Source: Marivirga arenosa
GTDB taxonomy: Bacteria > Bacteroidota > Bacteroidia > Cytophagales > Cyclobacteriaceae
Direction of reading: 5' to 3'
Assembly (NCBI RefSeq): GCF_030503875.2
Contig: NZ_CP129968.2
Span: 372,001-436,000 of the forward strand
Length of the DNA stretch: 64,000 nt
In this document: in pieces, positions 1-64,000 of the stretch
How the letters are laid out: each line of letters begins with the position of its first letter
How positions within the stretch are numbered: position 1 is the first letter of the stretch
Notes under the pieces: model-generated
Databases searched by the model: none
Told to the model about the DNA's origin: nothing
What the model saw: only the letters and a program-made list of their open reading frames with translations
Made by a program: the position numbers and the translations under genes

Positions 1-3000
1 ATCTCCTTTTTCTTTTCTTCTATATATTCTTCAAAAGCATTAGGTATTCGGTTTTTCTCGTAATCTGTGGCAGTTTCTCCTTTTCTTTCTTCATCTTCTT
101 CTTGCTCTTGATTTGCCTTTTCTGATTCTAATAACCTGGTAACAATTTTTTGTTGTCTTTCAATTAGTCTTTCGTTTAGTCTTTTATTTACTAACTCCTC
201 TTCTATCTTTTCCATTTCTTCAACAATATCACCTGCATTTCCACCATTTTCCTTTCCACCTTCTTCACCATTATTACCAAGCTGCTTTTGTAACTCTTCC
301 ATCATTTTACGAATTTTAGCTTGTTCAGCTGCTAATTCACCTAATTTCTCAGAAAACTGTCTGCCTTCTCTTTGTCCTTGACTTAGCTCTTTTGTTTTCT
401 GATTAAGTGATTTTTGCATGTCTGAAAGACTTGGCGATTGTTGATTTCCTTTAGATTGTTGACCCATTCCCATAGAGGCTTGCATTTGCATCTGCATTTG
501 TTCCAGAACGTCATCTAACATAAGTGCTAAATTATTCATAGCAGTCATAGCAAACTGTTGTTCAGCAATTGCTTTGCCATTTTCTCTTTCTCTTAATGCT
601 GATACGCTTGCTTCCATGGATTCGTTCATCTGATCCAATTCTTTATTAATAAAGTTTTTTATCTGGAAAACCCGTTCAGCAAGTGAATTCAAGCTATCTT
701 CCACAATTTGTGCATCATCTTGCATGGCCAATTGCTTTTCAGATAAAGAAATAAATCTTGGGTCGCTAGGGTTAACTTCCCTGAAGGATTTCATTAATTC
801 CTCTTGTCTGAAAGAAAGTTTAAGAAGATTATCTACTATATCTCTAAGATCATCAATATTTTCTTGAAGCATCTCCATTTCCATGTTCATTTGCATAGAA
901 GATAACATTTCAGACATCTCCTTCATTTCTTCGGCCGATTTCTTTTGATCTTCACTAGCCCCACTTTTATTGTTTTCTTGTAGTTTCTGTAAACTATTCT
1001 GCTGATTTAATTCAATTTCACTTTCTTTCTCCTTTGTATCTTGTAAAGAGTTAGGCTGTTTTAATGACTGGTTGCGTTTTTCAATCTCTCTCAGCTCTTC
1101 TTGGATTTTATCAAATTCTTGATTTAGCTCTTTTTGTTCTTTAACAGCTTCTTGCTTTTCTTCTTCTGAATTAAATTCATCTGAATTATCATTTGATTCA
1201 GTATCTCTTTGCTTATCGTTTTCTTCAGAGAGTGTATTTTGTTTTTCCTCTAAATCCTTAAGCTTTTCGCCTACTTGCTTCATGTCATATTGGATTTCCA
1301 TTCTTTTGAATAGTTCCATAAGACGCTCCATCTCTTTCAACTTATTTTGCTCCTTTCTCTTAAGGTCTTCAACCGATTCTCTAAATTCATCTGATTGATT
1401 TTGCTCCTCTAATAAAGACTTAATTTTTTCCATTAACTCTTCATTTTCATTTTGAAGCATTTCTTCCATTAAATTTTCAAGCTGTTCTGATTTCTCTTTT
1501 AACTCAGGGCTTTGTTTATTGAATCGATCACGTTTTGCCTGATTGCTTTCAAATTCGTTCTTAATCTTTTTTAACTCTTCTCTTCTTTTCTCATTTTCAT
1601 TAATAATATCTTCTAAGAGCTTTTTATCTTCCCAATTTAGTTTTCGTTTCGTCTTAAGAATATTTTCTAATTCTTCCAGCTTTTGATTAGTACCTTCATA
1701 GGCCTTAACACTTTTATCTATCTGATTTTCAGTGTTTTGACTTGTTTTTTTAATACTTTCCTCAATGTATTCATCATCAGGTAATTGAAAGATGAAGCTC
1801 GAACTTTTTGAATATTTAGCACCATTTACTCCGTCATTATCTGCTACTTCTACATAATATTCAATCTGTGTGTTCTCTTCTATTAAGGAATCCAATTGCC
1901 ATAAGCTGAAATACTTCTGATTAAGAATTTTTCTATCAAATTGAAGAGGAACCTTTCCTTTTTCTACAGTTTGTCCATCCTTTAATTTATTGTATACAAT
2001 ATTCAATTTTGAGAATCCGTAATCATCACTGATCTCTCCCGCAATTGCTACTTGCCTAAAATAGGTACTATCATTAATAGGGGTTAAATTTATTTCAGGA
2101 TACTTATCTTTTATTACTTCTATTGAATAGTTAATAGATTGATTGTAGTTACTTTCTTTATTAAATAAATTCAATTTATAATCTGAAGAATTTACAAGAG
2201 ATTTTGATAAATTATAACTGTTTTGAGTCGCATTATTAAAACTGTATGATTCGTTTTTAAACTCAATAGAGATTTGATCACTCGCTTTACTTTGAATCAA
2301 CCAATTAACTACTGTTCCTTCTGGAATAATGATATTCCCTGAGTTATTGATCATATCATTATCAAGGCCAGTATAATTAGGATAATCTAATTTGATATTC
2401 ATTTCCTGTATACTTGGTTTCTCATATATTTTCAATTGATAATTGTTAGAATAGAAACCAGCTGCTTCGAGCCTAAAGTCTACATTAGATTGAATGTTTT
2501 TAAAAGTGAATTTAAATTGATTGTCGGTGGTTCTTTCAAACTTTTGTTTTACTCCTTCCTTATTTATAAATAATTCTGCTGGGATTTCATTGCCTTCAAG
2601 TTTTGCGGTTAAAGTAAAATCTTCACCTTTAAAACCATTCAGTTCATCATTCAGAATTTGAAATTGAAAAGGAGCCTTAGGAATAAAATCTTCATTAAAT
2701 TTAATAACTCGATAACTACCTTCAGTTATCATGTTGGGAGAGAACATGAAAACCAATACAGTAATAACGGAAGGAATTAAGAGATAAGGCAGATAGCTCT
2801 TATTAGATTTTCTAATGTTAATACTTTCCTTAAAATTGAAGAGTGAAATATTTTTGTATTTCTGACTTATACTAGCTGATATCAATGAGTTTTCTGTACT
2901 TGATAATTCATTTAACTGAATGATATTCAGTAGTTTATCTTTAATTTCAGGAAAATACTGTCCAATTTGTTTTGCGGCCTCATCATTACTTAAGTGCTTT

Positions 3001-3263
3001 CCATTTCCTAATAAATGGTAAAGAGGAATAATTAGAAAATTAATGGAAACTGCTATTAAACTTATTAAGGCTAGTGCAAATAAAACAGTTCTAGTAGGAC
3101 TGTTGAGTTGAAATGAATATTCTAACCCACTTACAAGCAGTATTATAAATAAGATAAAGCCTATATTTAAAATTAAGCCTTTAACAATTTTATTTAAGTA
3201 ATACTTTTTCTTGTAAGCCGTTAGCTTATTTAAAATTTCCGCTATGTTACTTTTCGAATTCAC
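1..3263 (-). CDS. DUF4175 family membrane/coiled-coil protein (3' end beyond window)
   Basis: An open frame runs on the minus strand from about 3263 to the left edge, giving about 1,087 residues with no stop. Two membrane segments lie near residues 25-45 and 58-82 and a third near 154-175. A beta-rich extracytoplasmic part follows to about residue 500. The rest is very long E/K/Q-rich coiled coil with a Met/Gln-rich patch and a Gly/Asn-rich stretch. This architecture matches the DUF4175 family of Bacteroidota, which has no assigned function. The start is taken as GTG at 3263, because the only in-frame upstream stop is at about 3308 and no ATG lies between them. The start is therefore uncertain by a few codons. 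It lies upstream of, and on the same strand as, nothing else visible; xth follows at 3315 transcribed the same way into it. Confidence 0.8.
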   Translation of the reverse strand, partial: MNSKSNIAEILNKLTAYKKKYYLNKIVKGLILNIGFILFIILLVSGLEYSFQLNSPTRTVLFALALISLIAVSINFLIIPLYHLLGNGKHLSNDEAAKQIGQYFPEIKDKLLNIIQLNELSSTENSLISASISQKYKNISLFNFKESINIRKSNKSYLPYLLIPSVITVLVFMFSPNMITEGSYRVIKFNEDFIPKAPFQFQILNDELNGFKGEDFTLTAKLEGNEIPAELFINKEGVKQKFERTTDNQFKFTFKNIQSNVDFRLEAAGFYSNNYQLKIYEKPSIQEMNIKLDYPNYTGLDNDMINNSGNIIIPEGTVVNWLIQSKASDQISIEFKNESYSFNNATQNSYNLSKSLVNSSDYKLNLFNKESNYNQSINYSIEVIKDKYPEINLTPINDSTYFRQVAIAGEISDDYGFSKLNIVYNKLKDGQTVEKGKVPLQFDRKILNQKYFSLWQLDSLIEENTQIEYYVEVADNDGVNGAKYSKSSSFIFQLPDDEYIEESIKKTSQNTENQIDKSVKAYEGTNQKLEELENILKTKRKLNWEDKKLLEDIINENEKRREELKKIKNEFESNQAKRDRFNKQSPELKEKSEQLENLMEEMLQNENEELMEKIKSLLEEQNQSDEFRESVEDLKRKEQNKLKEMERLMELFKRMEIQYDMKQVGEKLKDLEEKQNTLSEENDKQRDTESNDNSDEFNSEEEKQEAVKEQKELNQEFDKIQEELREIEKRNQSLKQPNSLQDTKEKESEIELNQQNSLQKLQENNKSGASEDQKKSAEEMKEMSEMLSSMQMNMEMEMLQENIDDLRDIVDNLLKLSFRQEELMKSFREVNPSDPRFISLSEKQLAMQDDAQIVEDSLNSLAERVFQIKNFINKELDQMNESMEASVSALRERENGKAIAEQQFAMTAMNNLALMLDDVLEQMQMQMQASMGMGQQSKGNQQSPSLSDMQKSLNQKTKELSQGQREGRQFSEKLGELAAEQAKIRKMMEELQKQLGNNGEEGGKENGGNAGDIVEEMEKIEEELVNKRLNERLIERQQKIVTRLLESEKANQEQEEDEERKGETATDYEKNRIPNAFEEYIEEKKKE

Positions 3264-3314
3264 TTCAGTAATAACGAGAAATTTAATACAATGATTTCCA
3301 ATATTTTATATGTT

Positions 3315-4082
3315 TTAGGATACATCCAACTCAACTTTTATAGGACAATGGTCTGAGTGTTTAACATCTTGTAAAATATCGGCTGATTTTAGTTTATCAA
3401 TTAAATTCTCAGAAAGCATGTGGTAATCAATTCTCCAGCCTTTATTTCGTTCACGGGCTGCAGCTCTATAGCTCCACCAGCTATACTGATCGGGTTCTTT
3501 ATTTAAATGTCTGAAAGTGTCAACAAATCCATCATTTAGGAATTCAGTCATCCATTCTCTTTCCTCTGGCAAAAAGCCAGAGCTATTTTTATTTCTTACA
3601 GGATCATGAATATCTATGGGTTGATGACAAATATTATAGTCTCCACAGATCAACAGATTAGGAATTTCTTGTTTTAATTCTTGAATATAATTTCTAAAAT
3701 CTGAAAGCCACTCCATTTTAAAATCTTGCCTTGGATCTCCACTTGAACCACTTGGCATATAGGTGCTCATGATAGAAAAACCGTCATAATCCGCACGGAT
3801 TACTCTTCCTTCCCTATCATATTGTGGTATTCCGCATCCTATTTCAACATTTTTTGGTTTCACCTTAGTAAATATTCCAACCCCACTATATCCTTTCTTT
3901 TCTGCAGAATGCCAATAGATATCATAGCCCAGCTCTTCAAAAACAGTAAGATCAACTTGATCTCTATTTGCTTTAAGTTCTTGTAAACAAAAAACATCAG
4001 GCTTTTCTTCTTTAAGCCATTCGCTTAAACCTTTTTTTTCTGCAGCTCTGATACCATTTACATTGTATGAAATTATATTCAT
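3315..4082 (-). CDS. xth: Exodeoxyribonuclease III / AP endonuclease
   Basis: The 255-residue product is full length for the Xth/ExoA branch of the EEP nuclease superfamily. It begins MNIISYNVNGIRAA. It carries the metal-binding Glu in the CLQELKA motif, the GDYN motif (catalytic Asp/Asn) and the C-terminal SDHCPI motif with the Asp-His pair. It acts in the cytoplasm, cleaving DNA at abasic sites and removing 3' blocking groups in base-excision repair. It ends about 50 bp before the DUF4175 start and begins 12 bp after the stop of the small gene at 4095, so it is probably the downstream part of a three-gene transcript beginning at 4797. Confidence 0.95.
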   Translation of the reverse strand: MNIISYNVNGIRAAEKKGLSEWLKEEKPDVFCLQELKANRDQVDLTVFEELGYDIYWHSAEKKGYSGVGIFTKVKPKNVEIGCGIPQYDREGRVIRADYDGFSIMSTYMPSGSSGDPRQDFKMEWLSDFRNYIQELKQEIPNLLICGDYNICHQPIDIHDPVRNKNSSGFLPEEREWMTEFLNDGFVDTFRHLNKEPDQYSWWSYRAAARERNKGWRIDYHMLSENLIDKLKSADILQDVKHSDHCPIKVELDVS

Positions 4083-4094
4083 TAAATATCTGAT

Positions 4095-4454
4095 TTAAAA
4101 TACTAAACCAATCTCATTCTCAAAATACTCAATTACATGCATTTTGAGCAATTTTTCTTGTTCTAAAAGGTCAAAATGGGGTAACTTTTTCTCTAATACC
4201 CAATGTGGCCATCCATTTTCATCTGTCCCTTCCAGTCTGTAAAAACCAGAAAGACTTAATACTTTACAAATTGCAATATGCATTAAGTCTTGCTTATCTT
4301 CTTTATTAAAACTATGAGGCCCTTTTCCTAATTCTTGAACTCCAATTAGAAATAAAATAGCATTCATGTCTTTAGGCTTTCGCCCTACATTATCTTTTAA
4401 AGCCAATCTTAAGGCTTGCCATTTCCTTTCTAATTCAAGATCTTTTTTAATCAT
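4095..4454 (-). CDS. Conserved hypothetical protein (119 aa)
   Basis: A small soluble protein with no signal peptide or membrane segment. It is mostly helical, with a conserved-looking centre (FLIGVQELGKG) followed by a His/Cys-containing helix (DLMHIAICKVL) and a GWPHW motif. I recognise it only as a type of protein found widely in Bacteroidota, without known function. Its start overlaps the end of the AhpD-like gene by 8 bp, so the two are translationally coupled. That suggests a role linked to the redox protein, but this is context only. Confidence 0.75.
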   Translation of the reverse strand: MIKKDLELERKWQALRLALKDNVGRKPKDMNAILFLIGVQELGKGPHSFNKEDKQDLMHIAICKVLSLSGFYRLEGTDENGWPHWVLEKKLPHFDLLEQEKLLKMHVIEYFENEIGLVF

Positions 4455-4797
4455 TCTCGTTTTCTTTCAAATATTCCCAGAATTCAACTGCTCTTCTTAA
4501 ATGGGGAATTACAATTGTGCCACCTATTAAATTGGCAATAGAAAATATTTCAAAAACTTGTTCATCTGTAACGCCCAGTTCGAAGCATTTACCTAAATGA
4601 TAGCGAACACAGTCATCACACCTTAAAACCATGGAAGAGGATAATCCTATCATTTCCTTAGTTTTTTTATCAACACTGCCTTCAGCGAAAGCATTTGTAT
4701 CAAGATTGAATATGCGCTTGAGGATTTTATTGTTACTCCCCACAATTTTATCATTCATTTTTGCGCGATACTCGTTGAATTCCTCTACTTTATTCAT
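4447..4797 (-). CDS. Carboxymuconolactone decarboxylase / AhpD-like protein
   Basis: The 116-residue protein has the AhpD-like core: Glu48, then Cys60-Asp-Asp-Cys63 and His67. This is the CxxC-x3-H arrangement used for thiol peroxidase or disulfide reductase activity in this family. The rest is helical, with a typical IGGTIVIPHLRRA segment. A likely role is hydroperoxide or thiol stress defence; the physiological partner is unknown. It is the first gene of a probable minus-strand unit (this gene, 4095, xth). A TAnnTTTG promoter lies 41 bp upstream, inside the divergent ComF gene start. Confidence 0.85.
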   Translation of the reverse strand: MNKVEEFNEYRAKMNDKIVGSNNKILKRIFNLDTNAFAEGSVDKKTKEMIGLSSSMVLRCDDCVRYHLGKCFELGVTDEQVFEIFSIANLIGGTIVIPHLRRAVEFWEYLKENEND

Positions 4798-4837
4798 AAA
4801 TTAAATCACTATCAATTTTGAAATTTAAATTAACCTG

Positions 4838-4870
4838 CAAAGTTAGTCCTTGTGAGCTATTCAACCCAAA
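4838..4870 (-). promoter_or_regulatory. Predicted Bacteroidota promoter for the AhpD-like gene
   Basis: On the minus strand the -7 box TAACTTTG (4838-4845) matches TAnnTTTG exactly. A TTTG element (4867-4870) lies 21 bp upstream, in the spacing reported for the -33 box of Bacteroidota sigma factors. The start codon at 4797 is about 40 bp downstream. The -33 box overlaps the first codons of the divergent gene. Confidence 0.45.
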
Positions 4871-5559
4871 CCTTTTCCCTAATACTATCCGATTTTATAT
4901 CATTATTTTTCCCGAACTACTGCCTTTCCTGTAATCTTACCTTATCCAGGTCTGAAATACTAGTTTGTAGCCACTGCCTCAATGATTTAAATCGAACAAA
5001 CCTTCATCTTGACCAACCCAATCAATTACATACTCGCTTTTTTGAAGTTCCTAATTTAAAATATGCTTTTGCCTTAAGTTGGTTTCAAAAAGGAACAGTA
5101 ATTCAAAAGCTTTTACATCAGCTTAAATATGAGGGAAACGAAGCTGTTGGGCTTTTGTTGGGAGAAATTATGGGTGAAGAAATCAAACCTTATTTTCAAA
5201 ATGAATGGGATCTGATCACTACAGTTCCTATTCATTATAAAAAAGAGAGAAAAAGAGGATACAATCAGAGCGATATTATAGCAAAAGGGCTTTCAAAAGT
5301 ATTAAATATCCCTTTTACCCCTATTCTAACTAAAACCATTAATAGTAAAAGCCAGACTAAAAAGCATAGAATTGAAAGGTTTGAAAATGTGGAATCTGTT
5401 TTTGAATTAATATCAAAAGAGCAAAGTATTGATAAAAAGAAGATTTTGCTCTTAGATGATGTCATAACAACTGGAGCAACCATGCAATCATGTTGCAAAC
5501 CTTTAATACAAGCAGGTGCTGAAATATCGATTGCTTCAATAGCCTGTACTAGGAAATAA
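4852..5559 (+). CDS. ComF family protein / phosphoribosyltransferase
   Basis: The 235-residue product has an N-terminal zinc-finger-like double Cys pair (C24-x2-C27 and C39-x2-C42). A C-terminal phosphoribosyltransferase fold carries the PRPP-binding loop LLLDDVITTGAT near residues 198-210. This is the ComFC/GntX-like layout. ComF homologues take part in DNA uptake in naturally competent bacteria, but in Bacteroidota the role is untested. Translation starts at GTG 4852; the Cys-rich segment follows within 25 residues, which supports this start. It is divergent from the AhpD-like gene with only 54 bp between them. Confidence 0.88.
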   Translation: MSYSTQTFSLILSDFISLFFPNYCLSCNLTLSRSEILVCSHCLNDLNRTNLHLDQPNQLHTRFFEVPNLKYAFALSWFQKGTVIQKLLHQLKYEGNEAVGLLLGEIMGEEIKPYFQNEWDLITTVPIHYKKERKRGYNQSDIIAKGLSKVLNIPFTPILTKTINSKSQTKKHRIERFENVESVFELISKEQSIDKKKILLLDDVITTGATMQSCCKPLIQAGAEISIASIACTRK

Positions 5560-5718
5560 AGGAATGTTCTATAATTAGGAACCTATTAACCATTTTTAAT
5601 ACAAAATTAAATGTCTGAAATATTTGATCTTGGAGCTAATCAGTATAGTTATAAATTCATTTATAGAATGGTTTAAATCAAGAAATACAAGCTAAGTTCT
5701 TTTTAATGAGTGTTTTAA

Positions 5719-6087
5719 CTAGGATTTTAACTTTTCTAATAATAAATCTTGATGTTTTAGATACAATACCATGTTTTCCAACATAATATCCGCAGCTTCT
5801 CTGTCTTTAACATTTTCTAAAACTTTTTCACAAACTCTGTACAGAACTTGTCTGGAACTGATATTGTGAGCATCAGCCACTTTTTGAATAAAACTAGCGA
5901 TTTCATTTTCAGACAAACTTCCTTCAGCTAATTCATCCATTTTCTTTATTTCATCTTTTAAAGCTTCAACTTCAGCTAGTTGGGTAGGTTTTTTAGATAA
6001 ATAATCTTGATCTTCAGATTTTGAATCCGTTGACTGATTCTTCATGAAATCATTTAAGTCTTTTAAGGTATCTTTCTTCTTAGCCAT
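5719..6087 (-). CDS. Small protein paired with ParA (122 aa)
   Basis: A short Lys/Glu-rich helical protein beginning MAKKKDTLKDLNDFMKNQ and ending in a Leu-rich helix. No signal peptide, zinc motif or recognisable DNA-binding motif is evident. The ATG at 6087 is preferred to an in-frame TTG at 6096. It begins 13 bp after the ParA stop on the same strand, so the two are almost certainly co-transcribed. The position is that of the cargo adaptor or DNA-binding partner that usually follows parA, but the sequence does not resemble ParB. The function is unknown; a ParA partner is an inference from context. Confidence 0.7.
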   Translation of the reverse strand: MAKKKDTLKDLNDFMKNQSTDSKSEDQDYLSKKPTQLAEVEALKDEIKKMDELAEGSLSENEIASFIQKVADAHNISSRQVLYRVCEKVLENVKDREAADIMLENMVLYLKHQDLLLEKLKS

Positions 6088-6100
6088 TGCGATCAATTAT

Positions 6101-6721
6101 TTATAAGTGAGCTAATATTGCTTTAGTGATTGGTAAAAATTCTTTTTCAGCTAAAATTGTACTGAAATTAGCAAAAATATTTTTAGCCGGTACTTTTACT
6201 TCCAAAATTTCTGCGTCTAATTCAGACAAAGCATCTTTTACTGTTTCTATTTTGGTAGCGGAATGAACTCTATTGGGAAGCACTAATATCTTCAACTTAT
6301 TATTTTCCTCTCTTGCAGGTTTAATATCCTCAATTGTTTGATAGGTTACTAATAGATCATTAGGCGTTAAACTAGTAGGAACAATTACCAAATCACTACT
6401 TAAGCTTAGCTTTTTGATATGTTCATCAGTGGTTTTTCCTGCACTATCCACTACTATATAATCTAATTTCCTATTTTTGAGTTCGGCTATGTCGTTTAAA
6501 GCTTTATGATCTTCCGAACCGATAATCGGAAAAACGGATGATTCTTTTGCGCCAGTTTTATATACTTCCATTTTTCGTAAAGTATTGAGCGTATAGTTGG
6601 TATCAGTTTCCAACATTGCTAATGAATGGCCCAAGCTGTGCAGCATAGTTGCAAAATGGATGGCACTTGTAGTTTTTCCGGTACCTCCTTTTCTGGAGAT
6701 AAATGAAATTATTTTTGTCAT
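6101..6721 (-). CDS. ParA/MinD-family ATPase (orphan)
   Basis: The 206-residue P-loop ATPase has the deviant Walker A motif KGGTGKTT (residues 11-18) with the signature lysine, and a Walker A' segment DYIVVDSAGKTT near residues 88-99. ParA-family ATPases position DNA or protein cargo by dynamic ATP-dependent binding to the nucleoid. No parB or replication gene is adjacent. Together with the size, that makes an orphan ParA positioning a protein cargo more likely than the main chromosome-segregation ParA. It is translated first in a two-gene unit with the 122-residue protein. A TAGATTTG box (minus strand, 6769-6776) lies about 50 bp upstream. Confidence 0.88.
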   Translation of the reverse strand: MTKIISFISRKGGTGKTTSAIHFATMLHSLGHSLAMLETDTNYTLNTLRKMEVYKTGAKESSVFPIIGSEDHKALNDIAELKNRKLDYIVVDSAGKTTDEHIKKLSLSSDLVIVPTSLTPNDLLVTYQTIEDIKPAREENNKLKILVLPNRVHSATKIETVKDALSELDAEILEVKVPAKNIFANFSTILAEKEFLPITKAILAHL

Positions 6722-6798
6722 ATCATAAATTCAATATGAATAAAAATACATAGCTGTAACCCTTTTTCCAAATCTAGGTTAGAAATGAAAAAAAGATA

Positions 6799-7398
6799 AT
6801 GAAAAAAAGATTTAATATCGATGAAATTAATGAATTGATCGCAACCAGAAGATCAATTTATCCTGCACAATACACAGGTGAAAAAGTAGATGATGAAATC
6901 ATAGATCAAATGCTCGAAAACGCGAATTGGGCTCCTAATCATAAACACACTGAACCCTGGAGGTTTATCGTTTTTACTGAAGCGGGCTTAAATGAACTAG
7001 GAAAATTTCAGGCAGACATCTATAAAAAGGTTTCTACTGAAAAAGGGGAATTTGATGAAGCGAAAATGGAAACACTAAGAAACAAACCTTTGTCTGCTTC
7101 GCATGTGATAGCTATTGGAATGAAAAGAGATGAGAAAAAAAGTGTTCCAGTTGAAGAGGAAATTGCGGCAGTGGCAGCAGCAGTTCAAAATATGCAATTA
7201 ACCGCAAGTGCTTATGGTGTGGGTTGCTATTGGGGATCAGGTGGTATTACTTACATGGAAGAGGCTAAAGAAGCATTGGCTTTAGATAAAGATGATAAAT
7301 TATTAGGCTGGCTTTATGTAGGCGTTCCAAAAGAAGGATTTTGGCCAGCAGGGAAAAGATCTTCAATAAATGATAAAGTAAATTGGGTTAAAGGATAA
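6799..7398 (+). CDS. Nitroreductase family protein (YdjA-like)
   Basis: The 199-residue protein fits the FMN-dependent nitroreductase fold. It has the N-terminal RRSIYPAQYTGEKV segment (phosphate-binding Arg residues), the NWAPNHKHTEPWRF motif and the GVGCYWGSGG glycine-rich segment. Members reduce nitro compounds, quinones or enones with NAD(P)H; the natural substrate cannot be told from sequence. It is followed after 1 bp by the ICMT-like gene, so the two form an operon. Confidence 0.9.
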   Translation: MKKRFNIDEINELIATRRSIYPAQYTGEKVDDEIIDQMLENANWAPNHKHTEPWRFIVFTEAGLNELGKFQADIYKKVSTEKGEFDEAKMETLRNKPLSASHVIAIGMKRDEKKSVPVEEEIAAVAAAVQNMQLTASAYGVGCYWGSGGITYMEEAKEALALDKDDKLLGWLYVGVPKEGFWPAGKRSSINDKVNWVKG

Positions 7399-7399
7399 A

Positions 7400-7975
7400 A
7401 TGGAATATCTGATTACATATTTACCCATAATTCTCGCTTGGTTAATTTTTGGATTAATGCATTCAATTTTGGCATCTAGATTAATGAAAGACAAATTGAA
7501 TTTAGGTCCTTTAACCTATAGAAGGTTGTATAATGTATTTTCTATATTTGCTGTTTTATTCATTTTCTTTTTAGGAGCCACATTACCAGCAGAATATTTA
7601 TTTGTAAAAGATCAGGTGAGTAAATCAATTGGTTTAATCATAGCTACTTTTGGTTTTCTTTTAGCAAAACTCGCTTTTAGGCCTATTAGTCTATCAGAAT
7701 TTCTGGGTATAAAATCAGAAACAAATCAAAAACTAATAAAGGATGGAATATATGCCAGAATTAGGCATCCTCTTTATTCCGCTCTGATACTAGGCTTAAT
7801 AGGTTTTTTGATTTTTAGTCCTACTTACACCAATTTAGTACATGTTATTTGTATTCTTTTTTACTTATTTATTGGTATCTATTTTGAGGAAAAACGACTT
7901 AAAAATTTCTTTGGGCAAGAATACGATGATTATAAAAAACAGACTCCCATGTTATTTCCTACCTTAAGGAAATAG
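7400..7975 (+). CDS. Isoprenylcysteine carboxyl methyltransferase-like membrane protein
   Basis: The 191-residue protein has about five membrane segments. A C-terminal signature follows, GIYARIRHPLYSALIL (RHP motif), and then EEKRL and a YDDYKK motif. This is the SAM-binding and active-site layout of the ICMT/PEMT/NnrU-like integral membrane methyltransferases. Bacterial members methylate small or lipid substrates or have unknown substrates. It sits 1 bp after the nitroreductase. No obvious terminator hairpin with a T-run follows. Confidence 0.8.
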   Translation: MEYLITYLPIILAWLIFGLMHSILASRLMKDKLNLGPLTYRRLYNVFSIFAVLFIFFLGATLPAEYLFVKDQVSKSIGLIIATFGFLLAKLAFRPISLSEFLGIKSETNQKLIKDGIYARIRHPLYSALILGLIGFLIFSPTYTNLVHVICILFYLFIGIYFEEKRLKNFFGQEYDDYKKQTPMLFPTLRK

Positions 7976-8106
7976 TACTTTATCGAAAAAGTAAATTTCA
8001 TGGCACTTTTTTAACTAAATTAAGGTTAGAGCACTTATTATAGCGATTCAATGCATATTGTAATGTTAATTGATAGTTTAGTGAACAAATATTTTAGTTT
8101 TTATTC

Positions 8107-8135
8107 TTGCAAACTACATATGAAGTGTATATTTG
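8107..8135 (+). promoter_or_regulatory. Predicted Bacteroidota promoter upstream of the 2OG-oxygenase-like gene
   Basis: A -33 TTG (8107-8109) is separated by 18 bp from a -7 box TATATTTG (8128-8135), a full match to TAnnTTTG. Transcription would begin near 8142, about 18 nt before the ATG at 8160. This argues against the longer TTG-initiated frame starting at 8133, whose first codon overlaps the box. Confidence 0.6.
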
Positions 8136-8159
8136 CGCCACGAAATTTTAAATTCCTTT

Positions 8160-8918
8160 ATGGAACTTATTCAAAATAAGCACTTTAGTCAAGAACAAAT
8201 TGATCAGTACAAAGAGGAGTTTGAATCCTCTAAACCGTTTCACCACATTATTCTGGATGACTTTTTGTCGACAGAGGTAGCAGAAAAACTCCATAATTTC
8301 TTTCCAGAGGATGAGCTTTTCAATAAGCCAAAGAAGGATAAACATGAGAATAAGCTAGAAGGTGATAAGTTTGAGGAATATCCACGCCTTTTCAATCTCT
8401 TAAAAGAGGAAATTGCCAAACCTAAATTTTTGGAATTCATTGAGCAAGTGACAGGCATTGAAAACGCCTTCATTACCAATGATGGTTTTGGTGTAGGAAT
8501 CCAAAAAGGGAAAAAAGGATCTTTTGAAGATGTGCATGTTGACTTTAACATTCACCCTGAAAAAGATGTGCAAAGAAGATTAAACCTTCAACTTTACCTT
8601 ACTCCAAGGTGGAAACCAGAGTGGAATGGTGCATTGGAAATGTGGAATGATTGTGTGTCTAAATGTAAGAAAGCCGTTTCTTGCAGATTTAACAGAGCGG
8701 TAATCTTTGAAGTAAAAGACACTTCATATTATGGTTATACCAAACCTTTGGAGTGTCCTGACAAAGAAGAACGAAAAATGTTTTCTGCTACTTTTTATAC
8801 CAAAAAAGAAAAAGAAGATATAACTTACCATGATACAATTTTTCCTGAAACTAGTCAGGAGGAAAAACCACAAAACTCATTTTTTGATAGCATAAAGAAA
8901 GTGCTAAAAGTAAGCTAA
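8160..8918 (+). CDS. 2OG-Fe(II) oxygenase-like protein with altered distal iron ligand
   Basis: A 252-residue protein from ATG 8160. A TTG at 8133 is in frame but overlaps the promoter box. It follows the 2OG-FeII_Oxy_3-like family: an N-terminal HIILDDFLS segment, the proximal iron motif H-x-D in EDVHVDFNIHP, then RRLNLQLYLTP and a W-x-W-x-GALEMW motif. Family members usually end with a Y-H-G-H-P-x-P-L motif containing the distal iron His. Here the equivalent reads SYYGYTKPLECP, with Tyr in place of both His residues. The downstream ERKMFSATFYT still has an Arg where 2-oxoglutarate is normally held. It may be catalytically altered. The next gene is a methyltransferase 7 bp away, suggesting a shared small-molecule or glycan modification role. 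Confidence 0.8.
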   Translation: MELIQNKHFSQEQIDQYKEEFESSKPFHHIILDDFLSTEVAEKLHNFFPEDELFNKPKKDKHENKLEGDKFEEYPRLFNLLKEEIAKPKFLEFIEQVTGIENAFITNDGFGVGIQKGKKGSFEDVHVDFNIHPEKDVQRRLNLQLYLTPRWKPEWNGALEMWNDCVSKCKKAVSCRFNRAVIFEVKDTSYYGYTKPLECPDKEERKMFSATFYTKKEKEDITYHDTIFPETSQEEKPQNSFFDSIKKVLKVS

Positions 8919-8925
8919 GACCATT

Positions 8926-9702
8926 ATGGCTAAACATTCTACAACTGAAATCACTTCAGATTCAATTGCGTCTGATAATCCAATTCACCAGAGGTTATTA
9001 GCCGCTTATATATATGCTCAACCTTCAATTGAAGGTAATTTGTTAGAAATTGGATGTGGAACAGGCCGTGGATTGCAAACTTTAGTAAATACAGCTGATC
9101 ATTATACCGGTATTGATAAATACAAAACCTTAACGGATGAGCTGCAAGCTGAATATCCTCAGGCTGATTTTAAAGCTATGCACATTCCCCCTTTGAAAGG
9201 AATCGAGGATAATAGTTTTGATACGGTGGTCTCTTTTCAAGTAATTGAGCACATTAAAGATGATATTACTTTTTTAAAAGAAATCCATCGTGTGTTAAAG
9301 CCTGGTGGAAAAGCAATTATTTCTACGCCTAACAAGAAAATGACGCTTACCCGTAATCCTTGGCATGTGAGAGAATATTTTGCTCCTGAATTAGAGAAAA
9401 TCTGTAAATCTATTTTTTCGAAAGTAGAAGCGAATGGAATTGCAGGGAATGATAAAGTGATGGAGTATCATGAGAAAAACCGTGAATCCGTTAGAAAGAT
9501 TACTAAGTTCGACATTTTCAATCTCCAGTATAGATTACCAGCCCCATTATTAAGAATTCCTTATGAATTTCTAAATAGAGTCAATAGAAATAAATTAGAT
9601 CAAGCGGATAATTCACTTGTAAAATCAATTTCAGTAGCTGATTACTATGTAAATGAAAATGCTGAAGAAAGCCTTGATTTATTCTATACCTTAGAGAAAT
9701 AA
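8926..9702 (+). CDS. Class I SAM-dependent methyltransferase
   Basis: The 258-residue protein has the SAM-binding motif I LLEIGCGTGRG near residue 40. It also has a downstream acidic residue (TGIDKYK), the SFDTVVSFQVIEHI motif and the VLKPGGKAIISTPNKK segment, as in Methyltransf_11/UbiE-like enzymes. A YEYH-type C-terminal region suggests a polar or glycan substrate rather than DNA. It begins 7 bp after the oxygenase-like gene and is probably co-transcribed with it. It converges with dgt, with only 5 bp between stops and no room for a separate terminator. Confidence 0.88.
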   Translation: MAKHSTTEITSDSIASDNPIHQRLLAAYIYAQPSIEGNLLEIGCGTGRGLQTLVNTADHYTGIDKYKTLTDELQAEYPQADFKAMHIPPLKGIEDNSFDTVVSFQVIEHIKDDITFLKEIHRVLKPGGKAIISTPNKKMTLTRNPWHVREYFAPELEKICKSIFSKVEANGIAGNDKVMEYHEKNRESVRKITKFDIFNLQYRLPAPLLRIPYEFLNRVNRNKLDQADNSLVKSISVADYYVNENAEESLDLFYTLEK

Positions 9703-9707
9703 GCTAA

Positions 9708-11063
9708 TTATTTCATACCAGGTAAACTAATTCCTTTTAATTTTCTGTATAGATTTATTGCATAACGATCCGTCATTCCACTGATATAATCAATACAGAT
9801 TAAACTGATTTCGTAAAGACTTGCGGTATCCGTAATTAATTCCTGATAGGTTTCAGGCAGCAATCTGAAAACCGTTAAATCTTTGGTGCTTGAATCTTCA
9901 GCGCCTTTTTGGGCAATGGCTGCCCCTAAAAATTCTTCTAATAAACCTTCTAAAACTCTATGGCCCACTACTTCTGTTTCTAAAACTACATGAGATCTGT
10001 ATATTTTTTGAATAGAAACTTCAATGATATCTCGTAATACTTTTTTGGAAGGCACTTGGCTCATTAATGAAGCATCGAATTCACCCGTTAGAATTTTATC
10101 TTCATTTGCCATGAACACTTCAGCACACTCATTGATAAGTTTATTAATACATAAAGCTCTTAAATATGCGATTTTTGCATTTTTGCCCTTAGTCTTCTCT
10201 AATTTTTCAGGCATGTAAGAATCGCCTAAAACATTTGCTAGTAAATCTCTAGCTTGTTCAAAAGGAACCCAGCCTAATCGGCAGCCATCTTCTAAATCAA
10301 TTACATGATAACAAATATCATCAGCAGCTTCTACTAAAAAGGTTAGTGGATGACGAACCCAGCTCATCTCATTAGAAAGTCTTATTAAACCCAATTCATT
10401 TGCTAGTTCTTCAAAGTAATCTTTTTCAGTCTGGAAAAACCCGTATTTCTTCTGGCTCTTGCGTTTAGGGTCTTTTTCAAATAAGTGGGCAGTTCTTGGG
10501 TATTTGCTAAAGGCAGCTAAAGTACTATAGGTTAGTTTTATTCCTTGATTGTCAGGCCTATGAAATAGACGGAATCCTTGAGCGTTCCCTTCAAAGTGAG
10601 TAAGATCTTCCCATTCTTCAACGGATACTTCGGATTGAATCCATTGTCCTAATTCGCTATTTTTGAAAAATCCTGAAATAGCATCTTCACCAGAATGGCC
10701 AAACGGTGGGTTTCCAATATCATGCGCTAATGAAGCTGCTGCTACAATGGCTCCAAAATCAAATGAAGAAAATCCAGCATCATTTAATTCTGAGTATTTA
10801 TCTATAATAGACTCGCCTACTTTTTTACCTAATGAACGGCCCACGCTACTCACCTCTAAACTGTGTGTAAGTCTGGTATGAACAAAATCTTCCTCTGGAA
10901 GAGGCACCACTTGAGTTTTATCCTGAAGTCTTCTAAAAGGATGAGAAAAAATTATTCTATCATAATCTTGCTCAAAAAATGATCGAGCACTGGATTGATT
11001 AGAAATAGATTTTTGCCCTAGTCTATTAGGATTTAATAATTTAAGCCAGTTCATTTTTTCCAT
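9708..11063 (-). CDS. dgt: dGTP triphosphohydrolase
   Basis: The 451-residue HD-domain protein has the family's metal site. It shows FRRLQDKTQV and RLTHSLEVSSVGR near the N terminus (His), LAHDIGNPPFGHSGEDA (HD pair) and a later DDICYHVIDLEDG (Asp). Length and motifs match Dgt-type dNTP triphosphohydrolases, which cut dGTP to deoxyguanosine and triphosphate and adjust the dNTP pool. It stands alone: the upstream neighbour is separated by about 200 bp including a terminator. Confidence 0.93.
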   Translation of the reverse strand: MEKMNWLKLLNPNRLGQKSISNQSSARSFFEQDYDRIIFSHPFRRLQDKTQVVPLPEEDFVHTRLTHSLEVSSVGRSLGKKVGESIIDKYSELNDAGFSSFDFGAIVAAASLAHDIGNPPFGHSGEDAISGFFKNSELGQWIQSEVSVEEWEDLTHFEGNAQGFRLFHRPDNQGIKLTYSTLAAFSKYPRTAHLFEKDPKRKSQKKYGFFQTEKDYFEELANELGLIRLSNEMSWVRHPLTFLVEAADDICYHVIDLEDGCRLGWVPFEQARDLLANVLGDSYMPEKLEKTKGKNAKIAYLRALCINKLINECAEVFMANEDKILTGEFDASLMSQVPSKKVLRDIIEVSIQKIYRSHVVLETEVVGHRVLEGLLEEFLGAAIAQKGAEDSSTKDLTVFRLLPETYQELITDTASLYEISLICIDYISGMTDRYAINLYRKLKGISLPGMK

Positions 11064-11195
11064 TCTTCAAAATTAATTGAATTTGGGAGAAAAGGGCTAT
11101 CTAAATTAAGTACATTTTGAATAATGAGACCCTTTGCTTAAGAATGCCAATAAAGAAGTGCATTTCATTAGCTTTTGATTTAGGTTGTGTTTAGA

Positions 11196-11234
11196 AAAAA
11201 AGCGACACTATTTAAATCCAATAATGTCGCTTTT
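11196..11234 (-). terminator. Intrinsic terminator of the nitroreductase at 11262
   Basis: The stem AGCGACA (11201-11207) pairs with TGTCGCT (11225-11231). On the minus strand the second arm is followed by a run of about seven T, as in a rho-independent terminator. It lies about 30 bp after the stop of the nitroreductase gene. Confidence 0.75.
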
Positions 11235-11261
11235 CATCATTAAAATCAATATGTAATATTT

Positions 11262-11894
11262 TTATTCGAATAAAGTGATTAATTCTTCTTTTGGTTTTCT
11301 TACCTTTTTTAAATTAACTAACCAGTCTTCTTCGGGCTTTCTATAACCAAGCGGTAAAAGCACGCAGCTTCTTAATCCTTTTTCTTTTAATCCTAAAATT
11401 TCATCTACTGCATCAGGGTCAAATCCTTCCATTGGAGTAGCATCAACACCTTCGAACGCAGCAGCAGTTAAAGCTTGAGAGAATGCAATATAGGCTTGTT
11501 TGCTAGCATGTTGAAAATTAGTTTCAGCATCTCTTTTAGGGTAGCTATTCAATAATTGCTGTCTATAATTTTCCCAGCCTTCATTTTTAAAACCTCTTTC
11601 TTCATTCACTAAGTCAAACATTCTATTAATTCGCTCTTCCGTGTAGGTATCCCATGCTGTAAACACCAATAAATGCGAACAATCTGTTACCACTGATTGA
11701 TTCCATGCCACCGCTTTAATTTTTTCTTTCAGTTCTGCATTGGTCACGATCATAATTTCAAACGGCTGTAAACCACTAGAAGTAGGAGCTAAGTTAGCGG
11801 CCTCCAATATGTTGTCAATTTTTTCTTGAGGTACTTTTTCACCATTCATTGCTTTTGTAGCGTATCTCCAATTCAATTTCTCTAATAATTCCAT
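11262..11894 (-). CDS. NAD(P)H-dependent nitroreductase (NfsB-like)
   Basis: The 210-residue protein fits the classical oxygen-insensitive nitroreductase type. It has the N-terminal NWRYATKAMNGEKV segment (Arg/Lys residues holding the FMN phosphate), NLAPTSSGLQPFEIMIV, and the C-terminal GYRKPEEDW motif. It is likely an FMN dimer that reduces nitroaromatics, quinones or dihydropteridines. It is monocistronic, with its own terminator downstream and 129 bp of non-coding DNA upstream. Confidence 0.92.
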   Translation of the reverse strand: MELLEKLNWRYATKAMNGEKVPQEKIDNILEAANLAPTSSGLQPFEIMIVTNAELKEKIKAVAWNQSVVTDCSHLLVFTAWDTYTEERINRMFDLVNEERGFKNEGWENYRQQLLNSYPKRDAETNFQHASKQAYIAFSQALTAAAFEGVDATPMEGFDPDAVDEILGLKEKGLRSCVLLPLGYRKPEEDWLVNLKKVRKPKEELITLFE

Positions 11895-12023
11895 TCTTAC
11901 TTTAAATTTATTCTATTTTTGATTTTCAAATATTATGACAATCCAATCCGTGAGTTTTTACTTATGTCGTGCACGATATAAATATAAATAGGTTGTGAAA
12001 AATATTATATAATTGAAAAAGAA

Positions 12024-12485
12024 TTATTGGTTAGGACTACTTACTATTGTATTATCAATATAAAGTGTGTTTCCAGATAAGCTAGTATAATATTCTCTCA
12101 ACTTTCGAGGGGAAGGGCTATTGGTGGGGTATCCGCTAAGATTATAAAATGAGTTTCCACATTCACATTCCAAATATTGCTGCCCAGCATTCATTGATAT
12201 GATTGAACATTCTTTTTCAGGCTCATACGGGCAAGTTCTCTCAAATGCTGCATAATCGAAATCACTTTTTTTGACTACAATTATCCCATTTAAACCATAA
12301 TCTTCCAAAATCACATTTTTTTCAAATTGCAGACTTTGATAACTGACTAAGTCTAAATTGAGAGAAAGTTGGAATGGGTCAGGTAAAGGTAATTCATCTA
12401 CAAATACTTCAGGATTTTCTTCTGCACAAGAAGAAAATATGAAAAGAGAGATTAGTAATAAATAAAACTTTTTAATTGTAGTCAT
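12024..12485 (-). CDS. Lipoprotein with a degenerate Rieske-like domain
   Basis: From ATG 12485 the 153-residue protein begins with a lipoprotein signal (hydrophobic stretch then FSSC, Cys20). The rest resembles the Rieske-like lipoproteins common in Bacteroidota: a RTCPYEPEKEC segment, a LECECGNSFYNL segment and an SPRKLREY ending, which mirror the two loops of a Rieske domain. The His ligands are absent, so an intact [2Fe-2S] cluster is unlikely. It is probably outer-membrane anchored and of unknown function. The start overlaps the end of the upstream dehydrogenase gene by 14 bp, so the two are coupled. A longer frame from 12524 would lie inside that gene and spoil the signal peptide. Confidence 0.72.
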   Translation of the reverse strand: MTTIKKFYLLLISLFIFSSCAEENPEVFVDELPLPDPFQLSLNLDLVSYQSLQFEKNVILEDYGLNGIIVVKKSDFDYAAFERTCPYEPEKECSIISMNAGQQYLECECGNSFYNLSGYPTNSPSPRKLREYYTSLSGNTLYIDNTIVSSPNQ

Positions 12486-13329
12486 AAAACCCTTTTCCAC
12501 TTTTTCTGCCATGATGCCCGGCATCTACTTTTTGTTGCTGAATTCTGCTAGGTCTGAATTTACTATCATAGTAGAAAGACTCAAACATAGATTGAGTTAC
12601 AGAAAAATTAGTATCCACTCCTATTAAATCCATTAACCTAAATGGTCCCATTTTAAATCCTGAACTTTCCACTAATCGGTCGATTTGCTTAAAGTCAGCC
12701 ACATTTTCTTCAGCAATCTTCAGCGACTCCACATAAAAATGGCGCGCCACTCTATTAACGATGAAGCCAGGCGAATCTTTTGCCATTACGGCTTTTTTAC
12801 CCATTTTTTCTGCCAAAGCTTTTGTGGTTTCAGCAATTTGCGGATTTGTGGCAGCTCCAGAAATTACCTCAACAAGCTTCATAATATGAGCAGGGTTAAA
12901 GAAATGCATTCCTACTAATCTATCAGGCTTTTGAAGCCCCGCCCCAATTTGAGTAATTGGAATAGAGGAAGTATTAGTAGCTAAAATTGTTTTATCCCCA
13001 TTTATCTTTTCTAGCTGACTAAAGATATCAATTTTGATTTGCAGTTTTTCAACTACGGCTTCTATAATAACATCTGCTTTAAGATCCTCTAGATTTGAAA
13101 TGAAACTAATATTAGAAAGGCAGGCTTCTTTTTGCTCTGCTGAAACTTTACCTTTTTCTATTCCTTTATCAAGGTTTTTAGTCACAGCAGCTTTTGCTTT
13201 TTCTAATGCTGCTTCCTGAATATCAAAAATTGTGGTTTTATAGCCAGCCATTGCACTCATTTGAGCAATACCAGATCCCATGGTTCCAGCCCCTACTATT
13301 CCAATTGATTTGATATCTTCTAGTTTCAT
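12472..13329 (-). CDS. 3-hydroxyacyl-CoA (3-hydroxybutyryl-CoA) dehydrogenase
   Basis: The 285-residue enzyme has the NAD-binding motif GIVGAGTMGSGIAQ at residues 10-23. It carries the catalytic His in GMHFFNPAHIMKLVEVI, the SPGFIVNR motif and a C-terminal helical domain ending in GRKSGKGFYDYN. It converts (S)-3-hydroxyacyl-CoA to 3-ketoacyl-CoA with NAD+, in fatty-acid or short-chain acid metabolism. Length is typical of the single-domain Hbd/PaaH type, not the fused FadB. It follows pheS by 19 bp on the same strand. Confidence 0.93.
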   Translation of the reverse strand: MKLEDIKSIGIVGAGTMGSGIAQMSAMAGYKTTIFDIQEAALEKAKAAVTKNLDKGIEKGKVSAEQKEACLSNISFISNLEDLKADVIIEAVVEKLQIKIDIFSQLEKINGDKTILATNTSSIPITQIGAGLQKPDRLVGMHFFNPAHIMKLVEVISGAATNPQIAETTKALAEKMGKKAVMAKDSPGFIVNRVARHFYVESLKIAEENVADFKQIDRLVESSGFKMGPFRLMDLIGVDTNFSVTQSMFESFYYDSKFRPSRIQQQKVDAGHHGRKSGKGFYDYN

Positions 13330-13348
13330 ATCGCTTTAATTAATATTT

Positions 13349-14374
13349 TTAGCTTAAGTGTTTAAATTGATTCAGGAATCGAACATCATTTTCAGAATAT
13401 AGCCTTAAATCATTTACTTGAAACTTAAGCATTGCAATTCTTTCAATTCCCATTCCAAATGCAAATCCAGTATATTCTTCTGAGTCAATTCCGCAGTTTT
13501 CCAACACATTAGGATCAATCATACCGGAGCCTAAAATCTCAACCCAACCAGAATATTTACAAACATTGCAACCCTCGCCTTTACAGATATTACAAGAGAT
13601 ATCCATTTCAGCACTTGGTTCTGTGAATGGGAAATAAGAAGGGCGAAAACGCACTTTTGTATCCTGACCAAATAATTCTTTAGCGAAATAATAAAGGGTT
13701 TGCTTTAAATCTACTAAGCCCACATTCTTGTCAACAAAGAAACCTTCTACTTGGTGGAAAAAACAGTGAGCTCTAGCAGAAATTGCTTCATTTCTAAATA
13801 CTCTACCTGGAGCTAAGGTTCTGAATGGAGGCTTTTGATTTTCCATTACCCTAATCTGAACAGAAGAGGTGTGCGTTCTCAATGCAATATCAGGATTACT
13901 TTCAATAAAGAAAGTATCTTGCATTTCACGCGCAGGGTGATTTTCAGGAAAATTTAATGCAGTAAAATTATGAAAATCATCTTCTATTTCTGGTCCATCA
14001 GCCACATTGAAACCAATTTTCTGGAAGATTTCAACAATTCTATTGTGGATATATGTTAGGGGATGAACAGTTCCTAAATTTATATTAGGTGGTAAAGTTA
14101 AATCAATTGGTGCTGAAGATTTGCCTCCCGAATCAGAGCTTTCTAAACCAGCAATTAGTTCTTTGAACTTCTCTTCCGCTAATTGTTTTACTTCATTTAC
14201 CGATTGACCATAAGCCTTTCGCTCTTCTGGCGCAATATTTTTAATGTCAGCAAAAAGGTCACCTAATACACTTTTACGACTGATGAATTTTAATCTATAT
14301 GCTTCTAACTCATCCTGAGTTTTTGCTTTTGCTGCTGAAATCTCAGCCTTTAATGCTTCTATCTTCTCAGACAT
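13349..14374 (-). CDS. pheS: Phenylalanine--tRNA ligase alpha subunit
   Basis: The 341-residue protein has an N-terminal coiled coil (residues 1-85). The class II aminoacyl-tRNA synthetase core follows, with FHNFTALNFPENHPAR, the RTHTSSVQIRVM motif 2 region and a GFAFGMGIERIAML motif 3. It forms the alpha2beta2 PheRS with PheT, which is not in this window. A Cys-rich insert (CNICKGEGCNVC) sits near the active-site loop. It is the first gene of a short unit running into the dehydrogenase. Confidence 0.97.
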   Translation of the reverse strand: MSEKIEALKAEISAAKAKTQDELEAYRLKFISRKSVLGDLFADIKNIAPEERKAYGQSVNEVKQLAEEKFKELIAGLESSDSGGKSSAPIDLTLPPNINLGTVHPLTYIHNRIVEIFQKIGFNVADGPEIEDDFHNFTALNFPENHPAREMQDTFFIESNPDIALRTHTSSVQIRVMENQKPPFRTLAPGRVFRNEAISARAHCFFHQVEGFFVDKNVGLVDLKQTLYYFAKELFGQDTKVRFRPSYFPFTEPSAEMDISCNICKGEGCNVCKYSGWVEILGSGMIDPNVLENCGIDSEEYTGFAFGMGIERIAMLKFQVNDLRLYSENDVRFLNQFKHLS

Positions 14375-14460
14375 TGATTTTTAATCAGTTTATTACCCTA
14401 AAAAACAAAGTTAAACGAAAATGGCGGAATATTAAACTTTATAAGCAAGGCAAAATGCTA

Positions 14461-16359
14461 TTAACTTTCCATATAGTGTGACCACCATTCTTGGAATACA
14501 ATTAGTGCCCAAATAGTAGCATGGCTATCCTCAGGATTATTGGAGAATAATTTCTTTTTCAAGGCTTGAACTTCATCCCAATCAAAAACAGATTGATCTA
14601 CTATTCGGTCTTTATCAAGCCATTTATTTTCTATATCTGATTTTAGATCTTTTCTAAGCCAATCCAATAAGGGAACTTCAAAGCCATGTTTAGGTCGATT
14701 GTAAATTTTAGTAGGCAGAATATCACGGAAAGTATCCTGTAAAATCATTTTTTTTCGCTGGCCATTTACTTTAAAGCTTTCTGGCAGACTATTGGCGAAA
14801 GCTACAACTTCATGATCCATGAAAGGAACCCTAACTTCCAATGCTTGTTGCATACTCATCAAATCAACTTTTTGAAGCATGTCACCTTGAAGTACAAGTT
14901 CCTGGTCTAGCTGTAAAGCTTGGTTTATTGATTTCGATTTTAATGGGCTGAGTAATTTTTCTTTCCACAAATCGAAGGATTCAAAATCAATCTTTTCTAA
15001 AAGATTATTTGACAGCAGTTCACTGCTTTTACGTGCATTTAGTAAGCTTGCCAGTAACCAATACTGATCTTGAGGATCTAATTTATAAGCTTCAGCAAAC
15101 TTATGTAATTGCCTTATTTTATTACCAATTGGGTTGTTTCGTGATTTTGGTAAAGCTTTCCATATTGCAGATAAACTGCTAACTATTTTTTCTTTAAAGC
15201 CAGGATTCCATAATCTGTACAATGCAGCATGTTTATTGTAACCTGCAAATAGCTCATCTGCTCCATCACCTGAAAGAGCAACGGTTACTTTTTCCTTTGT
15301 AAGTTTGCTTAAGGCATAAACGGGTAGTGCGGAACTGTCAGCAAAGGGTTCCGAAAAGCTTTTCAATAAATCCGGTAAATAATCATATAAATCATCAAGG
15401 CTTAGAGAAAAAACCTGATGTTTGGATCCGATATGTTTTGCAACGGCATTGGCATATTCTGTTTCATCAAAAAATGAATGGCCTTTGTAACCAATGGAAA
15501 AAGTATGAAGACCTTCTACTTTTTTAGAAGCAATTGCTGAAATAATAGAAGAGTCAACTCCACCACTTAAAAAAGTACCTAAAGGAACATCTGCTATTAA
15601 GCGTTTTTCAACTGCACTTTCCATTAAAGATTTTAGCTGAATTTGAGCTTCTTCATAAGACCCTTCGAATGTCTTTTTAAAAGTATCTTCTAACTTATAA
15701 TAAGCGTTGAATTCTACGGATTTCTTTTTAACTAGAGCATAGTTTCCAGGCATCAGTTTCTTAACGCCCTTTACCATACTCATAGGGGCAGGAAGATAAT
15801 TGAGTTGCAAATAACTGTATAAAGCATTTGAATCAACTTTCTTTTCAATTCCAAACTTTAGAATTGCTTTTAATTCACTGGCAAAAATAAAGCGATCTTC
15901 ATCTTCTAAATAATAAAGCGGTTTAATTCCATAGCGATCACGAGCCACTAAAAGTTCTTCCTTATGTTGATCGTAAAATGCAAATGCAAAAAAACCATTT
16001 AATTTATTTAAGGAATCTTTTCCTTCATGAATCAACAACTGTAATAAAACTTCAGTATCAGATTCAGTTTTGAATACTACCCCCTTTTGAGATAAGTCTT
16101 TTTTTAATGATTTATAATTATAGATTTCGCCATTGAAGACGATTTGATAACGGCCTTCTTCAGACATCATAGGCTGGTTAGCCTCAGGATTGAGGTCAAT
16201 AATGGAAAGTCTCCTATGGCCTAGGGCTACATAATCGCTGACATATACTTTTTGAATATCAGGTCCTCTATGCTCAAGTGTTTCAGTAGCATTCGAAATA
16301 TTAGGAAGATTAAATCGACCTATTTCGTTAAATGCAAAAATTCCAGTTATCCCGCACAT
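14461..16359 (-). CDS. asnB: Asparagine synthase (glutamine-hydrolysing)
   Basis: The 632-residue protein begins MCGITGIFAF, so the N-terminal nucleophile Cys2 of the class II glutaminase is present, with the RGPD and FNGEIYN motifs. The synthetase domain has the PP-loop SGGVDSS near residue 267 and the ALSGDGADELFAGY motif. It makes asparagine from aspartate, glutamine and ATP. Paralogues of this length also act in surface polysaccharide clusters, but no such genes surround it, so asparagine synthesis is the simplest reading. Confidence 0.93.
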   Translation of the reverse strand: MCGITGIFAFNEIGRFNLPNISNATETLEHRGPDIQKVYVSDYVALGHRRLSIIDLNPEANQPMMSEEGRYQIVFNGEIYNYKSLKKDLSQKGVVFKTESDTEVLLQLLIHEGKDSLNKLNGFFAFAFYDQHKEELLVARDRYGIKPLYYLEDEDRFIFASELKAILKFGIEKKVDSNALYSYLQLNYLPAPMSMVKGVKKLMPGNYALVKKKSVEFNAYYKLEDTFKKTFEGSYEEAQIQLKSLMESAVEKRLIADVPLGTFLSGGVDSSIISAIASKKVEGLHTFSIGYKGHSFFDETEYANAVAKHIGSKHQVFSLSLDDLYDYLPDLLKSFSEPFADSSALPVYALSKLTKEKVTVALSGDGADELFAGYNKHAALYRLWNPGFKEKIVSSLSAIWKALPKSRNNPIGNKIRQLHKFAEAYKLDPQDQYWLLASLLNARKSSELLSNNLLEKIDFESFDLWKEKLLSPLKSKSINQALQLDQELVLQGDMLQKVDLMSMQQALEVRVPFMDHEVVAFANSLPESFKVNGQRKKMILQDTFRDILPTKIYNRPKHGFEVPLLDWLRKDLKSDIENKWLDKDRIVDQSVFDWDEVQALKKKLFSNNPEDSHATIWALIVFQEWWSHYMES

Positions 16360-16445
16360 AGTACGAAGATAGGCAATAATTTTTCTAAAAAAGTCAATTG
16401 GTATTCAACAAATGATTGTTAAAATATTTTGAAATAAAATCACTT

Positions 16446-18140
16446 ATGACATATATTAACTTTTTTTATTTCAATCATATAGCAAAAATGGGATTATCAT
16501 TTGCAATTATTTTTTTAACAACAGTGATATTAGGATCATATGTTGGTATAAAATATTCAAGAAGTCGTAATAAAAAACTATTTTTCAATAATGGTGCTTA
16601 TAAGGCTTTTATATATTCACTTATTATAATTATTGGAGGAGGGTTAGTTATCTATCTAATTAGTCCAGAGCAATCTGTAAAATTAAAATATATAAAATTT
16701 CATTCTGATTTTATAACTGATAAAATCACATCTACAGAAGGCATATTATATTACTGGTACAAATCAATATCCATTTTTTCAGAACTTAATGTATTTGGGT
16801 TATTAGCAGCAATTTTTATAACAGCCATATGGTTCTATTTTATAAAGAATCTCGACTTTTTTAATAGGGAAAAGACAACTTTTACCATACTCACTTTTGT
16901 TTTAGGAACCTTATTTACATTCTTAACATTCCCTTTTTCTGATTTTATTCATCATATATTTTCTATTGAGTATACAGATAATAGATTTTATAATTTGTTT
17001 GTATATAGTTTTTTAGGGATTGGTGTAGTTGAGGAATTAATAAAAATAATTCCGGTATTAATTATTCTTTTTTATACAAAAGAAATAGATGAGCCGATTG
17101 ACTTAATTTATTACGCCTCTATATCTGCGCTAGGTTTTGCATTCATAGAGAATTTATTGTATTTCAGAGATGTATCAGGTTCAATAGTTGTTGGAAGAGC
17201 ATTAACCTCAGCGGTTGGTCATATGGTTGACTCATCAATCATAGCATATGGTATAATTTTATTTAAGTTTAGGAAAGAAAGTGTTTTTACTGTAGTACAA
17301 TTATTTATGTTGGGGGCTTTTGCCCATGGATTATATGATTTCTTAATTTTTGAAGAACTTACCTTTTTGTTTTTTGCTTTTTTTGCATTTTTTATTCAAT
17401 CATGGGCAATAATCATAAATAACGCAATTAATAATTCAAAATATTTTGATTATTCAATCCATTATAAACATGATGCAGTAAGGTTTAAAATAGCTTTATT
17501 ACTAAGTATTTTAATGATATTTTCATTACTTCTAAATGGTTTTATAGTCGGAAGAGATCAGGCATTTAAAGTTTTCTTAGGATCATTAGGCTGGAGTAGT
17601 TTGTTGATTTTGTTTTATGTTGGTTTTGCAAGTAGCTTTGATTTATTTAAAGGGCATTGGAGACCAATAAAATTCACATTACTATCGCCTAATTCAAATG
17701 CTATGCCTGGTGTACGAATTTTGGGTTTATTTACAGGTCTTTTTACTGAAAATACCATTGTTCCATTAAACCATGTTGGTAAAAAAATTAAAATACATTC
17801 TCCAAGATATAACAAGCGCCTTCTACAAATTTTTCGAAGAGGTGAGGGTAAAATAGTTAGCAGACATGAACTTATTTCTAAAAAAAGAACAGACAGAGAA
17901 TGGTTTTTAATTAAATTAAATAATTCTTTGGACGTTAGCAAGGAATTTAACAGTGAGTTTATTATGATTAAACTTCAAAGTAAGTACATGTCATTAGTTC
18001 ATGATAAACACATACGCTGTTTTTTAAAATTAATACCAAAAGGTGTAAATCCAGCCACTGAAAAAAATAGGTCTGAATATATTTCTTTTGGATATATAAT
18101 TATTAATGGTTTTGACTACGAATTTAAATCTAGTAAATAG
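16446..18140 (+). CDS. PrsW-like intramembrane metalloprotease with long C-terminal domain
   Basis: From ATG 16446 (a TTG at 16416 is also in frame) the protein has 564 residues and about ten hydrophobic segments. The PrsW motifs are visible: VEELIKIIP (EExxK), FAFIENLLYF, VGHMVDSSIIAYG and GAFAHGLYDF. These supply the Glu and His residues expected to bind metal in this family, which cuts membrane proteins such as anti-sigma factors. The usual PrsW core ends near residue 330. Here about 230 more residues follow: further membrane segments, then a soluble Lys-rich tail. It is isolated on the plus strand between two minus-strand genes. Confidence 0.8.
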   Translation: MTYINFFYFNHIAKMGLSFAIIFLTTVILGSYVGIKYSRSRNKKLFFNNGAYKAFIYSLIIIIGGGLVIYLISPEQSVKLKYIKFHSDFITDKITSTEGILYYWYKSISIFSELNVFGLLAAIFITAIWFYFIKNLDFFNREKTTFTILTFVLGTLFTFLTFPFSDFIHHIFSIEYTDNRFYNLFVYSFLGIGVVEELIKIIPVLIILFYTKEIDEPIDLIYYASISALGFAFIENLLYFRDVSGSIVVGRALTSAVGHMVDSSIIAYGIILFKFRKESVFTVVQLFMLGAFAHGLYDFLIFEELTFLFFAFFAFFIQSWAIIINNAINNSKYFDYSIHYKHDAVRFKIALLLSILMIFSLLLNGFIVGRDQAFKVFLGSLGWSSLLILFYVGFASSFDLFKGHWRPIKFTLLSPNSNAMPGVRILGLFTGLFTENTIVPLNHVGKKIKIHSPRYNKRLLQIFRRGEGKIVSRHELISKKRTDREWFLIKLNNSLDVSKEFNSEFIMIKLQSKYMSLVHDKHIRCFLKLIPKGVNPATEKNRSEYISFGYIIINGFDYEFKSSK

Positions 18141-18147
18141 TTTATTG

Positions 18148-19395
18148 TTATTCTTCCACATTTTTAGGAACCTGACTTTTTACAATCAATAAGCCAATTC
18201 CGGCAAGAATGGAACCAATTAGAAAAGGGAAAATATATCCAAACCTAACCGCATAACCTGATACAAAAGAGCCTAATGAAATTCCTAAACCAAATGCCAT
18301 TGTTACAACAGAAAGCTGAGAACCGGCTTGTCCTTTTTCAGCCAGATCACCTGCAAGTGCTAAAGAGGGCGCAAAAACCATTGCGGCACTAATTCCCTGT
18401 AATCCTCTGGCTGTAATCATTTGCCAGGGTTCGGTAGTAAGTCCTTCTACTAGTACAATTGGCATCAAACAAATTAATCCTATAATAATAAATATTCTCC
18501 TTCCATATTTATCACTTAATTTTCCAACGATTGGTTGGGTAACTGCGAGAGCAGCAATTAAAGCACTAAATTCTAGTGAAAACATGAACGGCCCTTGAGA
18601 CAAACGCTCATTGGTTTTGGTTTCTATTGGTGCTAATAAAGAGAAGCCAAAACTCATCACTAAAGTGGCTAGGGCGAGAGCAAAAATAGGATCTAATACT
18701 GTGTCTTTTGCTTTGGATAAAATTTTAATATCCATTTTTCTATCACTAGGTTCAATATCATCCGGATCAGATACAAAAAAGAAAACCAATATGGCACTCA
18801 AAAAAGCCGCTGCAGCAGCAATCCCAAAAGAAGCAACAAATCCATTAATTTCGCCTATAACTGGAAGATGATACGGGCCATTTTCTACTAAAAAACCACT
18901 CCCAAGTGGGCCTAAACCAAACCCCACTAAACGAAAAGAGTTGTATACCCCCATGTTATTTCCTCTCGTTTTTTTGGTGCTCACCTCACTCACTAATGCT
19001 AAACTTGAAGTGATGGTAAATGCAGCGGCAATCCCTTGAGCTGTCCGAACCAATAGTAATAACCAATATGAACTAGCAAATGAATAGGCGAAATTTGCAA
19101 AGGTGAAAATAATTAAACCCAACAATACAAATAATTTGCGCTTACCTGCTTTATCAGAAAGTCTTCCGGTAAATGGTTGTGTAAAACTTGTGATTAGTCC
19201 GAAAACACCTAAAAGTAAACCAGTTATTAATGATTCCTTTAATCCGAAGAAATTTCCTGAAATATTATCGCTTGCTATGTATAAGGGTAATACTACTATA
19301 AGGAAAGAATTACCCATGGCATCTGCCATTCGAGCAAACCCTAAAAAGACAACACGTTTATCTACTCCTACAGAACTTGAGTTTTCTTTTTTCAA
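18148..19395 (-). CDS. MFS transporter
   Basis: The 415-residue protein has about 12 membrane segments and the MFS loop motif GRLSDKAGKRKLF after segment 2, repeated as GKLSDKYGRRIF in the second half. It resembles sugar/drug proton antiporters of the major facilitator superfamily. The substrate cannot be read from sequence. It converges with the PrsW-like gene with 7 bp between stops and stands alone otherwise. Confidence 0.9.
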   Translation of the reverse strand: MKKENSSSVGVDKRVVFLGFARMADAMGNSFLIVVLPLYIASDNISGNFFGLKESLITGLLLGVFGLITSFTQPFTGRLSDKAGKRKLFVLLGLIIFTFANFAYSFASSYWLLLLVRTAQGIAAAFTITSSLALVSEVSTKKTRGNNMGVYNSFRLVGFGLGPLGSGFLVENGPYHLPVIGEINGFVASFGIAAAAAFLSAILVFFFVSDPDDIEPSDRKMDIKILSKAKDTVLDPIFALALATLVMSFGFSLLAPIETKTNERLSQGPFMFSLEFSALIAALAVTQPIVGKLSDKYGRRIFIIIGLICLMPIVLVEGLTTEPWQMITARGLQGISAAMVFAPSLALAGDLAEKGQAGSQLSVVTMAFGLGISLGSFVSGYAVRFGYIFPFLIGSILAGIGLLIVKSQVPKNVEE

Positions 19396-19497
19396 ATGAT
19401 TTTGGTTTTAATGACCAATAAATCAACTGCTCATAATTTTAATAGTTTCAATAAACAGTAATTTACTGTAATGTCATCATTCGACTGATGAAAAAGC

Positions 19498-20313
19498 TTA
19501 ACCTAAAGCAACATCTAATAACATCATTAAAGCAAAACCAATCATAGCGCCAATTGTTGAAAGGTCAGTTTTATTTCCAGACTGAGATTCAGGAATTAGT
19601 TCTTCTACCACTACAAAAATCATAGCTCCTGCAGCAAATGATAAAGCATAAGGTAAAATAGGTTCAATACTTAATACAAGGTAAGCACCTAGCACACCCG
19701 CAATTGGTTCTACTATACCAGATAATTGACCATAATTAAACGCTTTTAATCTTGAGAATCCTTCTCTACGGAGAGGAACAGAAACAGCAGCTCCTTCGGG
19801 AAAATTTTGTAGTCCAATTCCAAAGGCAAGCGCAATAGCGCCAGTTAAAACTGAAGGGTCAGAATTATGAGCAACTGCACCAAAAGCAACACCTACCGCC
19901 AAACCCTCAGGAATATTGTGTAAGGTTATAGCTAATACCAATAGTACACTTCTGTGCCAACTGGTACTAATACCTTCCGCTTTATCTTCAGATAAGCCTA
20001 AATGTAAATGAGGTAAAATCTTATCAATTATTAAAAGAAATGCTCCTCCTGAAAGAAAACCAACTACAGCAGGAACCCATGGTGTAGTTCCTGCTTCTTC
20101 TGCCATTTCTATTGCGGGTTTTAAAAGAGACCAAAAGCTAGCGGCAATCATAACCCCAGCTGCAAAACCGAGCATCGCATTTAGAAGATTCTGATTGATT
20201 GATTTAAAAAAGAAAACCATTGAAGATCCTAGTGCCGTTACCATCCAGGTAAATAGGGTTGCAGCAAATGCTAGGAAGACTGGATTATAATTTGAAAGGT
20301 GTTCAATGATCAT
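19498..20313 (-). CDS. ZIP family metal transporter
   Basis: The 271-residue membrane protein has eight hydrophobic segments. It carries the binuclear metal-site motifs of ZIP transporters: [15 protein letters not shown] in segment 4 and [16 protein letters not shown] in segment 5. It is closest in form to ZupT/GufA-like proteins that import zinc and other divalent metals. A short His-rich loop lies before segment 4 (PHLHLGL). It stands alone on the minus strand. Confidence 0.92.
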
Positions 20314-20353
20314 TTTAAATAAATTAATATTGTATGAATGCCATTATATAAAC

Positions 20354-21103
20354 CTAATATGATTTACGTTTGATATCCCCCAAGAGTTTACGTACTTGTA
20401 AATCACCATAACCATAAATAGCTTCTCTTTTCGAGAATTCTTTAAATATGGGCCCAAACTCATATGTGCCTAATTCTTCAATAATATTTTGAAGTGTTTC
20501 CACTGGTTTTCCTGGGTGTTTTTCAGATGGGATACTTGCAATATGTGCTTCAACTGCTTTTAGAATGAATGTATATTTATTTTTAAGTTCCAAAGCAGTT
20601 TTGTGCAATGCTTCAATATTTCCAGATCGATAATGAATCCACAATTCAGAAATTTTATCAGCTTGAACTAAAACAACTTTACTTTTATAGCATTTTATTA
20701 GCGCTGAATTATTTAGATGACCGAAACTATAGGGACTATCAATAGGTAGAATTAAATGAAGATGAGCAGATTTTGTATTGTTTAAAATTAAATATACACA
20801 GTACCAGAGATTTACTTGACAAAACAAGTCCTCTTCAAACCACAAATTAACTTCAGAATTTTCAGGGATTGATTTTATTTTTTCAAATTCTGAAACGCTT
20901 TCTTGATAGTAATCTTGCAAATTAACTTCTTCATAAGTCTTGCTTAAAAATTCAGCTCTATTATGATAAAACTCTTCTTCTGTATCTCCTTTTAGTTCGC
21001 CATCTACTAAACATTCTCTGGCGATAATAACTTCTCCCTCTATCTCTTTAGGTAATTGTTCTTTTAAGGCATCACCATTTAAAATGTGATAGATCTTGCT
21101 CAT
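20354..21103 (-). CDS. DUF1835 domain-containing protein
   Basis: The 249-residue protein opens with the HILNGDALKEQLP segment and the REClVDGEL-type motif typical of DUF1835, whose function is unknown. No signal peptide or membrane segment is present. The start overlaps the end of the DUF1801 gene by 4 bp (ATGA), so they are translated together. Pairing of these two small uncharacterised proteins is the only clue to function. Confidence 0.85.
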   Translation of the reverse strand: MSKIYHILNGDALKEQLPKEIEGEVIIARECLVDGELKGDTEEEFYHNRAEFLSKTYEEVNLQDYYQESVSEFEKIKSIPENSEVNLWFEEDLFCQVNLWYCVYLILNNTKSAHLHLILPIDSPYSFGHLNNSALIKCYKSKVVLVQADKISELWIHYRSGNIEALHKTALELKNKYTFILKAVEAHIASIPSEKHPGKPVETLQNIIEELGTYEFGPIFKEFSKREAIYGYGDLQVRKLLGDIKRKSY

Positions 21104-21471
21104 TTTTTTCTTTTAGATGTGTAGGGAATACTTTCGTCTAGTAGTAATGCCTCCTGGATAATTTCGTAAATATGATCTCTGGGAATCTCATCCACGTTTG
21201 AAAAGCTAATACCAGCAACTTGCTTTCTGCCTTTAAAATCAAGTATTCCCTGATGATTGCTAAGTTCATTAGCACGAAGAAACGCTACTTCCACACCACC
21301 ATTTTTGATAGGGTTCATATAGCAAACCCAAGATTTATGATAGTAAAATGGGATTTTGTATCTGATCTTATCTTCTAGCTCCAATTGATGAGCTAATAGA
21401 TCGTGAAAATACAGCATGATTTCACGTTGATTGATTTTTAAATCAAATATGTATTGCTCAACTTCAGTCAT
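21100..21471 (-). CDS. DUF1801 domain-containing protein
   Basis: The 123-residue protein has the compact alpha/beta layout of the DUF1801/YdhG-like family. Its markers are the EDKIRYKIPFYYHKSWVCYM strand-rich segment, a VAFLRA segment and a basic tail. The family has a fold related to frataxin/CyaY-like proteins but no agreed function. It is the first gene of a two-gene unit with DUF1835. Confidence 0.85.
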   Translation of the reverse strand: MTEVEQYIFDLKINQREIMLYFHDLLAHQLELEDKIRYKIPFYYHKSWVCYMNPIKNGGVEVAFLRANELSNHQGILDFKGRKQVAGISFSNVDEIPRDHIYEIIQEALLLDESIPYTSKRKK

Positions 21472-21487
21472 CTACAAAAAGTGAATT

Positions 21488-21515
21488 AAGTGCAAGAGAC
21501 ATTACTCTTGCACTT
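21488..21515 (-). terminator. Terminator hairpin after the M13 peptidase gene
   Basis: A perfect 11-bp stem, AAGTGCAAGAG (21488-21498) with CTCTTGCACTT (21505-21515), has a 6-nt loop and lies 6 bp after the peptidase stop. On the minus strand AATTCACTTTTT follows, which is a loose T-run. Confidence 0.7.
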
Positions 21516-21521
21516 TTACAT

Positions 21522-23555
21522 TTACCAAACCGCTACTCTTTCTTCTTCTGCTAAATACATTTCATCCCCTTCCTTAATATCAAAAGCAGAATAAAAAGCT
21601 GGGGTATTCATTAGTGGACCATTTACACGCCACATGGGTGGCGAATGCGAATTAGTTTTAATCCATAATCGAAGATATTCCTCTTTCATTTTTACTCTCC
21701 AAATTCTGGCTAATGACATAAAAAATCGTTGATCAGGTGTAAAGCCATCAATTTTTGCAGTGTCTTGTCCTTGTTTGGTTAATTTGAAAGCATCATAGGC
21801 AACCGCTAATCCACTTAAGTCTGCAGTATTTTCACCAACTGTCATGGCGCCATTTATATGGAGAGTATCCAAAACAGTAAAGGAGCTATATAAATCAATA
21901 ACATCTTGAGTTTTGGCCCTGAATTTCTCGTAATCTTCTTTTGTCCACCAATTGTTGACATTTCCCTCCTTGTCAAATTGTGCTCCCTGATCATCAAACG
22001 AATGAGTCAGCTCATGACCGATTACCATTCCAATTCCTCCGTAATTTAAAGCATCATCTGCTTCATAATCGAAATAAGGAGGTTGTAAAATTCCAGCTGG
22101 GAATACGATTTCATTTGCCGAAGGATTATAATAAGCGGTAACAGTTGAAGGAGTGGTATACCATTCTTTCTTATTAACTGGTTGGCCTAACTTTGCGAGG
22201 TTATAATTATAATCTGCTTTTGAAGCAGATAATATGTTAGCAAAATAGTCATTACGTTTTACCTCTACACTTTCATACTCTCTCCATTCGTCTGGATATC
22301 CAATTTTTTTAGTAATAGAAAATAACTTCTCTTTGGCTTTCACCTTAGTGCTATCCGTCATCCATTCCAAATTATCAATTCTATTGCTATAAGCTTTTTG
22401 AGCATTTTCTAACAATTCCAACATTCGCTCTTTACCGGATTCAGGAAAATACTTTTTCACATATAATTGACCCAAAGCTTCACCTAGAAGATTATCAACT
22501 TCGCTTGCCATTTTTTCACCTCTGGTTTTTTGAATTGCTTGTCCGGAAATCACCTTAGTGAAGGCAAATTCAGCATCAACAAAATCTTTACTCAGATGAG
22601 CGGCATAATTACGCATAGTTGTAGCTTTCAAATAAACCTTCCAATCCTCAATAGAAATGCTTCCTAACAATTCATTCAGTTTATTGTAAAATTCGGGTTG
22701 TCCAACATCAATTGAATCAGTGGAGGCCCCCATTTTATTTAGAAGGTTCGACCAAGCGATATTGGGATGCATTTCATCCAAACTTGCAACAGCCATTTTA
22801 TTATAGTTAGCTTTAACATCTCTTAGTTCAACTCTGGTTCTGTGTGATTCAGCCAGATTTTTTTCTACTTCATATACTGTTTTAGCAAATGCTTTAGCTT
22901 CATCTTCATCCACACCACTCAATTCAAAAAGCGTAGTGACATAATCTTTGTATGCCTTTTGAATACCAAGAGTGGAAGAATTATTTTCGAAATAATAGTC
23001 TCTATTAGGCAGACCTAATCCAGTTTGATAGGCGTGAGCTATATTAATTTTACTGTTTTTATCATCTGGCCCCACATAAAATCCTACAATAGTATTGTTA
23101 TACATCTTGGACTGTTCTGCAACAAAATTCATTAATGAAGGAACATCTATTATGGATTCAACTTTAGATAAAATGGGTTTAATAGGTTCGTATCCCTTTT
23201 GGTTTATACTTTCCATATCCATACCAGAAGCGTAAAAATCTCCCACCATTTGTTCAATACTTCCTTCTGCATTTTTAGTTTGAGATACACTGTCCAATAG
23301 GTTTTGTAATCGTAACCTTTGAGGATAGTTCATAAAGCGATAAGCTCCTACTCCTGCCTGTGTTTCTGGAATGGTAGCAGAATCGTACCATATTCCATTT
23401 ACATAGCGAAAGAAATTATCACCAGGATTCATGGTAGAATCAATGTCTTCAATTTTAATAATTTTTTGAGTTTGTTCTGATTTCTCAGAAGGACTATTGC
23501 AAGCGAATAGTATTAGTGCTGCAATAGATAGTGTTAGAATTTTTTTCATGGTCAA
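21522..23555 (-). CDS. M13 family zinc metallopeptidase (neprilysin/PepO-like), lipoprotein
   Basis: The 677-residue protein begins with a lipoprotein signal (LILFAC, Cys19) and is therefore exported and lipid-anchored. It has the full M13 layout: a large helical N-terminal domain, a NEIVFPAGILQPP segment, the zinc motif VIGHELTHSFDDQG (HExxH) and the third ligand in GENTADLSGLA. It ends in Trp, as most M13 enzymes do. Family members cut short peptides. A start two codons downstream (MKKIL) is equally possible. It is monocistronic and ends in a strong hairpin. Confidence 0.94.
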   Translation of the reverse strand: MTMKKILTLSIAALILFACNSPSEKSEQTQKIIKIEDIDSTMNPGDNFFRYVNGIWYDSATIPETQAGVGAYRFMNYPQRLRLQNLLDSVSQTKNAEGSIEQMVGDFYASGMDMESINQKGYEPIKPILSKVESIIDVPSLMNFVAEQSKMYNNTIVGFYVGPDDKNSKINIAHAYQTGLGLPNRDYYFENNSSTLGIQKAYKDYVTTLFELSGVDEDEAKAFAKTVYEVEKNLAESHRTRVELRDVKANYNKMAVASLDEMHPNIAWSNLLNKMGASTDSIDVGQPEFYNKLNELLGSISIEDWKVYLKATTMRNYAAHLSKDFVDAEFAFTKVISGQAIQKTRGEKMASEVDNLLGEALGQLYVKKYFPESGKERMLELLENAQKAYSNRIDNLEWMTDSTKVKAKEKLFSITKKIGYPDEWREYESVEVKRNDYFANILSASKADYNYNLAKLGQPVNKKEWYTTPSTVTAYYNPSANEIVFPAGILQPPYFDYEADDALNYGGIGMVIGHELTHSFDDQGAQFDKEGNVNNWWTKEDYEKFRAKTQDVIDLYSSFTVLDTLHINGAMTVGENTADLSGLAVAYDAFKLTKQGQDTAKIDGFTPDQRFFMSLARIWRVKMKEEYLRLWIKTNSHSPPMWRVNGPLMNTPAFYSAFDIKEGDEMYLAEEERVAVW

Positions 23556-23663
23556 GGATTTAATGCAATAAAATTATCAAATAAGTTAAGGAATAAATTT
23601 GATATTATCCGTGCGGAGATTAGACCAAAGGTTAATAGTGGTTATAGAAAGATTTAAAATAAA

Positions 23664-23695
23664 AAAATCGCACAAGAAATATCCTGTGCGATTTT
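23664..23695 (-). terminator. Intrinsic terminator of the PLP-dependent enzyme gene
   Basis: The stem AAAATCGCACA (23664-23674) pairs perfectly with TGTGCGATTTT (23685-23695). On the minus strand the second arm runs into seven T. It lies 25 bp after the stop at 23720. Confidence 0.8.
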
Positions 23696-23719
23696 AAATA
23701 AAGATCTAAAATATGATTC

Positions 23720-25567
23720 TTAATCAATGCTTTTCACAAAATCAGCAAATACTTGCTTATGCTTTTCTAAATCTAAGTCTGGAGAAACAGAAACTCTTGC
23801 TATATAGTCTTTATCTTCCTCTTTAGTAGTTCCTTGTGTGGAGGTAGCCGGAATAGTCCAATAGCAACCTTTTAGCTGACCATAACTCACGCAGTATTTA
23901 CTTTCATTTGGAATTTCTGTGATCATCATATCAATAAGCTTTTGGTTTAAAGCTCTTTTGTATTCTTCTCTTTCTTCATCTGTGTTGCCTTTAGTAGGAA
24001 GATCTAAGGAAAATACTGACGGAGTAAAATCTTCCTTAGCCAGTTCTTCAGAAACAAAATTTATTTTAGCAGAAGGCAAAGTTTCTTTTATAAAATTTAC
24101 AAACTCTCTTGTGTTTTTGTAAGCATCCTCAATTCTTTGATTCATAGACGGCAATTGTTCTGCCAAGATTTCAGTTTGCAAAGGAGTTGCTTCATTATCG
24201 CATAATTTTAAGTGCTTTTCAATTGAACTCATAAGGTGAGCGGCCTTTCTATTAGCCGTAACATAACCAGCTGTGCACTTACCGCCACTCGGAAATTTAG
24301 ATCCACTTACATATGAAATCACTTGAACTTCTGAAAGAATACCTTCTTCACTTAAGAATTGAATATTAGGGCAGAAGGTTTGGTCTAATATGAATATTGG
24401 GTCAATGGCATTTTCTCCATTAGGTGTTTTTCTATCTTTCACTAAAGCCTTTCTTAGAGCTTCCATATCTGGAACCTCAACTCTAGGGTTGGTTGGGATT
24501 TCTGCAATAATTAATGGAACAGCATCAAGTTTTGCTGCTTCATCTAAAACTTTGTCAGTTGATTGTACCATATCATTATCACCATCAACTGGTAAGTCCA
24601 TAATATCAACATTGTCAACAGCTGCGGCTACTCTTCTTGCCTGATCATTTGTTCCTCCATAACAGTTTGGTGGCACTATGATTTTTATGGCTTTGCCTGG
24701 ATGTTGTTTCATGGCATGTTCGATCAATCCCATCATAATGGCATATTGAACTGATAATCCGCATGATCCTAATAAGGCCTTTGTTTCGGAAGCTGTTATT
24801 TTTCGAATTGAATCAAGAACAGATTTCTTATTAGATTCAAATTGTGTCTGATCAAAAGAAGCAACTTTGTTTCCTTGAATTAATTGTAAGGCACTATACG
24901 AATTTTGAGGAGTCATAGCAATGGTTTCCCTCCTTCTTACATGCTGAATTGCAGGAATGTATGCTTCATTTTTAGCACCATTTACCATAAACACACTTCC
25001 GAGCTGACTATGAGAATTAATATAAAAGTCAATATTTTCGTTTAATTCTACCTTTCCTAAGTCGTTGGTAGCTTGAAAGAAAATGGTGCTCCCGCTAAAC
25101 TTTTCAATATCATCAAGGCTGTCAATTTTTTGAATTTTTAACGTATAATTATACGTTTGTTGAATTGTATCTAAATCCAAGGACTCAGGAAGCTCTCCTT
25201 TATAATAAAGTATTGTTTCTTTTTTATCAAATAGGTTTTTTCTTAATACAGCTAATATGGGAATAGTGCGAGATGCAAAACTTATAACTTGATCGGCTTT
25301 TAAACCATTTAATTTTGCGATTGACCATTCTAATACAGTTGACAGAGGGTGGCCTAATCTAATATAATCATAAGCGGTAGGAAGTTCGCTCAGTGTGGAG
25401 GTTTCAGAGTTTCCTTGTTCAAATAAGTTATTAAAGTGTTGAAGAAATTCAGTTTTTGCTAAATCTTCATTGTAAATATCTAATCTGTGAGTAGTAAGTT
25501 TTAACCAATCAGATGGAACATTATTCACTACATCATCGATATAATTTAAGACTTTATTTTCGCTCAT
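23720..25567 (-). CDS. PLP-dependent Cys/Met metabolism-type enzyme, extended
   Basis: The 615-residue protein belongs to the fold type I Cys_Met_Meta_PP group. Its core, from about residue 255, has LGSCGLSVQYAIMMGL, the EIPTNPRVEVPD segment, FILDQTFCPN and the probable PLP lysine in SGSKFPSGGK. Ordinary cystathionine gamma-synthases have about 390 residues; this one carries about 200 extra N-terminal residues with no clear motif. The substrate is uncertain (a sulfur amino acid is likely). It is monocistronic with a clear terminator and a TAACTTTG box about 100 bp upstream. Confidence 0.82.
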   Translation of the reverse strand: MSENKVLNYIDDVVNNVPSDWLKLTTHRLDIYNEDLAKTEFLQHFNNLFEQGNSETSTLSELPTAYDYIRLGHPLSTVLEWSIAKLNGLKADQVISFASRTIPILAVLRKNLFDKKETILYYKGELPESLDLDTIQQTYNYTLKIQKIDSLDDIEKFSGSTIFFQATNDLGKVELNENIDFYINSHSQLGSVFMVNGAKNEAYIPAIQHVRRRETIAMTPQNSYSALQLIQGNKVASFDQTQFESNKKSVLDSIRKITASETKALLGSCGLSVQYAIMMGLIEHAMKQHPGKAIKIIVPPNCYGGTNDQARRVAAAVDNVDIMDLPVDGDNDMVQSTDKVLDEAAKLDAVPLIIAEIPTNPRVEVPDMEALRKALVKDRKTPNGENAIDPIFILDQTFCPNIQFLSEEGILSEVQVISYVSGSKFPSGGKCTAGYVTANRKAAHLMSSIEKHLKLCDNEATPLQTEILAEQLPSMNQRIEDAYKNTREFVNFIKETLPSAKINFVSEELAKEDFTPSVFSLDLPTKGNTDEEREEYKRALNQKLIDMMITEIPNESKYCVSYGQLKGCYWTIPATSTQGTTKEEDKDYIARVSVSPDLDLEKHKQVFADFVKSID

Positions 25568-25665
25568 AATTTAATATGTTAGTTCGGGATTTGTTACTGT
25601 TTGTTAAAACCCATTGTTTTCCTATCAAAAATAGAACACGAAATTAAGCAAGAAGAAGTTGTTGA

Positions 25666-25673
25666 CAAAGTTA
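25666..25673 (-). promoter_or_regulatory. Possible -7 box for the PLP-dependent enzyme gene
   Basis: TAACTTTG on the minus strand matches TAnnTTTG. The upstream -33 region holds TTTA rather than TTTG at 19 bp spacing. The gene start lies about 100 bp downstream. Confidence 0.3.
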
Positions 25674-25752
25674 TGCTGAAAGTGTTATTTCATAAACTAA
25701 GTCGTAAGACTATCCAATTTTCTTTGATAAAATTTAAAAATATAATTTTCCT

Positions 25753-26001
25753 TTATTTTAGAACCAATCTTTTAATGGTGATTCTGAGCAACTTCGAATA
25801 TTTTCCAATATTAGCACCTCCATCAAAAACGATTCTAGGATTTAGTTTCGCTAATTTTTTTAGGAGCAGTTCCTCTCCATTGCTTTTAGAATCATAATTC
25901 TTGTTTTCATAAAATCTATTCATGGACCTTTCGAAACCAGCTAAGGCTTTGAAAAATGAGTTATGTGTATTTCTTCTAAAAACCGTTCTTAAAACTCCCA
26001 T
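25753..26001 (-). pseudogene. Remnant of an FkbM family methyltransferase (5' part)
   Basis: The 82-residue frame resembles the N-terminal part of Bacteroidota FkbM methyltransferases: a basic start, FERSMNRFYENKNYD, NGEELLLKKLAKLNP, then IVFDGGANIGKYSKLL. This last segment is the SAM-binding motif I, normally FDVGANIG. After that the frame drifts into TIKRLVLK and stops. The remaining roughly 150 residues of such an enzyme are not found in the next 185 bp in any frame. It is therefore a broken gene, unless short forms exist. Related intact enzymes usually act in surface glycan clusters, none of which is present here. Confidence 0.6.
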
Positions 26002-26076
26002 CTATGTTTTGCAAATCTTAATATAAGCATGAAAGTAGCAAATAATATTTCAGTGCTAAAAAGGATTACTCAATTC

Positions 26077-26928
26077 TTAGTAAGTAGTCGTCATATCTTT
26101 ATCCACACAAATAATAAAATCCGCTTTATTGAGATTCTCTTCTTCTAATTGATTAATATTTACCTGTGATACAGTTGAAATAGTGGCATAATTTAAATCA
26201 TCCCGTTTCTGTTTTAAATACCACAATATGCCTTCATATTTATCGGAATGATAAGCACCATTATAATGAATAAAGGTATGATTCTCTGAATAGTTCTTTA
26301 ATATAAAATGAGCCATAGTTGCATCTTTTATGGCTTGTGCCATGACCAATTTTGGACTGCCGTGCTCTCCCATCATCTTCAGAATATTTTGGTAGGTTGG
26401 TAATTCAGGCTTAAAAATAATTGGCAAAGGAGCAATCCACTTTTTTTCTTCATCTGAAAGTGAATCAAGCGCTTCAAATCCTTTTCGGTAAACTAGGTTA
26501 GCATACCTTCTTGGAACGTTAGTCGCAATAAAATCTAACTTTTTATCTTTGGCAAAATCAACTAACGGAGCATAATCTGTTTGATAATTCGGCCATAGCC
26601 TGGCTAATGTGTCCAAGCCTTTATAGTTTAAACTATCGATTAAATAAAGATTTAAGGCTTCTTGATTATCAGCTTCCAACATTTCTGCTCCTAAAATAAG
26701 CGGCTTAGATTCATGAAGATCTGCAGTTACTTCATATTGAAGCCAATGTGCAATGGGGTTGTTATGCAACTCTCCAAATAAGATGATATAACTTTTTTGA
26801 AGTGATTTAAGCATCTTTTCGTAAGAAACCTCTTTTCCATTAGCCTTGTAAATCACATAGGGCTGTTTCTGACTAAATATAACATTTGAAAGAATTAAAA
26901 AGTAAAGTATAAAAAAGAGCTTCTTCAT
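26077..26928 (-). CDS. ChaN-like (haem-binding uptake/Tiki superfamily) exported protein
   Basis: The 283-residue protein has a Sec signal peptide ending near FSQK and no lipobox Cys. The body has the ChaN/Tiki-type motifs: IILFGELHNNPIAHWLQ (GExHxxP) near residue 50, LGAEMLEADNQ and a late FIHYNGAYHSDKYEGI motif. ChaN binds haem in Campylobacter; other superfamily members are metal-dependent peptidases. It is periplasmic or surface-exposed by inference. It is a single gene, with 74 bp to the esterase gene upstream. Confidence 0.82.
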   Translation of the reverse strand: MKKLFFILYFLILSNVIFSQKQPYVIYKANGKEVSYEKMLKSLQKSYIILFGELHNNPIAHWLQYEVTADLHESKPLILGAEMLEADNQEALNLYLIDSLNYKGLDTLARLWPNYQTDYAPLVDFAKDKKLDFIATNVPRRYANLVYRKGFEALDSLSDEEKKWIAPLPIIFKPELPTYQNILKMMGEHGSPKLVMAQAIKDATMAHFILKNYSENHTFIHYNGAYHSDKYEGILWYLKQKRDDLNYATISTVSQVNINQLEEENLNKADFIICVDKDMTTTY

Positions 26929-27002
26929 TAAAAGTATAATATTTTTAGTATCAAAGATGAATTTATTAAAATGAAGGGAGACTTAAATACTAATATCTAA
27001 TT

Positions 27003-28190
27003 TTATTTACTTTTCTTTAATGATTCAATTTTCATTTTTGCATGTTGGTTTTTAGGATTTAGCTCAATGGATTTTTCATAATTTTGACGGGCTTTTTTGT
27101 TTTCTCCTAAGGCCTCAAAAGCTTCACCTAGGCTATCAAATGCATTAAAGGAATTAGGATAGTTTTTAGTATTTAGTTCGAAAAGCTTTAAGGCTTCTGA
27201 TCTATCTTTTTCATCTTTCGATCTAAGTAAATAATATGCAATTCTATTTACCAAAAACTCTGGAGGATTAAATTCAAAGGACAGCCTGTTAGATAACAAC
27301 TCAAAATGTTTAACTAGTTGCTCACTATCATTAATATCTCTATAATATACCCCATACCCTTCAAAAATGGATGTAATCGCATTATAAAAAGCTAGTGGAG
27401 GTACGGAACCGTGGTTTTCATTTTCGAAGTACTCATATTTAGCGGGAAATTGACCGTCACATTTACTATTTAATGCTTCAAATAATCTCAAATGACGATC
27501 ACGGTTAGTGAAATTTCTTTTCCCCCAATTAGCCGTAGCGAGATACAAATATCTATCAAAGGAATTTTCAGTAACAGCGGCTATTTTCTGATCCATAGTG
27601 TTAGCATCCCAGGTTCCAAAGCTTGGGTCTACTGCAATAAAAGCATTAAAAAGGGTTTCTTCTTTCATGTAGGCATGTGTTGCTAACAAGCCTCCTAAAG
27701 AATGACCGAAAAGGATTCGATAAGGAATTGTTCTATACTTCTGATCCAATTCCGGAATAAGTTCATCTTCCAGAAAGGATAGAAAGTTTTCCCCTCCTCC
27801 TGTATCATTTTCTCTAACGGTAACCACTTTATCTGGAGTAAAATCTCTCCGTCTGTTTACATTCTGAATCGCCACCACTATCATTTCTGGTACTCTGGTA
27901 TTTCCATTATATCCAGAACTCATATAGTCTAACATTCCAGAGATTGATTTAAAATGTGCGTCTCCATCTAATACAATCAATATGGGGTATTCTTTATATG
28001 AGTTTTCTATGTTAGAATACGATTCAGGAAGGCTAATCCAATACTCTCGCTCTTCATCTAGAATGTTAGAATGTATTGTATGCTTTTTGCCGATTATTAT
28101 AGATTCCGAATCCTGTGATTGTGCTGAATTTAGTTCAATCAGTAATAATAGAAGAACAATGATTTTATTTCTCATTTTAATTTGCAGCAT
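27003..28190 (-). CDS. Esterase (alpha/beta hydrolase, IroE/Fes-like) with C-terminal TPR
   Basis: The 395-residue protein begins with a signal peptide (the start may be the second ATG at 28175, MRNKII). Residues 30-270 form an esterase-D-like alpha/beta hydrolase: YPILIVLDGDAHF, the nucleophile elbow FGHSLGGLL and a late catalytic His in ENENHGSVPP. Such enzymes hydrolyse esters, for example siderophore or sugar esters. The last 70 residues form one or two TPR repeats (NAFDSLGEAFEALGENKKA). It is probably periplasmic. The substrate is not predictable. Confidence 0.88.
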   Translation of the reverse strand: MLQIKMRNKIIVLLLLLIELNSAQSQDSESIIIGKKHTIHSNILDEEREYWISLPESYSNIENSYKEYPILIVLDGDAHFKSISGMLDYMSSGYNGNTRVPEMIVVAIQNVNRRRDFTPDKVVTVRENDTGGGENFLSFLEDELIPELDQKYRTIPYRILFGHSLGGLLATHAYMKEETLFNAFIAVDPSFGTWDANTMDQKIAAVTENSFDRYLYLATANWGKRNFTNRDRHLRLFEALNSKCDGQFPAKYEYFENENHGSVPPLAFYNAITSIFEGYGVYYRDINDSEQLVKHFELLSNRLSFEFNPPEFLVNRIAYYLLRSKDEKDRSEALKLFELNTKNYPNSFNAFDSLGEAFEALGENKKARQNYEKSIELNPKNQHAKMKIESLKKSK

Positions 28191-28289
28191 TTGATATGTT
28201 TATAAAACTCTAGTTTGAATACTATTATTGTAATATCTCTAGTTCTGAATGTTTTCTTTGCTCTTTATTTAAGATGAAATAGCTCATTT

Positions 28290-28323
28290 GAAAGCCAGCT
28301 TTTCAGATAAAATAAAGGCTTTC
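28290..28323. terminator. Weak hairpin after the serine hydrolase gene
   Basis: GAAAGCC (28290-28296) pairs with GGCTTTC (28317-28323), about 7 bp after the stop at 28330 on the minus strand. The T-run lies on the plus-strand side (seven T after 28324), so as a minus-strand terminator it is weak. Confidence 0.35.
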
Positions 28324-28329
28324 GTTTTT

Positions 28330-29394
28330 TTAATTTGGATTATAGATTTCAACAGCTTTTCTTATCAGTTTCATTTGAGTTTGAATGCTATTTCTTCTTT
28401 GGTACTCACTCTTTGTTTTAAAGGCTAAAACAACATCTATTTCAGGGTAAACCGTAATGTTTTGTCCTAGGGCACCTTGAGCGGAATAAGCATTTTTAAG
28501 TTTGTTGTCGTCTGTGTTTTCAATTAACCACCACATATACCCATAGCCTAAATCAAGTCCATCTTCTTTTAAGATAGGCGCATTTTTTTGAGCCTCCTGA
28601 TAAGATGTTCTTTGGGTAACCATTTCTTTCACCCATTCTTTAGGAATAACTTGCGTATCTTTCCATTTTCCCTTTCTAAGCATCAATAAGCCAACACGTG
28701 CCATATCTCTTGTAGAAAACCATATGTGGTAAGCAGGAAATTTCGATACTTCTAGATTTCCATTTTTTAGTTGTAAAGACCTATTCCAATCTTGCATTTG
28801 AAGAGGAAGCACTAATTGCTTTTCAATTTCATCATAGATGTTTTTCTTCGTTTCTTTTTCAAAAATATAACCTGCTAAATTGAAATCCCAGTTACTATAA
28901 AGCCAATAACTTCCTGGTTTTACAGAACCTCTTTTGGGGGCTAATCTTCTAAAATCACCCCCATTAGATCCGGGTAAAAAAACGCCTGAACGTGCTGATA
29001 TGACGTCCTTGATAGTTGCTGATTTTTCAATTTCAAGTAAAGGGGCATGATCCTCAATTTTTAATTCACCTAGCGATTTATCTAAATTGATCTGACCATT
29101 TTCCACATATTTACCATAGAGAATTGCCAATATGCTTTTTCTACAAGATGCGATATAGCTGTTTTCTTCTGTATCTCCATATTCAAATACAATTTTACCC
29201 TTATGAATAATAACAAGACCTGTAACATTAGTACTATCAATGATATAGCGCATGAAAGTTGATCGTTCCGTATCTCTCCAGCCATCTAAAGCAGGGTTTT
29301 GATTAAGTGCCCAGTTTCTATTGGGATAAATCTGCGCTTCGCTTGAACAGCTCAATAAAAAAGAGGAAATTAATAGGAGGAATGTTGCTCTCAT
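28330..29394 (-). CDS. Serine hydrolase (class C beta-lactamase family), lipoprotein
   Basis: From ATG 29394 the protein has 354 residues and a lipobox signal (SSFLLSC). The SxxK catalytic motif appears as SCRKS in YIASCRKSILAILYG, and the YxN motif as YSN in YWLYSNWDFNLAGY. A late QGALGQN segment may replace the KTG/HxG motif. This is the broad esterase/DD-peptidase-like group labelled beta-lactamase family, with unclear substrate. A longer frame begins at 29454 but would place 20 residues before the signal peptide. It lies 87 bp after the small membrane protein gene on the same strand. Confidence 0.85.
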   Translation of the reverse strand: MRATFLLLISSFLLSCSSEAQIYPNRNWALNQNPALDGWRDTERSTFMRYIIDSTNVTGLVIIHKGKIVFEYGDTEENSYIASCRKSILAILYGKYVENGQINLDKSLGELKIEDHAPLLEIEKSATIKDVISARSGVFLPGSNGGDFRRLAPKRGSVKPGSYWLYSNWDFNLAGYIFEKETKKNIYDEIEKQLVLPLQMQDWNRSLQLKNGNLEVSKFPAYHIWFSTRDMARVGLLMLRKGKWKDTQVIPKEWVKEMVTQRTSYQEAQKNAPILKEDGLDLGYGYMWWLIENTDDNKLKNAYSAQGALGQNITVYPEIDVVLAFKTKSEYQRRNSIQTQMKLIRKAVEIYNPN

Positions 29395-29481
29395 TTTTTG
29401 TTTTAATAAATACCATATATTGGTAAAAAAGCTGTTTGCTATGGTTCTATTCACAGTTTGTAAAAGAAACGCAATATAGGC

Positions 29482-29862
29482 TTATTTAATTGCTATAATA
29501 AGACTCGTGATAAATTGAATTAAAGCCACAGGAGCCCAAATACGTTCTATTTTACTGGGAGTAATGGTATTCATTATAGTACCGAAAATAAAAAATATAA
29601 CTATAGGCCAAATCCCGATACTAGAAATTGAATTTAGTTGAGGGAATAACAAATTTGCTTCAGATAAAACAATTGCTGACATAAAAGCTAAAATTAGCAT
29701 ATTCAAGATGGCAACGAATCGCATTTTTAAAGGATATTTTCCAGGGTATTTGCCCCCCATGGATGCCTTTCCCCATGGCACACCAGCGGCTAAACATCCT
29801 TGAAATATGATTACAATAAAAGTGAATGTAGTAAAGATTATGGCAGAGATTGTTTCTAGCAT
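29482..29862 (-). CDS. Small four-helix membrane protein
   Basis: The 126-residue protein has four hydrophobic segments (about residues 5-27, 48-68, 78-97 and 107-125). A conserved-looking loop, PWGKASMGGKYPGKYPLKMR, sits between the first two. I recognise this loop as typical of a family of uncharacterised small bacterial membrane proteins. The function is unknown. It is the last gene before the cassette-like region. Confidence 0.7.
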   Translation of the reverse strand: MLETISAIIFTTFTFIVIIFQGCLAAGVPWGKASMGGKYPGKYPLKMRFVAILNMLILAFMSAIVLSEANLLFPQLNSISSIGIWPIVIFFIFGTIMNTITPSKIERIWAPVALIQFITSLIIAIK

Positions 29863-30282
29863 ATTGAATTATTTAATGGGTTTTATTTTTTCCAAAATGT
29901 TTCAAAAGCCTTAAGGCTCTCAGTGTATTCCACCTAATGAGCTTTCTGGTTTTTTTCAAAGTGTACTTTCCCTGCCTAAACGGCCGGCACTTTTCTGCAT
30001 CCATTTATAAATTTTATTCGACTTGAATATACAGAATCTTAATCCATTCAGCATAGCTTTTGGGATAACAGCCATTTTATTTCCTGCTGGGTTTTTAATC
30101 TATTGGTTCATTTTATCTATTATTTACAACCAATATTCTATAAACCCTTCGGTATTATGTCAGGAAGCATTACATTATATTGCTTACGAACATTTGAATA
30201 AACCAACACCTTTTTCTATTGAAAAAAATATAGCGGCATTCCATCTTCCAAGGGATCAGTTCGCATATTCATTTTAGTATTT
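29863..30282. other. 420-bp gap, possibly a decayed cassette end
   Basis: No convincing gene is present. A 12-bp perfect palindrome AGCCTTAAGGCT lies at 29907-29918. The segment GCCTAAACGGCCGGCACT (29974-29991), read on the opposite strand, resembles the centre of the attC-like site at 31.1-31.2 kb. An 84-codon plus-strand frame from a TTG at 30023 has one hydrophobic helix but no other support. The stretch may hold the degenerate distal end of the cassette array. Confidence 0.4.
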
Positions 30283-31098
30283 GTTATCTTCTTTTCTTAA
30301 TTAAGTAATCTTCTGGGCTTAGTATTTCACCGAATTCTTTTATTTCAACAAGTTCTAAAAGGACTGTGTATCTGCCTAAAATTTCGTACTCCATTTTTAC
30401 GAACCCCACTTCTGAATTAAAATAAGTTGTTAAAATGGATTCCCCGAATGTACTCTTAGCGGTGCTTTTGGTTATCAAGCATCGAAATTCTCCCAGATGA
30501 GACGCAATATTTTTGAATCCTTTATTGGCATAAATTAAATCAATCGTCTGATCACCTTCCCATGTTGCCCATCTTCTGTCCTGCCATTTTTGATCTATCT
30601 TTATTTTATCCTGCCATTTCAAATCGGCTGAGGAAAACTTTACATAGGGAAATGGACATAGTTCTAAAATCTTAAAGAAGTTGCTTCTGGGTGGATGCAA
30701 CCAGATATTTTGAGCATTTTCAACGATCCCTGTATTTTGAAAGGTTTTTCCTTGTGGTTCAAATCCAATTATTACTTCTGTTTGTTTTTTATTAATTCTT
30801 TTTGATCTATTTACTGAAGCAGTCAAATAGATTATACTGTTCACTTGGCCTTTAGAAGATTCTTGAGAAATTTCCTCAAAATCCCAATCTGTATCAGAAA
30901 AAACTAATTGCTTTTCATCTCCTGATTCATAAATCGATAGTTGGTATAGAAATCCTCTTCCAGTTTTAAATATCGTATTATCAATGTCAGGATTTCTACC
31001 TTTTTCGATGTGGACGCTTTCATAGTCTTGTGCTTGAAGACCTGAAAAACTTATAACAAAAAGTATAATTATAAAAAGTCGCATAATTTAAAGATAAT
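30283..31098. repeat. Inverted repeat flanking cassette-like unit 1
   Basis: TTATCTT (30284-30290, preceded by G30283) and AAGATAA (31091-31097) form a 7-bp inverted repeat around the gene at 30284-31084. Read on the minus strand, the gene's stop codon lies inside AGATAAC, and ATTATCT precedes the start by 7 bp. The outer base is A rather than G at the start side. Confidence 0.4.
30284..31084 (-). CDS. Secreted protein of unknown function (cassette-like unit 1)
   Basis: A 266-residue protein with a signal peptide cut near LQAQ-DYES. The mature part is beta-rich with no Cys-based motif, and includes a WDFEEISQES segment and RSKRINKKQTEVIIGF. I do not recognise a family. The stop codon TAA lies inside the flanking repeat (AGA-TAA-C), so the gene fills the unit almost completely. 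It sits on the same strand as the other two units and has no visible promoter of its own. Confidence 0.75.
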   Translation of the reverse strand: MRLFIIILFVISFSGLQAQDYESVHIEKGRNPDIDNTIFKTGRGFLYQLSIYESGDEKQLVFSDTDWDFEEISQESSKGQVNSIIYLTASVNRSKRINKKQTEVIIGFEPQGKTFQNTGIVENAQNIWLHPPRSNFFKILELCPFPYVKFSSADLKWQDKIKIDQKWQDRRWATWEGDQTIDLIYANKGFKNIASHLGEFRCLITKSTAKSTFGESILTTYFNSEVGFVKMEYEILGRYTVLLELVEIKEFGEILSPEDYLIKKRR

Positions 31099-31222
31099 GA
31101 CCAACTATCATCCGTAAGCTATACTTTTTAAATTTCTATGAATTTATCTAATCGCACAGTCCTTTGCAAGTAGCCCAATTAGTGCGGCCGGCTAGGCCTA
31201 AGGATGATAGTGTTTGTTAGCG
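31091..31222 (-). repeat. attC-like imperfect palindrome between units 2 and 1
   Basis: The arm ACTATCATCCGTAAGC (31104-31119) pairs with GCCTAAGGATGATAGT (31196-31211), 14 of 16 positions including an uninterrupted 10 bp. An inner CGCAC/GTGCG pair lies at 31153-31157 and 31182-31186. Outside the stem, on the minus strand, CGCTAAC (31222-31216) stands 5 bp after the stop of unit 2. GTTGGTC (31105-31099) or ATTATCT (31098-31092) stands before unit 1. The order half-site, spacer, stem, loop, stem, spacer, half-site is that of an integron attC (R''-L''-L'-R'). Confidence 0.45.
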
Positions 31223-32007
31223 AATTATCAATTTAATGAGTTTATGTACCTCTGTATAACTGTTAATGCAATTTCTGGTTTGGGTATTGGAGGAATCATT
31301 AATTTGACTTTTCCAGTATGATCAACCATATAATAGATTGGAAATAGTTCGGTATTAGAAATAAGTTCTTTCTGAATATTATCTACTAAGTATATGTTTT
31401 GGGTTTTTTTTAGAAAGCTTTTTGTGAAAAAATGGTCTAATGACTTGTCTTCGTTAGTGGACACTAAGAGGAAGTCAATATCTGAATATTGTTCAATCAG
31501 GCTCAATAAGTCAGCACGAATTTTAATCCAGGTAATATCATCAACGATTACAAGAATCGAATTCGGATTACTTTTTTCTTTTCCAATACAAATTTTATTT
31601 GAAAAAGCATTTTTCGCACATAGTGATGTGATAGTATCGCCCATCTTTAATTTAGGTTTAAAAAACGGAAAATTTTTAGTGCTAATCACTGTGCTTCCAT
31701 CTGTATGGACTTGATATTGATTATCAACTGGACTGCTAGGGTCTCTTTTTCTAATTAAATGCTCTATCTCAAAAAAAGAATTAATAGAAGGTATTGAAAT
31801 GTATTCGCCTGTTCTCATCAACTCAAGGGCTTTTTTATGGCTAATTATGTTTCCAATCGAATCTAGATGGAAGAACATATCGTCAGGTTTTTCATCTAGC
31901 TCTATAGTTTCCTGTGCCAAAATATTAAAACTGAGAAACACAATGAAAGTGGTAATAATAAATGGCAGGCTAATTTTCATACTATTTCATTTGGTTTATT
32001 CGCTAAC
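31216..32007. repeat. Inverted repeat flanking cassette-like unit 2
   Basis: GTTAGCGAAT (31216-31225) and ATTCGCTAAC (31998-32007) are perfect 10-bp inverted copies. They lie 2 bp after the stop codon and 17 bp before the start codon of the gene at 31228-31980. Confidence 0.55.
31228..31980 (-). CDS. Secreted thioredoxin-fold-like protein lacking CxxC (cassette-like unit 2)
   Basis: A 250-residue protein with a signal peptide cut near ILAQ-ETIE. The second half resembles a thioredoxin/AhpC-type fold. It has a strand NSILVIVDDITW, a segment DIDFLLVSTNED where these folds carry a beta strand, and near the C terminus LFPIYYMVDHTGKV, which corresponds to the cis-Pro and strand region. No redox CxxC is present; the two Cys residues (LCAKNAFSNKIC) are nine residues apart. 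This is a weak structural guess; the function is unknown. It is bounded by a 10-bp inverted repeat. Confidence 0.72.
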   Translation of the reverse strand: MKISLPFIITTFIVFLSFNILAQETIELDEKPDDMFFHLDSIGNIISHKKALELMRTGEYISIPSINSFFEIEHLIRKRDPSSPVDNQYQVHTDGSTVISTKNFPFFKPKLKMGDTITSLCAKNAFSNKICIGKEKSNPNSILVIVDDITWIKIRADLLSLIEQYSDIDFLLVSTNEDKSLDHFFTKSFLKKTQNIYLVDNIQKELISNTELFPIYYMVDHTGKVKLMIPPIPKPEIALTVIQRYINSLN

Positions 32008-32131
32008 GCTTAGAATATGGGGCGTTGGGCTTTTCAAGGCTCCAAACTTCCAATTCCTCACATATTTTCTTAAATGTAATCATTTTCAACTTTAGCACTA
32101 TCTGCCCAATGACCTATATTTAGTGTTACAG
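32001..32131 (-). repeat. attC-like imperfect palindrome between units 3 and 2
   Basis: In plus-strand order: TAAC (32004-32007), TTAGAATATGG (32010-32020), TTGGGC (32025-32030), a central loop, GCCCAA (32104-32109), CCTATATTTAG (32113-32123), GTTA (32125-32128). The arms pair as TAAC/GTTA, TAGAATATGG/CCTATATTTA with single-base bulges, and TTGGGC/GCCCAA. Read on the minus strand, the site begins with CTGTAAC 10 bp after the stop of unit 3 and ends with GTTAGCG before unit 2. The 131-bp length is inside the known attC range, and unpaired bulges on one arm are an attC hallmark. Confidence 0.5.
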
Positions 32132-33109
32132 GCAGTCTCTATTAGTGCGTCTCATATTTATACCTGAAAAATTCGCTTTCTCCGTTTGCCACTTTAATTA
32201 CAAGTTCGATTTTACCGAATTTATCATATTGATAAGTGTATTTTGTCTTTTTGTCTCTTCTTAAATCCACTTTGGCTGTCGAGATTAGTTGTTTATTTGA
32301 GTTGTATTCTAAAGTCTCACTTCTTGTTGTTAGGCCGTCTTTATCCAATATTTCCATTTTAACGAGATTGCCATTAATATCTAAACTATCAATTCTAAAC
32401 AACCTCTCATCTTCTGTATAGTGTTCAAGTTTGTTATCAGTTTTGATTTCATCTAGATGTCTCTTTTCATTTTCTTTAGTTCCATTTTTATCAAATTGGA
32501 TTTTAGTCACGTACTTTTTGCCATCAAAATATTCATAGTGATATTGGACGTAAATTACATTAGAAAGAAATCTAGTTTCAAGTAGAGGTCTCTCTTCGCT
32601 GTCATAAACGTAAACGTTCTTTAATTTCAAAGTACCGTCATCGTTATATTCTGAATATATTCTTATGTTCTCTGGTTTGATATAAGCTGTTTTTCTGAAA
32701 AGCAGACTGTCTTCAAGTTTGTACATTTTTCTTATCCCATCTTCAAACTTGTAATAATATCCATAACGAAACGAACCATCCGAATTAAAATATTTTGTTT
32801 CTGTTTCTCTGTTTTTATCATCAAAGCTGGAGGTAGATTTGCGGACGTAGTCATTTTCCATTCCGATTTGGATAATGGCATTCCCGTTTTTATCAAATTC
32901 ATGAATGGATGAAAGGGCAGTGTCTCTTAGGAAGAGAATCTTTTTAATGCCATGATTTTTGACAAATTCAGATATTGACATCCCTAAGTCAAGTTGATAA
33001 AATAGCTTTTCAGGTTCGTGCTGAATTTTTGATTGTCCATAAACAATTTGGGTAGCAAAAAGTAAAAATGTTAGAATTCTCTTCATTGGTTGGTCAAATT
33101 GCCTGTAAC
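32125..33109. repeat. Inverted repeat flanking cassette-like unit 3
   Basis: GTTACAGGCA (32125-32134) and TGCCTGTAAC (33100-33109) are perfect 10-bp inverted copies. They lie 7 bp after the stop codon and 13 bp before the start codon of the gene at 32142-33086. Confidence 0.55.
32142..33086 (-). CDS. Secreted protein with YD/RHS-like repeats (cassette-like unit 3)
   Basis: From ATG 33086 the protein has 314 residues and a signal peptide cut near VYGQ-SKIQ. The mature part is a chain of degenerate strand repeats with Tyr and Asp-Gly/Asn turns (FNSDGSFRYGYYYKFEDG, EYNDDGTLKLKN, YTYQYDKFGKIE). These resemble the YD repeats of RHS-type or MORN-like beta structures. No enzymatic motif is seen. 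It is the first unit of the array in the direction of transcription and begins 190 bp after the tolC stop, so read-through from the export operon could express it. A frame from 33125 would run through the repeat. Confidence 0.72.
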   Translation of the reverse strand: MKRILTFLLFATQIVYGQSKIQHEPEKLFYQLDLGMSISEFVKNHGIKKILFLRDTALSSIHEFDKNGNAIIQIGMENDYVRKSTSSFDDKNRETETKYFNSDGSFRYGYYYKFEDGIRKMYKLEDSLLFRKTAYIKPENIRIYSEYNDDGTLKLKNVYVYDSEERPLLETRFLSNVIYVQYHYEYFDGKKYVTKIQFDKNGTKENEKRHLDEIKTDNKLEHYTEDERLFRIDSLDINGNLVKMEILDKDGLTTRSETLEYNSNKQLISTAKVDLRRDKKTKYTYQYDKFGKIELVIKVANGESEFFRYKYETH

Positions 33110-33275
33110 AATTGAATAAGTGCACCTCGAGCTACACGTATTTGCTATATATTTATAACAATCTAACAATTTATTTAGAGGTAAAAAAGGCCCAATATAG
33201 TTTAGAGCCATGTTTTTTAGAGGGCATCAAAATTAACCGAATATTAAACGTTTAAATCTACAGTTATATATACAC

Positions 33276-34703
33276 CTAATTCGCCAACCATAGTTCTGGT
33301 TTTGCCCCTAGGCTATGGAGCCACTGACGGTAATATAAGCGATATTTGGTTTGTAAATCAATGTATTTCATTCGGGCATTCACCAAACTCATTTGCCGGT
33401 AGTTAATCAAAAAGATACTGCTCTCTCCAATCTCAAACTTTCTCAATTCTGCTTCTAATAAACTTTCATATTGGATAACAATATTCTGATAGGTAGCAAG
33501 CTGATTTGAAATATTGGCAAAGGTGTTTTCGTATTGTCTAGCTTTATTTTGTATTGACAATCTTTTTTGCTGTAAGGCAAAATTTGTATTCTCTAACTTA
33601 ATTTCATTCATTCGTAGCTCGCCTCTTGGTTGGCGTAGCAGTAGTGGCATACTGAAGCTCAACCCCCATTTATAATTATCCAAGCCCTGTATTTCGTTGA
33701 AGTTGTTGGAAGGGTCTTGCAATAAATTATATTCAAGATTAAGCTTAGGCTTTAATTTTTCCTTTTTTAAACGATTGTCAATTTGCAGCTTCTGAATCTT
33801 TAGTTCACTCTCTCTGATGGCAGGATGCTCCTGAATGAAAATAGGCAAACTTGCCCTTAAGCTATCAATTCTATTTTGTGAAATGGTATTAATAGCTGTA
33901 GCTCTTACGTCTGACTCCTCTATCGGGCCTTCCTGTCCCCATAAAAAAGTAAATAAGTTTAGTTTTGCGTTTTCTAAATCAACAGCTAATTGCTGATTTT
34001 GTATCTGGAGATTCTGTAATTGAATGGAAGCCTCCAAAGTATCAACGGCTGGTTTATCGCCTTGCTCGAAGGAAGTTTTATAGTTTAAGAAATTATCTTC
34101 TGCCAGTTCTATAGCCTCTTCAATTACTTTTTTCTGGTTTTGAAATTTAGCAAACTGCCAGTAATAATTTGCTCCTTCCAGAAGGATATCAATCAATAGT
34201 AGTTGGGCTTCGTTTTCGAATGCTCTTCTATCTACAAAAGCTGTTTGAAGTGCGGCTCTTCTATCATCAATAAACAAGCCTTGTAAAACAGGTACGCTTA
34301 CGCCTGCATACCATAAACCTGATTCAGGTAATGTTGATTCTCTACTTAAATTCTCACCGTCTGTCCAGTCATATCCACCTTGCAGTGTGATTCCAGTTCT
34401 AGTGGCTAAACTGATTCCTGACTCACTATATTGATAGTAATTTTTCTGATCGTAGTATTTTTGCTTGTTTTTAGAAAAAAGCTCAGGGTCAAAATTTCCT
34501 CTAGCAGCCATTACTGCAAAATCACCCATTTCTCTCAAATTTTGAGCTTGCTCAATTAAGGGATGATTTTCCATTACTAAGTTCAGAAATTCATACTCAC
34601 TAATTTTTTCCCCTAATATGGGAGAATCTTGTGCAAGGCTTAGCTTAGCTGAAGTAAGGCAGATAAAACCTAATAGACCAATATGAATGAATTTACGAAT
34701 CAT
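33276..34703 (-). CDS. TolC family outer membrane efflux protein
   Basis: The 475-residue protein has a signal peptide (cut near SLAQ-DSPI). Two long OEP repeats follow, with amphipathic coiled-coil helices and porin-like strands (LATRTGITLQGGYDWTDG; the second half SLSFSMPLLLRQPRGE). It would form the outer-membrane channel of a type I export or efflux system. Its start overlaps the end of the HlyD gene by 4 bp (ATGA). It is the last gene of the tetR-ABC-hlyD-tolC unit. Confidence 0.92.
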   Translation of the reverse strand: MIRKFIHIGLLGFICLTSAKLSLAQDSPILGEKISEYEFLNLVMENHPLIEQAQNLREMGDFAVMAARGNFDPELFSKNKQKYYDQKNYYQYSESGISLATRTGITLQGGYDWTDGENLSRESTLPESGLWYAGVSVPVLQGLFIDDRRAALQTAFVDRRAFENEAQLLLIDILLEGANYYWQFAKFQNQKKVIEEAIELAEDNFLNYKTSFEQGDKPAVDTLEASIQLQNLQIQNQQLAVDLENAKLNLFTFLWGQEGPIEESDVRATAINTISQNRIDSLRASLPIFIQEHPAIRESELKIQKLQIDNRLKKEKLKPKLNLEYNLLQDPSNNFNEIQGLDNYKWGLSFSMPLLLRQPRGELRMNEIKLENTNFALQQKRLSIQNKARQYENTFANISNQLATYQNIVIQYESLLEAELRKFEIGESSIFLINYRQMSLVNARMKYIDLQTKYRLYYRQWLHSLGAKPELWLAN

Positions 34704-36082
34704 TTCTTTTCTTTAGAATCTGATTTATCTTTTGCTTTCATATTTTCATTTCCAGTATTTTCTGGTGTATAGAAGTTTGGTGGGAAGCCATTAATTTGTC
34801 TCCATATTTCATACCATACTGGTACAGTATCCAATAAGGCTAAACCATTCGTTCCACCTCCAACTCTTAATGCATCTGGCCATTCTGGCTCATCAGGATC
34901 TTGAGCAATTAATATTCTATATTTACCGTTAGGGCTGATAAAGCGGTCTATGGCTACTACTTCACCTCCGAAGGTACCATATGTAATAATAGGCCAGCCG
35001 GAGAAAACGATAGACGGCCAACCGTCAAAAATTAATCTTACTTCGTTACCCACACTAAACAGAGGCAAATCTCTTGGATAAATATACATTTCGACTGCAT
35101 AATCAATCTCTGCTGGCATAATGGAAACTAATGATTCCCCTGCTTTTATGTTTTCACCAATTCCAGTGCTGACAGCTCTGGTAATATAACCATCCTGAGG
35201 AGCTGTGATATAATACATTCCAAACCTTACCTGATAGTTGGTTAATTGGTTTTCCATTTTCACCACCTCAGCTTGAGCATTTTGAAGCATTGAGCGGGTT
35301 TCGAATAAACTAGATCTAGCTTTTTGAAGCTTGTCGGTATATTCATTGTAAATAGAATTCAATTCTATTTTGGCATTCAAGAGTTTATTTCTACTGCTCA
35401 GTAATTTACTTTCAACGCTTATCTTCTTGGCTAATGACTCTTGATACTTAGAGGTTCTCTTTTCCAGATCAGTCAATGACTTTAACCCTTCATCATAGAG
35501 TTCTTTTTGTCGTTCTAACTGGCGATCAGCAATTCCTAAATTCGTTTGCGCAGCTTCATAATCTATACTATCAGCTTGAATTTGAAGCTCCGCTTGTCTA
35601 AGATAGTTTTTAGCCTGGTTTAATTTCAGTTGACGGTTTTCTTCAATTGCTACCACTTGACTTTTTAGAGCATCAATTTTTTCTTTATAAAAACCTAGGG
35701 ATTCCCTCTTAGCATCAATTTGATTTTGAGTACGCTCTAATAACCTAGGATCGAAGTATTCATCTTTTATCTCTCGTATAAAAATAATGGTATCTCCTTT
35801 CGCTACGAAATCACCTTCTTGTACATACCACGCTTCAATCCTACCATCTATTACGGAATTTAATTCTTGTGGCCTTTGAGATGGTGACAAAGCGGTAACA
35901 TGTCCATTTCCTCTGATATTTTGCGTCCAGGGTAAAAAGGCCACTACAAGAACTAGACCCAGAAAAGTGAGTAATAATTGCTTTAAAACCTTGTCAGCTC
36001 TTATTTCCTGAAATAAGCTGAAGGACTTGTACTTGCTAGTATCAATTTTATCTTTTAGGCTATGTGGGCTAATATTAAGCAT
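34700..36082 (-). CDS. HlyD family membrane fusion protein
   Basis: The 460-residue protein has one N-terminal membrane anchor (about residues 32-52). A lipoyl-like half (EAWYVQEGDFVAKGDTI) follows, then about 170 residues of coiled-coil hairpin and the second half-motif ITAPQDGYITRA. It ends in a low-complexity Lys-rich tail. It is the periplasmic adaptor linking the ABC inner-membrane component to TolC. Start and stop overlap the neighbours by 8 and 4 bp, showing tight translational coupling. Confidence 0.92.
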   Translation of the reverse strand: MLNISPHSLKDKIDTSKYKSFSLFQEIRADKVLKQLLLTFLGLVLVVAFLPWTQNIRGNGHVTALSPSQRPQELNSVIDGRIEAWYVQEGDFVAKGDTIIFIREIKDEYFDPRLLERTQNQIDAKRESLGFYKEKIDALKSQVVAIEENRQLKLNQAKNYLRQAELQIQADSIDYEAAQTNLGIADRQLERQKELYDEGLKSLTDLEKRTSKYQESLAKKISVESKLLSSRNKLLNAKIELNSIYNEYTDKLQKARSSLFETRSMLQNAQAEVVKMENQLTNYQVRFGMYYITAPQDGYITRAVSTGIGENIKAGESLVSIMPAEIDYAVEMYIYPRDLPLFSVGNEVRLIFDGWPSIVFSGWPIITYGTFGGEVVAIDRFISPNGKYRILIAQDPDEPEWPDALRVGGGTNGLALLDTVPVWYEIWRQINGFPPNFYTPENTGNENMKAKDKSDSKEKK

Positions 36083-37808
36083 TGCTATTCATACAAGTTT
36101 TTTTGAACCATTCGTTTTCCTTTATTTCAGAAGAAGGGATATCATAGATAATTTCACCACCTTCCATACCAAGTACCCGGTCACACTTTTGCAATATTTT
36201 CATATCATTACTAACCATCAATACGGTTCTGTTGATAGACTTATCACACAAATAATCTGTGAACTTTAGTTTTTCTTCTCTTGAAGTAGTTCCAAAAACA
36301 TCCTCCCAAAGAATCAATGACTTATTGCCTAAAATACCTCGAGTCCATTTTATTTGTTGTTGAATTTTTTTAGGAAATGTATTGTCTCCCGGATATATCA
36401 TGATTTGATATCCTTTGTTGGAGGATTCTATAAATTCTGATAGACCGGTTATTTCTGCTGCCTTTTGCACTTCAGAGAAACTACATAATGGGGAACCAAT
36501 CATTATATTTTCTTCAATGGTGCCCTGAAACAGATTTCCTGTTGACATGCAATCACCGATTTCTCTTCTAATATCGGTTAAATTAAGATCATTAGCAGGG
36601 ATACCGTTATATAAAATATTTCCTTCGTAATCATTATACCAACCACTTACAAATTGTAATAGAATTGCTTTTCCAGTATTAGTATCCCCCGCAATTCCTA
36701 TTTTTTCTCCTCCCTTAACATCTAATTCAAGATTGTTTAAGTAAACATAATCGGTCGTTTTGTCCGTAAGTGTAACCTTTTTCAACTTTAGAGACATGGC
36801 CTCTTGTTGATTGAAGTCTTTTGTATTATTGATGACATCTTCCAAAGGTAAATCAGTTACAGCGGCAATTTTTTCTACTGAAGTTAATACATCATATATC
36901 GACTCAATCGTAAAAATCATTTTTTCAACTGAATTAATAATCAAAATCACTATAATTTCAGCAGCGACAAACTGACCAATATTCATTTGCTGTTCAATTA
37001 CCAGAATACCTCCGATTAACAATAAGCCTGCTGCCACTACTGCTTTAAAACCAATCATTAAAGAGAACTGATTGATAATTACGTCAAAGTGGGTTTTTCT
37101 TGCTTTTATGTATGAGTCAGTTTTTTCATCATTTTTTTCTAATGACAAGGTAGACTCACCGGCCATTTTAAAGGTTTCTACGTTTCTAGCTAATTCTTCT
37201 AACCAATGTGCTGTTTCATATTTGTGCTTTGACTCTACAAGAGAGGTTTTTAGTCCTTTTGGCCCAGTAAACCGTACGATTAAAAATATTAGCAGAACTA
37301 GGAAAAAAGAAAAAACAATAAAAAACGGGTGATAAAAAGAGACTAATAATAAACCAAATATGATTTGAAAAAAGGCGGTCGAAAAATCAATTAAAATTTT
37401 AGATAAGCCTTTTTGAACTGACATGGTATCAAAAAACCGGTTAATCAATTCAGGTAGATATTGGTTTTTGATTTGGTCTAGTCTCAATCTTGGAATACGA
37501 TAGGCAAATTCAAATGAAGCACGACTAAATATTTTTTGCTGTAATACCTCATTAATAGTTAATTGACGTACCTGCAAATACCCATTAGCCACTATACCTA
37601 ATATAACCAAAATCACAAGTATAACCCAGGAAGTACTTACCTGACCCCCCATGATTAGATTTATAATTGCTTGTATACCCAAAGGCAAGGATAAACTAAT
37701 TAAACCTGCAAAAATTGCATAGAGGTAAATGGTGAAAACTAGGCTTTTCTCAGGTTTAAGTAACTGAAGAAATCTATTAAAAGGATGTATTTTAAAGTTA
37801 TCGTCCAT
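36075..37808 (-). CDS. ABC exporter with degenerate nucleotide-binding domain
   Basis: The 577-residue half-transporter has six membrane segments (about residues 20-300) and a C-terminal NBD from about 340. The NBD keeps the overall layout but not the catalytic residues. Walker A reads GDTNTGKA (final Ser/Thr is Ala), and the Q-loop segment reads IGDCMSTGNLF without Gln. The LSGGQ signature is missing (PKKIQQQIKW), Walker B ends LILWEDVFG (Asp-Glu order reversed) and the switch His is replaced (VSNDMKI). It resembles the type I/HlyB group without peptidase domain. ATP hydrolysis is doubtful. The operon is otherwise intact, so it is not a decaying pseudogene by context. Confidence 0.85.
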   Translation of the reverse strand: MDDNFKIHPFNRFLQLLKPEKSLVFTIYLYAIFAGLISLSLPLGIQAIINLIMGGQVSTSWVILVILVILGIVANGYLQVRQLTINEVLQQKIFSRASFEFAYRIPRLRLDQIKNQYLPELINRFFDTMSVQKGLSKILIDFSTAFFQIIFGLLLVSFYHPFFIVFSFFLVLLIFLIVRFTGPKGLKTSLVESKHKYETAHWLEELARNVETFKMAGESTLSLEKNDEKTDSYIKARKTHFDVIINQFSLMIGFKAVVAAGLLLIGGILVIEQQMNIGQFVAAEIIVILIINSVEKMIFTIESIYDVLTSVEKIAAVTDLPLEDVINNTKDFNQQEAMSLKLKKVTLTDKTTDYVYLNNLELDVKGGEKIGIAGDTNTGKAILLQFVSGWYNDYEGNILYNGIPANDLNLTDIRREIGDCMSTGNLFQGTIEENIMIGSPLCSFSEVQKAAEITGLSEFIESSNKGYQIMIYPGDNTFPKKIQQQIKWTRGILGNKSLILWEDVFGTTSREEKLKFTDYLCDKSINRTVLMVSNDMKILQKCDRVLGMEGGEIIYDIPSSEIKENEWFKKTCMNSNA

Positions 37809-37810
37809 TT

Positions 37811-38488
37811 TTAGTGCTGTAGGTTTTTAAGGATGATTTGGTAAAAAACATTTGATAATTCCTCAGTATCGGAATGAATATCGGAAAGAGAAGGCATATG
37901 TGCAGCAAAAAACTGTTGATGCAATATCCCCACTATACTTGTTGAGGCCAAAGTATTGGCGTGTCCAAATTTTGGATTTATTTCTAGCATTATCTCGGCT
38001 AAATGCTTTGATACCTTTTTAAAAGCTAAAAACAAACCATATTTATTCTCTTTATCGACTTCTTTTGTCAAATATGCTTTAGATGATTCTGAAATTACAA
38101 TGTTTATGAGTTGTTGATAGTTTAAGGTATTAATTTTATTCTCTTCGTCTTCTGGTTTACAAATAACCTCTACCGCACGCTTTAATTTTTGGGTAGGATC
38201 GCTAATATTTGTAGTACTAAATGCAAGTTGTAAATCAATCCAGCTCCAATACCAATTGTAAAAGTACAATAAAAGCTTGTGTTTACTTTCAAAATAGCGA
38301 TAAATCGAACTTTCTGTTGTGCATAATGCCTTTGCAAGTTTACCAAAAGTAAATCTTTCAAGTCCCATTGTATCAATCATCTCTAATGATTTGGAGAGAA
38401 TATTTCTTCCCAATTCAGATGATTCTGGGTCTTTTTGATAAAGATGAGGGTTTAACTCAATCTTAATAGTAGGCAAAGTATAATCCAA
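37811..38488 (-). CDS. TetR/AcrR family regulator
   Basis: The 225-residue protein has an N-terminal TetR-type helix-turn-helix: GLERFTFGKLAKALCTTE, then SSIYRYFESKHKLL, which holds the recognition helix and the Tyr-Arg-Tyr-Phe hallmark. A helical ligand-binding domain follows. It lies 2 bp before the ABC gene on the same strand, so it most likely represses its own export operon and is released by an exported compound. Confidence 0.92.
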   Translation of the reverse strand: MDYTLPTIKIELNPHLYQKDPESSELGRNILSKSLEMIDTMGLERFTFGKLAKALCTTESSIYRYFESKHKLLLYFYNWYWSWIDLQLAFSTTNISDPTQKLKRAVEVICKPEDEENKINTLNYQQLINIVISESSKAYLTKEVDKENKYGLFLAFKKVSKHLAEIMLEINPKFGHANTLASTSIVGILHQQFFAAHMPSLSDIHSDTEELSNVFYQIILKNLQH

Positions 38489-38553
38489 TTTTTCGCAATA
38501 TTAAAAGTAATACTATCGAAAAACGGATAATTGCTATTCTTGTTCTAAAATGT

Positions 38554-39969
38554 TTAAAATATTTTTTCTGGGTTCAATATAGTATTGGGGTCAAAAGCTT
38601 TCTTAATACCACGCATTAAGTCCAGTTTTACATCACCCATTGCCATTTGCATATAAGGTCTTTTTGCGATTCCTATACCATGCTCACCAGATAGCGTCCC
38701 TCCTAATTTTACTACTTCTTTAAAGATTTCACCTATTCCTTCATTCACTTCATTATTCCAATAGTCATCACTCAAATCTTCTTTCATGATATTAATATGC
38801 AAATTGCCATCACCAGCATGACCATAGCAAACGGAATTAAAGCCATATTTTTTACCTACTTCTTTAATGAAAACGATTAGAGCCGGCAAGTTTCCCCGCG
38901 GCACTACAACATCTTCGGCTTTAGTTAGTGAATAAGCATTTACTGCGGGACTCACATTTCTTCTTAGTTTCCAAAGCTCATCTTTTCTGGCTTGAGTATC
39001 AGCAAATAAAACTTCACCTCCTGTATCGAAATCTTCTAATACATTCAAAATAGTTTCTGCCTCATTCATCATTACTTCTTCATCATTACCATCAAGTTCG
39101 ATTAGCAAATGAGCTTTTATGTGATCAGGCAAATCAACCGTTACACTTTCACCCATTTCTTCTTTGATGTAGGTTTGAGTTTTTTCAATGGCATCACGTT
39201 CCATAAACTCCATTCCAGAAGGGGCAACTCCTGCTTTGAAAATAGCGGCAATTGCACGGCATGCTTCTTCATTACTGGTGAAAGGAGCCAATAAAGTCAC
39301 ATCTTTTTTAGGATAAGGCCTTAACTTGAATACTATTTTAGTAATAATTCCCAAAGTACCTTCACTTCCACACATCAATTGAGTTAGATTGTAACCAGTG
39401 CTATTTTTTAATACATTGGCTGCGGTCCAGATGATTTCACCATTCGCTAAAACCACCTCCATATTGAGTACATAATCACGAGTAACACCATATTTCACTG
39501 CTTTTGGTCCACCGGCATTTTCAGCTAGGTTTCCACCTAAAAAGCAACTTCCTTTACTGGATGGATCTGGAGGATAAAACAATCCTTTTTCTTTTACTGC
39601 ATTTTGGAAAACCTCAGTGATAACTCCAGGCTCAACCGTAGCTTGCAAGTTCAATTCATCAATCGATAAAATATTGTTGAACTTCTCCATACTGATGACC
39701 ACACCTTTTTTAGTTGGCAAAGCACCACCGCTTAGTCCAGTGCCCCCGCCTCTTGGCGTTACAGGGATAAGGTGTTCGTTACATTTTTTCATGATGGCAC
39801 TTATCTCTTCTGGTGTTGAAGGTTTAAGCACTACATCGGGCATAAAGGAATAATCTTCCGTATGATCATGTGAATATTTATACTTATCCTCATCTTGTAA
39901 GTAGGCATTTTTTGCTCCTACTATGCTGACCAATTCCTCAAAAATGCTTTGATTTGTAACTGTATCCAT
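38554..39969 (-). CDS. FAD-linked oxidase (GlcD/D-lactate dehydrogenase type)
   Basis: From ATG 39969 the protein has 471 residues. It has the PCMH-type FAD-binding domain (TPRGGGTGLSGGALP near residue 65; YPPDPSSKGSCFLGGN). The FAD-linked oxidase C-terminal domain follows, with the YGHAGDGNLHIN metal/substrate motif and GEHGIGIAKRPYM. These enzymes oxidise 2-hydroxy acids such as glycolate or D-lactate. The longer frame from 40008 overlaps the divergent NlpC gene and is less likely. The exact substrate is open; glcE/glcF-like partners are not adjacent. Confidence 0.88.
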   Translation of the reverse strand: MDTVTNQSIFEELVSIVGAKNAYLQDEDKYKYSHDHTEDYSFMPDVVLKPSTPEEISAIMKKCNEHLIPVTPRGGGTGLSGGALPTKKGVVISMEKFNNILSIDELNLQATVEPGVITEVFQNAVKEKGLFYPPDPSSKGSCFLGGNLAENAGGPKAVKYGVTRDYVLNMEVVLANGEIIWTAANVLKNSTGYNLTQLMCGSEGTLGIITKIVFKLRPYPKKDVTLLAPFTSNEEACRAIAAIFKAGVAPSGMEFMERDAIEKTQTYIKEEMGESVTVDLPDHIKAHLLIELDGNDEEVMMNEAETILNVLEDFDTGGEVLFADTQARKDELWKLRRNVSPAVNAYSLTKAEDVVVPRGNLPALIVFIKEVGKKYGFNSVCYGHAGDGNLHINIMKEDLSDDYWNNEVNEGIGEIFKEVVKLGGTLSGEHGIGIAKRPYMQMAMGDVKLDLMRGIKKAFDPNTILNPEKIF

Positions 39970-39996
39970 CGAATAAATTGATTTCTTAATTGAATT

Positions 39997-40494
39997 ATGA
40001 CTCAACACAAATTTAGGAAAATATATTCCACCAAACTGATATTCTTTACATTGATTGTCATATTCTTATCGGGATGTGTCGGTAGTAAAAAAAGAAAAAT
40101 CAGAGAAAGACGATTGGATACCATTATACAAACTGCCCGCTCATATGTGGGCACTCCCTATAAATGGGGTGGTGTTAATCGTTCCGGTATGGATTGTTCA
40201 GGATTACTTTATGTGAGTTTTAAAGCTGGTGATGTAAATATTCCGAGAGTATCTTCTGACCAGGCTAAGGTGGGGAAAAAGGTAAAATTTCATAAGCTTG
40301 AAAGAGGTGATTTAGTCTTTTTTGCGATGGGGAAAAGGCGTAGGAAAATTACCCATGTAGGCTTAGTAACTGAAGTAAGAGGCAAAAATGATGTACGGTT
40401 TATCCATGCTTCATCCAGCCTTGGTGTAATTGAGGCCAATATTTATACTGATTATTATACCAAAAAATTCAGGAAAGCAAGGCGCTATTTTTAG
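39997..40494 (+). CDS. NlpC/P60 family lipoprotein (cell-wall endopeptidase)
   Basis: The 165-residue protein has a lipobox (FLSGC, Cys27), a basic linker and an NlpC/P60 domain. The catalytic Cys67 lies in GMDCSGL, the His in KITHVGLV and the polar third residue region in RFIHASSS. It is likely a D,L-endopeptidase that cuts peptidoglycan stem peptides, anchored in the cell envelope. It is divergent from the FAD oxidase gene, with 27 bp between start codons. Confidence 0.92.
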   Translation: MTQHKFRKIYSTKLIFFTLIVIFLSGCVGSKKRKIRERRLDTIIQTARSYVGTPYKWGGVNRSGMDCSGLLYVSFKAGDVNIPRVSSDQAKVGKKVKFHKLERGDLVFFAMGKRRRKITHVGLVTEVRGKNDVRFIHASSSLGVIEANIYTDYYTKKFRKARRYF

Positions 40495-40548
40495 ATTTGA
40501 GTTTTTTCAATAGCTTTGTGAAGTTTAGAAAAAAGATTAGGATTATAT

Positions 40549-40622
40549 GGGGCATTAGCTCAGCTGGCTAGAGCGCTACGCTGGCAGCGTAGAGGTCATC
40601 GGTTCGACTCCGATATGCTCCA
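40549..40622 (+). tRNA. tRNA-Ala (anticodon GGC)
   Basis: The 74-nt cloverleaf has the acceptor stem GGGGCAT/ATGCTCC and a D-arm around AGCTCAGCTGGCTAGAGC. The anticodon stem CTACG/CGTAG holds loop CTGGCAG (anticodon GGC), and the T-arm is GGTTCGACTCC. The 3' CCA is not encoded. A terminator follows directly. Confidence 0.97.
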
Positions 40623-40623
40623 C

Positions 40624-40652
40624 AAAAGCTACTTCGAAAGAGGTGGCTTTTT
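40624..40652 (+). terminator. Terminator after tRNA-Ala
   Basis: AAAAGCTACTTC (40624-40635) pairs with GAGGTGGCTTTT (with two G-T pairs) around a GAAA tetraloop and runs into five T. It lies 1 bp after the tRNA and ends the transcript before the channel gene. Confidence 0.8.
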
Positions 40653-40702
40653 GTATTATATACCAACGGCTTTACTATATTTATCAAAATAACAATCTAT
40701 AT

Positions 40703-41392
40703 ATGGAGCTATTAAGAAAAATAGTATTAGAAAGTAATACCAAAAAAGGTAAGACTTTCGATTTGGTAATTCAACTCTTAATAGTTCTTTCAATAATAAA
40801 CTTTACATTATCTACCATAAAAGGTAAATCAGAGTCTTACTATAACTTTTTAAATACTTTTGAAAAAGTAACAGTAATAATTTTTACAGTTGAATATTTA
40901 TTACGGGTAGTATTAGAAAAGAAAAAACTGAAATTTATAATTAGTTATTTTGGTCTAATAGATCTTATTGCTATAATTCCATTTTATTTATCAACAGGAG
41001 TAGACTTGCGCTCTTTAAGAGCCTTGAGATTATTAAGAGTTTTTAAATTTTTTAGATATTCTAAAACACTGTATAGAATTTCAAAAGCAATAAAAATTGC
41101 AAAGCAGGAATTAATATTATTTTTCTCATTAACCTGCATTTTATTGTACCTAGCAGCTGTAGGCATATATTATTTTGAAAATCAAGCTCAACCGGAAGTT
41201 TTTAAATCAATTTTTGATTCTTTATGGTGGGCAGTTGCGACATTAACTACTGTAGGTTATGGAGATTTATATCCGATTACAATTGGAGGAAGAATCTTTA
41301 CATTTTTCATTTTAATGATCGGCTTAGGTATTGTTTCTATTCCTGCTGGAATAATTGCTAGTGCGGTATCAAAAGCAAGAGAAGAAGAGTAA
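40703..41392 (+). CDS. Voltage-gated-type potassium channel
   Basis: From ATG 40703 the protein has 229 residues and six membrane segments. S4 is charged (LRSLRALRLLRVFKFFR, Arg or Lys every third residue). The pore has the selectivity filter TTVGYGD. It is a compact Kv-like inner-membrane channel with no cytoplasmic regulatory domain, ending shortly after S6 (SAVSKAREEE). Frames beginning at 40643 overlap the tRNA terminator and are rejected. Confidence 0.9.
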   Translation: MELLRKIVLESNTKKGKTFDLVIQLLIVLSIINFTLSTIKGKSESYYNFLNTFEKVTVIIFTVEYLLRVVLEKKKLKFIISYFGLIDLIAIIPFYLSTGVDLRSLRALRLLRVFKFFRYSKTLYRISKAIKIAKQELILFFSLTCILLYLAAVGIYYFENQAQPEVFKSIFDSLWWAVATLTTVGYGDLYPITIGGRIFTFFILMIGLGIVSIPAGIIASAVSKAREEE

Positions 41393-41432
41393 AATTCTCC
41401 TTCAAGAACTAATATAAATCAACGCATAGCTG

Positions 41433-41440
41433 TACCTTTG
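41433..41440 (+). promoter_or_regulatory. Probable -7 box of the nadC promoter
   Basis: TACCTTTG matches TAnnTTTG and lies 25 bp before the TTG start of nadC. No clear -33 TTG is present at the usual distance. Confidence 0.35.
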
Positions 41441-41465
41441 CAACTCCAACAAAAGAGCTAATAAA

Positions 41466-42326
41466 TTGTCATATCAATATTTAACGAAGGAGAATATTCA
41501 GCAATTCATCAAGCAAGCATTAGAAGAGGATATTCGTGACGGGGATCATTCTTCATTGGCTGCGATTCCAAAAGGAACCAAAAATACTGCACAGTTAATC
41601 ATTAAAGATGAAGGAGTATTAGCTGGAGTGGAAATGGCTCAGCACATATTCAAAGCTGTTGACCCTTCATTAGAATTAGAACTTTTCAAAAAGGATGGTG
41701 AATGGGTGAAGAGAGGTGAAATTGGTCTAAAAGTGCACGGAGAATCAGCATCAATTCTTTCAGCGGAGCGTTTAGTGTTGAATTGCTTACAAAGAATGAG
41801 TGGTATAGCGACTTATACTCATAATCTAAATAAGCTTATATCGCATACTTCTTGCAAATTATTAGATACACGGAAAACGACTCCTAACTTCAGAATCGCT
41901 GAAAAGTGGGCGGTTCAAATTGGAGGAGGACAAAACCATAGATTTGGTCTATTTGATATGGTAATGTTAAAGGATAACCATAATGATTTTGCAGGAGGAA
42001 TAACTGCTTCTGTGAATGCGACCAAAGCCTATTTAAAGGAGCATAAATTAGATTTGAGAATTGAAGTCGAAACCCGAAATATTGAGGAGGTAAAAGAGGC
42101 TTTAGCAGTTGGTGGTGTTGATGTCATTATGTTGGATAATATGGAAGTTGATGAAATGAAAAAAGCAGTTGAAATCATTGATGGTCAATGTGAAACGGAA
42201 GCATCTGGAGGTATCACGGAAGATACAATTGCAGCCAAAGCAGAAACAGGAGTTGATTATATATCGGTCGGAGCCTTGACTCATTCCTATAAAAGTTTGG
42301 ACATGAGTTTGAAAGCGGTTTCCTGA
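41466..42326 (+). CDS. nadC: Nicotinate-nucleotide pyrophosphorylase (carboxylating)
   Basis: The 286-residue protein has the QPRTase layout. It shows EEDIRDGDHSS near the N terminus, the SAERLVLNCLQRMSGIAT segment, LLDTRKTTPNFR, MLKDNHNDF and VIMLDNM with the SGGI ending motif. It converts quinolinate and PRPP to nicotinate mononucleotide in NAD synthesis. It begins at TTG 41466: no in-frame ATG lies nearby, and the family N-terminal pattern starts at this point. Confidence 0.95.
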   Translation: MSYQYLTKENIQQFIKQALEEDIRDGDHSSLAAIPKGTKNTAQLIIKDEGVLAGVEMAQHIFKAVDPSLELELFKKDGEWVKRGEIGLKVHGESASILSAERLVLNCLQRMSGIATYTHNLNKLISHTSCKLLDTRKTTPNFRIAEKWAVQIGGGQNHRFGLFDMVMLKDNHNDFAGGITASVNATKAYLKEHKLDLRIEVETRNIEEVKEALAVGGVDVIMLDNMEVDEMKKAVEIIDGQCETEASGGITEDTIAAKAETGVDYISVGALTHSYKSLDMSLKAVS

Positions 42327-42342
42327 AACCATAAAAATCAAA

Positions 42343-42350
42343 TATATTTG
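42343..42350 (+). promoter_or_regulatory. Possible -7 box upstream of the YcxB-like gene
   Basis: TATATTTG matches TAnnTTTG and lies 51 bp before the ATG at 42402, just after the nadC stop. No good -33 box is at 18-23 bp. Confidence 0.35.
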
Positions 42351-42401
42351 CACTTCCTTAACGGAAAACAATAATTATTTACGAACAATAGAATTGCAGT
42401 A

Positions 42402-42878
42402 ATGCTAGTAAAAACAAAAAAATATAAGCTGGATAACGGTACTTACATTAAGACGGGCTTAAAAAACATTGTGAAAGAACAGTGGTGGGTCTTTTTAATT
42501 GCAGCAGCAATCTGTGCAGGTTACGCTTGGATTCCCAACATTTGGTGGTTTATAGGTTCTTTTATAGCCCTATTATTATATTTCCTTTTCTGGTTAATCC
42601 AATTTGCTGGGGTAACACAGTTGGAGCAGTATAAAATTCTATTTGAAAGATTGTCTTACGAAATCAGCTCACAACAAATTTTAATAAAACTGAATACTAA
42701 GCAAGGAATGCCGATCAAATGGGATCAGATAAAATCTGCCAAAGTGGGCAAGAATGCTTTTACCTTAGTATTATCTAAAGCACAATTTGTATATCTTCCT
42801 TTCAAGGTTTTCAAAACAGAAAACGAAATAAAGTTTGTAGAAACTATCTTGAAAAGAAAGGAACTTATTAAATCATGA
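42402..42878 (+). CDS. YcxB-like membrane protein
   Basis: The 158-residue protein has two adjacent membrane segments (about residues 28-44 and 47-68). A YcxB-type C-terminal domain follows, with the YEISSQQILIKLN strand and FVYLPFKVF. Such proteins are PH-like domains on the inner membrane with no known function. The end overlaps the purN start by 4 bp, so the two are translated together. Confidence 0.75.
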   Translation: MLVKTKKYKLDNGTYIKTGLKNIVKEQWWVFLIAAAICAGYAWIPNIWWFIGSFIALLLYFLFWLIQFAGVTQLEQYKILFERLSYEISSQQILIKLNTKQGMPIKWDQIKSAKVGKNAFTLVLSKAQFVYLPFKVFKTENEIKFVETILKRKELIKS

Positions 42879-43465
42879 GTTCAGTAAAAAGACTCGCTAT
42901 TTTTGCTTCTGGCTCTGGTACCAATGCAGAGAAAATTATGCATTATTTTGCTGAGCAGAATAACATTGAGGTAGCTTGTGTTATTACAAATAAGAAAAAC
43001 GCAGGTGTTTTAGAACGTGCTTCTAAAGCATCTGTTCCTTCTATCCGATTTCCTAAAGCGGACTTTGACCAGCCTACAGCTCTAATTGAATATTTAAAAT
43101 CAAAAGAGGTAGACTTTATTATACTTGCGGGCTTTTTATTAAAAATTTCTCCTCAACTTATTAGTGCTTATCCTGATCGCATTATCAATATTCATCCTGC
43201 CCTATTGCCAAAATATGGTGGAAAAGGGATGTATGGTCATTTCGTACATGAAGCAGTAATTGATAATATGGAAAAGGAAAGCGGTATCACCATTCATTTG
43301 GTAAATGAAAATTATGATGAAGGCCGTATCATCTTTCAGGCAAAATGTGAAGTTTCACCAGAAATGAATCCAGATCAATTAGCAGCAAAAGTGCAGCAAT
43401 TAGAGCATCAGCATTTCCCAAAAGTGATTGAGGAGTATGTGAATAAATTTGAAAAAGCTAGTTAA
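42875..43465 (+). CDS. purN: Phosphoribosylglycinamide formyltransferase
   Basis: The 196-residue protein begins with FASGSGTNAEKI, the phosphate-binding loop of GART. It has the catalytic HPALLPKYGGKGMYG segment (Asn-His pair in INIHPALLP) and the ESGITIHLVNENYDEG motif with the conserved Asp. It carries out the third step of purine synthesis, transferring formyl from 10-formyl-THF. The purH gene for a later step lies 760 bp away on the same strand, separated by a reverse gene. Confidence 0.96.
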   Translation: MSSVKRLAIFASGSGTNAEKIMHYFAEQNNIEVACVITNKKNAGVLERASKASVPSIRFPKADFDQPTALIEYLKSKEVDFIILAGFLLKISPQLISAYPDRIINIHPALLPKYGGKGMYGHFVHEAVIDNMEKESGITIHLVNENYDEGRIIFQAKCEVSPEMNPDQLAAKVQQLEHQHFPKVIEEYVNKFEKAS

Positions 43466-44046
43466 GCACTCTTTTCAAATAGCGTTTCAACTAAATCTGA
43501 AAAATTCTCTGGTTCTGAATACAGCCTATCAGAATATACGCTTGCCATTATTTTCAAATAATGTGGCTTTTCATCATGTAAAATTAACTCCAAGCTTATG
43601 TTTCCATATCGCTGGTCAATAGGAGGCTCCATCTGAATAGGGGGTTTCAAATAATACATCTCCTTGGTAATCACACGGTCTTGTTCAGCGGTTACTTTTC
43701 TATTAGATCCAGACTGACGATAACCAATAGAGAGTACTTGCTTTTTAAAATGTTCTAGAAGCATTTTATAATCTGAATTAAGTAAGTTGCTGCAATTAGC
43801 GATAGCAAATCCATTTGCCTTATCGCTTTCAAAAAGCGCTATAGGAATTGGATCATTTATATTCGTTTTTTTCAGGTGGTACGCTCTAAATATTTTATCT
43901 AAAATTGTTTTACTAACATCCGAAGCATGCCATTCGTCATATGAATTAAATTCATGCTGACTTCTCTTCAACACCTCATTTGTTAGGATTATATTTTTCT
44001 TCTCTTTTGGGAATATTTTATTTATGATTTGATCAAAGAATGACAT
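43462..44046 (-). CDS. Conserved hypothetical protein (194 aa)
   Basis: A soluble protein with no signal peptide or membrane segment. It begins MSFFDQIINKIFPKEKKN and contains HASDVSKTILDKIFRAYHLKK, a GYRQSGSNRKV segment, a proline-rich turn (LKPPIQMEPPIDQRYGN) and a C-terminal helix. It is probably specific to Cytophagales and I cannot assign a family. The stop overlaps the purN stop by 4 bp (convergent). The protein context gives no functional clue. Confidence 0.75.
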   Translation of the reverse strand: MSFFDQIINKIFPKEKKNIILTNEVLKRSQHEFNSYDEWHASDVSKTILDKIFRAYHLKKTNINDPIPIALFESDKANGFAIANCSNLLNSDYKMLLEHFKKQVLSIGYRQSGSNRKVTAEQDRVITKEMYYLKPPIQMEPPIDQRYGNISLELILHDEKPHYLKIMASVYSDRLYSEPENFSDLVETLFEKSA

Positions 44047-44194
44047 CCAGTATACTTTATTGAATTAAAATTACAACTAATCAAGTAACTCATTTATAGT
44101 GTGAAAGATTAGCAAAAAAGCTATAATCTGAAAAAAATATTCAAGATGTCATTATTAAGTCTGTAAAGGCTAAGGGATAAAGCTATAAATCAAT

Positions 44195-44202
44195 TAGTTT
44201 TG
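44195..44202 (+). promoter_or_regulatory. Possible -7 box of the purH promoter
   Basis: TAGTTTTG matches TAnnTTTG and lies 22 bp before the purH ATG. No TTG is found at 18-23 bp upstream. Confidence 0.35.
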
Positions 44203-44224
44203 CAACAAAATAATTCAGAGTAAA

Positions 44225-45751
44225 ATGTCAGTTAGAAAAATCCAATCAGCACTAATTTCAGTATTTCACAAAGATAATCTTGAGCCTATTATCAAATTAT
44301 TAAAGGATAAAGGCGTAACAATATATAGTACGGGTGGTACTCAAAAGTTTATTGAAGAGCAAGGAGCGGAGGTAATCCCAGTAGAGGACCTCACTAGTTA
44401 TCCTTCAATCTTGGGGGGAAGAGTGAAAACTTTACACCCCAAAGTGTTTGGTGGAATTTTAGGCAGAAGAGATTTAGAATCTGATAAAGCCCAATTACAA
44501 GAATATGACATTCCTGAAATTGATTTAGTAATTGTAGACTTATATCCATTTGAGCAAACTGTAGCCTCAGGTGCAAGCGAGCAAGATATTATCGAGAAAA
44601 TTGACATAGGTGGAATTTCTTTGATTAGAGCAGCAGCTAAAAATTTCAAAGATGTTGTGATTGTTGCTTCACAAAACCAATATGCTGATTTAGAAAAAGT
44701 ATTAGAAGAGAAAGACGGAAGCACTGACCTAAACGACAGAAAGGCTTTTGCTATTCATGCTTTTAATGTTTCTTCACATTACGATACCGCAATCTTTAAT
44801 TATTTTAATGAAGAGGATTCCATAAAAGGCTTTAAGCATAGCATTTCTGAAAGTAAAACTTTACGTTATGGTGAAAACCCTCACCAAGAAGGTGTATTCT
44901 TTGGAGATTTAGAAGAGCTTTTTGATCAATTAAACGGTAAAGAATTATCCTATAATAATTTAGTAGATGTTGATGCAGCGGTTTCTTTAATTGAAGAATT
45001 TGATAATGAAACCGCCTTTGCAATTCTCAAACATACGAATGCATGCGGTATGGCATTAGGCTCAACCGTAAAAGAAGCGTATCAAAAAGCGTTTGCGGCA
45101 GATACTCTTTCTGCTTTTGGTGGAGTTTTAATTACTAATGCTACTGTTGATAAAGAGGCTGCGGAAGAAATGCATTCTTTATTCTTCGAAATCTTAATTG
45201 CTCCTGATTTCACCGAAGAAGCATTAGAAATATTAAAAGGGAAGAAAAACAGAATTTTGCTGAAGAAGAAAACCAATCTTTCTACCAAAAAACAATTCAA
45301 GAGCTTATTGAATGGTGTTATTGAGCAAGATAGAGACCTTCATACAGACAGTAAATCAGACTTAAAAGTTGTTACAAAAGAAGCGCCTTCTAATGAGGAG
45401 GAAAAAGCACTATTATTTGCTTCGAAAATTTGCAAACATACGAAATCAAACACTATTGTGTTAGCCAATAATGGTCAGTTGCTAGCAAGTGGAGTAGGCC
45501 AAACTTCAAGAGTAGACGCTTTAAAGCAAGCGATTGAAAAGGCGAAAGTGTTCGGATTTGATTTGAATGGAGCCGTAATGGCATCTGATGCCTTTTTCCC
45601 ATTTCCTGATTGTGTAGAAATTGCAGACCAAGCTGGAATTACTGCAGTTATTCAACCAGGAGGTTCAATAAAAGATCAGGATAGTATTGATTATTGTGAT
45701 GCTCACGGTATGAGAATGGTGACTACCGGGATTAGACATTTTAAACATTAA
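44225..45751 (+). CDS. purH: AICAR transformylase / IMP cyclohydrolase
   Basis: The 508-residue bifunctional enzyme has an N-terminal IMPCH domain (STGGTQKFIEEQG; SYPSILGGRVKTLHPKVFGGIL). A C-terminal AICARFT domain follows, with SKTLRYGENPHQEG, LKHTNACGMALG and SDAFFPFPD. It performs the last two steps of purine synthesis. The AICARFT catalytic Lys-His pair is in ILKHTNACG. It is monocistronic. Confidence 0.97.
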   Translation: MSVRKIQSALISVFHKDNLEPIIKLLKDKGVTIYSTGGTQKFIEEQGAEVIPVEDLTSYPSILGGRVKTLHPKVFGGILGRRDLESDKAQLQEYDIPEIDLVIVDLYPFEQTVASGASEQDIIEKIDIGGISLIRAAAKNFKDVVIVASQNQYADLEKVLEEKDGSTDLNDRKAFAIHAFNVSSHYDTAIFNYFNEEDSIKGFKHSISESKTLRYGENPHQEGVFFGDLEELFDQLNGKELSYNNLVDVDAAVSLIEEFDNETAFAILKHTNACGMALGSTVKEAYQKAFAADTLSAFGGVLITNATVDKEAAEEMHSLFFEILIAPDFTEEALEILKGKKNRILLKKKTNLSTKKQFKSLLNGVIEQDRDLHTDSKSDLKVVTKEAPSNEEEKALLFASKICKHTKSNTIVLANNGQLLASGVGQTSRVDALKQAIEKAKVFGFDLNGAVMASDAFFPFPDCVEIADQAGITAVIQPGGSIKDQDSIDYCDAHGMRMVTTGIRHFKH

Positions 45752-45865
45752 AAATCATTCTTTTAGATAAATCTTGAAATATTTTAGTTGAACGTCTTAA
45801 TTTATCAAACTAATTTGTAAATTTCCAAAGCGATAATTTTTAATATATAATTTACACGAACATCC

Positions 45866-46894
45866 ATGGGGATATTTGATTTCTTTTCAAGTGACATAGC
45901 CATCGATTTAGGTACAGCCAATACCTTAATTATTCATAAAGATAAGATAGTAGTAGACGAACCTTCTATTATTGCCATTGATAAGGCAACTAATAAGGTT
46001 TTAGCCATTGGTCGTCAGGCCATGCAGATGCATGAAAAGACTCACGAAAACATAAAAACAATTCGTCCTTTAAAAGACGGGGTGATTGCAGATTTCCATG
46101 CTGCGGAACATATGATTCGTGGAATGATTAAAATGATTGACGGTGGCAAAAGAAGCTTTATGCCTTCTTCCCACAGAATGGTGATTTGTATTCCTTCAGG
46201 AATTACGGAAGTTGAAAAAAGAGCAGTACGAGATTCAGCTGAGCATGCTGGCGCTAAGGAAGTATACATGATACACGAACCTATCGCAGCGAGTATCGGT
46301 ATTGGCGTTGACATTGAGCAGCCGGTTGGTTCTATGGTAGTTGATATTGGAGGAGGTACTACAGAAATTGCGGTTATAGCTTTGTCGGGTATTGTTTGTG
46401 ATCAATCCATCAGAGTAGCCGGTGATACATTTACTAAAGATATTCTAGATTATATGCGTAGGCAGCATAACCTATTAATAGGTGAGCGATCTGCGGAAAA
46501 AATAAAAATTGAAGTTGGGGCAGCCCTAACGGAATTAGATGACGGTCCGGAAGATTATGAAATCAGAGGTCGTGATTTAATGACAGGGATTCCTAAAGTT
46601 ATTAAAGTTTCTTATTCTGAAATAGCTTTTGCGATTGATAAGTCTGTATCAAAAATTGAAGAGGCCGTGTTGAAAGCATTGGAGATTTCACCGCCCGAAT
46701 TGTCAGCTGATATTTATGACAATGGAATTCATTTAACTGGTGGAGGTGCTTTATTAAGAGGACTTGATAAACGCCTAGCCCTTAAAACTAAATTGCCAAT
46801 TCACGTGGCAGATGATCCGCTAAGAGCAGTAGTTCGCGGAACAGGCCTAGCTTTGAAAAATTTAAATCATTACAAAGCAGTTTTAATGAGTTAA
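45866..46894 (+). CDS. mreB: Rod shape-determining protein MreB
   Basis: The 342-residue actin homologue has the phosphate 1 motif DIAIDLGTANTLI at residues 9-21 and the phosphate 2 region MVVDIGGGTTEIAVI. The adenosine motif HLTGGGALLRGLD is near the C terminus. It polymerises under the inner membrane and directs peptidoglycan elongation. It heads the mreB-mreC-mreD-mrdA-rodA run. A hairpin follows its stop, so mreB may be transcribed at a higher level than the rest. Confidence 0.97.
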   Translation: MGIFDFFSSDIAIDLGTANTLIIHKDKIVVDEPSIIAIDKATNKVLAIGRQAMQMHEKTHENIKTIRPLKDGVIADFHAAEHMIRGMIKMIDGGKRSFMPSSHRMVICIPSGITEVEKRAVRDSAEHAGAKEVYMIHEPIAASIGIGVDIEQPVGSMVVDIGGGTTEIAVIALSGIVCDQSIRVAGDTFTKDILDYMRRQHNLLIGERSAEKIKIEVGAALTELDDGPEDYEIRGRDLMTGIPKVIKVSYSEIAFAIDKSVSKIEEAVLKALEISPPELSADIYDNGIHLTGGGALLRGLDKRLALKTKLPIHVADDPLRAVVRGTGLALKNLNHYKAVLMS

Positions 46895-46923
46895 ATGAGG
46901 CATCAAAAATGTAAAATATTTGG

Positions 46924-46957
46924 AAAAGGGAATCCTGTGAAAGGCATTCCTTTTTCC
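46924..46957 (+). terminator. Hairpin between mreB and mreC (partial terminator)
   Basis: AAAAGGGAAT (46924-46933) pairs with ATTCCTTTTT (46946-46955) with one G-T pair and a 12-nt loop, ending in a T-run. It lies 30 bp after the mreB stop, inside an otherwise continuous operon. It probably lowers expression of mreC and later genes relative to mreB. Confidence 0.55.
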
Positions 46958-47000
46958 GTTTTAAAGCATTTTATTTTATTGCCTATAATACTAATGGTGA

Positions 47001-47834
47001 ATGCGTAGGTTATTTCAGTTTATTTATCAATATAGAGCTTTCTTCCTCTTCCTATTATTGGAGGTGTTAAGTGCGTGGTTAGTAGTAAACCATAATGATT
47101 ACATTAGCGCATCTTATTTTAATTCTTCTAGTGCATTTGTGGGCAATGTTTATGAAAATAAACAAGCCGTGCAAGATTATTTTGCTCTTGCAGATGTTAA
47201 TAAAAATTTAGCGGAAGAAAACGAGATTTTAAGAAACCGTCTTTCTGGTGATAGTATTTTAATTGATACAACAGAAAACGCAATCCCTTTTGGTTTATCC
47301 GGACAATATGAATTTGTAAGCGGGAAAGTGGTGAATAATTCAGTGCATCGATTCCGAAACTACTTTACTTTAAATATTGGTGAGAAAGATGGAGTAAAGG
47401 AAGGCATGGGTGTAATCAATCCAAAAGGAGTAGTGGGAAAAGTAAAAAGTGTATCCAAAAACTTTTCAACTGCTTATTCAGCACTCCATAGTAAACTCTT
47501 GATATCCGCATTAATTGAAGATACCAAAACTTTATGTACCGTAAGATGGTCGGGTGAGGATCCTACAGAAATATCTTTAGAATATGTTCCTCGCCATATC
47601 CAAGTAAAGGAAGGAATGCTAGTGGTGAGTTCAGGATTTGATTCTATTTTTCCTGAAGGGGTAAAAATAGGAACCATAAAAGAAGTAGAATTAAACGAAG
47701 AATCTACTTTTTATGATATTACACTTTCTTTATCCGCTGATTTTTTCAGCTTAGATTATGTATATGTAATCGGAAATAAATTAAAGCAGGAAAAAGACTC
47801 TTTAGAAACAGAATTAGTTATAGAAGATGAATAG
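47001..47834 (+). CDS. mreC: Rod shape-determining protein MreC
   Basis: The 277-residue protein has one N-terminal membrane anchor (about residues 12-28), a coiled-coil segment to about residue 90 and the beta-rich MreC domain (EKDGVKEGMGVINPKGVVGKV; VPRHIQVKEGMLVVSSG). It is a periplasmic scaffold connecting MreB to the elongation synthases. It overlaps mreD by 8 bp. Confidence 0.95.
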   Translation: MRRLFQFIYQYRAFFLFLLLEVLSAWLVVNHNDYISASYFNSSSAFVGNVYENKQAVQDYFALADVNKNLAEENEILRNRLSGDSILIDTTENAIPFGLSGQYEFVSGKVVNNSVHRFRNYFTLNIGEKDGVKEGMGVINPKGVVGKVKSVSKNFSTAYSALHSKLLISALIEDTKTLCTVRWSGEDPTEISLEYVPRHIQVKEGMLVVSSGFDSIFPEGVKIGTIKEVELNEESTFYDITLSLSADFFSLDYVYVIGNKLKQEKDSLETELVIEDE

Positions 47835-48348
47835 TAGCAATAACTTAAAGCAAATACTAATCTGGGTGCTATTTGTCGCATCGCAAATCTTATTTGCACA
47901 AAACTTTGTGCTCTATAATCGTGCATTCTGTTTCGTTTATGTAGGTTTTTTATTGTTGTTGCCTTTGGGCTTTTCCAGACTTAATACCTTGTTGATAGGG
48001 GTTGTCACTGGTTTTGTTATCGATTTATTTTACAACAGCTTAGGAACTCATATGGCTGCAATGACGTTCATAGCGTTCCTTCGTCCTATTTGGTTAAATG
48101 CTATTACGCCAAGAGGAGGCTACGAAAATATTGATACCCCTTCTGTTAAGGATTTAAGTTTATCATGGTTTTTAGCTTATGCATTACCGCTGATGTTCCT
48201 TCATTTGGCAGTAGTTTTTTTCATTGAGGCCGGAGGATTTCACATGTTTTTTTATGTGATATCAAAAGTATTATTGAGCACTTTATTAACCGTATTGGTG
48301 TTAGTAATTCTACAATATCTATTTTATTCTAAGGGAAGATATTCATGA
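47827..48348 (+). CDS. mreD: Rod shape-determining protein MreD
   Basis: The 173-residue protein has about five hydrophobic segments with the GFVIDLFYNSLGTHM region typical of MreD in Bacteroidota. It is an inner-membrane component of the elongasome. It overlaps both mreC (8 bp) and mrdA (4 bp), consistent with tight coupling. Confidence 0.9.
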   Translation: MNSSNNLKQILIWVLFVASQILFAQNFVLYNRAFCFVYVGFLLLLPLGFSRLNTLLIGVVTGFVIDLFYNSLGTHMAAMTFIAFLRPIWLNAITPRGGYENIDTPSVKDLSLSWFLAYALPLMFLHLAVVFFIEAGGFHMFFYVISKVLLSTLLTVLVLVILQYLFYSKGRYS

Positions 48349-50156
48349 TTGAAAACAGAAAGTACATTATTCAGGGTCTGATTATTTTAGTAGGATTAGT
48401 TTTTATAGGAAAGCTTTTTTCTATTCAAGTAATGGACAGCAGATATAAGCTGGCTGCTGAGAATAATGTCATCAATAAAGTTGTCCAATATCCATACAGA
48501 GGGTTAATTCTAGATAGAAATAATAAAATTATAGTTCATAACACACCTGTTTATGATATCATGGTGGTACCCAAAGAAGTAGAAGTAGAGGATACCACCG
48601 CCTTTTGTAATCTTTTTGATATAACAGAAAAAGAGTTTGAAGAGAAAATCAATAAGGCAAAATCCTATTCCTACATTAAACAATCATTATTCTTTCCTCA
48701 ATTAAGCAATGAAGAATTTGCTAAAATTCAAACACGTTTAGTGGAATACAAAGGTTTCTATCCCGTTGCCAGAACAGTGAGGAAATATCCAGAACCAGTT
48801 TTGGCGAATGGTTTAGGCTATATAGGCGAAGTAAGTAAACGGCAGCTCCAAAGAGACACTTCTAACTATTATAAACAAGGTGACTTTATTGGGATTTCTG
48901 GAATAGAGGCTGCTTATGAGGAAGAGTTAAGAGGAAAACGAGGAGTGAAATATAAACTCGTAAACGTTAGGGGTATAGAGAAAGGGTCTTTCAATGATGG
49001 TCAGTTCGATACGCTTTCAGTACCAGGAAATAATTTGGTTACTACTATTGATTTAGAGCTTCAGAAATATGCTGAATATTTGATGGAGGATAAAGTGGGA
49101 AGTATAGTAGCCATTGAACCCTCAACTGGTGAAATCTTGGCATTTGTTAATAGTCCCTCTTATGACCCTAATCTTTTAGCAGGAAGAAATTACAGTAAGA
49201 ATTTTAGCAAGCTAAATCAGGATACGCTTAAGCCATTATTTAACAGACCCATCATGGCCCAGTATCGCCCGGGTTCAGTTTTTAAACTGGTGCAATCACT
49301 TATTGCATTGCAAGAAGGTGTAATTAGGCCCTCAACCAGGACAGTATGTAATCGTGGAATTATTAATTGTCATGGGGCTCATACCAATGAAGATTTACAT
49401 GGGGCGATAAAATTTTCTTGTAATCCTTATTTCTATCAAACTTTCAGAAAAATAATTCAACAAGGCGAAGTAGAAGGCATGAATCGTGATGCAAGAGTTG
49501 GGCTTACAAAATGGAATAATTACTTAAGTGATTTAGGTTTTGGAAGAAAACTAGGAGTTGATATTCCGAATGAAAGTAAAGGGCTAGTTCCAGACACAAC
49601 CTATTATGACTATTATTATAAAAGAAACAGCTGGAATTTTTACACGATCTATTCACTAAGTATTGGGGAAGGTGAATTACTTACTACGCCTCTTCAAGTA
49701 GCGAACTTAGCTTCAATTCTTGCGAATAGAGGGTATTTTATTAGGCCTCATATGGTGAAAGGAATTGACACGCCCGATTCATACTATAAACTTGAGTTTG
49801 AAAAGGAGAAAACCGGCATTGATTCAGTTCATTTTAAAACGGTAGTAGATGCCATGGCTGAAATTGTGGATGGTACAGCCAGAATTGCTAGGGTGAAAGA
49901 TGTAGAAATTGCAGGAAAAACAGGGACTGTTCAAAATAAGAATAGCTTCGATCACTCAGCCTTTATGGCTTTTGCTCCTAAAGAGAATCCGCAAATTGCC
50001 ATTTCAGTATATGTTGAAAATGCCGGTTGGGGTGGTGGTGTTGCTGCTGCCATTACAGGTTTGTTAATTGAAAAATATATTAAAGGAGAAGTTGCTTCAA
50101 ACAGAGCCTGGGTTGAAAATTATGTGATGACTAAAGCCTATTTGAATAATTTATGA
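48345..50156 (+). CDS. mrdA: Penicillin-binding protein 2 (elongation transpeptidase)
   Basis: The 603-residue class B PBP has one N-terminal membrane anchor and a dimerisation/pedestal domain (YPYRGLILDRNNKI). The transpeptidase motifs are SVFK (SxxK) near residue 325, SCN (SxN) near 366 and KTGT near 525. It crosslinks peptidoglycan during cell elongation together with RodA. Start and end overlap the neighbours by 4 bp. Confidence 0.96.
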   Translation: MIENRKYIIQGLIILVGLVFIGKLFSIQVMDSRYKLAAENNVINKVVQYPYRGLILDRNNKIIVHNTPVYDIMVVPKEVEVEDTTAFCNLFDITEKEFEEKINKAKSYSYIKQSLFFPQLSNEEFAKIQTRLVEYKGFYPVARTVRKYPEPVLANGLGYIGEVSKRQLQRDTSNYYKQGDFIGISGIEAAYEEELRGKRGVKYKLVNVRGIEKGSFNDGQFDTLSVPGNNLVTTIDLELQKYAEYLMEDKVGSIVAIEPSTGEILAFVNSPSYDPNLLAGRNYSKNFSKLNQDTLKPLFNRPIMAQYRPGSVFKLVQSLIALQEGVIRPSTRTVCNRGIINCHGAHTNEDLHGAIKFSCNPYFYQTFRKIIQQGEVEGMNRDARVGLTKWNNYLSDLGFGRKLGVDIPNESKGLVPDTTYYDYYYKRNSWNFYTIYSLSIGEGELLTTPLQVANLASILANRGYFIRPHMVKGIDTPDSYYKLEFEKEKTGIDSVHFKTVVDAMAEIVDGTARIARVKDVEIAGKTGTVQNKNSFDHSAFMAFAPKENPQIAISVYVENAGWGGGVAAAITGLLIEKYIKGEVASNRAWVENYVMTKAYLNNL

Positions 50157-51421
50157 GAAGACAGGATAGCATTTGGAATAGAGTTGATTGGCTGTTGATC
50201 ACAGTGTTTTTCCTTCTTGTATTGTTAGGTTGGCTGAATATTTATGCGGTTGTTTACGATGCTGAGCAAGCTCAAAATATTTTCAGCTTCGATCTTAACT
50301 CAGGTAAACAATTGGTATGGATTGCGGGCTCAGTTGTGATCATTATTACCATTATGATATTGGATTTCAAGTTCTTCGATTCCTTTGCGTATTATATTTA
50401 TGGTGGGTTTATAGTATTACTGATCCTTGTGTTATTCTTTGGTAGGGAGATTGCTGGTAATCAATCCTGGTTTGTATTTGGTCCAGTACGATTACAACCT
50501 TCGGAGTTCACAAAATTTGCCACGGCTTTAGCCATAGCCAAATACTTCAGTAGCCGAAATGTCAGATTAGATCGTTTTAATGAGCAGATTAAATCCTCTT
50601 TGTTTGTTTTAGTCCCAATGGGCTTAATTATTATGCAAGGTGATGTGGGGACAGCTTTAGTTTTCATCAGTTTTATACTGGTTTATTATCGGGAAGGACT
50701 GCCTTCTTTTTATGTGATAACGGGTGTATCTGCAGCAATTATTTTCATACTTACCTTATTGATTGACCAGCTCTATTTAACTATAGGTGTGATTGTTATT
50801 GCTACTGTTATAGTCGTAATTAATAATAAGCGATTGAAAAATATCGGAATCACTATATTGGTGTCAGTCTTAGTAATTGGTGTAATTCAAAGTGTGGATT
50901 ATGTGGTTTCAGATGTATTGAAGCCACACCAGCAGAACCGATTAAAAGCTCTGGTAAATCCTGATGCTGATCCATTAGGTTACGGTTGGAATGTGACCCA
51001 GTCAAAAATCGCAATTGGTTCTGGCGGTACTTTTGGAAAGGGCTTTTTAGAAGGGACTCAAACTAAATTTGACTTTGTTCCGGAACAAAGTACTGACTTT
51101 ATTTTCTGCACTATAGGAGAAGAGCACGGCTGGGCAGGAAGCTTTATTTTGATATTCCTTTTCTTAGTATTGATGATAAGAATTATATTCCTAGCAGAAC
51201 GGCAAAAGTCAAATTTTGCAAGAATTTATGGTTATGCTGTGGCAGGAATTTTCTTTTTCCACTTTGGGATTAACATCGGGATGACCATTGGTTTATTTCC
51301 CGTTGCTGGTATTCCTTTGCCTTTCTTTAGTTATGGAGGTTCATCGCTTTGGTCTTTTACCATTCTACTATTTACACTAATTAAGTTAGATGCACATAGA
51401 ATGCAGGTACTGACCAGATGA
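50153..51421 (+). CDS. rodA: Rod shape-determining protein RodA (SEDS glycosyltransferase)
   Basis: The 422-residue SEDS protein has about ten membrane segments. It carries the FVFGPVRLQPSEFTKFA motif, the GFLEGTQTKFDFVPEQSTDFIF segment with the catalytic Asp region, and a C-terminal GIPLPFFSYGGSS motif. It polymerises peptidoglycan glycan strands in partnership with PBP2. It ends the shape operon and converges with the imelysin gene, with 4 bp between stops. Confidence 0.96.
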   Translation: MRRQDSIWNRVDWLLITVFFLLVLLGWLNIYAVVYDAEQAQNIFSFDLNSGKQLVWIAGSVVIIITIMILDFKFFDSFAYYIYGGFIVLLILVLFFGREIAGNQSWFVFGPVRLQPSEFTKFATALAIAKYFSSRNVRLDRFNEQIKSSLFVLVPMGLIIMQGDVGTALVFISFILVYYREGLPSFYVITGVSAAIIFILTLLIDQLYLTIGVIVIATVIVVINNKRLKNIGITILVSVLVIGVIQSVDYVVSDVLKPHQQNRLKALVNPDADPLGYGWNVTQSKIAIGSGGTFGKGFLEGTQTKFDFVPEQSTDFIFCTIGEEHGWAGSFILIFLFLVLMIRIIFLAERQKSNFARIYGYAVAGIFFFHFGINIGMTIGLFPVAGIPLPFFSYGGSSLWSFTILLFTLIKLDAHRMQVLTR

Positions 51422-51425
51422 TAAT

Positions 51426-52466
51426 TTAGTCGCCATCACCATCGCTGAAGGTGGTTACTAAACCAAGCTGACCCATCAGTTCTGTTTTTAAAAGTATACC
51501 TAGATTAAGTGATTCAAGATATATTTGATCTACTTGTTTAGAGCTTTCAGTAATCATTTTAGCTAGGCTTTCTTGGCTATCAATTCTTGCTAGAACTGTA
51601 TTTATTTGGTTATTTATTTTTTCATTTAGTGGTAAGTTATCCGATACTTTAATATTCAAATTTTTCAAATAATCATCAACTCCTTCTTTTTCTCCTCCAT
51701 TAAAGGATTGCTGTAGGGCAAGCAATTTAGCTTCTATAATAGCTAATGAAGTTTGGCTGTATGGAGCCTGGAGGTTATAGATGTTCTTCTCAACTCCCAC
51801 AGTTTTTCCAGCAGGTCTTCCTACTTCATCCCCTTTGATATAATCCGCCATTTCAATCCATTGATTGGTTAATTTGCTGATGCTGGAGTTAATGCCACTG
51901 CCCGTATTTTTACTAAACTCTTCAGCATAATTATTTTCCCATTGAGTTAATACTTCTTGATTAAGCTCTGATAATTGATTACTTAGCATTAATATGAACT
52001 TAAGCTGATTATCATTTAATGTTTCATTTGTGAAAAGCACAAATTCTATGGCTCCTAAACCTTGTACGTTACTGCCAAGTGAAGAAATGAAACCTTTCTC
52101 CTGATTATAATTGGCAATTGCACTTTGGATTTTAGTAGTGTCAACTGGAAAATAATAGAAGTTATTTTCAATCAATAAATCATCTATGGGCCCAAAGCGG
52201 TAGGGCGCTGTCTTGGCCCAGCTAATTGAAGCAGTATTCCATGAGCTTCTAAGATCTGCTATGCTATTTGCCTTTTGTTGGAAATCATTAAATGATTGCT
52301 TCAGCTTTTCAAAGTTATTTAAACTCTCTTGGTAGGCAGGAATTGCTAAATTATAAGCAATGTTTTTTAACATTGGCTCTTTATCGAAATCAGTATTTTT
52401 ATCTCCGGAATTGCATCCAAATAGAAAAGTCAAACTGATTAATAATGCGAACTTGAGGAATTTCAT
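51426..52466 (-). CDS. Imelysin family lipoprotein (second copy)
   Basis: The 346-residue protein has a lipoprotein signal (LTFLFGC, Cys18) and the imelysin/peptidase M75-like helical fold. It includes RFGPIDDLLIENNFYYFPVD and GSNVQGLGAIEFVLF. The classic GxHxxE motif reads VQGLGAIEFVLF, so the usual His is Leu/Gly, unlike the copy at 53853. Imelysins take part in iron uptake or are regulated by iron. It is the last gene of the three-gene unit and reaches to within 4 bp of rodA. Confidence 0.88.
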   Translation of the reverse strand: MKFLKFALLISLTFLFGCNSGDKNTDFDKEPMLKNIAYNLAIPAYQESLNNFEKLKQSFNDFQQKANSIADLRSSWNTASISWAKTAPYRFGPIDDLLIENNFYYFPVDTTKIQSAIANYNQEKGFISSLGSNVQGLGAIEFVLFTNETLNDNQLKFILMLSNQLSELNQEVLTQWENNYAEEFSKNTGSGINSSISKLTNQWIEMADYIKGDEVGRPAGKTVGVEKNIYNLQAPYSQTSLAIIEAKLLALQQSFNGGEKEGVDDYLKNLNIKVSDNLPLNEKINNQINTVLARIDSQESLAKMITESSKQVDQIYLESLNLGILLKTELMGQLGLVTTFSDGDGD

Positions 52467-52467
52467 A

Positions 52468-53850
52468 TTATAAAGAGTTTACAAAGGCGATTAAATTTTC
52501 TCTATTGATTTTTGATAGTTGTTTGAATTCTTCTTGGCTGTTTTGCGCTTCACCCCCATGCCACAGAATAGCTTCTTCAACATTTCGAGCTCGGCCATCA
52601 TGCAATAAAGTAGTATGACCATTCACTGTTTTTACCAATCCGAGTCCCCATAAAGGTGCAGTTCTCCACTCCACACCATTAGCTTCATTGTCTGGTCTAT
52701 GATCGGCTAAGCCTTCACCCATATCGTGTAGCAATAAGTCAGTATAAGGATATATTTTTTGATTGCTAAATTCTTCAATATCCGCATTATCCTTGGTAGT
52801 AAATGATGGGGTATGGCATTTCTGGCATCCAATTTCATGAAAGAGCTTTTGACCATCCACAACATTTTTGGTTCTTGCATTTCTTCTTTTTGGAACTGCT
52901 AATACCTGAGAATAAAGGGTAACTCGATCTAAAATATCATCCGTAACTTCAGGTTCGCCTCCATTTATGATAGAGGCTAATAATTGAGCTTCCGTATCGT
53001 TTTGAGCTGGAAAAATAGTACTAGTTAGCCCCATATCACCTTGAAATGCGCCAGCTACTTGTTGCTTTACGGTAGGTTCATTTGCCTTCCAGCCAAATCG
53101 ACCAATCACTTTTTTTCCTTCTACTACATCTTCAACATAATTTGGACGACCCGAAATGCCGTCATTATTTTTATCATCAGGATCAGCTATTGCTAAAATG
53201 TCTTCCTTGCTGATCGCTTCAAGTAAACCTAAACCAATAATATGAGGAGCAACTCTCGGAGAAACCATAACTTTCTCATCTATGTCTCCATAATTAAGAT
53301 TCTCGAAACTGTAAGTAGGCTTTCTTAATGAATATTCAGTGCCATCTGCATATCGCCCTTTTACTTCTTCGTATTCAATTTTAACATCACCCTCCTCTTT
53401 TGCGCCAATAATCGCCAAATGGTTAAACTGATTTCCGTAGTTAGGGACAGGAACCACTTTGCCTTCCGCATTTTCTACACTTAACCTAAAAAGTAGAGCG
53501 GATGATTGACCTTTTTCGAATCCAGGCTCTCCTTTACCATCTAAGAAGTGACAGCTTGAGCAGGACTTAGCATTTAACAAAGGACCTAAACCATCTAAAT
53601 CTTCAGTGGAGGCCGGAGCTGTTACCCAATTTCTTTTAAAGAAGGCATTTCCGGTTACAAATTGCATTTGTTTTGCATCGGAAATTTTGGGAGCCGCATG
53701 ACCAAATGCGTTTACTGAAAAATCATCTGTTGTGGCAGCATCCCCTCCAGGATAAAGAGATGACTCGCTTACGGCTTCATAACTTTCCTTGCTACTGCAA
53801 GAAAAAATGAAGAGGGCGATTAATAAATATAAAGAGTAACTATTTCTCAT
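52468..53850 (-). CDS. Di-heme oxidoreductase (DHOR/DUF1111), lipoprotein
   Basis: The 460-residue protein begins with a lipobox signal (FIFSC, Cys18). It has two haem c-binding motifs: CSSCH near residue 97, in the NAKSCSSCHFLDG segment, and CQKCH near 345. The rest matches the putative thiol oxidoreductase/DHOR family, in which two c-type haems act in periplasmic electron transfer. It lies between two imelysin genes with 1- and 2-bp gaps. This is a recurrent gene order in Bacteroidota and Proteobacteria, thought to serve iron acquisition. Confidence 0.92.
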   Translation of the reverse strand: MRNSYSLYLLIALFIFSCSSKESYEAVSESSLYPGGDAATTDDFSVNAFGHAAPKISDAKQMQFVTGNAFFKRNWVTAPASTEDLDGLGPLLNAKSCSSCHFLDGKGEPGFEKGQSSALLFRLSVENAEGKVVPVPNYGNQFNHLAIIGAKEEGDVKIEYEEVKGRYADGTEYSLRKPTYSFENLNYGDIDEKVMVSPRVAPHIIGLGLLEAISKEDILAIADPDDKNNDGISGRPNYVEDVVEGKKVIGRFGWKANEPTVKQQVAGAFQGDMGLTSTIFPAQNDTEAQLLASIINGGEPEVTDDILDRVTLYSQVLAVPKRRNARTKNVVDGQKLFHEIGCQKCHTPSFTTKDNADIEEFSNQKIYPYTDLLLHDMGEGLADHRPDNEANGVEWRTAPLWGLGLVKTVNGHTTLLHDGRARNVEEAILWHGGEAQNSQEEFKQLSKINRENLIAFVNSL

Positions 53851-53852
53851 TT

Positions 53853-55013
53853 TTATATGGCTTCCGGATCGAATTTGAAACCAAATTTATTAGCTGCAAC
53901 GGCAAATAAATCACCTTGTTTTCTGAATAAGCTAATTGTTGCAGCGATTTGTTTTCTGCCTTCAGGGTTTTTTATTTGCTGATCAAAAGGAGCTTCAATT
54001 TTTTTGCTGGAAGCTAATCCTTTAGCTATAGTTTCTTTGAGATTTTCTGCTAATTCGGGGTCTTCTGATTTTAAAAGATGATAAACTCCAGGGCCATTAA
54101 CTGTACTATCAGAATTTAACATTTTGTATTCACCCAGGTAAACATTCTGGATTCCCTTCTCATTAGTAATGATATCTCTATGAGTATTATCACTAAAACA
54201 AGAATGCTCATCTTCTTTCGATTTTAAATCATAAGCCACAAACATTCTTTCGCCAGCTAATTCACCCTTACTTAGTTTCCCTAATCCCGAAAAAATTTTC
54301 TTTAATGACTCTTCTGGATTACTTGTAAATTCAGCACGGTAATTATCTTGATTCGGTTCCCATTCCTGCTTGACCGTGTTTAAATCGTGAAGTAAAAGCT
54401 TAGCGGTTTCTAATAAATAAGTTTGTCTTCTTTCTGCATGTATTCTGTGGGCTTCATCAGCAGGAATATAATCTGTATAAGGTCTTTGCCCTGCTCCTGC
54501 GCCATCACTTAAATCTTGACCCCACAATAAAAATTCAATGGCATGATATCCTGAACTCACATTGGTTTCACTTCCTTTTTCATTCATGGAAGCAATAAAT
54601 TCAGCATTAATTTCGGGGTATTGCTCTGGGCTGTTTATGATGTTAGCGTTATTATTATCAGAGGCCACATAGTCAATATAAGCTTCATCCAAAGGCCAAG
54701 CGTTTATTTGTCCTTCAGGTCCGTTTTCGCCATCAATCGGCCCACCATAAAATCTGAAGGCTTCTGTTTGACCATAAGCTTCTCTAGCCATTAGCCAAGC
54801 TTCTTTACAAGCTTGCAACCCATCATCAGAAGGCTCATTTATAAAAACTTCAATTTCTTGCTTTAATTTTTCTGCTTGATCGTAGGTGTCCTGGTAGCTT
54901 GCATAAACGATTTGAGCATAATTTTCAATTATATCTTCTTTACTTACTTTCTCTTCAGAATTACAAGAAAACAGTAAAACTATAGCTGCTAATAGAGTAA
55001 CCGCCTTATTCAT
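53853..55013 (-). CDS. Imelysin family protein (IrpA-like), lipoprotein
   Basis: The 386-residue protein has a lipobox signal (LLFSC, Cys17) and the full imelysin core. This includes AFRFYGGPIDGENGPEG, INAWPLDEAYIDY and the GYHAIEFLLWG segment that carries GxHxxE. The family includes IrpA and the EfeO C-terminal domain; a role in iron binding or uptake is established for some members. It is the first gene of the unit, with a promoter immediately upstream. Confidence 0.92.
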   Translation of the reverse strand: MNKAVTLLAAIVLLFSCNSEEKVSKEDIIENYAQIVYASYQDTYDQAEKLKQEIEVFINEPSDDGLQACKEAWLMAREAYGQTEAFRFYGGPIDGENGPEGQINAWPLDEAYIDYVASDNNNANIINSPEQYPEINAEFIASMNEKGSETNVSSGYHAIEFLLWGQDLSDGAGAGQRPYTDYIPADEAHRIHAERRQTYLLETAKLLLHDLNTVKQEWEPNQDNYRAEFTSNPEESLKKIFSGLGKLSKGELAGERMFVAYDLKSKEDEHSCFSDNTHRDIITNEKGIQNVYLGEYKMLNSDSTVNGPGVYHLLKSEDPELAENLKETIAKGLASSKKIEAPFDQQIKNPEGRKQIAATISLFRKQGDLFAVAANKFGFKFDPEAI

Positions 55014-55039
55014 TTTATTTAGATTTATTAAAGATAGTG

Positions 55040-55070
55040 CAAAAGTAATAGACTAAACTTAGAAAAGAAA
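55040..55070 (-). promoter_or_regulatory. Predicted promoter of the imelysin-DHOR unit
   Basis: The minus strand has TACTTTTG (55040-55047), matching TAnnTTTG, with TTTC 19 bp upstream as a weak -33 element. The start codon at 55013 is 26 bp downstream. No iron-box-like palindrome is evident. Confidence 0.4.
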
Positions 55071-55105
55071 CTTTTGTTAAATATTGAAATTGAAGGCTTT
55101 AAAAA

Positions 55106-56059
55106 TTATCCGAATCTCTTTTCAATTAACTCTAAAAATTCTTCGACCTCTTCAGTTTCCATATCCCAATTATACTTATCAGCAAGTGAGTTTTTAATAT
55201 GTGAGGAGGCTTCATCAAAGCTTTCCATTTGGTCGATATATTCTAGGGCAGATAAAAATTGACTTTGATTACCATCAAATAATTCATTTACAAACATAAA
55301 GCGCTGATTTAGGCTAAGCATTTTCATTATGCTTTTCGCGCCACTTTGGGCTAGTTTGTCAGCAAGTGTCTGCTTATCTTTACTTTGAAATTTTTCATTT
55401 AACATTACGCCTTCTTCTTTTTCTTCCTCCAAGTAAATATCGGCTAAGGATAATGGAAGTGTTTTTGAAAATTCTTCTAGTAGTGGCTGAATATCAGCAG
55501 GCTGCTCATCCGTAGTATTGCAAACCTCATTAAACATTTCAAAAGCCTGATCATTAAAAACCACCTTTTCTTTTAATGATATAAAATGTTCAATTAAGCC
55601 ATCCAATAAAAAGCTATTGAATTTAATGTATTTCTTTAGGTCTTTTAAGTCAGCAAGTTTTAATCGGCTATCATCTCTTTGGTTTATTTCTTTTGAATAA
55701 AAATCGTAAGGAGAGAAAGCTAATAAAACACTATCTTTAATAGATTCTTTTAATAGAGGTTCAAAGTGTTCTTTTTTGATGTATATATGACGAGAGAGCG
55801 TGTTCATAAAATCTTTCATGGCTTTTTTAACCTCATCGCTGTGGTAATCGAAATATGGGCTTTGCAGTTTTGCATTCTCCTTTTTCCATTTCCTGAACAG
55901 GTTTTTAATTACCATCAAGTTGATTTGCTTATTGGGGCTTAGCTCAAGTATTTCTTTTCCACTTATATGAGTTGAATTACTAAAGAAAGATTTGCAGAGT
56001 TGTTTTGCCAAAGCTTTGCTGTATGCGTCAATCGCCTGATGATTTAATTTGCTCTCCAT
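55106..56059 (-). CDS. Conserved Bacteroidota protein of unknown function (317 aa)
   Basis: A soluble helical protein. Its C-terminal part (SLNQRFMFVNELFDGNQSQ, then ALEYIDQM and an acidic ending EVEEFLELIEKRFG) is a pattern I recognise in a conserved family present across Bacteroidota. Its function is not known. The N-terminal half is Lys-rich without motifs. It is divergent from the ferredoxin gene with 32 bp between start codons, hence they may share a control region. Confidence 0.8.
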   Translation of the reverse strand: MESKLNHQAIDAYSKALAKQLCKSFFSNSTHISGKEILELSPNKQINLMVIKNLFRKWKKENAKLQSPYFDYHSDEVKKAMKDFMNTLSRHIYIKKEHFEPLLKESIKDSVLLAFSPYDFYSKEINQRDDSRLKLADLKDLKKYIKFNSFLLDGLIEHFISLKEKVVFNDQAFEMFNEVCNTTDEQPADIQPLLEEFSKTLPLSLADIYLEEEKEEGVMLNEKFQSKDKQTLADKLAQSGAKSIMKMLSLNQRFMFVNELFDGNQSQFLSALEYIDQMESFDEASSHIKNSLADKYNWDMETEEVEEFLELIEKRFG

Positions 56060-56091
56060 TATTAAATTTACTTTTTTTGCAATTTGTTCTT

Positions 56092-56415
56092 ATGCCAGAA
56101 ATCGAGATCACTAATCTTTATAATCGCAAGATAATCACTAATAGCTTAGAAAAAACGGCATTAGAGATTATACACGAAAACTTTATCGATTGGATGCATG
56201 CCTGCGGTAAAAAGGGAAGGTGTACCTCCTGTAAAATGATAATTGAAAAAGGGCAAGAAAATTTAGCAGAATTAACTAAAGCAGAGGAACGTTTTAGAAA
56301 TCAAAATCGGTTAGCTGATAATGAAAGGCTAGCTTGTCAGGCGGTTTTAAAAGGAGATATAAAAATTAAAGTAGCGGAAAGAAATAAGTTTCCGCATATG
56401 GATTATTCAGATTAA
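56092..56415 (+). CDS. [2Fe-2S] ferredoxin
   Basis: From ATG 56092 the protein has 107 residues. It has the plant-type cluster ligands CGKKGRCTSC (Cys-x5-Cys-x2-Cys) and a final LACQ Cys. It is an electron carrier; the redox partner is not in the neighbourhood. The longer frame starting at 56005 would read into the divergent gene and lacks the family N-terminal pattern. Confidence 0.9.
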   Translation: MPEIEITNLYNRKIITNSLEKTALEIIHENFIDWMHACGKKGRCTSCKMIIEKGQENLAELTKAEERFRNQNRLADNERLACQAVLKGDIKIKVAERNKFPHMDYSD

Positions 56416-56476
56416 GTATAATTTTGTTCGCATTAAAACTGTCAGGTTTTAGTTAGAAAAATATAGAAGGTATAAA

Positions 56477-57055
56477 ATGTTTGTAGAACCGCATATTGGT
56501 AGAGAAGAAGAAGGAACAGGAAAGGGCTGGATAGAGCTTATTTGTGGTTCTATGTTCAGTGGAAAAACAGAAGAACTGATTCGTAGGCTTAATCGTGCTC
56601 TAATTGCTCAACAGAAGGTTGAAATATTCAAGCCTAAAGTTGATACGCGTTATCATGATACCGAAGTCGTTTCTCATAATAAAACTAAAATACGTTCTAC
56701 CCCCGTTGACTTCGCAGAAGATATTTTATTATTCTCTGGCAATTCTCATGTCGTAGGGATTGATGAAGCACAGTTTTTTGATGCGGAAATTGTTAGTGTA
56801 GTAAACACTTTAGCTAATCAAGGGAAGAGGGTAATCATTGCTGGCTTGGATATGGATTTCAGTGGTAAAGCTTTTGGTCCAATTCCAGAATTAATGGCGG
56901 TATCAGAATATGTAACAAAGGTTCATGCCATCTGCGTTAAATGTGGAGGAATTGCATCTTATTCTTATCGTTTAAGTAAAGACACTGAAAAAGTAGTCTT
57001 GGGTGAAAAAGATAAATATGAACCAAGATGTCGCAGATGTTTTGAAATGGGCTAA
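56477..57055 (+). CDS. tdk: Thymidine kinase
   Basis: The 192-residue type II thymidine kinase has the P-loop [10 protein letters not shown] and the catalytic DEAQFFD segment. The zinc site is [16 protein letters not shown] with the second Cys pair CRRCF at the C terminus. It phosphorylates thymidine in the salvage pathway. It is followed by the porZ-like gene after 30 bp. Confidence 0.96.
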
Positions 57056-57085
57056 TAATTAATACTTTCAATCGTTTTTGAATTC

Positions 57086-59248
57086 ATGCAAAAGTTCTCA
57101 GCTTTCTTATTTTTATTGTTTTTGAATGTTAGCGTATTTGCTCAAAACATTCCTTTGGGAACTTGGAGAAACCATGCTGATTATTCAAACGCCAAAGAAG
57201 TTGAATTCTTTAATCAAAAGATCTTTACAGCCACCGAAAATGCTTTGTATTACTTCGATTTAGAAGATGGAAGTTTAAATACATTAAGTACTGCTGATGG
57301 TTTGAGTAGTTTAAAAATCACCTCACTAAACGCGATTAATGATTTGTTATTAATTGGCTATGAAGATGGCATTGTTAATATTTTAGATTCAGATTTAAAC
57401 ATTAGCGCTTTTTCACAAATCTTCAATTCTGATATTAGAACTAGTAAGCAAATTAATGAAGTCATCCAGCTTGAAGATTTGATTTATATTGCGACTGATT
57501 TTGGAATCATCCTTTATAGTTCTGAAAGTAACGAATTGGTAGATGCTTTTACTAATTTATCAGATACTGGTGAGGCATTAGTCATTCACCACATTTCACA
57601 TAAAAATGGAATTCTGTATTTAAGCACTGATGAAGGACTGCTTTCAGGTGATTTGAATTCAAACTTAAACCTTAAAGATTTCCAGAATTGGAAAAGGTAC
57701 CCACTTCATTCAGCAGAAATAGGCTTGCGATCTGCTTATCCATTTAACTCTAGTATTTATGCTTTAGGCGCTAATGATAGTATTTATGTATTCGAAAATA
57801 ATAATTGGAATTTAGCTTTTGGAAATGATAAAGCTGTACAAAAATTAAATGTATTTGATAATAATCTTTATGCTTCAAAAGGGAATCATATTCTAAAATT
57901 TGAAAATGGACTTTTTGAACCGGAGTTTAATGTAAATGCATCTATTCAAATCAATGACTTTGTAATTTCAGAAAACCAATACTTTTTAGCAACTGAATTA
58001 GCTGGACTAGTAAAATATCAGAATGGCTCTTCAGAGAGTCTGATTCCTCAAGGGCCTAAAGGGAAACCCAGTAGTATTCACCAGCTTGAAGAATATACCT
58101 TTTCACTTTCAAATAATACTAAAGGATTTTCCTTTTTTGAAAACGGTCGATGGAATTACGTGGGGAAAGATGATAATGAGAATGATTTGCCAATTTTTAG
58201 AGATGTAGCTTTAGATTTGATAAGTGGAAATGGAATATTTCTAAGTGAAACTGATGGGCCATATAGCTGGGACACTAATCAGGTTTCTAAAGTGAGTGTT
58301 GAAGACACAACATTATCAGAATGGCTTTATTTAGCAGAAAGTGTAGAAGGTGATTATTGGGCTTTAGTTAGAACTTCTGACAATTTTTATGGGGTTTTCA
58401 ATCCTCAAACTCAAGCGCTTTTTAAAACGAATTTGAATAGTAATGCTCAAATCAATGATTATTTAATAGTGCCTAATGGCGATCATTATGTGGCAACCAA
58501 CTCAGGTATTTATATTTTTAATCCTGAAATAGAGAATGACAGACGACTCAATACGATTTTAGGAAATGGAAATTTACCTAACAATCAAATTTTAGATCTG
58601 GAGTTAGCTTTGGATGGTCAATTATGGATTGCCACAAATTCAGGAGCTGCTTTTTTTAATAGCTATCAAGCAGTTTTAACGGGAGAATCAGCTGATGCAT
58701 CTCAACCTATATTTGAAGGCTTTTTTCTTTTTGATGGAATACCCGTAAATCAGATAAAAATAGACGGAGGAAATCGTAAATGGATGAGCACCCGAGATGG
58801 CCTATGGTTATTTGATGAAAATATAAATCGAAATATTTTACACTTAAGAAGAGATAACAGCCCAATTGTGGATACTGAAATAAGGCAAATGGTAGTAAAC
58901 CCTATTAATGGTGAATTATTCATGATTTCTGATTCGCAATTTTTATCTTACAGAACAGATGCTAGTAGGGCAGGCGCCATTCACTCCAATGTTGAAGTGT
59001 TTCCTAACCCAATCAGTGCTTCGAGAAACTCAAGGGTAACCATCAGAGGATTAGCCTATAATAATGAAGTAATGATTACGGATATGGCAGGCAATCTAAT
59101 TCATAAAGGGCAGGCCAATGGGGGTACTTTTTCTTGGGATTTATCTAATTATTCGGGTTTTAGATTAAAGCCTGGCGTTTATCTGGTTTTTTCTATTAAT
59201 GCCGATGGAACCGAAACCTATCAAGCTAAATTTGCTTTGATTCCCTAG
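57086..59248 (+). CDS. porZ: PorZ-like T9SS protein (beta-propeller)
   Basis: The 720-residue protein has a signal peptide (cut near VFAQ-NIPL) and opens NIPLGTWRNHADYSNAKE, as PorZ proteins do. Two seven-bladed propellers follow (repeated LLIGYEDGIVNI, TADGLSS and ATNSGIYIF blocks). It ends in a CTD-like domain (VEVFPNPISASRNSRVTI ... KPGVYLV). In the type IX secretion system PorZ is part of the attachment complex that handles A-LPS on the surface. The rest of the T9SS genes are not in this window; the location next to tdk and recO is known in other Bacteroidota. Confidence 0.88.
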   Translation: MQKFSAFLFLLFLNVSVFAQNIPLGTWRNHADYSNAKEVEFFNQKIFTATENALYYFDLEDGSLNTLSTADGLSSLKITSLNAINDLLLIGYEDGIVNILDSDLNISAFSQIFNSDIRTSKQINEVIQLEDLIYIATDFGIILYSSESNELVDAFTNLSDTGEALVIHHISHKNGILYLSTDEGLLSGDLNSNLNLKDFQNWKRYPLHSAEIGLRSAYPFNSSIYALGANDSIYVFENNNWNLAFGNDKAVQKLNVFDNNLYASKGNHILKFENGLFEPEFNVNASIQINDFVISENQYFLATELAGLVKYQNGSSESLIPQGPKGKPSSIHQLEEYTFSLSNNTKGFSFFENGRWNYVGKDDNENDLPIFRDVALDLISGNGIFLSETDGPYSWDTNQVSKVSVEDTTLSEWLYLAESVEGDYWALVRTSDNFYGVFNPQTQALFKTNLNSNAQINDYLIVPNGDHYVATNSGIYIFNPEIENDRRLNTILGNGNLPNNQILDLELALDGQLWIATNSGAAFFNSYQAVLTGESADASQPIFEGFFLFDGIPVNQIKIDGGNRKWMSTRDGLWLFDENINRNILHLRRDNSPIVDTEIRQMVVNPINGELFMISDSQFLSYRTDASRAGAIHSNVEVFPNPISASRNSRVTIRGLAYNNEVMITDMAGNLIHKGQANGGTFSWDLSNYSGFRLKPGVYLVFSINADGTETYQAKFALIP

Positions 59249-59250
59249 CG

Positions 59251-59940
59251 ATGTTACATAAAACCAAAGGTATAGTGATCAGTCATGTGAAATATGGGGA
59301 AACCTCTATTATTATACAGATTTATACTGAAAAGTTTGGCATACAATCCTACATTGAAAATGGGGTTAGGAAGGCAAAGGCTAAAAATAAGATGGCCATT
59401 TTTCAGCCTCTAACTTTGTTAGATTTAGTAGTTTATAAAAAATCAAACAGCAGCATTAACCGAATTTCTGAAATAAAGGTAAGTCCACCATTTAGAAGTA
59501 TTCCTTATGAGATTATTAAATCTTCTATGGGAATATTTTTAGCTGAAATGTTAAACCATATTCTTAGAGGTGAGGAAGATGAAAACCCACTAATGTTTGA
59601 ATTTATTGAAAAAAGCTTAGTCTATTTTGATCAGAAGGAAAGCAATTATGTAAATTTTCATTTACAATTTTTAATTCAATTAACTGCTTTTTTGGGGTTT
59701 AAACCCGCTAATGCTCATGAAATGATTCAAGAAGTTTCAGACTTTCATCACGTAAAATTACGTCCTGATGAAATTCAGAAATTAGAAGAATTAATAGAAA
59801 ATGATATTTCAGCAGAGGTTAAATTAACAGGAGAACAAAGGCAACAATTGATAAAAGTAATTATCTTTTTTTATCAAATTCATAGCCATTCATTCAAAGA
59901 GATAAAGTCATTAAAAATTTTACATGAGGTATTAAACTAA
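59251..59940 (+). CDS. recO: DNA repair protein RecO
   Basis: The 229-residue protein has the N-terminal OB-fold segment (KTKGIVISHVKYGETSIIIQIYTEKFG) and a helical C-terminal domain. No zinc Cys cluster is visible; this is common in Bacteroidota RecO. It works with RecF and RecR to load RecA in gap repair. It starts 2 bp after the porZ-like stop. Confidence 0.92.
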   Translation: MLHKTKGIVISHVKYGETSIIIQIYTEKFGIQSYIENGVRKAKAKNKMAIFQPLTLLDLVVYKKSNSSINRISEIKVSPPFRSIPYEIIKSSMGIFLAEMLNHILRGEEDENPLMFEFIEKSLVYFDQKESNYVNFHLQFLIQLTAFLGFKPANAHEMIQEVSDFHHVKLRPDEIQKLEELIENDISAEVKLTGEQRQQLIKVIIFFYQIHSHSFKEIKSLKILHEVLN

Positions 59941-59941
59941 A

Positions 59942-59979
59942 AACTCCGCTAACTAGCCTTTAAAATAGATAGCGGAGTT
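59942..59979. terminator. Hairpin between recO and the convergent gene
   Basis: AACTCCGCTA (59942-59951) pairs perfectly with TAGCGGAGTT (59970-59979), a 10-bp stem with an 18-nt loop, centred between two convergent stops. It can serve both directions, although neither side has a long T-run. Confidence 0.6.
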
Positions 59980-59985
59980 GTATGA

Positions 59986-60630
59986 TTAAGCCTTTTCTAT
60001 TGCTTCTTCTATATTATTTGGTCCGGATAGTAACTCTAATGATCTTCTGTAGGTGTTTTCAGCTTCTAATGATTTTACCACCACATCTGCTACATCCCAT
60101 CTTGGGATTGAACCCATTCTTTCATCAGTTCTTTCACCAAAATCAACTTTTCCCTTTGGCTCATCATCCGTTAATAATCCAGGTTTGAAGATTGTGTAGT
60201 TGAGTCCTGTTTGTTGCAAATAATCATCTGCTGCAGATTTGGCATTATAATATGCAGCCATATCTTTAGGCCAATCGGATGGGTTAAAATCCGCACCGAA
60301 TGCACTTACCATCATAAACCGAATATACTTATGCTGTACAGCTAAGTCAATGGCTTTAATGGCACCTTGTTGGTCAATTGCTTTTGTTTTATCATCTCCA
60401 GTATTACCACCGCTTCCAGCAGTAAAGATTACAGCATTATTTCCTTCATAGGCATGGCTAAAATCTTTCTCAAGATCTCCTAATACGGTTTTAATTCCTT
60501 TTTTCTCAAATTGTTCTTTTTGAGATTCCTCTCTTACCATGGCTATGGCATCATGAGGAGTATTATCATGTATTTTATTAACTATTTTTTTACCTATTTT
60601 TCCGTTTGCTCCTATTACTAAAATATTCAT
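59986..60630 (-). CDS. NAD(P)-binding oxidoreductase (atypical SDR, NmrA-like)
   Basis: The 214-residue protein opens with the dinucleotide-binding motif VIGANGKIGKKI. It has FTAGSGGNTGDDKT, ADFNPSDWP and a YNAKSAADDYL segment (Tyr-x3-Lys-like). It matches the atypical short-chain NAD(P)-binding proteins related to NmrA/SDR5. The role may be redox sensing or reduction of small quinones; the substrate is unknown. It is divergent from the outer-membrane gene at 60763. Confidence 0.88.
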   Translation of the reverse strand: MNILVIGANGKIGKKIVNKIHDNTPHDAIAMVREESQKEQFEKKGIKTVLGDLEKDFSHAYEGNNAVIFTAGSGGNTGDDKTKAIDQQGAIKAIDLAVQHKYIRFMMVSAFGADFNPSDWPKDMAAYYNAKSAADDYLQQTGLNYTIFKPGLLTDDEPKGKVDFGERTDERMGSIPRWDVADVVVKSLEAENTYRRSLELLSGPNNIEEAIEKA

Positions 60631-60692
60631 AATGTTTGTTTTAGTTCATTTAAGTATACGGACTGAATAGAATTTGTTTAAATCCTAACAAA

Positions 60693-60726
60693 TTGATTTC
60701 ATAATTATGATAAAATACTATTTTTG
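60693..60726 (+). promoter_or_regulatory. Predicted promoter of the outer-membrane-like gene
   Basis: A TTG (60693-60695) lies 23 bp before TATTTTTG (60719-60726), which matches TAnnTTTG. The start ATG is at 60763, 36 bp downstream. Confidence 0.45.
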
Positions 60727-60762
60727 TAGTTGAACCCTATTTTAACTGTCAACCACAATAAA

Positions 60763-61365
60763 ATGAATCGAATTATAATAGCTCTTGCATTTTTAGTTTC
60801 TACTCAATCCTTTATTGTTGCACAAAATAAACCAGAAGCACTTGAAAAAGGAGAAGCGGCTTCTGTATCTAATAATTTGGTAAAAGTAGAGACACTTTTA
60901 CCTTCAATAATAGGTTTTTCGTACGAGAAGAAGCTTGATCAACATATTTCCCTGTATAGTAGCTTAAGCCTATTAGGGGGCTTCGGAGGAGGAACCTATT
61001 CGCGTACTTTTTATTATGTTGATAACTACTATATTCTTACACCCCAAATAAAAGTGCAGCCTCGCTTTTACCATAATATTGCTAAGCGCGCAGCTAATGA
61101 TAAAAATATCAATTCTAATGCAGCAAATTATATAGGCTTTTCAGGAAGTTTCTATCATACCTCCTTTTTTATGACCAATGCGGAAAATTATCCTAAAGGA
61201 CCAGGGATCTTTGATTTACAAATATCCTATGGTTGGCAAAGAAGCTTTTTTAAGCGCATGAATATAGACTTAGCATTTGAGCCTGGTATTGAATTTAGTC
61301 AGGGCCAGGCAGAATTTTTTATAGGCTTAAATTTACAATTAGGATTTGTATTATTTTCTAATTGA
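60763..61365 (+). CDS. Predicted outer-membrane beta-barrel protein
   Basis: From ATG 60763 the protein has 200 residues and a signal peptide (cut near IVAQ-NKPE). Short alternating strands follow (SIIGFSYEKKLDQHISLYSS; GIEFSQGQAEFFIGLNLQLG) and it ends in a Phe-rich strand. This fits a small eight- to ten-stranded barrel of the DUF3575/OmpW-like kind, but no family is certain. A longer frame from 60730 would place 11 residues before the signal peptide. Confidence 0.75.
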   Translation: MNRIIIALAFLVSTQSFIVAQNKPEALEKGEAASVSNNLVKVETLLPSIIGFSYEKKLDQHISLYSSLSLLGGFGGGTYSRTFYYVDNYYILTPQIKVQPRFYHNIAKRAANDKNINSNAANYIGFSGSFYHTSFFMTNAENYPKGPGIFDLQISYGWQRSFFKRMNIDLAFEPGIEFSQGQAEFFIGLNLQLGFVLFSN

Positions 61366-61410
61366 TACAATGCATCGCCACTTTATTCTACTCCTAAATT
61401 TTCTAAATCA

Positions 61411-62307
61411 TTAATTCAACTGCCCAATGTGACTTATTTTCAAAAAGAAATAAACAAAGAAGGCGTTAAGACAGATTGCAGAGATTAAATTCAAGCCCAT
61501 AGTCCAGCCGAAATTTGCAAACTTTTCATTTCTATGTACTAAAGCAAACCAGATCAGGAAATACAATACAGTTGGTGACATGAATAATAAAAAGGAAATA
61601 GCTATTTGCTCATTGTGATAGTTTAAGAAGTAATATTCAAAACCTAATGTTGCCAATAAAAAAACGATCAATGTGAAAAGGAATGTACCTTTAATTCCCA
61701 ACAATAAAGATAGAGTGTTATCCCCTCTTTTATTATCCTCTTCATGCTGGTAAACCTGAGTCATAGGATATGAACCCCAAAGAAAAAAGGAGGTCAATAA
61801 GCCAGGAAAAATCACTTTCCATTTTAATGCAAGCTCCATTCCAAAACCATTAATCCCTACATAAGCCATATAAAAAGTAAAAACGCCTTGAAAAAAACCA
61901 GCTATGAACCATCCCAACCAAGGATATTTTTTCAAACGAATACCAGGGTGGCTGTAGGCTTTTGAAGCAAGTCCATAAATAAAGACAAGAATAGCAAATT
62001 CCATACTGATCATCCAGGCTAGGGCAATTCCAATAAAATCAAAAACTAAACTAGTGTAATAAAGCCCAATCGTTACAGGAGGAGGCTTTTTGATTAAGCC
62101 AATACTTTTTTCGTCCTTATCGAAATATGAATTATAAGCATTGCTAGCTGGGTAAATAAAAAAGTGAAGTAATACAAATGAAAGTATAATCTGGTCTTCA
62201 CCAATGTTAGGGCTAATGCCTAAAGCAAAGATATAAACTGGTAATAAAAAGAATGAAAATGGAATCCTTAAATGTTGAAGAATATGTAATGCTTTTTTCA
62301 TGAACAA
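61411..62307 (-). CDS. UbiA family prenyltransferase
   Basis: The 298-residue protein has about eight to nine membrane segments. Both Asp-rich motifs of UbiA enzymes are present: NAYNSYFDKDEKSIG (Asn-x-Asp) near residue 60 and YQHEEDNKRGDNT near 187. It transfers an isoprenyl group onto an aromatic or polyketide acceptor in the inner membrane. It is divergent from the type III PKS gene with 42 bp between starts; together they suggest a prenylated polyketide or quinone-like product. Confidence 0.9.
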   Translation of the reverse strand: MFMKKALHILQHLRIPFSFFLLPVYIFALGISPNIGEDQIILSFVLLHFFIYPASNAYNSYFDKDEKSIGLIKKPPPVTIGLYYTSLVFDFIGIALAWMISMEFAILVFIYGLASKAYSHPGIRLKKYPWLGWFIAGFFQGVFTFYMAYVGINGFGMELALKWKVIFPGLLTSFFLWGSYPMTQVYQHEEDNKRGDNTLSLLLGIKGTFLFTLIVFLLATLGFEYYFLNYHNEQIAISFLLFMSPTVLYFLIWFALVHRNEKFANFGWTMGLNLISAICLNAFFVYFFLKISHIGQLN

Positions 62308-62349
62308 TATTCAAAATTTTTGCTTAATATAGTCAATCAAGAATTATTT

Positions 62350-63438
62350 ATGCCATACATCAACCTGATTTCTCCTGCGAACCCGGAGATTAAAATTCCG
62401 CAAAATGAAATAGCAGGCTTTATGCAAAAGGCTATGCGACTCAATGAGGATGAGAGCAGAAAGTTAAATGCTATTTTCAGAATGTCGGGTATAAAACAAA
62501 GGCATACCGTTATAGCCGATTATCAGTTTTCTGATGACACAAAATGGAATTTCTACCCGAAAGCCCAGAGCAATAAGTCACAGCCCAATACAGCTGAAAG
62601 AATGCAGCTTTTTGAAAAGCATGCATTACCACTAGCTCAAAAATCATTAGATAAGGTTTTTAGCCAATATCAGCCCAACGAATTTACCCATCTTATTACA
62701 GTAAGCTGCACGGGCATGTTTGCTCCAGGATTGGACATTCAGTTAATTAAAAATACCGGACTAAATTCAGATGTAGAAAGAACATCCATTCAATTTATGG
62801 GGTGTTTTGCTGCATTCAATGCTTTAAAGACAGCAAACCATATTTGTAGATCAGATAAGCAAGCAAAAGTTCTGATTGTGTGCGTTGAGCTTTGTACTAT
62901 CCATTTTCAGGCAGATTATAATGAAGATAATTTGTTGGCGAATACATTATTTGCCGATGGGGCTTCATCTGTTGTGGTGACTAATGAGAAAACAGATTCC
63001 GCACTTGAAATAAAGGCTTTTAAGAGCGTAGTGGAAAATAATTCGGAGCAAGAAATGGCCTGGAATATTGGTAATCTTGGTTTTGAAATGAAATTGAGTA
63101 GCTACGTGCCGGAAGTTATTGCTAATAATATTGCGAAATTGGGTGACGAACTTATGCAAAAGTTAAACCTCAAACTTCAAGATATTGATCAATTTGCCAT
63201 CCATCCCGGTGGAAAAAGAATTCTAGAGGCAGTTGAAAAAGGCTTAAATGTATCTTCAGAGAAGAATAAATCTGCTTATAAAGTATTGAGCGAATTTGGC
63301 AATATGTCTTCACCCACAGTCCTTTTTGTTTTGCATGAAATGTGGGATAATATAAAGCCAAAAGATAAAATTTTAAGTTTTGCATTTGGGCCAGGTCTTA
63401 CTATGGAAAGCATGTTATTAGAACAAGTTGAAATTTAG
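62350..63438 (+). CDS. Type III polyketide synthase
   Basis: From ATG 62350 the protein has 362 residues (a TTG at 62320 is in frame). The chalcone synthase-like triad is visible: Cys in QFMGCFAAFNAL, His in FAIHPGGKRIL, Asn in FGNMSSPTVLF. The segment SCTGMFAPGLD also fits. It joins malonyl-CoA units to an acyl starter to give resorcinol or pyrone products. The methyltransferase starts 2 bp after its stop, so they form an operon. Confidence 0.93.
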   Translation: MPYINLISPANPEIKIPQNEIAGFMQKAMRLNEDESRKLNAIFRMSGIKQRHTVIADYQFSDDTKWNFYPKAQSNKSQPNTAERMQLFEKHALPLAQKSLDKVFSQYQPNEFTHLITVSCTGMFAPGLDIQLIKNTGLNSDVERTSIQFMGCFAAFNALKTANHICRSDKQAKVLIVCVELCTIHFQADYNEDNLLANTLFADGASSVVVTNEKTDSALEIKAFKSVVENNSEQEMAWNIGNLGFEMKLSSYVPEVIANNIAKLGDELMQKLNLKLQDIDQFAIHPGGKRILEAVEKGLNVSSEKNKSAYKVLSEFGNMSSPTVLFVLHEMWDNIKPKDKILSFAFGPGLTMESMLLEQVEI

Positions 63439-63440
63439 CA

Positions 63441-64000
63441 ATGGTTGATTTATCCTACAGATCGGAAGAGTTAGAAATCATGGATGATTTGTCGGATGAT
63501 AGCCCGGCTTTATACCAAGCACTTAAGGAGTTGGATATTATCAACAAATGGTTGGGGGGAAATGCGGTTACCCTTATAGCCGTAAAAAAGATATTAAAAA
63601 GCAATCCTCAGAAAAATTGGACCATAGCAGATTTAGGTTGTGGAAGCGGAGAAATGCTAATTAAAATAGCCGACTGGGCTAGACAAGAGAATATTAATGT
63701 TGAACTCAATGGATTTGATGCAAATCCCAATGTTATTCAATATGCCAAAAACCATTGTGAAGATTATCCTGAGATCAATTTACAAACCGAAAACATCTTT
63801 TCAGAATCCTTTAAAAACAGAAAATTCGATCTTATTAGCTGTACCCTCTTTTTGCATCATTTCACTAAAGATGAACTAGTGAATTTATTAGAACAGTTTA
63901 ATCAGCAAAGCAAAAATGTGGTCATAAATGATTTGCATCGTCATTACTTCGCCTATTATTCAATTAGAGTAATCACTCAGTTATTCAGCAAATCAAAAAT
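63441..64000 (+). CDS. SAM-dependent methyltransferase (5' part, runs off window)
   Basis: The open frame continues to the right edge, giving 186 residues. It has motif I WTIADLGCGSGEML near residue 55, the acidic NGFDANP, and DLISCTLFLHHFTKDEL. It is a class I methyltransferase of the Methyltransf_11/25 type. It begins 2 bp after the type III PKS stop, so it probably methylates the polyketide or its precursor. Confidence 0.88.
   Translation, partial: MVDLSYRSEELEIMDDLSDDSPALYQALKELDIINKWLGGNAVTLIAVKKILKSNPQKNWTIADLGCGSGEMLIKIADWARQENINVELNGFDANPNVIQYAKNHCEDYPEINLQTENIFSESFKNRKFDLISCTLFLHHFTKDELVNLLEQFNQQSKNVVINDLHRHYFAYYSIRVITQLFSKSK

Follow-up and report, generated by a model that had tools for sequence, protein, structure and literature searches.

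The window, that is the whole stretch of 64,000 nucleotides that was analysed, carries with a probability of roughly 0.88 a short array of cassettes belonging to an integron-like system of Bacteroidota, and as far as can be judged from its sequence this system is an integron-like class beyond the reach of IntI-based searches. On the minus strand an attI-like site lies by a probable relic of an integrase gene and is followed by cassettes A, B and C (Table 1). The platform of such a system would be made of a tyrosine recombinase gene, a hairpin attI right past its stop codon and co-oriented cassettes, each of them a gene with a folding attC. Excision and insertion of cassettes by the recombinase would proceed through predicted cuts at G^TT, both in attI and in attC. 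The attC would act as a folded single strand with a presumed choice of strand, and a cut at G^TT would account for cassette starts that complement the R' half of the attC of the same cassette. The integrase gene of the window array may have been lost between an upstream palindrome and its 3' end, and the attI with cassettes A, B and C would be what stayed after this loss.

Cassettes of this general kind spread antibiotic resistance in other settings, but integrons of Bacteroidota are rarely reported. A passage of the IntegronFinder 2.0 paper gives one complete integron for this phylum (Salinibacter ruber M1), where previously only In0 elements were given (PMC9024848), and a review lists Bacteroidota among the integron-bearing phyla (PMC8618304). 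If the present reading is true, Bacteroidota hold long cassette arrays which are invisible to IntI-based tools, and these would provide a natural experiment on the role of the IntI-specific domain. It would also offer a mechanism of gene gain by rAID clusters, whose way of acquiring genes is described as not yet clear in a passage of PMC12247911, and a possible route linking a tetracycline-inactivating gene to a recombinase.

Table 1. Features of the cassette array, from the upstream palindrome to the end of unit C, in positions of the window.
Feature	Position	Strand	Remarks
Palindromic element TTAAACGTTTAAT...	33232-33267	minus	few to ~70 bp upstream of integrase start in several intact loci
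Probable relic of integrase gene 3' end, TTAGATTGTTATAAATATA	33148-33166	minus	by-eye match to integrase stops
attI-like site: hairpin, then TTCAATTG^TT	33107-33143	minus	predicted cut 33109 (G)/33108 (T)
Cassette gene A, 315 aa	32142-33089	minus	no family match above curated cut-off
attC of A	32001-32134	minus	R' 32125-32134; predicted cut 32007/32006
Cassette gene B, 250 aa	31228-31980	minus	no family match above cut-off
attC of B, arms CTATCATCC/GGATGATAG	31091-31225	minus	junction GTCA^TTATC
Cassette gene C, 266 aa	30284-31084	minus	no family match above cut-off; also in G059
attC of C, left half (R' + L')	30246-30290	minus	no right half recognised

Three inverted repeats, each enclosing one of the minus-strand genes A, B and C, were found where the first-pass annotation had placed them, and their exact arms were re-measured as 11, 10 and 7 bp. 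When the flanks were shuffled base by base (3000 draws), arms of at least 10 bp arose with P = 0.002 and arms of at least 7 bp with P = 0.136, so the repeats of A and B are unlikely by chance and that of C alone is not; 13 further minus-strand genes of the window had repeats of 4-7 bp. The support of unit C comes from comparison, as homology with a second genome of the same species (G059) starts exactly at the TT of its start. If single genes had been acquired by a transposon, or by an IS family bounded by terminal inverted repeats, short inverted repeats would flank every gene in the same way, and in genome G004 (L120) an attC copy adjoins the end of an IS91-like pair with a tyrosine recombinase. 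However, the repeats match inside a unit and differ among units, none of A, B and C was recognised as a transposase, and the units terminate in a repeat common to other arrays, and such an origin is regarded as extremely improbable.

The genes themselves did not explain the locus, because among the 98 genomes searched gene A has a full match in its own genome only (with weak partial matches in two others), gene B is matched in its own genome only and gene C has distant relatives in 6 other genomes. Pfam and NCBIfam gave no match above cut-off for the three proteins, immunity families included, protein B had no relative in the GTDB contigs, and Rfam found nothing in 28000-35000 at E values up to 1.

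The upstream palindrome gave short blastn matches before seven distinct integrase loci of the genus (E 1e-6 to 0.03), and it was not recognised in this form at L136 or L138. The segment 33148-33166 probably derives from the 3' end of an integrase gene, a reading based on short similarity, by eye and in a single short match of blastn to L097 (E 5e-5). The attI-like site resembles in form and position the hairpin with GTT which follows the integrases, and its hairpin, taken alone, folds no better than shuffles. The spacer after A, that is attC of A, is an attC-type repeat dispersed in the genus with a folding z of -1.9. Copies related to attC of B were found in L125 and, across 52 bases, in L120; its bottom strand folds no better than its top strand (-13.4 vs -14 kcal/mol), and at the B/C junction an A replaces the expected G. 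For cassette C the attC looks truncated.

The junctions were located by comparison of the locus in G059 with the window genome (G000). The flanks are 93.8% identical over 6099 columns and 89.3% over 2903 columns, and the attI-like site is common to both genomes up to the GTT, where the homology ends at 33107; it restarts at 31097 with TT, and between these two boundaries, which coincide with GTT and TT in the predicted sites, other cassettes are present in G059. Likewise, near-identical modules located in different neighbourhoods diverge at GTT in 10 of 13 matches. Together with the complementarity in nine arrays given below, these breakpoints support the earlier proposal that both halves of a unit's site, putatively cut at G^TT, are present in the unit itself. 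Tandem co-oriented cassettes with exchange at G^TT are present, with A for G at one junction of the window, and the anatomy, the co-occurrence, the precise junctions and the past movement of cassettes are established by comparison of sequences.

Own-unit complementarity was counted for 125 genes in nine arrays of the genus. The start and end of the same gene were complementary over at least 9 bp in 61 of the 125 genes, as against 838 of 15,500 cross pairs, and 56 of those 61 pairs have the GTT/AAC form. The other 64 genes fall below 9 bp; some of them may be second genes of a cassette, genes with wrong starts or no cassettes. The end of one gene and the start of the next also reached 9 bp in 19 of 116 pairs, perhaps because short attCs fall within both windows of comparison. 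An attC arm score of at least 8 was obtained for 81 of 94 sites (804 of 6000 cross pairs and 54 of 940 shuffled). With a stability edge of at least 1 kcal/mol, the bottom strand of the full-length attC folded better in 71 of 109 sites and the top strand in 14; with arms only the numbers were 67 and 17 of 109, as against 38 and 72 of 324 random segments, and a smaller bias was seen within the genus alone, at 29 vs 12 of 59 with arms only. For the A-type repeat 94.7% of cells were paired over 19 sequences, falling to 32-44% when slid, and covariation of this family was not above shuffles. The first-pass annotation had likened the intervening palindromes to attC, and the spacers do behave in this way in arms, folding and own-half ends: R'/R'' ends, paired inner arms and bottom-strand folding were all observed, the last being weaker in the genus and absent for attC of B.

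As had been noted earlier, the window holds no integrase: a PF00589 search of the whole genome gave 13 places, none of them within C1:372001-436000. An intact tyrosine recombinase of 378 aa, which from its sequence context is the probable integrase of the system, lies near 249 kb on the same chromosome, about 152 kb from the array, and is followed by a hairpin attI and then a long array; it could serve the window array in trans. In nine loci of the genus 125 of the 135 genes after the integrase are co-oriented. Of 80 related loci, 67 have a hairpin and GTT after the integrase (41 of 800 random windows), and the end of the first cassette matches its own start in 41 of 49 cases (control 88 of 945), which places an attI beside the integrase where the first cassette joins. 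The remaining 13 loci have no hairpin with GTT, and 3 of the 80 have fewer than 60 bases past the stop; no divergent Cys-rich gene was found by pattern in 39 of the 80. A filter detected an integrase in 8 of 20 regions, and this filter missed plain ones. The system is like integrons in having an integrase gene with adjoining attI and co-oriented cassettes ending in a folding attC, in the R''/R' complementarity inside the cassette, in the exchange at G^TT and in the better folding of the bottom strand. It differs from them in a recombinase without the IntI-specific additional domain and with an extra N-terminal domain of ~80 residues, in the common orientation of integrase and cassettes, and in an attI which is a near-perfect hairpin. 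This hairpin form is unlike the classical attI.

An ordinary CALIN, with cassettes formerly moved by a classical IntI integron and an unrelated local recombinase, would account for attC anatomy and G^TT junctions of classical type, and CALINs are as common as complete integrons in the counts given in PMC9024848 (2961 vs 2760). At least two attC sites less than 4 kb apart without integrase, as in a CALIN, are indeed present (~0.8 kb from attC of A to attC of B), yet the attI-like site and the probable relic accompany them. Moreover, the genome-wide recombinase search proposed by the first-pass annotation returned a tyrosine recombinase heading an array and none of IntI type, TIGR02249 being over its cut-off in 0 of 10 genus genomes. 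The ~380-aa recombinase with its hairpin attI directly heads arrays in the genus and in other families, and the attI-like site of the window is of the same kind, which makes an ordinary CALIN improbable. Because an attI-like site and a probable integrase relic lie together at its head, the array would be a degenerate or satellite platform and not a plain CALIN.

The recombinase was analysed by alignment, profiles and a tree. Eleven aligned integrases of the genus show no variation at R, K, HxxR, H and Y; a motif filter for the catalytic residues passed 49 of 80 integrases and was too strict, so the statement is based on the 11-row alignment. About 42 residues of IntI1 are missing from the recombinase, and this is the region which IntI searches require: the spacing from Lys to HxLRH is 64-66 residues in 73 of 80 proteins (seven unparsed) and 106 in IntI1, and residues 180-241 of IntI4 (2a3v) stand opposite only 19 profile positions. 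Three integrases scored 187.0-209.2 bits with TIGR02249 (cut-off 265). The IntI-specific domain near patch III was accordingly not found, a domain which one passage describes as defining for IntI and needed by IntegronFinder (PMC9668308). With the N-terminal domain, none of 754 Foldseek matches reached E <= 0.001, the best being XPB (E 0.09). The closest solved structures by sequence are archaeal XerA-like proteins, and scores with NCBIfam NF040815 lie about its cut-off (216.6-225.3; cut-off 220). In a tree of 40 rows, 21 integrases cluster (99/98), next to them stand the B. ovatus and tet(X)-linked proteins (90/64) and then Pontibacter (97/94), and IntI1, the sole IntI row and on a long branch, falls outside this grouping. 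Unlike XerC and XerD, of which the genome's own copies are separate in the tree, the recombinase is tied to cassette arrays. An integrase of a Chryseobacterium plasmid with cassette-like units falls outside the main clade. The IS91-linked recombinase by attC in G004 was rejected as an integrase, being paired with a transposase and on a different branch.

The rAID clusters of gut Bacteroidales, for which Ross et al. 2019 is reportedly the founding paper, contain genes of one orientation, separated by conserved spacers and preceded by a related tyrosine recombinase. A cluster of this type would be a recombinase-linked stockpile of immunity genes that are exchanged by homologous recombination at repeated spacers, and rAIDs are described as a predicted tyrosine recombinase with short co-oriented genes and motifs conserved between them (PMC12247911). 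Genes of the SMI1/KNR4 and Imm26 families occur in an array on a B. ovatus plasmid whose recombinase is related (47.8% identity, with 73% of the query aligned) and whose cassettes have own-half ends, and such ends also occur in the rAID-like array L274. But the junctions lie at G^TT and are not scattered along the repeats, and Pfam and NCBIfam, the two collections searched, gave no immunity family for A, B or C, immunity cargo being what defines rAID in the text of PMC12247911. The criterion for rAID is a tyrosine recombinase upstream of at least two co-directional genes below 41% GC; A, B and C have 31-33% GC (whole window 33.9%) and no adjacent recombinase. For the window this explanation is very unlikely, and rAID may be the same machinery with other cargo rather than a rival.

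On balance we lean towards a wider reading, held less firmly than that of the window, of a phylum-wide integron class of Bacteroidota whose recombinase would handle folded attC without the domain deemed indispensable in IntI and whose attI would be a hairpin, overlooked because detection software requires the IntI domain. The gut rAID clusters and the recombinase-tet(X) modules of Acinetobacter would be its members or debris, so that the genes of rAIDs would be cassettes of integrons, and tet(X) may have moved out of Bacteroidota with such an attI in front of it. In the xerD/tnpF-tet(X) modules, the pHH1107 recombinase is 51.9% identical over query residues 141-370, and after its gene come first an attI-like hairpin^GTT and next tet(X3), but the protein is 221 aa long. 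No intact tet(X3) cassette was demonstrated, because the end of the tet(X3) region is not complementary to its start. The xerD-tet(X3)-resolvase neighbourhood of Acinetobacter plasmids is on record in a passage of PMC7758954.

The array in the window very likely works like an integron, and its three minus-strand cassette genes A, B and C were analyzed together with related loci. The first-pass annotation had described an inverted repeat around each gene; all three were found where it had placed them, and their lengths on measuring were 11, 10 and 7 bp. In shuffled flanks (3000 draws) repeats of at least 10 bp appeared in 0.2% and of at least 7 bp in 13.6%, so the repeats of A and B stand out by themselves, whereas that of C does not. 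Inverted repeats of 4–7 bp were also seen around 13 other minus-strand genes in the window.

The surrounding locus was compared in eight further genus genomes (G001–G008). In all eight the TolC-like gene, which ends at 33276 in the window, is followed by an asnB-like gene (window 14461-16359), with a gap of about 30–40 bases in five genomes and 1.4–2.4 kb of other DNA in three (G004, G006 and G007); in G007 an asnB-like copy without its start lies directly 3′ of the TolC-like gene. No match to window 16360-33276 was found among ORFs of at least 100 aa in the roughly 12 kb downstream, and therefore, from this comparison and the TolC/asnB spacing, the window array sits in an arrangement which these genomes do not share. 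The whole 17-kb stretch is not found between their TolC-like and asnB-like genes. At the DNA level two genes of this stretch, 27003-28190 and 28330-29454, match other places in G004 and G005, and 28330-29454 matches G006 as well.

For the junctions, window 25900-33300 was used as a DNA query against ten genus genomes. The same-species genome G059 is homologous over 25900-31097 (93%) and 33107-33300 (98%), while the DNA between 31097 and 33107 is missing from G059, whose locus (L109) holds other genes. At the right break the window reads ...TTCAATTGTT|ACAGG and G059 ...TTCAATTGTT|GTAGC; at the start of C they read ...GTCA|TTATCTT and ...AACG|TTATCTT, and the side of TT on which the cut fell is masked, TT being common to both genomes. 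These breaks fit the G^TT cut point, which had been predicted without any relative.

The IntI integrase profile TIGR02249 gave no match over its cut-off in ten genus genomes, and its best sub-threshold matches led to a tyrosine recombinase of 372–390 aa, the probable integrase, which in the own genome is separated from the window array by about 152 kb. In 11 loci its platform comprises, in order, a divergent Cys-rich gene (about 116–129 aa), frequently a palindrome, the recombinase itself and a hairpin separated from GTT by a few bases; where the contig continues past GTT the genes are mostly co-oriented. In the window the palindrome, hairpin^GTT and a remnant of the 3′ end of the integrase gene are still present, which suggests a platform of this kind that has lost its integrase. 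At least two more loci, L121 in G059 and L124 in the own genome, likewise have palindrome and hairpin inside about 210 bases. The product of the Cys-rich gene (L134 and equivalents) is treble-clef-like, below the Pfam cut-off, and may possibly be an accessory or regulator. Four recombinase pairs of the own genome, with exact 7746-base spacing and equal scores, represent either a ~7.7-kb element repeated in tandem or an assembly feature.

Nine genus arrays were chosen for their position after the integrase, a choice that leaves aside the window array and numerous dispersed attC copies (L110–L128), which may lack an adjacent integrase. The nine loci hold 125 same-strand ORFs of 80 aa or longer downstream of the integrase, and in 61 the ORF's own start and end were complementary over at least 9 bp (56 of them in GTT/AAC form by hand count), against 838 of 15,500 cross pairs and 19 of 116 pairs of one end with the next start. 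All-against-all comparison of the nine loci (at least 350 bp, at least 92% identity) gave 13 matches. In ten of these a gene plus attC module occurs in two neighbourhoods, and the sequences part at the aligned ends, each of which has GTT either right at it or within about 15 bases on the inner side; one module is 100% identical over 645 bp between the own genome and G059, whose other shared DNA is 89–96% identical. The other three were the integrase flank common to these two genomes, an AAC start running to a contig end, and mixed ends.

The spacer after A recurs as a dispersed repeat, and seven of nine other genus genomes are represented among the matches listed (not G007 and G008). Aligned with its flanks it is conserved only from AAC to GTT, as expected if R′ and R″ come from different cassettes. 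The predicted fold of its bottom strand is a long, imperfect hairpin with z −1.9 (−0.1 for the top strand), and in 19 copies 94.7% of cells were paired under the window's own fold, against 32–44% when slid; covariation beyond shuffles was not found in these copies. From chained units 110 attC were parsed, a few wrongly (in L131 and L134, for example, the end of the integrase). This set is no evidence for GTT/AAC complementarity because the parser demands it, the independent test being the ORF comparison in the nine genus loci. After short and duplicate attC had been dropped, the arms scored at least 8 for complementarity in 81 of 94, while cross pairs did so in 804 of 6000 and shuffles in 54 of 940. 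The bottom strand was stabler by at least 1 kcal/mol in 71 of 109 attC and the top strand in 14; for arms only the counts were 67 and 17 (genus subset 29 and 12 of 59), and for random segments 38 and 72 of 324.

The probable integrase has an extra N-terminal part, then Phage_integrase and SAM4 domains, and its catalytic positions are invariant in 11 of 11 aligned integrases. Scores were 216.6–225.3 for NF040815 (cut-off 220) and 187.0–209.2 for TIGR02249 (cut-off 265). Residues 180–241 of the IntI4 chain stand opposite just 19 profile positions, and the distance from the catalytic-loop Lys to HxLRH is 64–66 residues in 73 of 80 integrases (seven unparsed) versus 106 in IntI1. The additional domain that defines IntI was looked for and is lacking, and by this definition the window array falls outside the IntI integrons. 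AlphaFold gave pLDDT 82 and pTM 0.54 for the whole protein; for the N-terminal domain alone they were 86 and 0.71, and a fold search with that domain returned no significant match. According to PMC8138268, the integron-integrase insertion is not fully conserved in an integron-like subgroup, yet is essential for integron function. Full-text literature searches, outside subscription papers and bioRxiv, showed among the matches listed no description of such an integron-like class.

Of 396 class genomes, 58 contain the N-terminal part at E≤0.001, 18 of them, including the own, below 1e-15. Twenty regions were fetched for these matches; the filter caught the integrase in eight and missed 12; among the missed ones, L173, L174 and L181 contain chains of 7–9 units. 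Integrase, hairpin and cassettes occur together in L175, L176, L177, L179 and L185, and integrase with hairpin only in L172; in the distant L188 and L191 neither hairpin nor cassettes were clearly seen. A GTDB scan gave at least 565 confirmed stretches, and the best 80 come from Flavobacteriaceae genera, Crocinitomicaceae, Cytophagales, Prolixibacteraceae and others. In these 80, hairpin and GTT were present in 67 and the divergent Cys-rich gene in 41, with a first-cassette match in 41 of 49 testable.

Plasmid relatives among the matches listed are from Persicobacter, Pontibacter, Rufibacter, Chryseobacterium and Bacteroides ovatus, with IntI1 lower, and some cassette-like units occur in the Pontibacter and Chryseobacterium plasmids. 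The B. ovatus BFG-107 plasmid (L274) has an array like the recombinase-associated acquired interbacterial defence (rAID) clusters, with SMI1/KNR4 and Imm26 genes; its own-half ends are CATTA../..TAAC (CATTA for GTTA), with seven starts and six distinct R′, in the same junction form as window unit C. In pHH1107 the recombinase gene tnpF, whose product is 51.9% identical to the probable integrase over query residues 141–370, and tet(X3) are separated by an attI-like hairpin^GTT, an attI association rather than a demonstrated cassette.

Coordinates of the probable integrase, its platform and associated elements
Feature	Locus	Coordinates	Orientation	Basis
Probable integrase	G000 (own genome)	C1:248838-249974		
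Putative platform, integrase lost	window	33107-33267		
Divergent ~120-aa Cys-rich gene	L134	2045-2416		
Four recombinase pairs	L004–L007	G000:C1:2557386-2584115		
rAID-like array	L274	4850-8810		
attI-like hairpin^GTT	L272 (pHH1107 36067-43759)	4140-4420		
IS91-like transposase and tyrosine recombinase	L120 (G004:C1:1370000-1379000)	2387-4522		by eye and likeness to annotated L276, L280
Group II intron reverse transcriptase	L273	14747-16063		annotated
Group II intron reverse transcriptase	L135	7871-8983	reversed	by eye
Group II intron reverse transcriptase	L183	3852-5114		by eye

Other elements were also observed in or beside the arrays. The IS91-like transposase and tyrosine recombinase of L120 end beside an attC copy, and L278 has an annotated IS91-recombinase pair after the integrase. 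The three group II intron reverse transcriptases lie inside or directly after arrays, a placement like that of attC-targeting introns.
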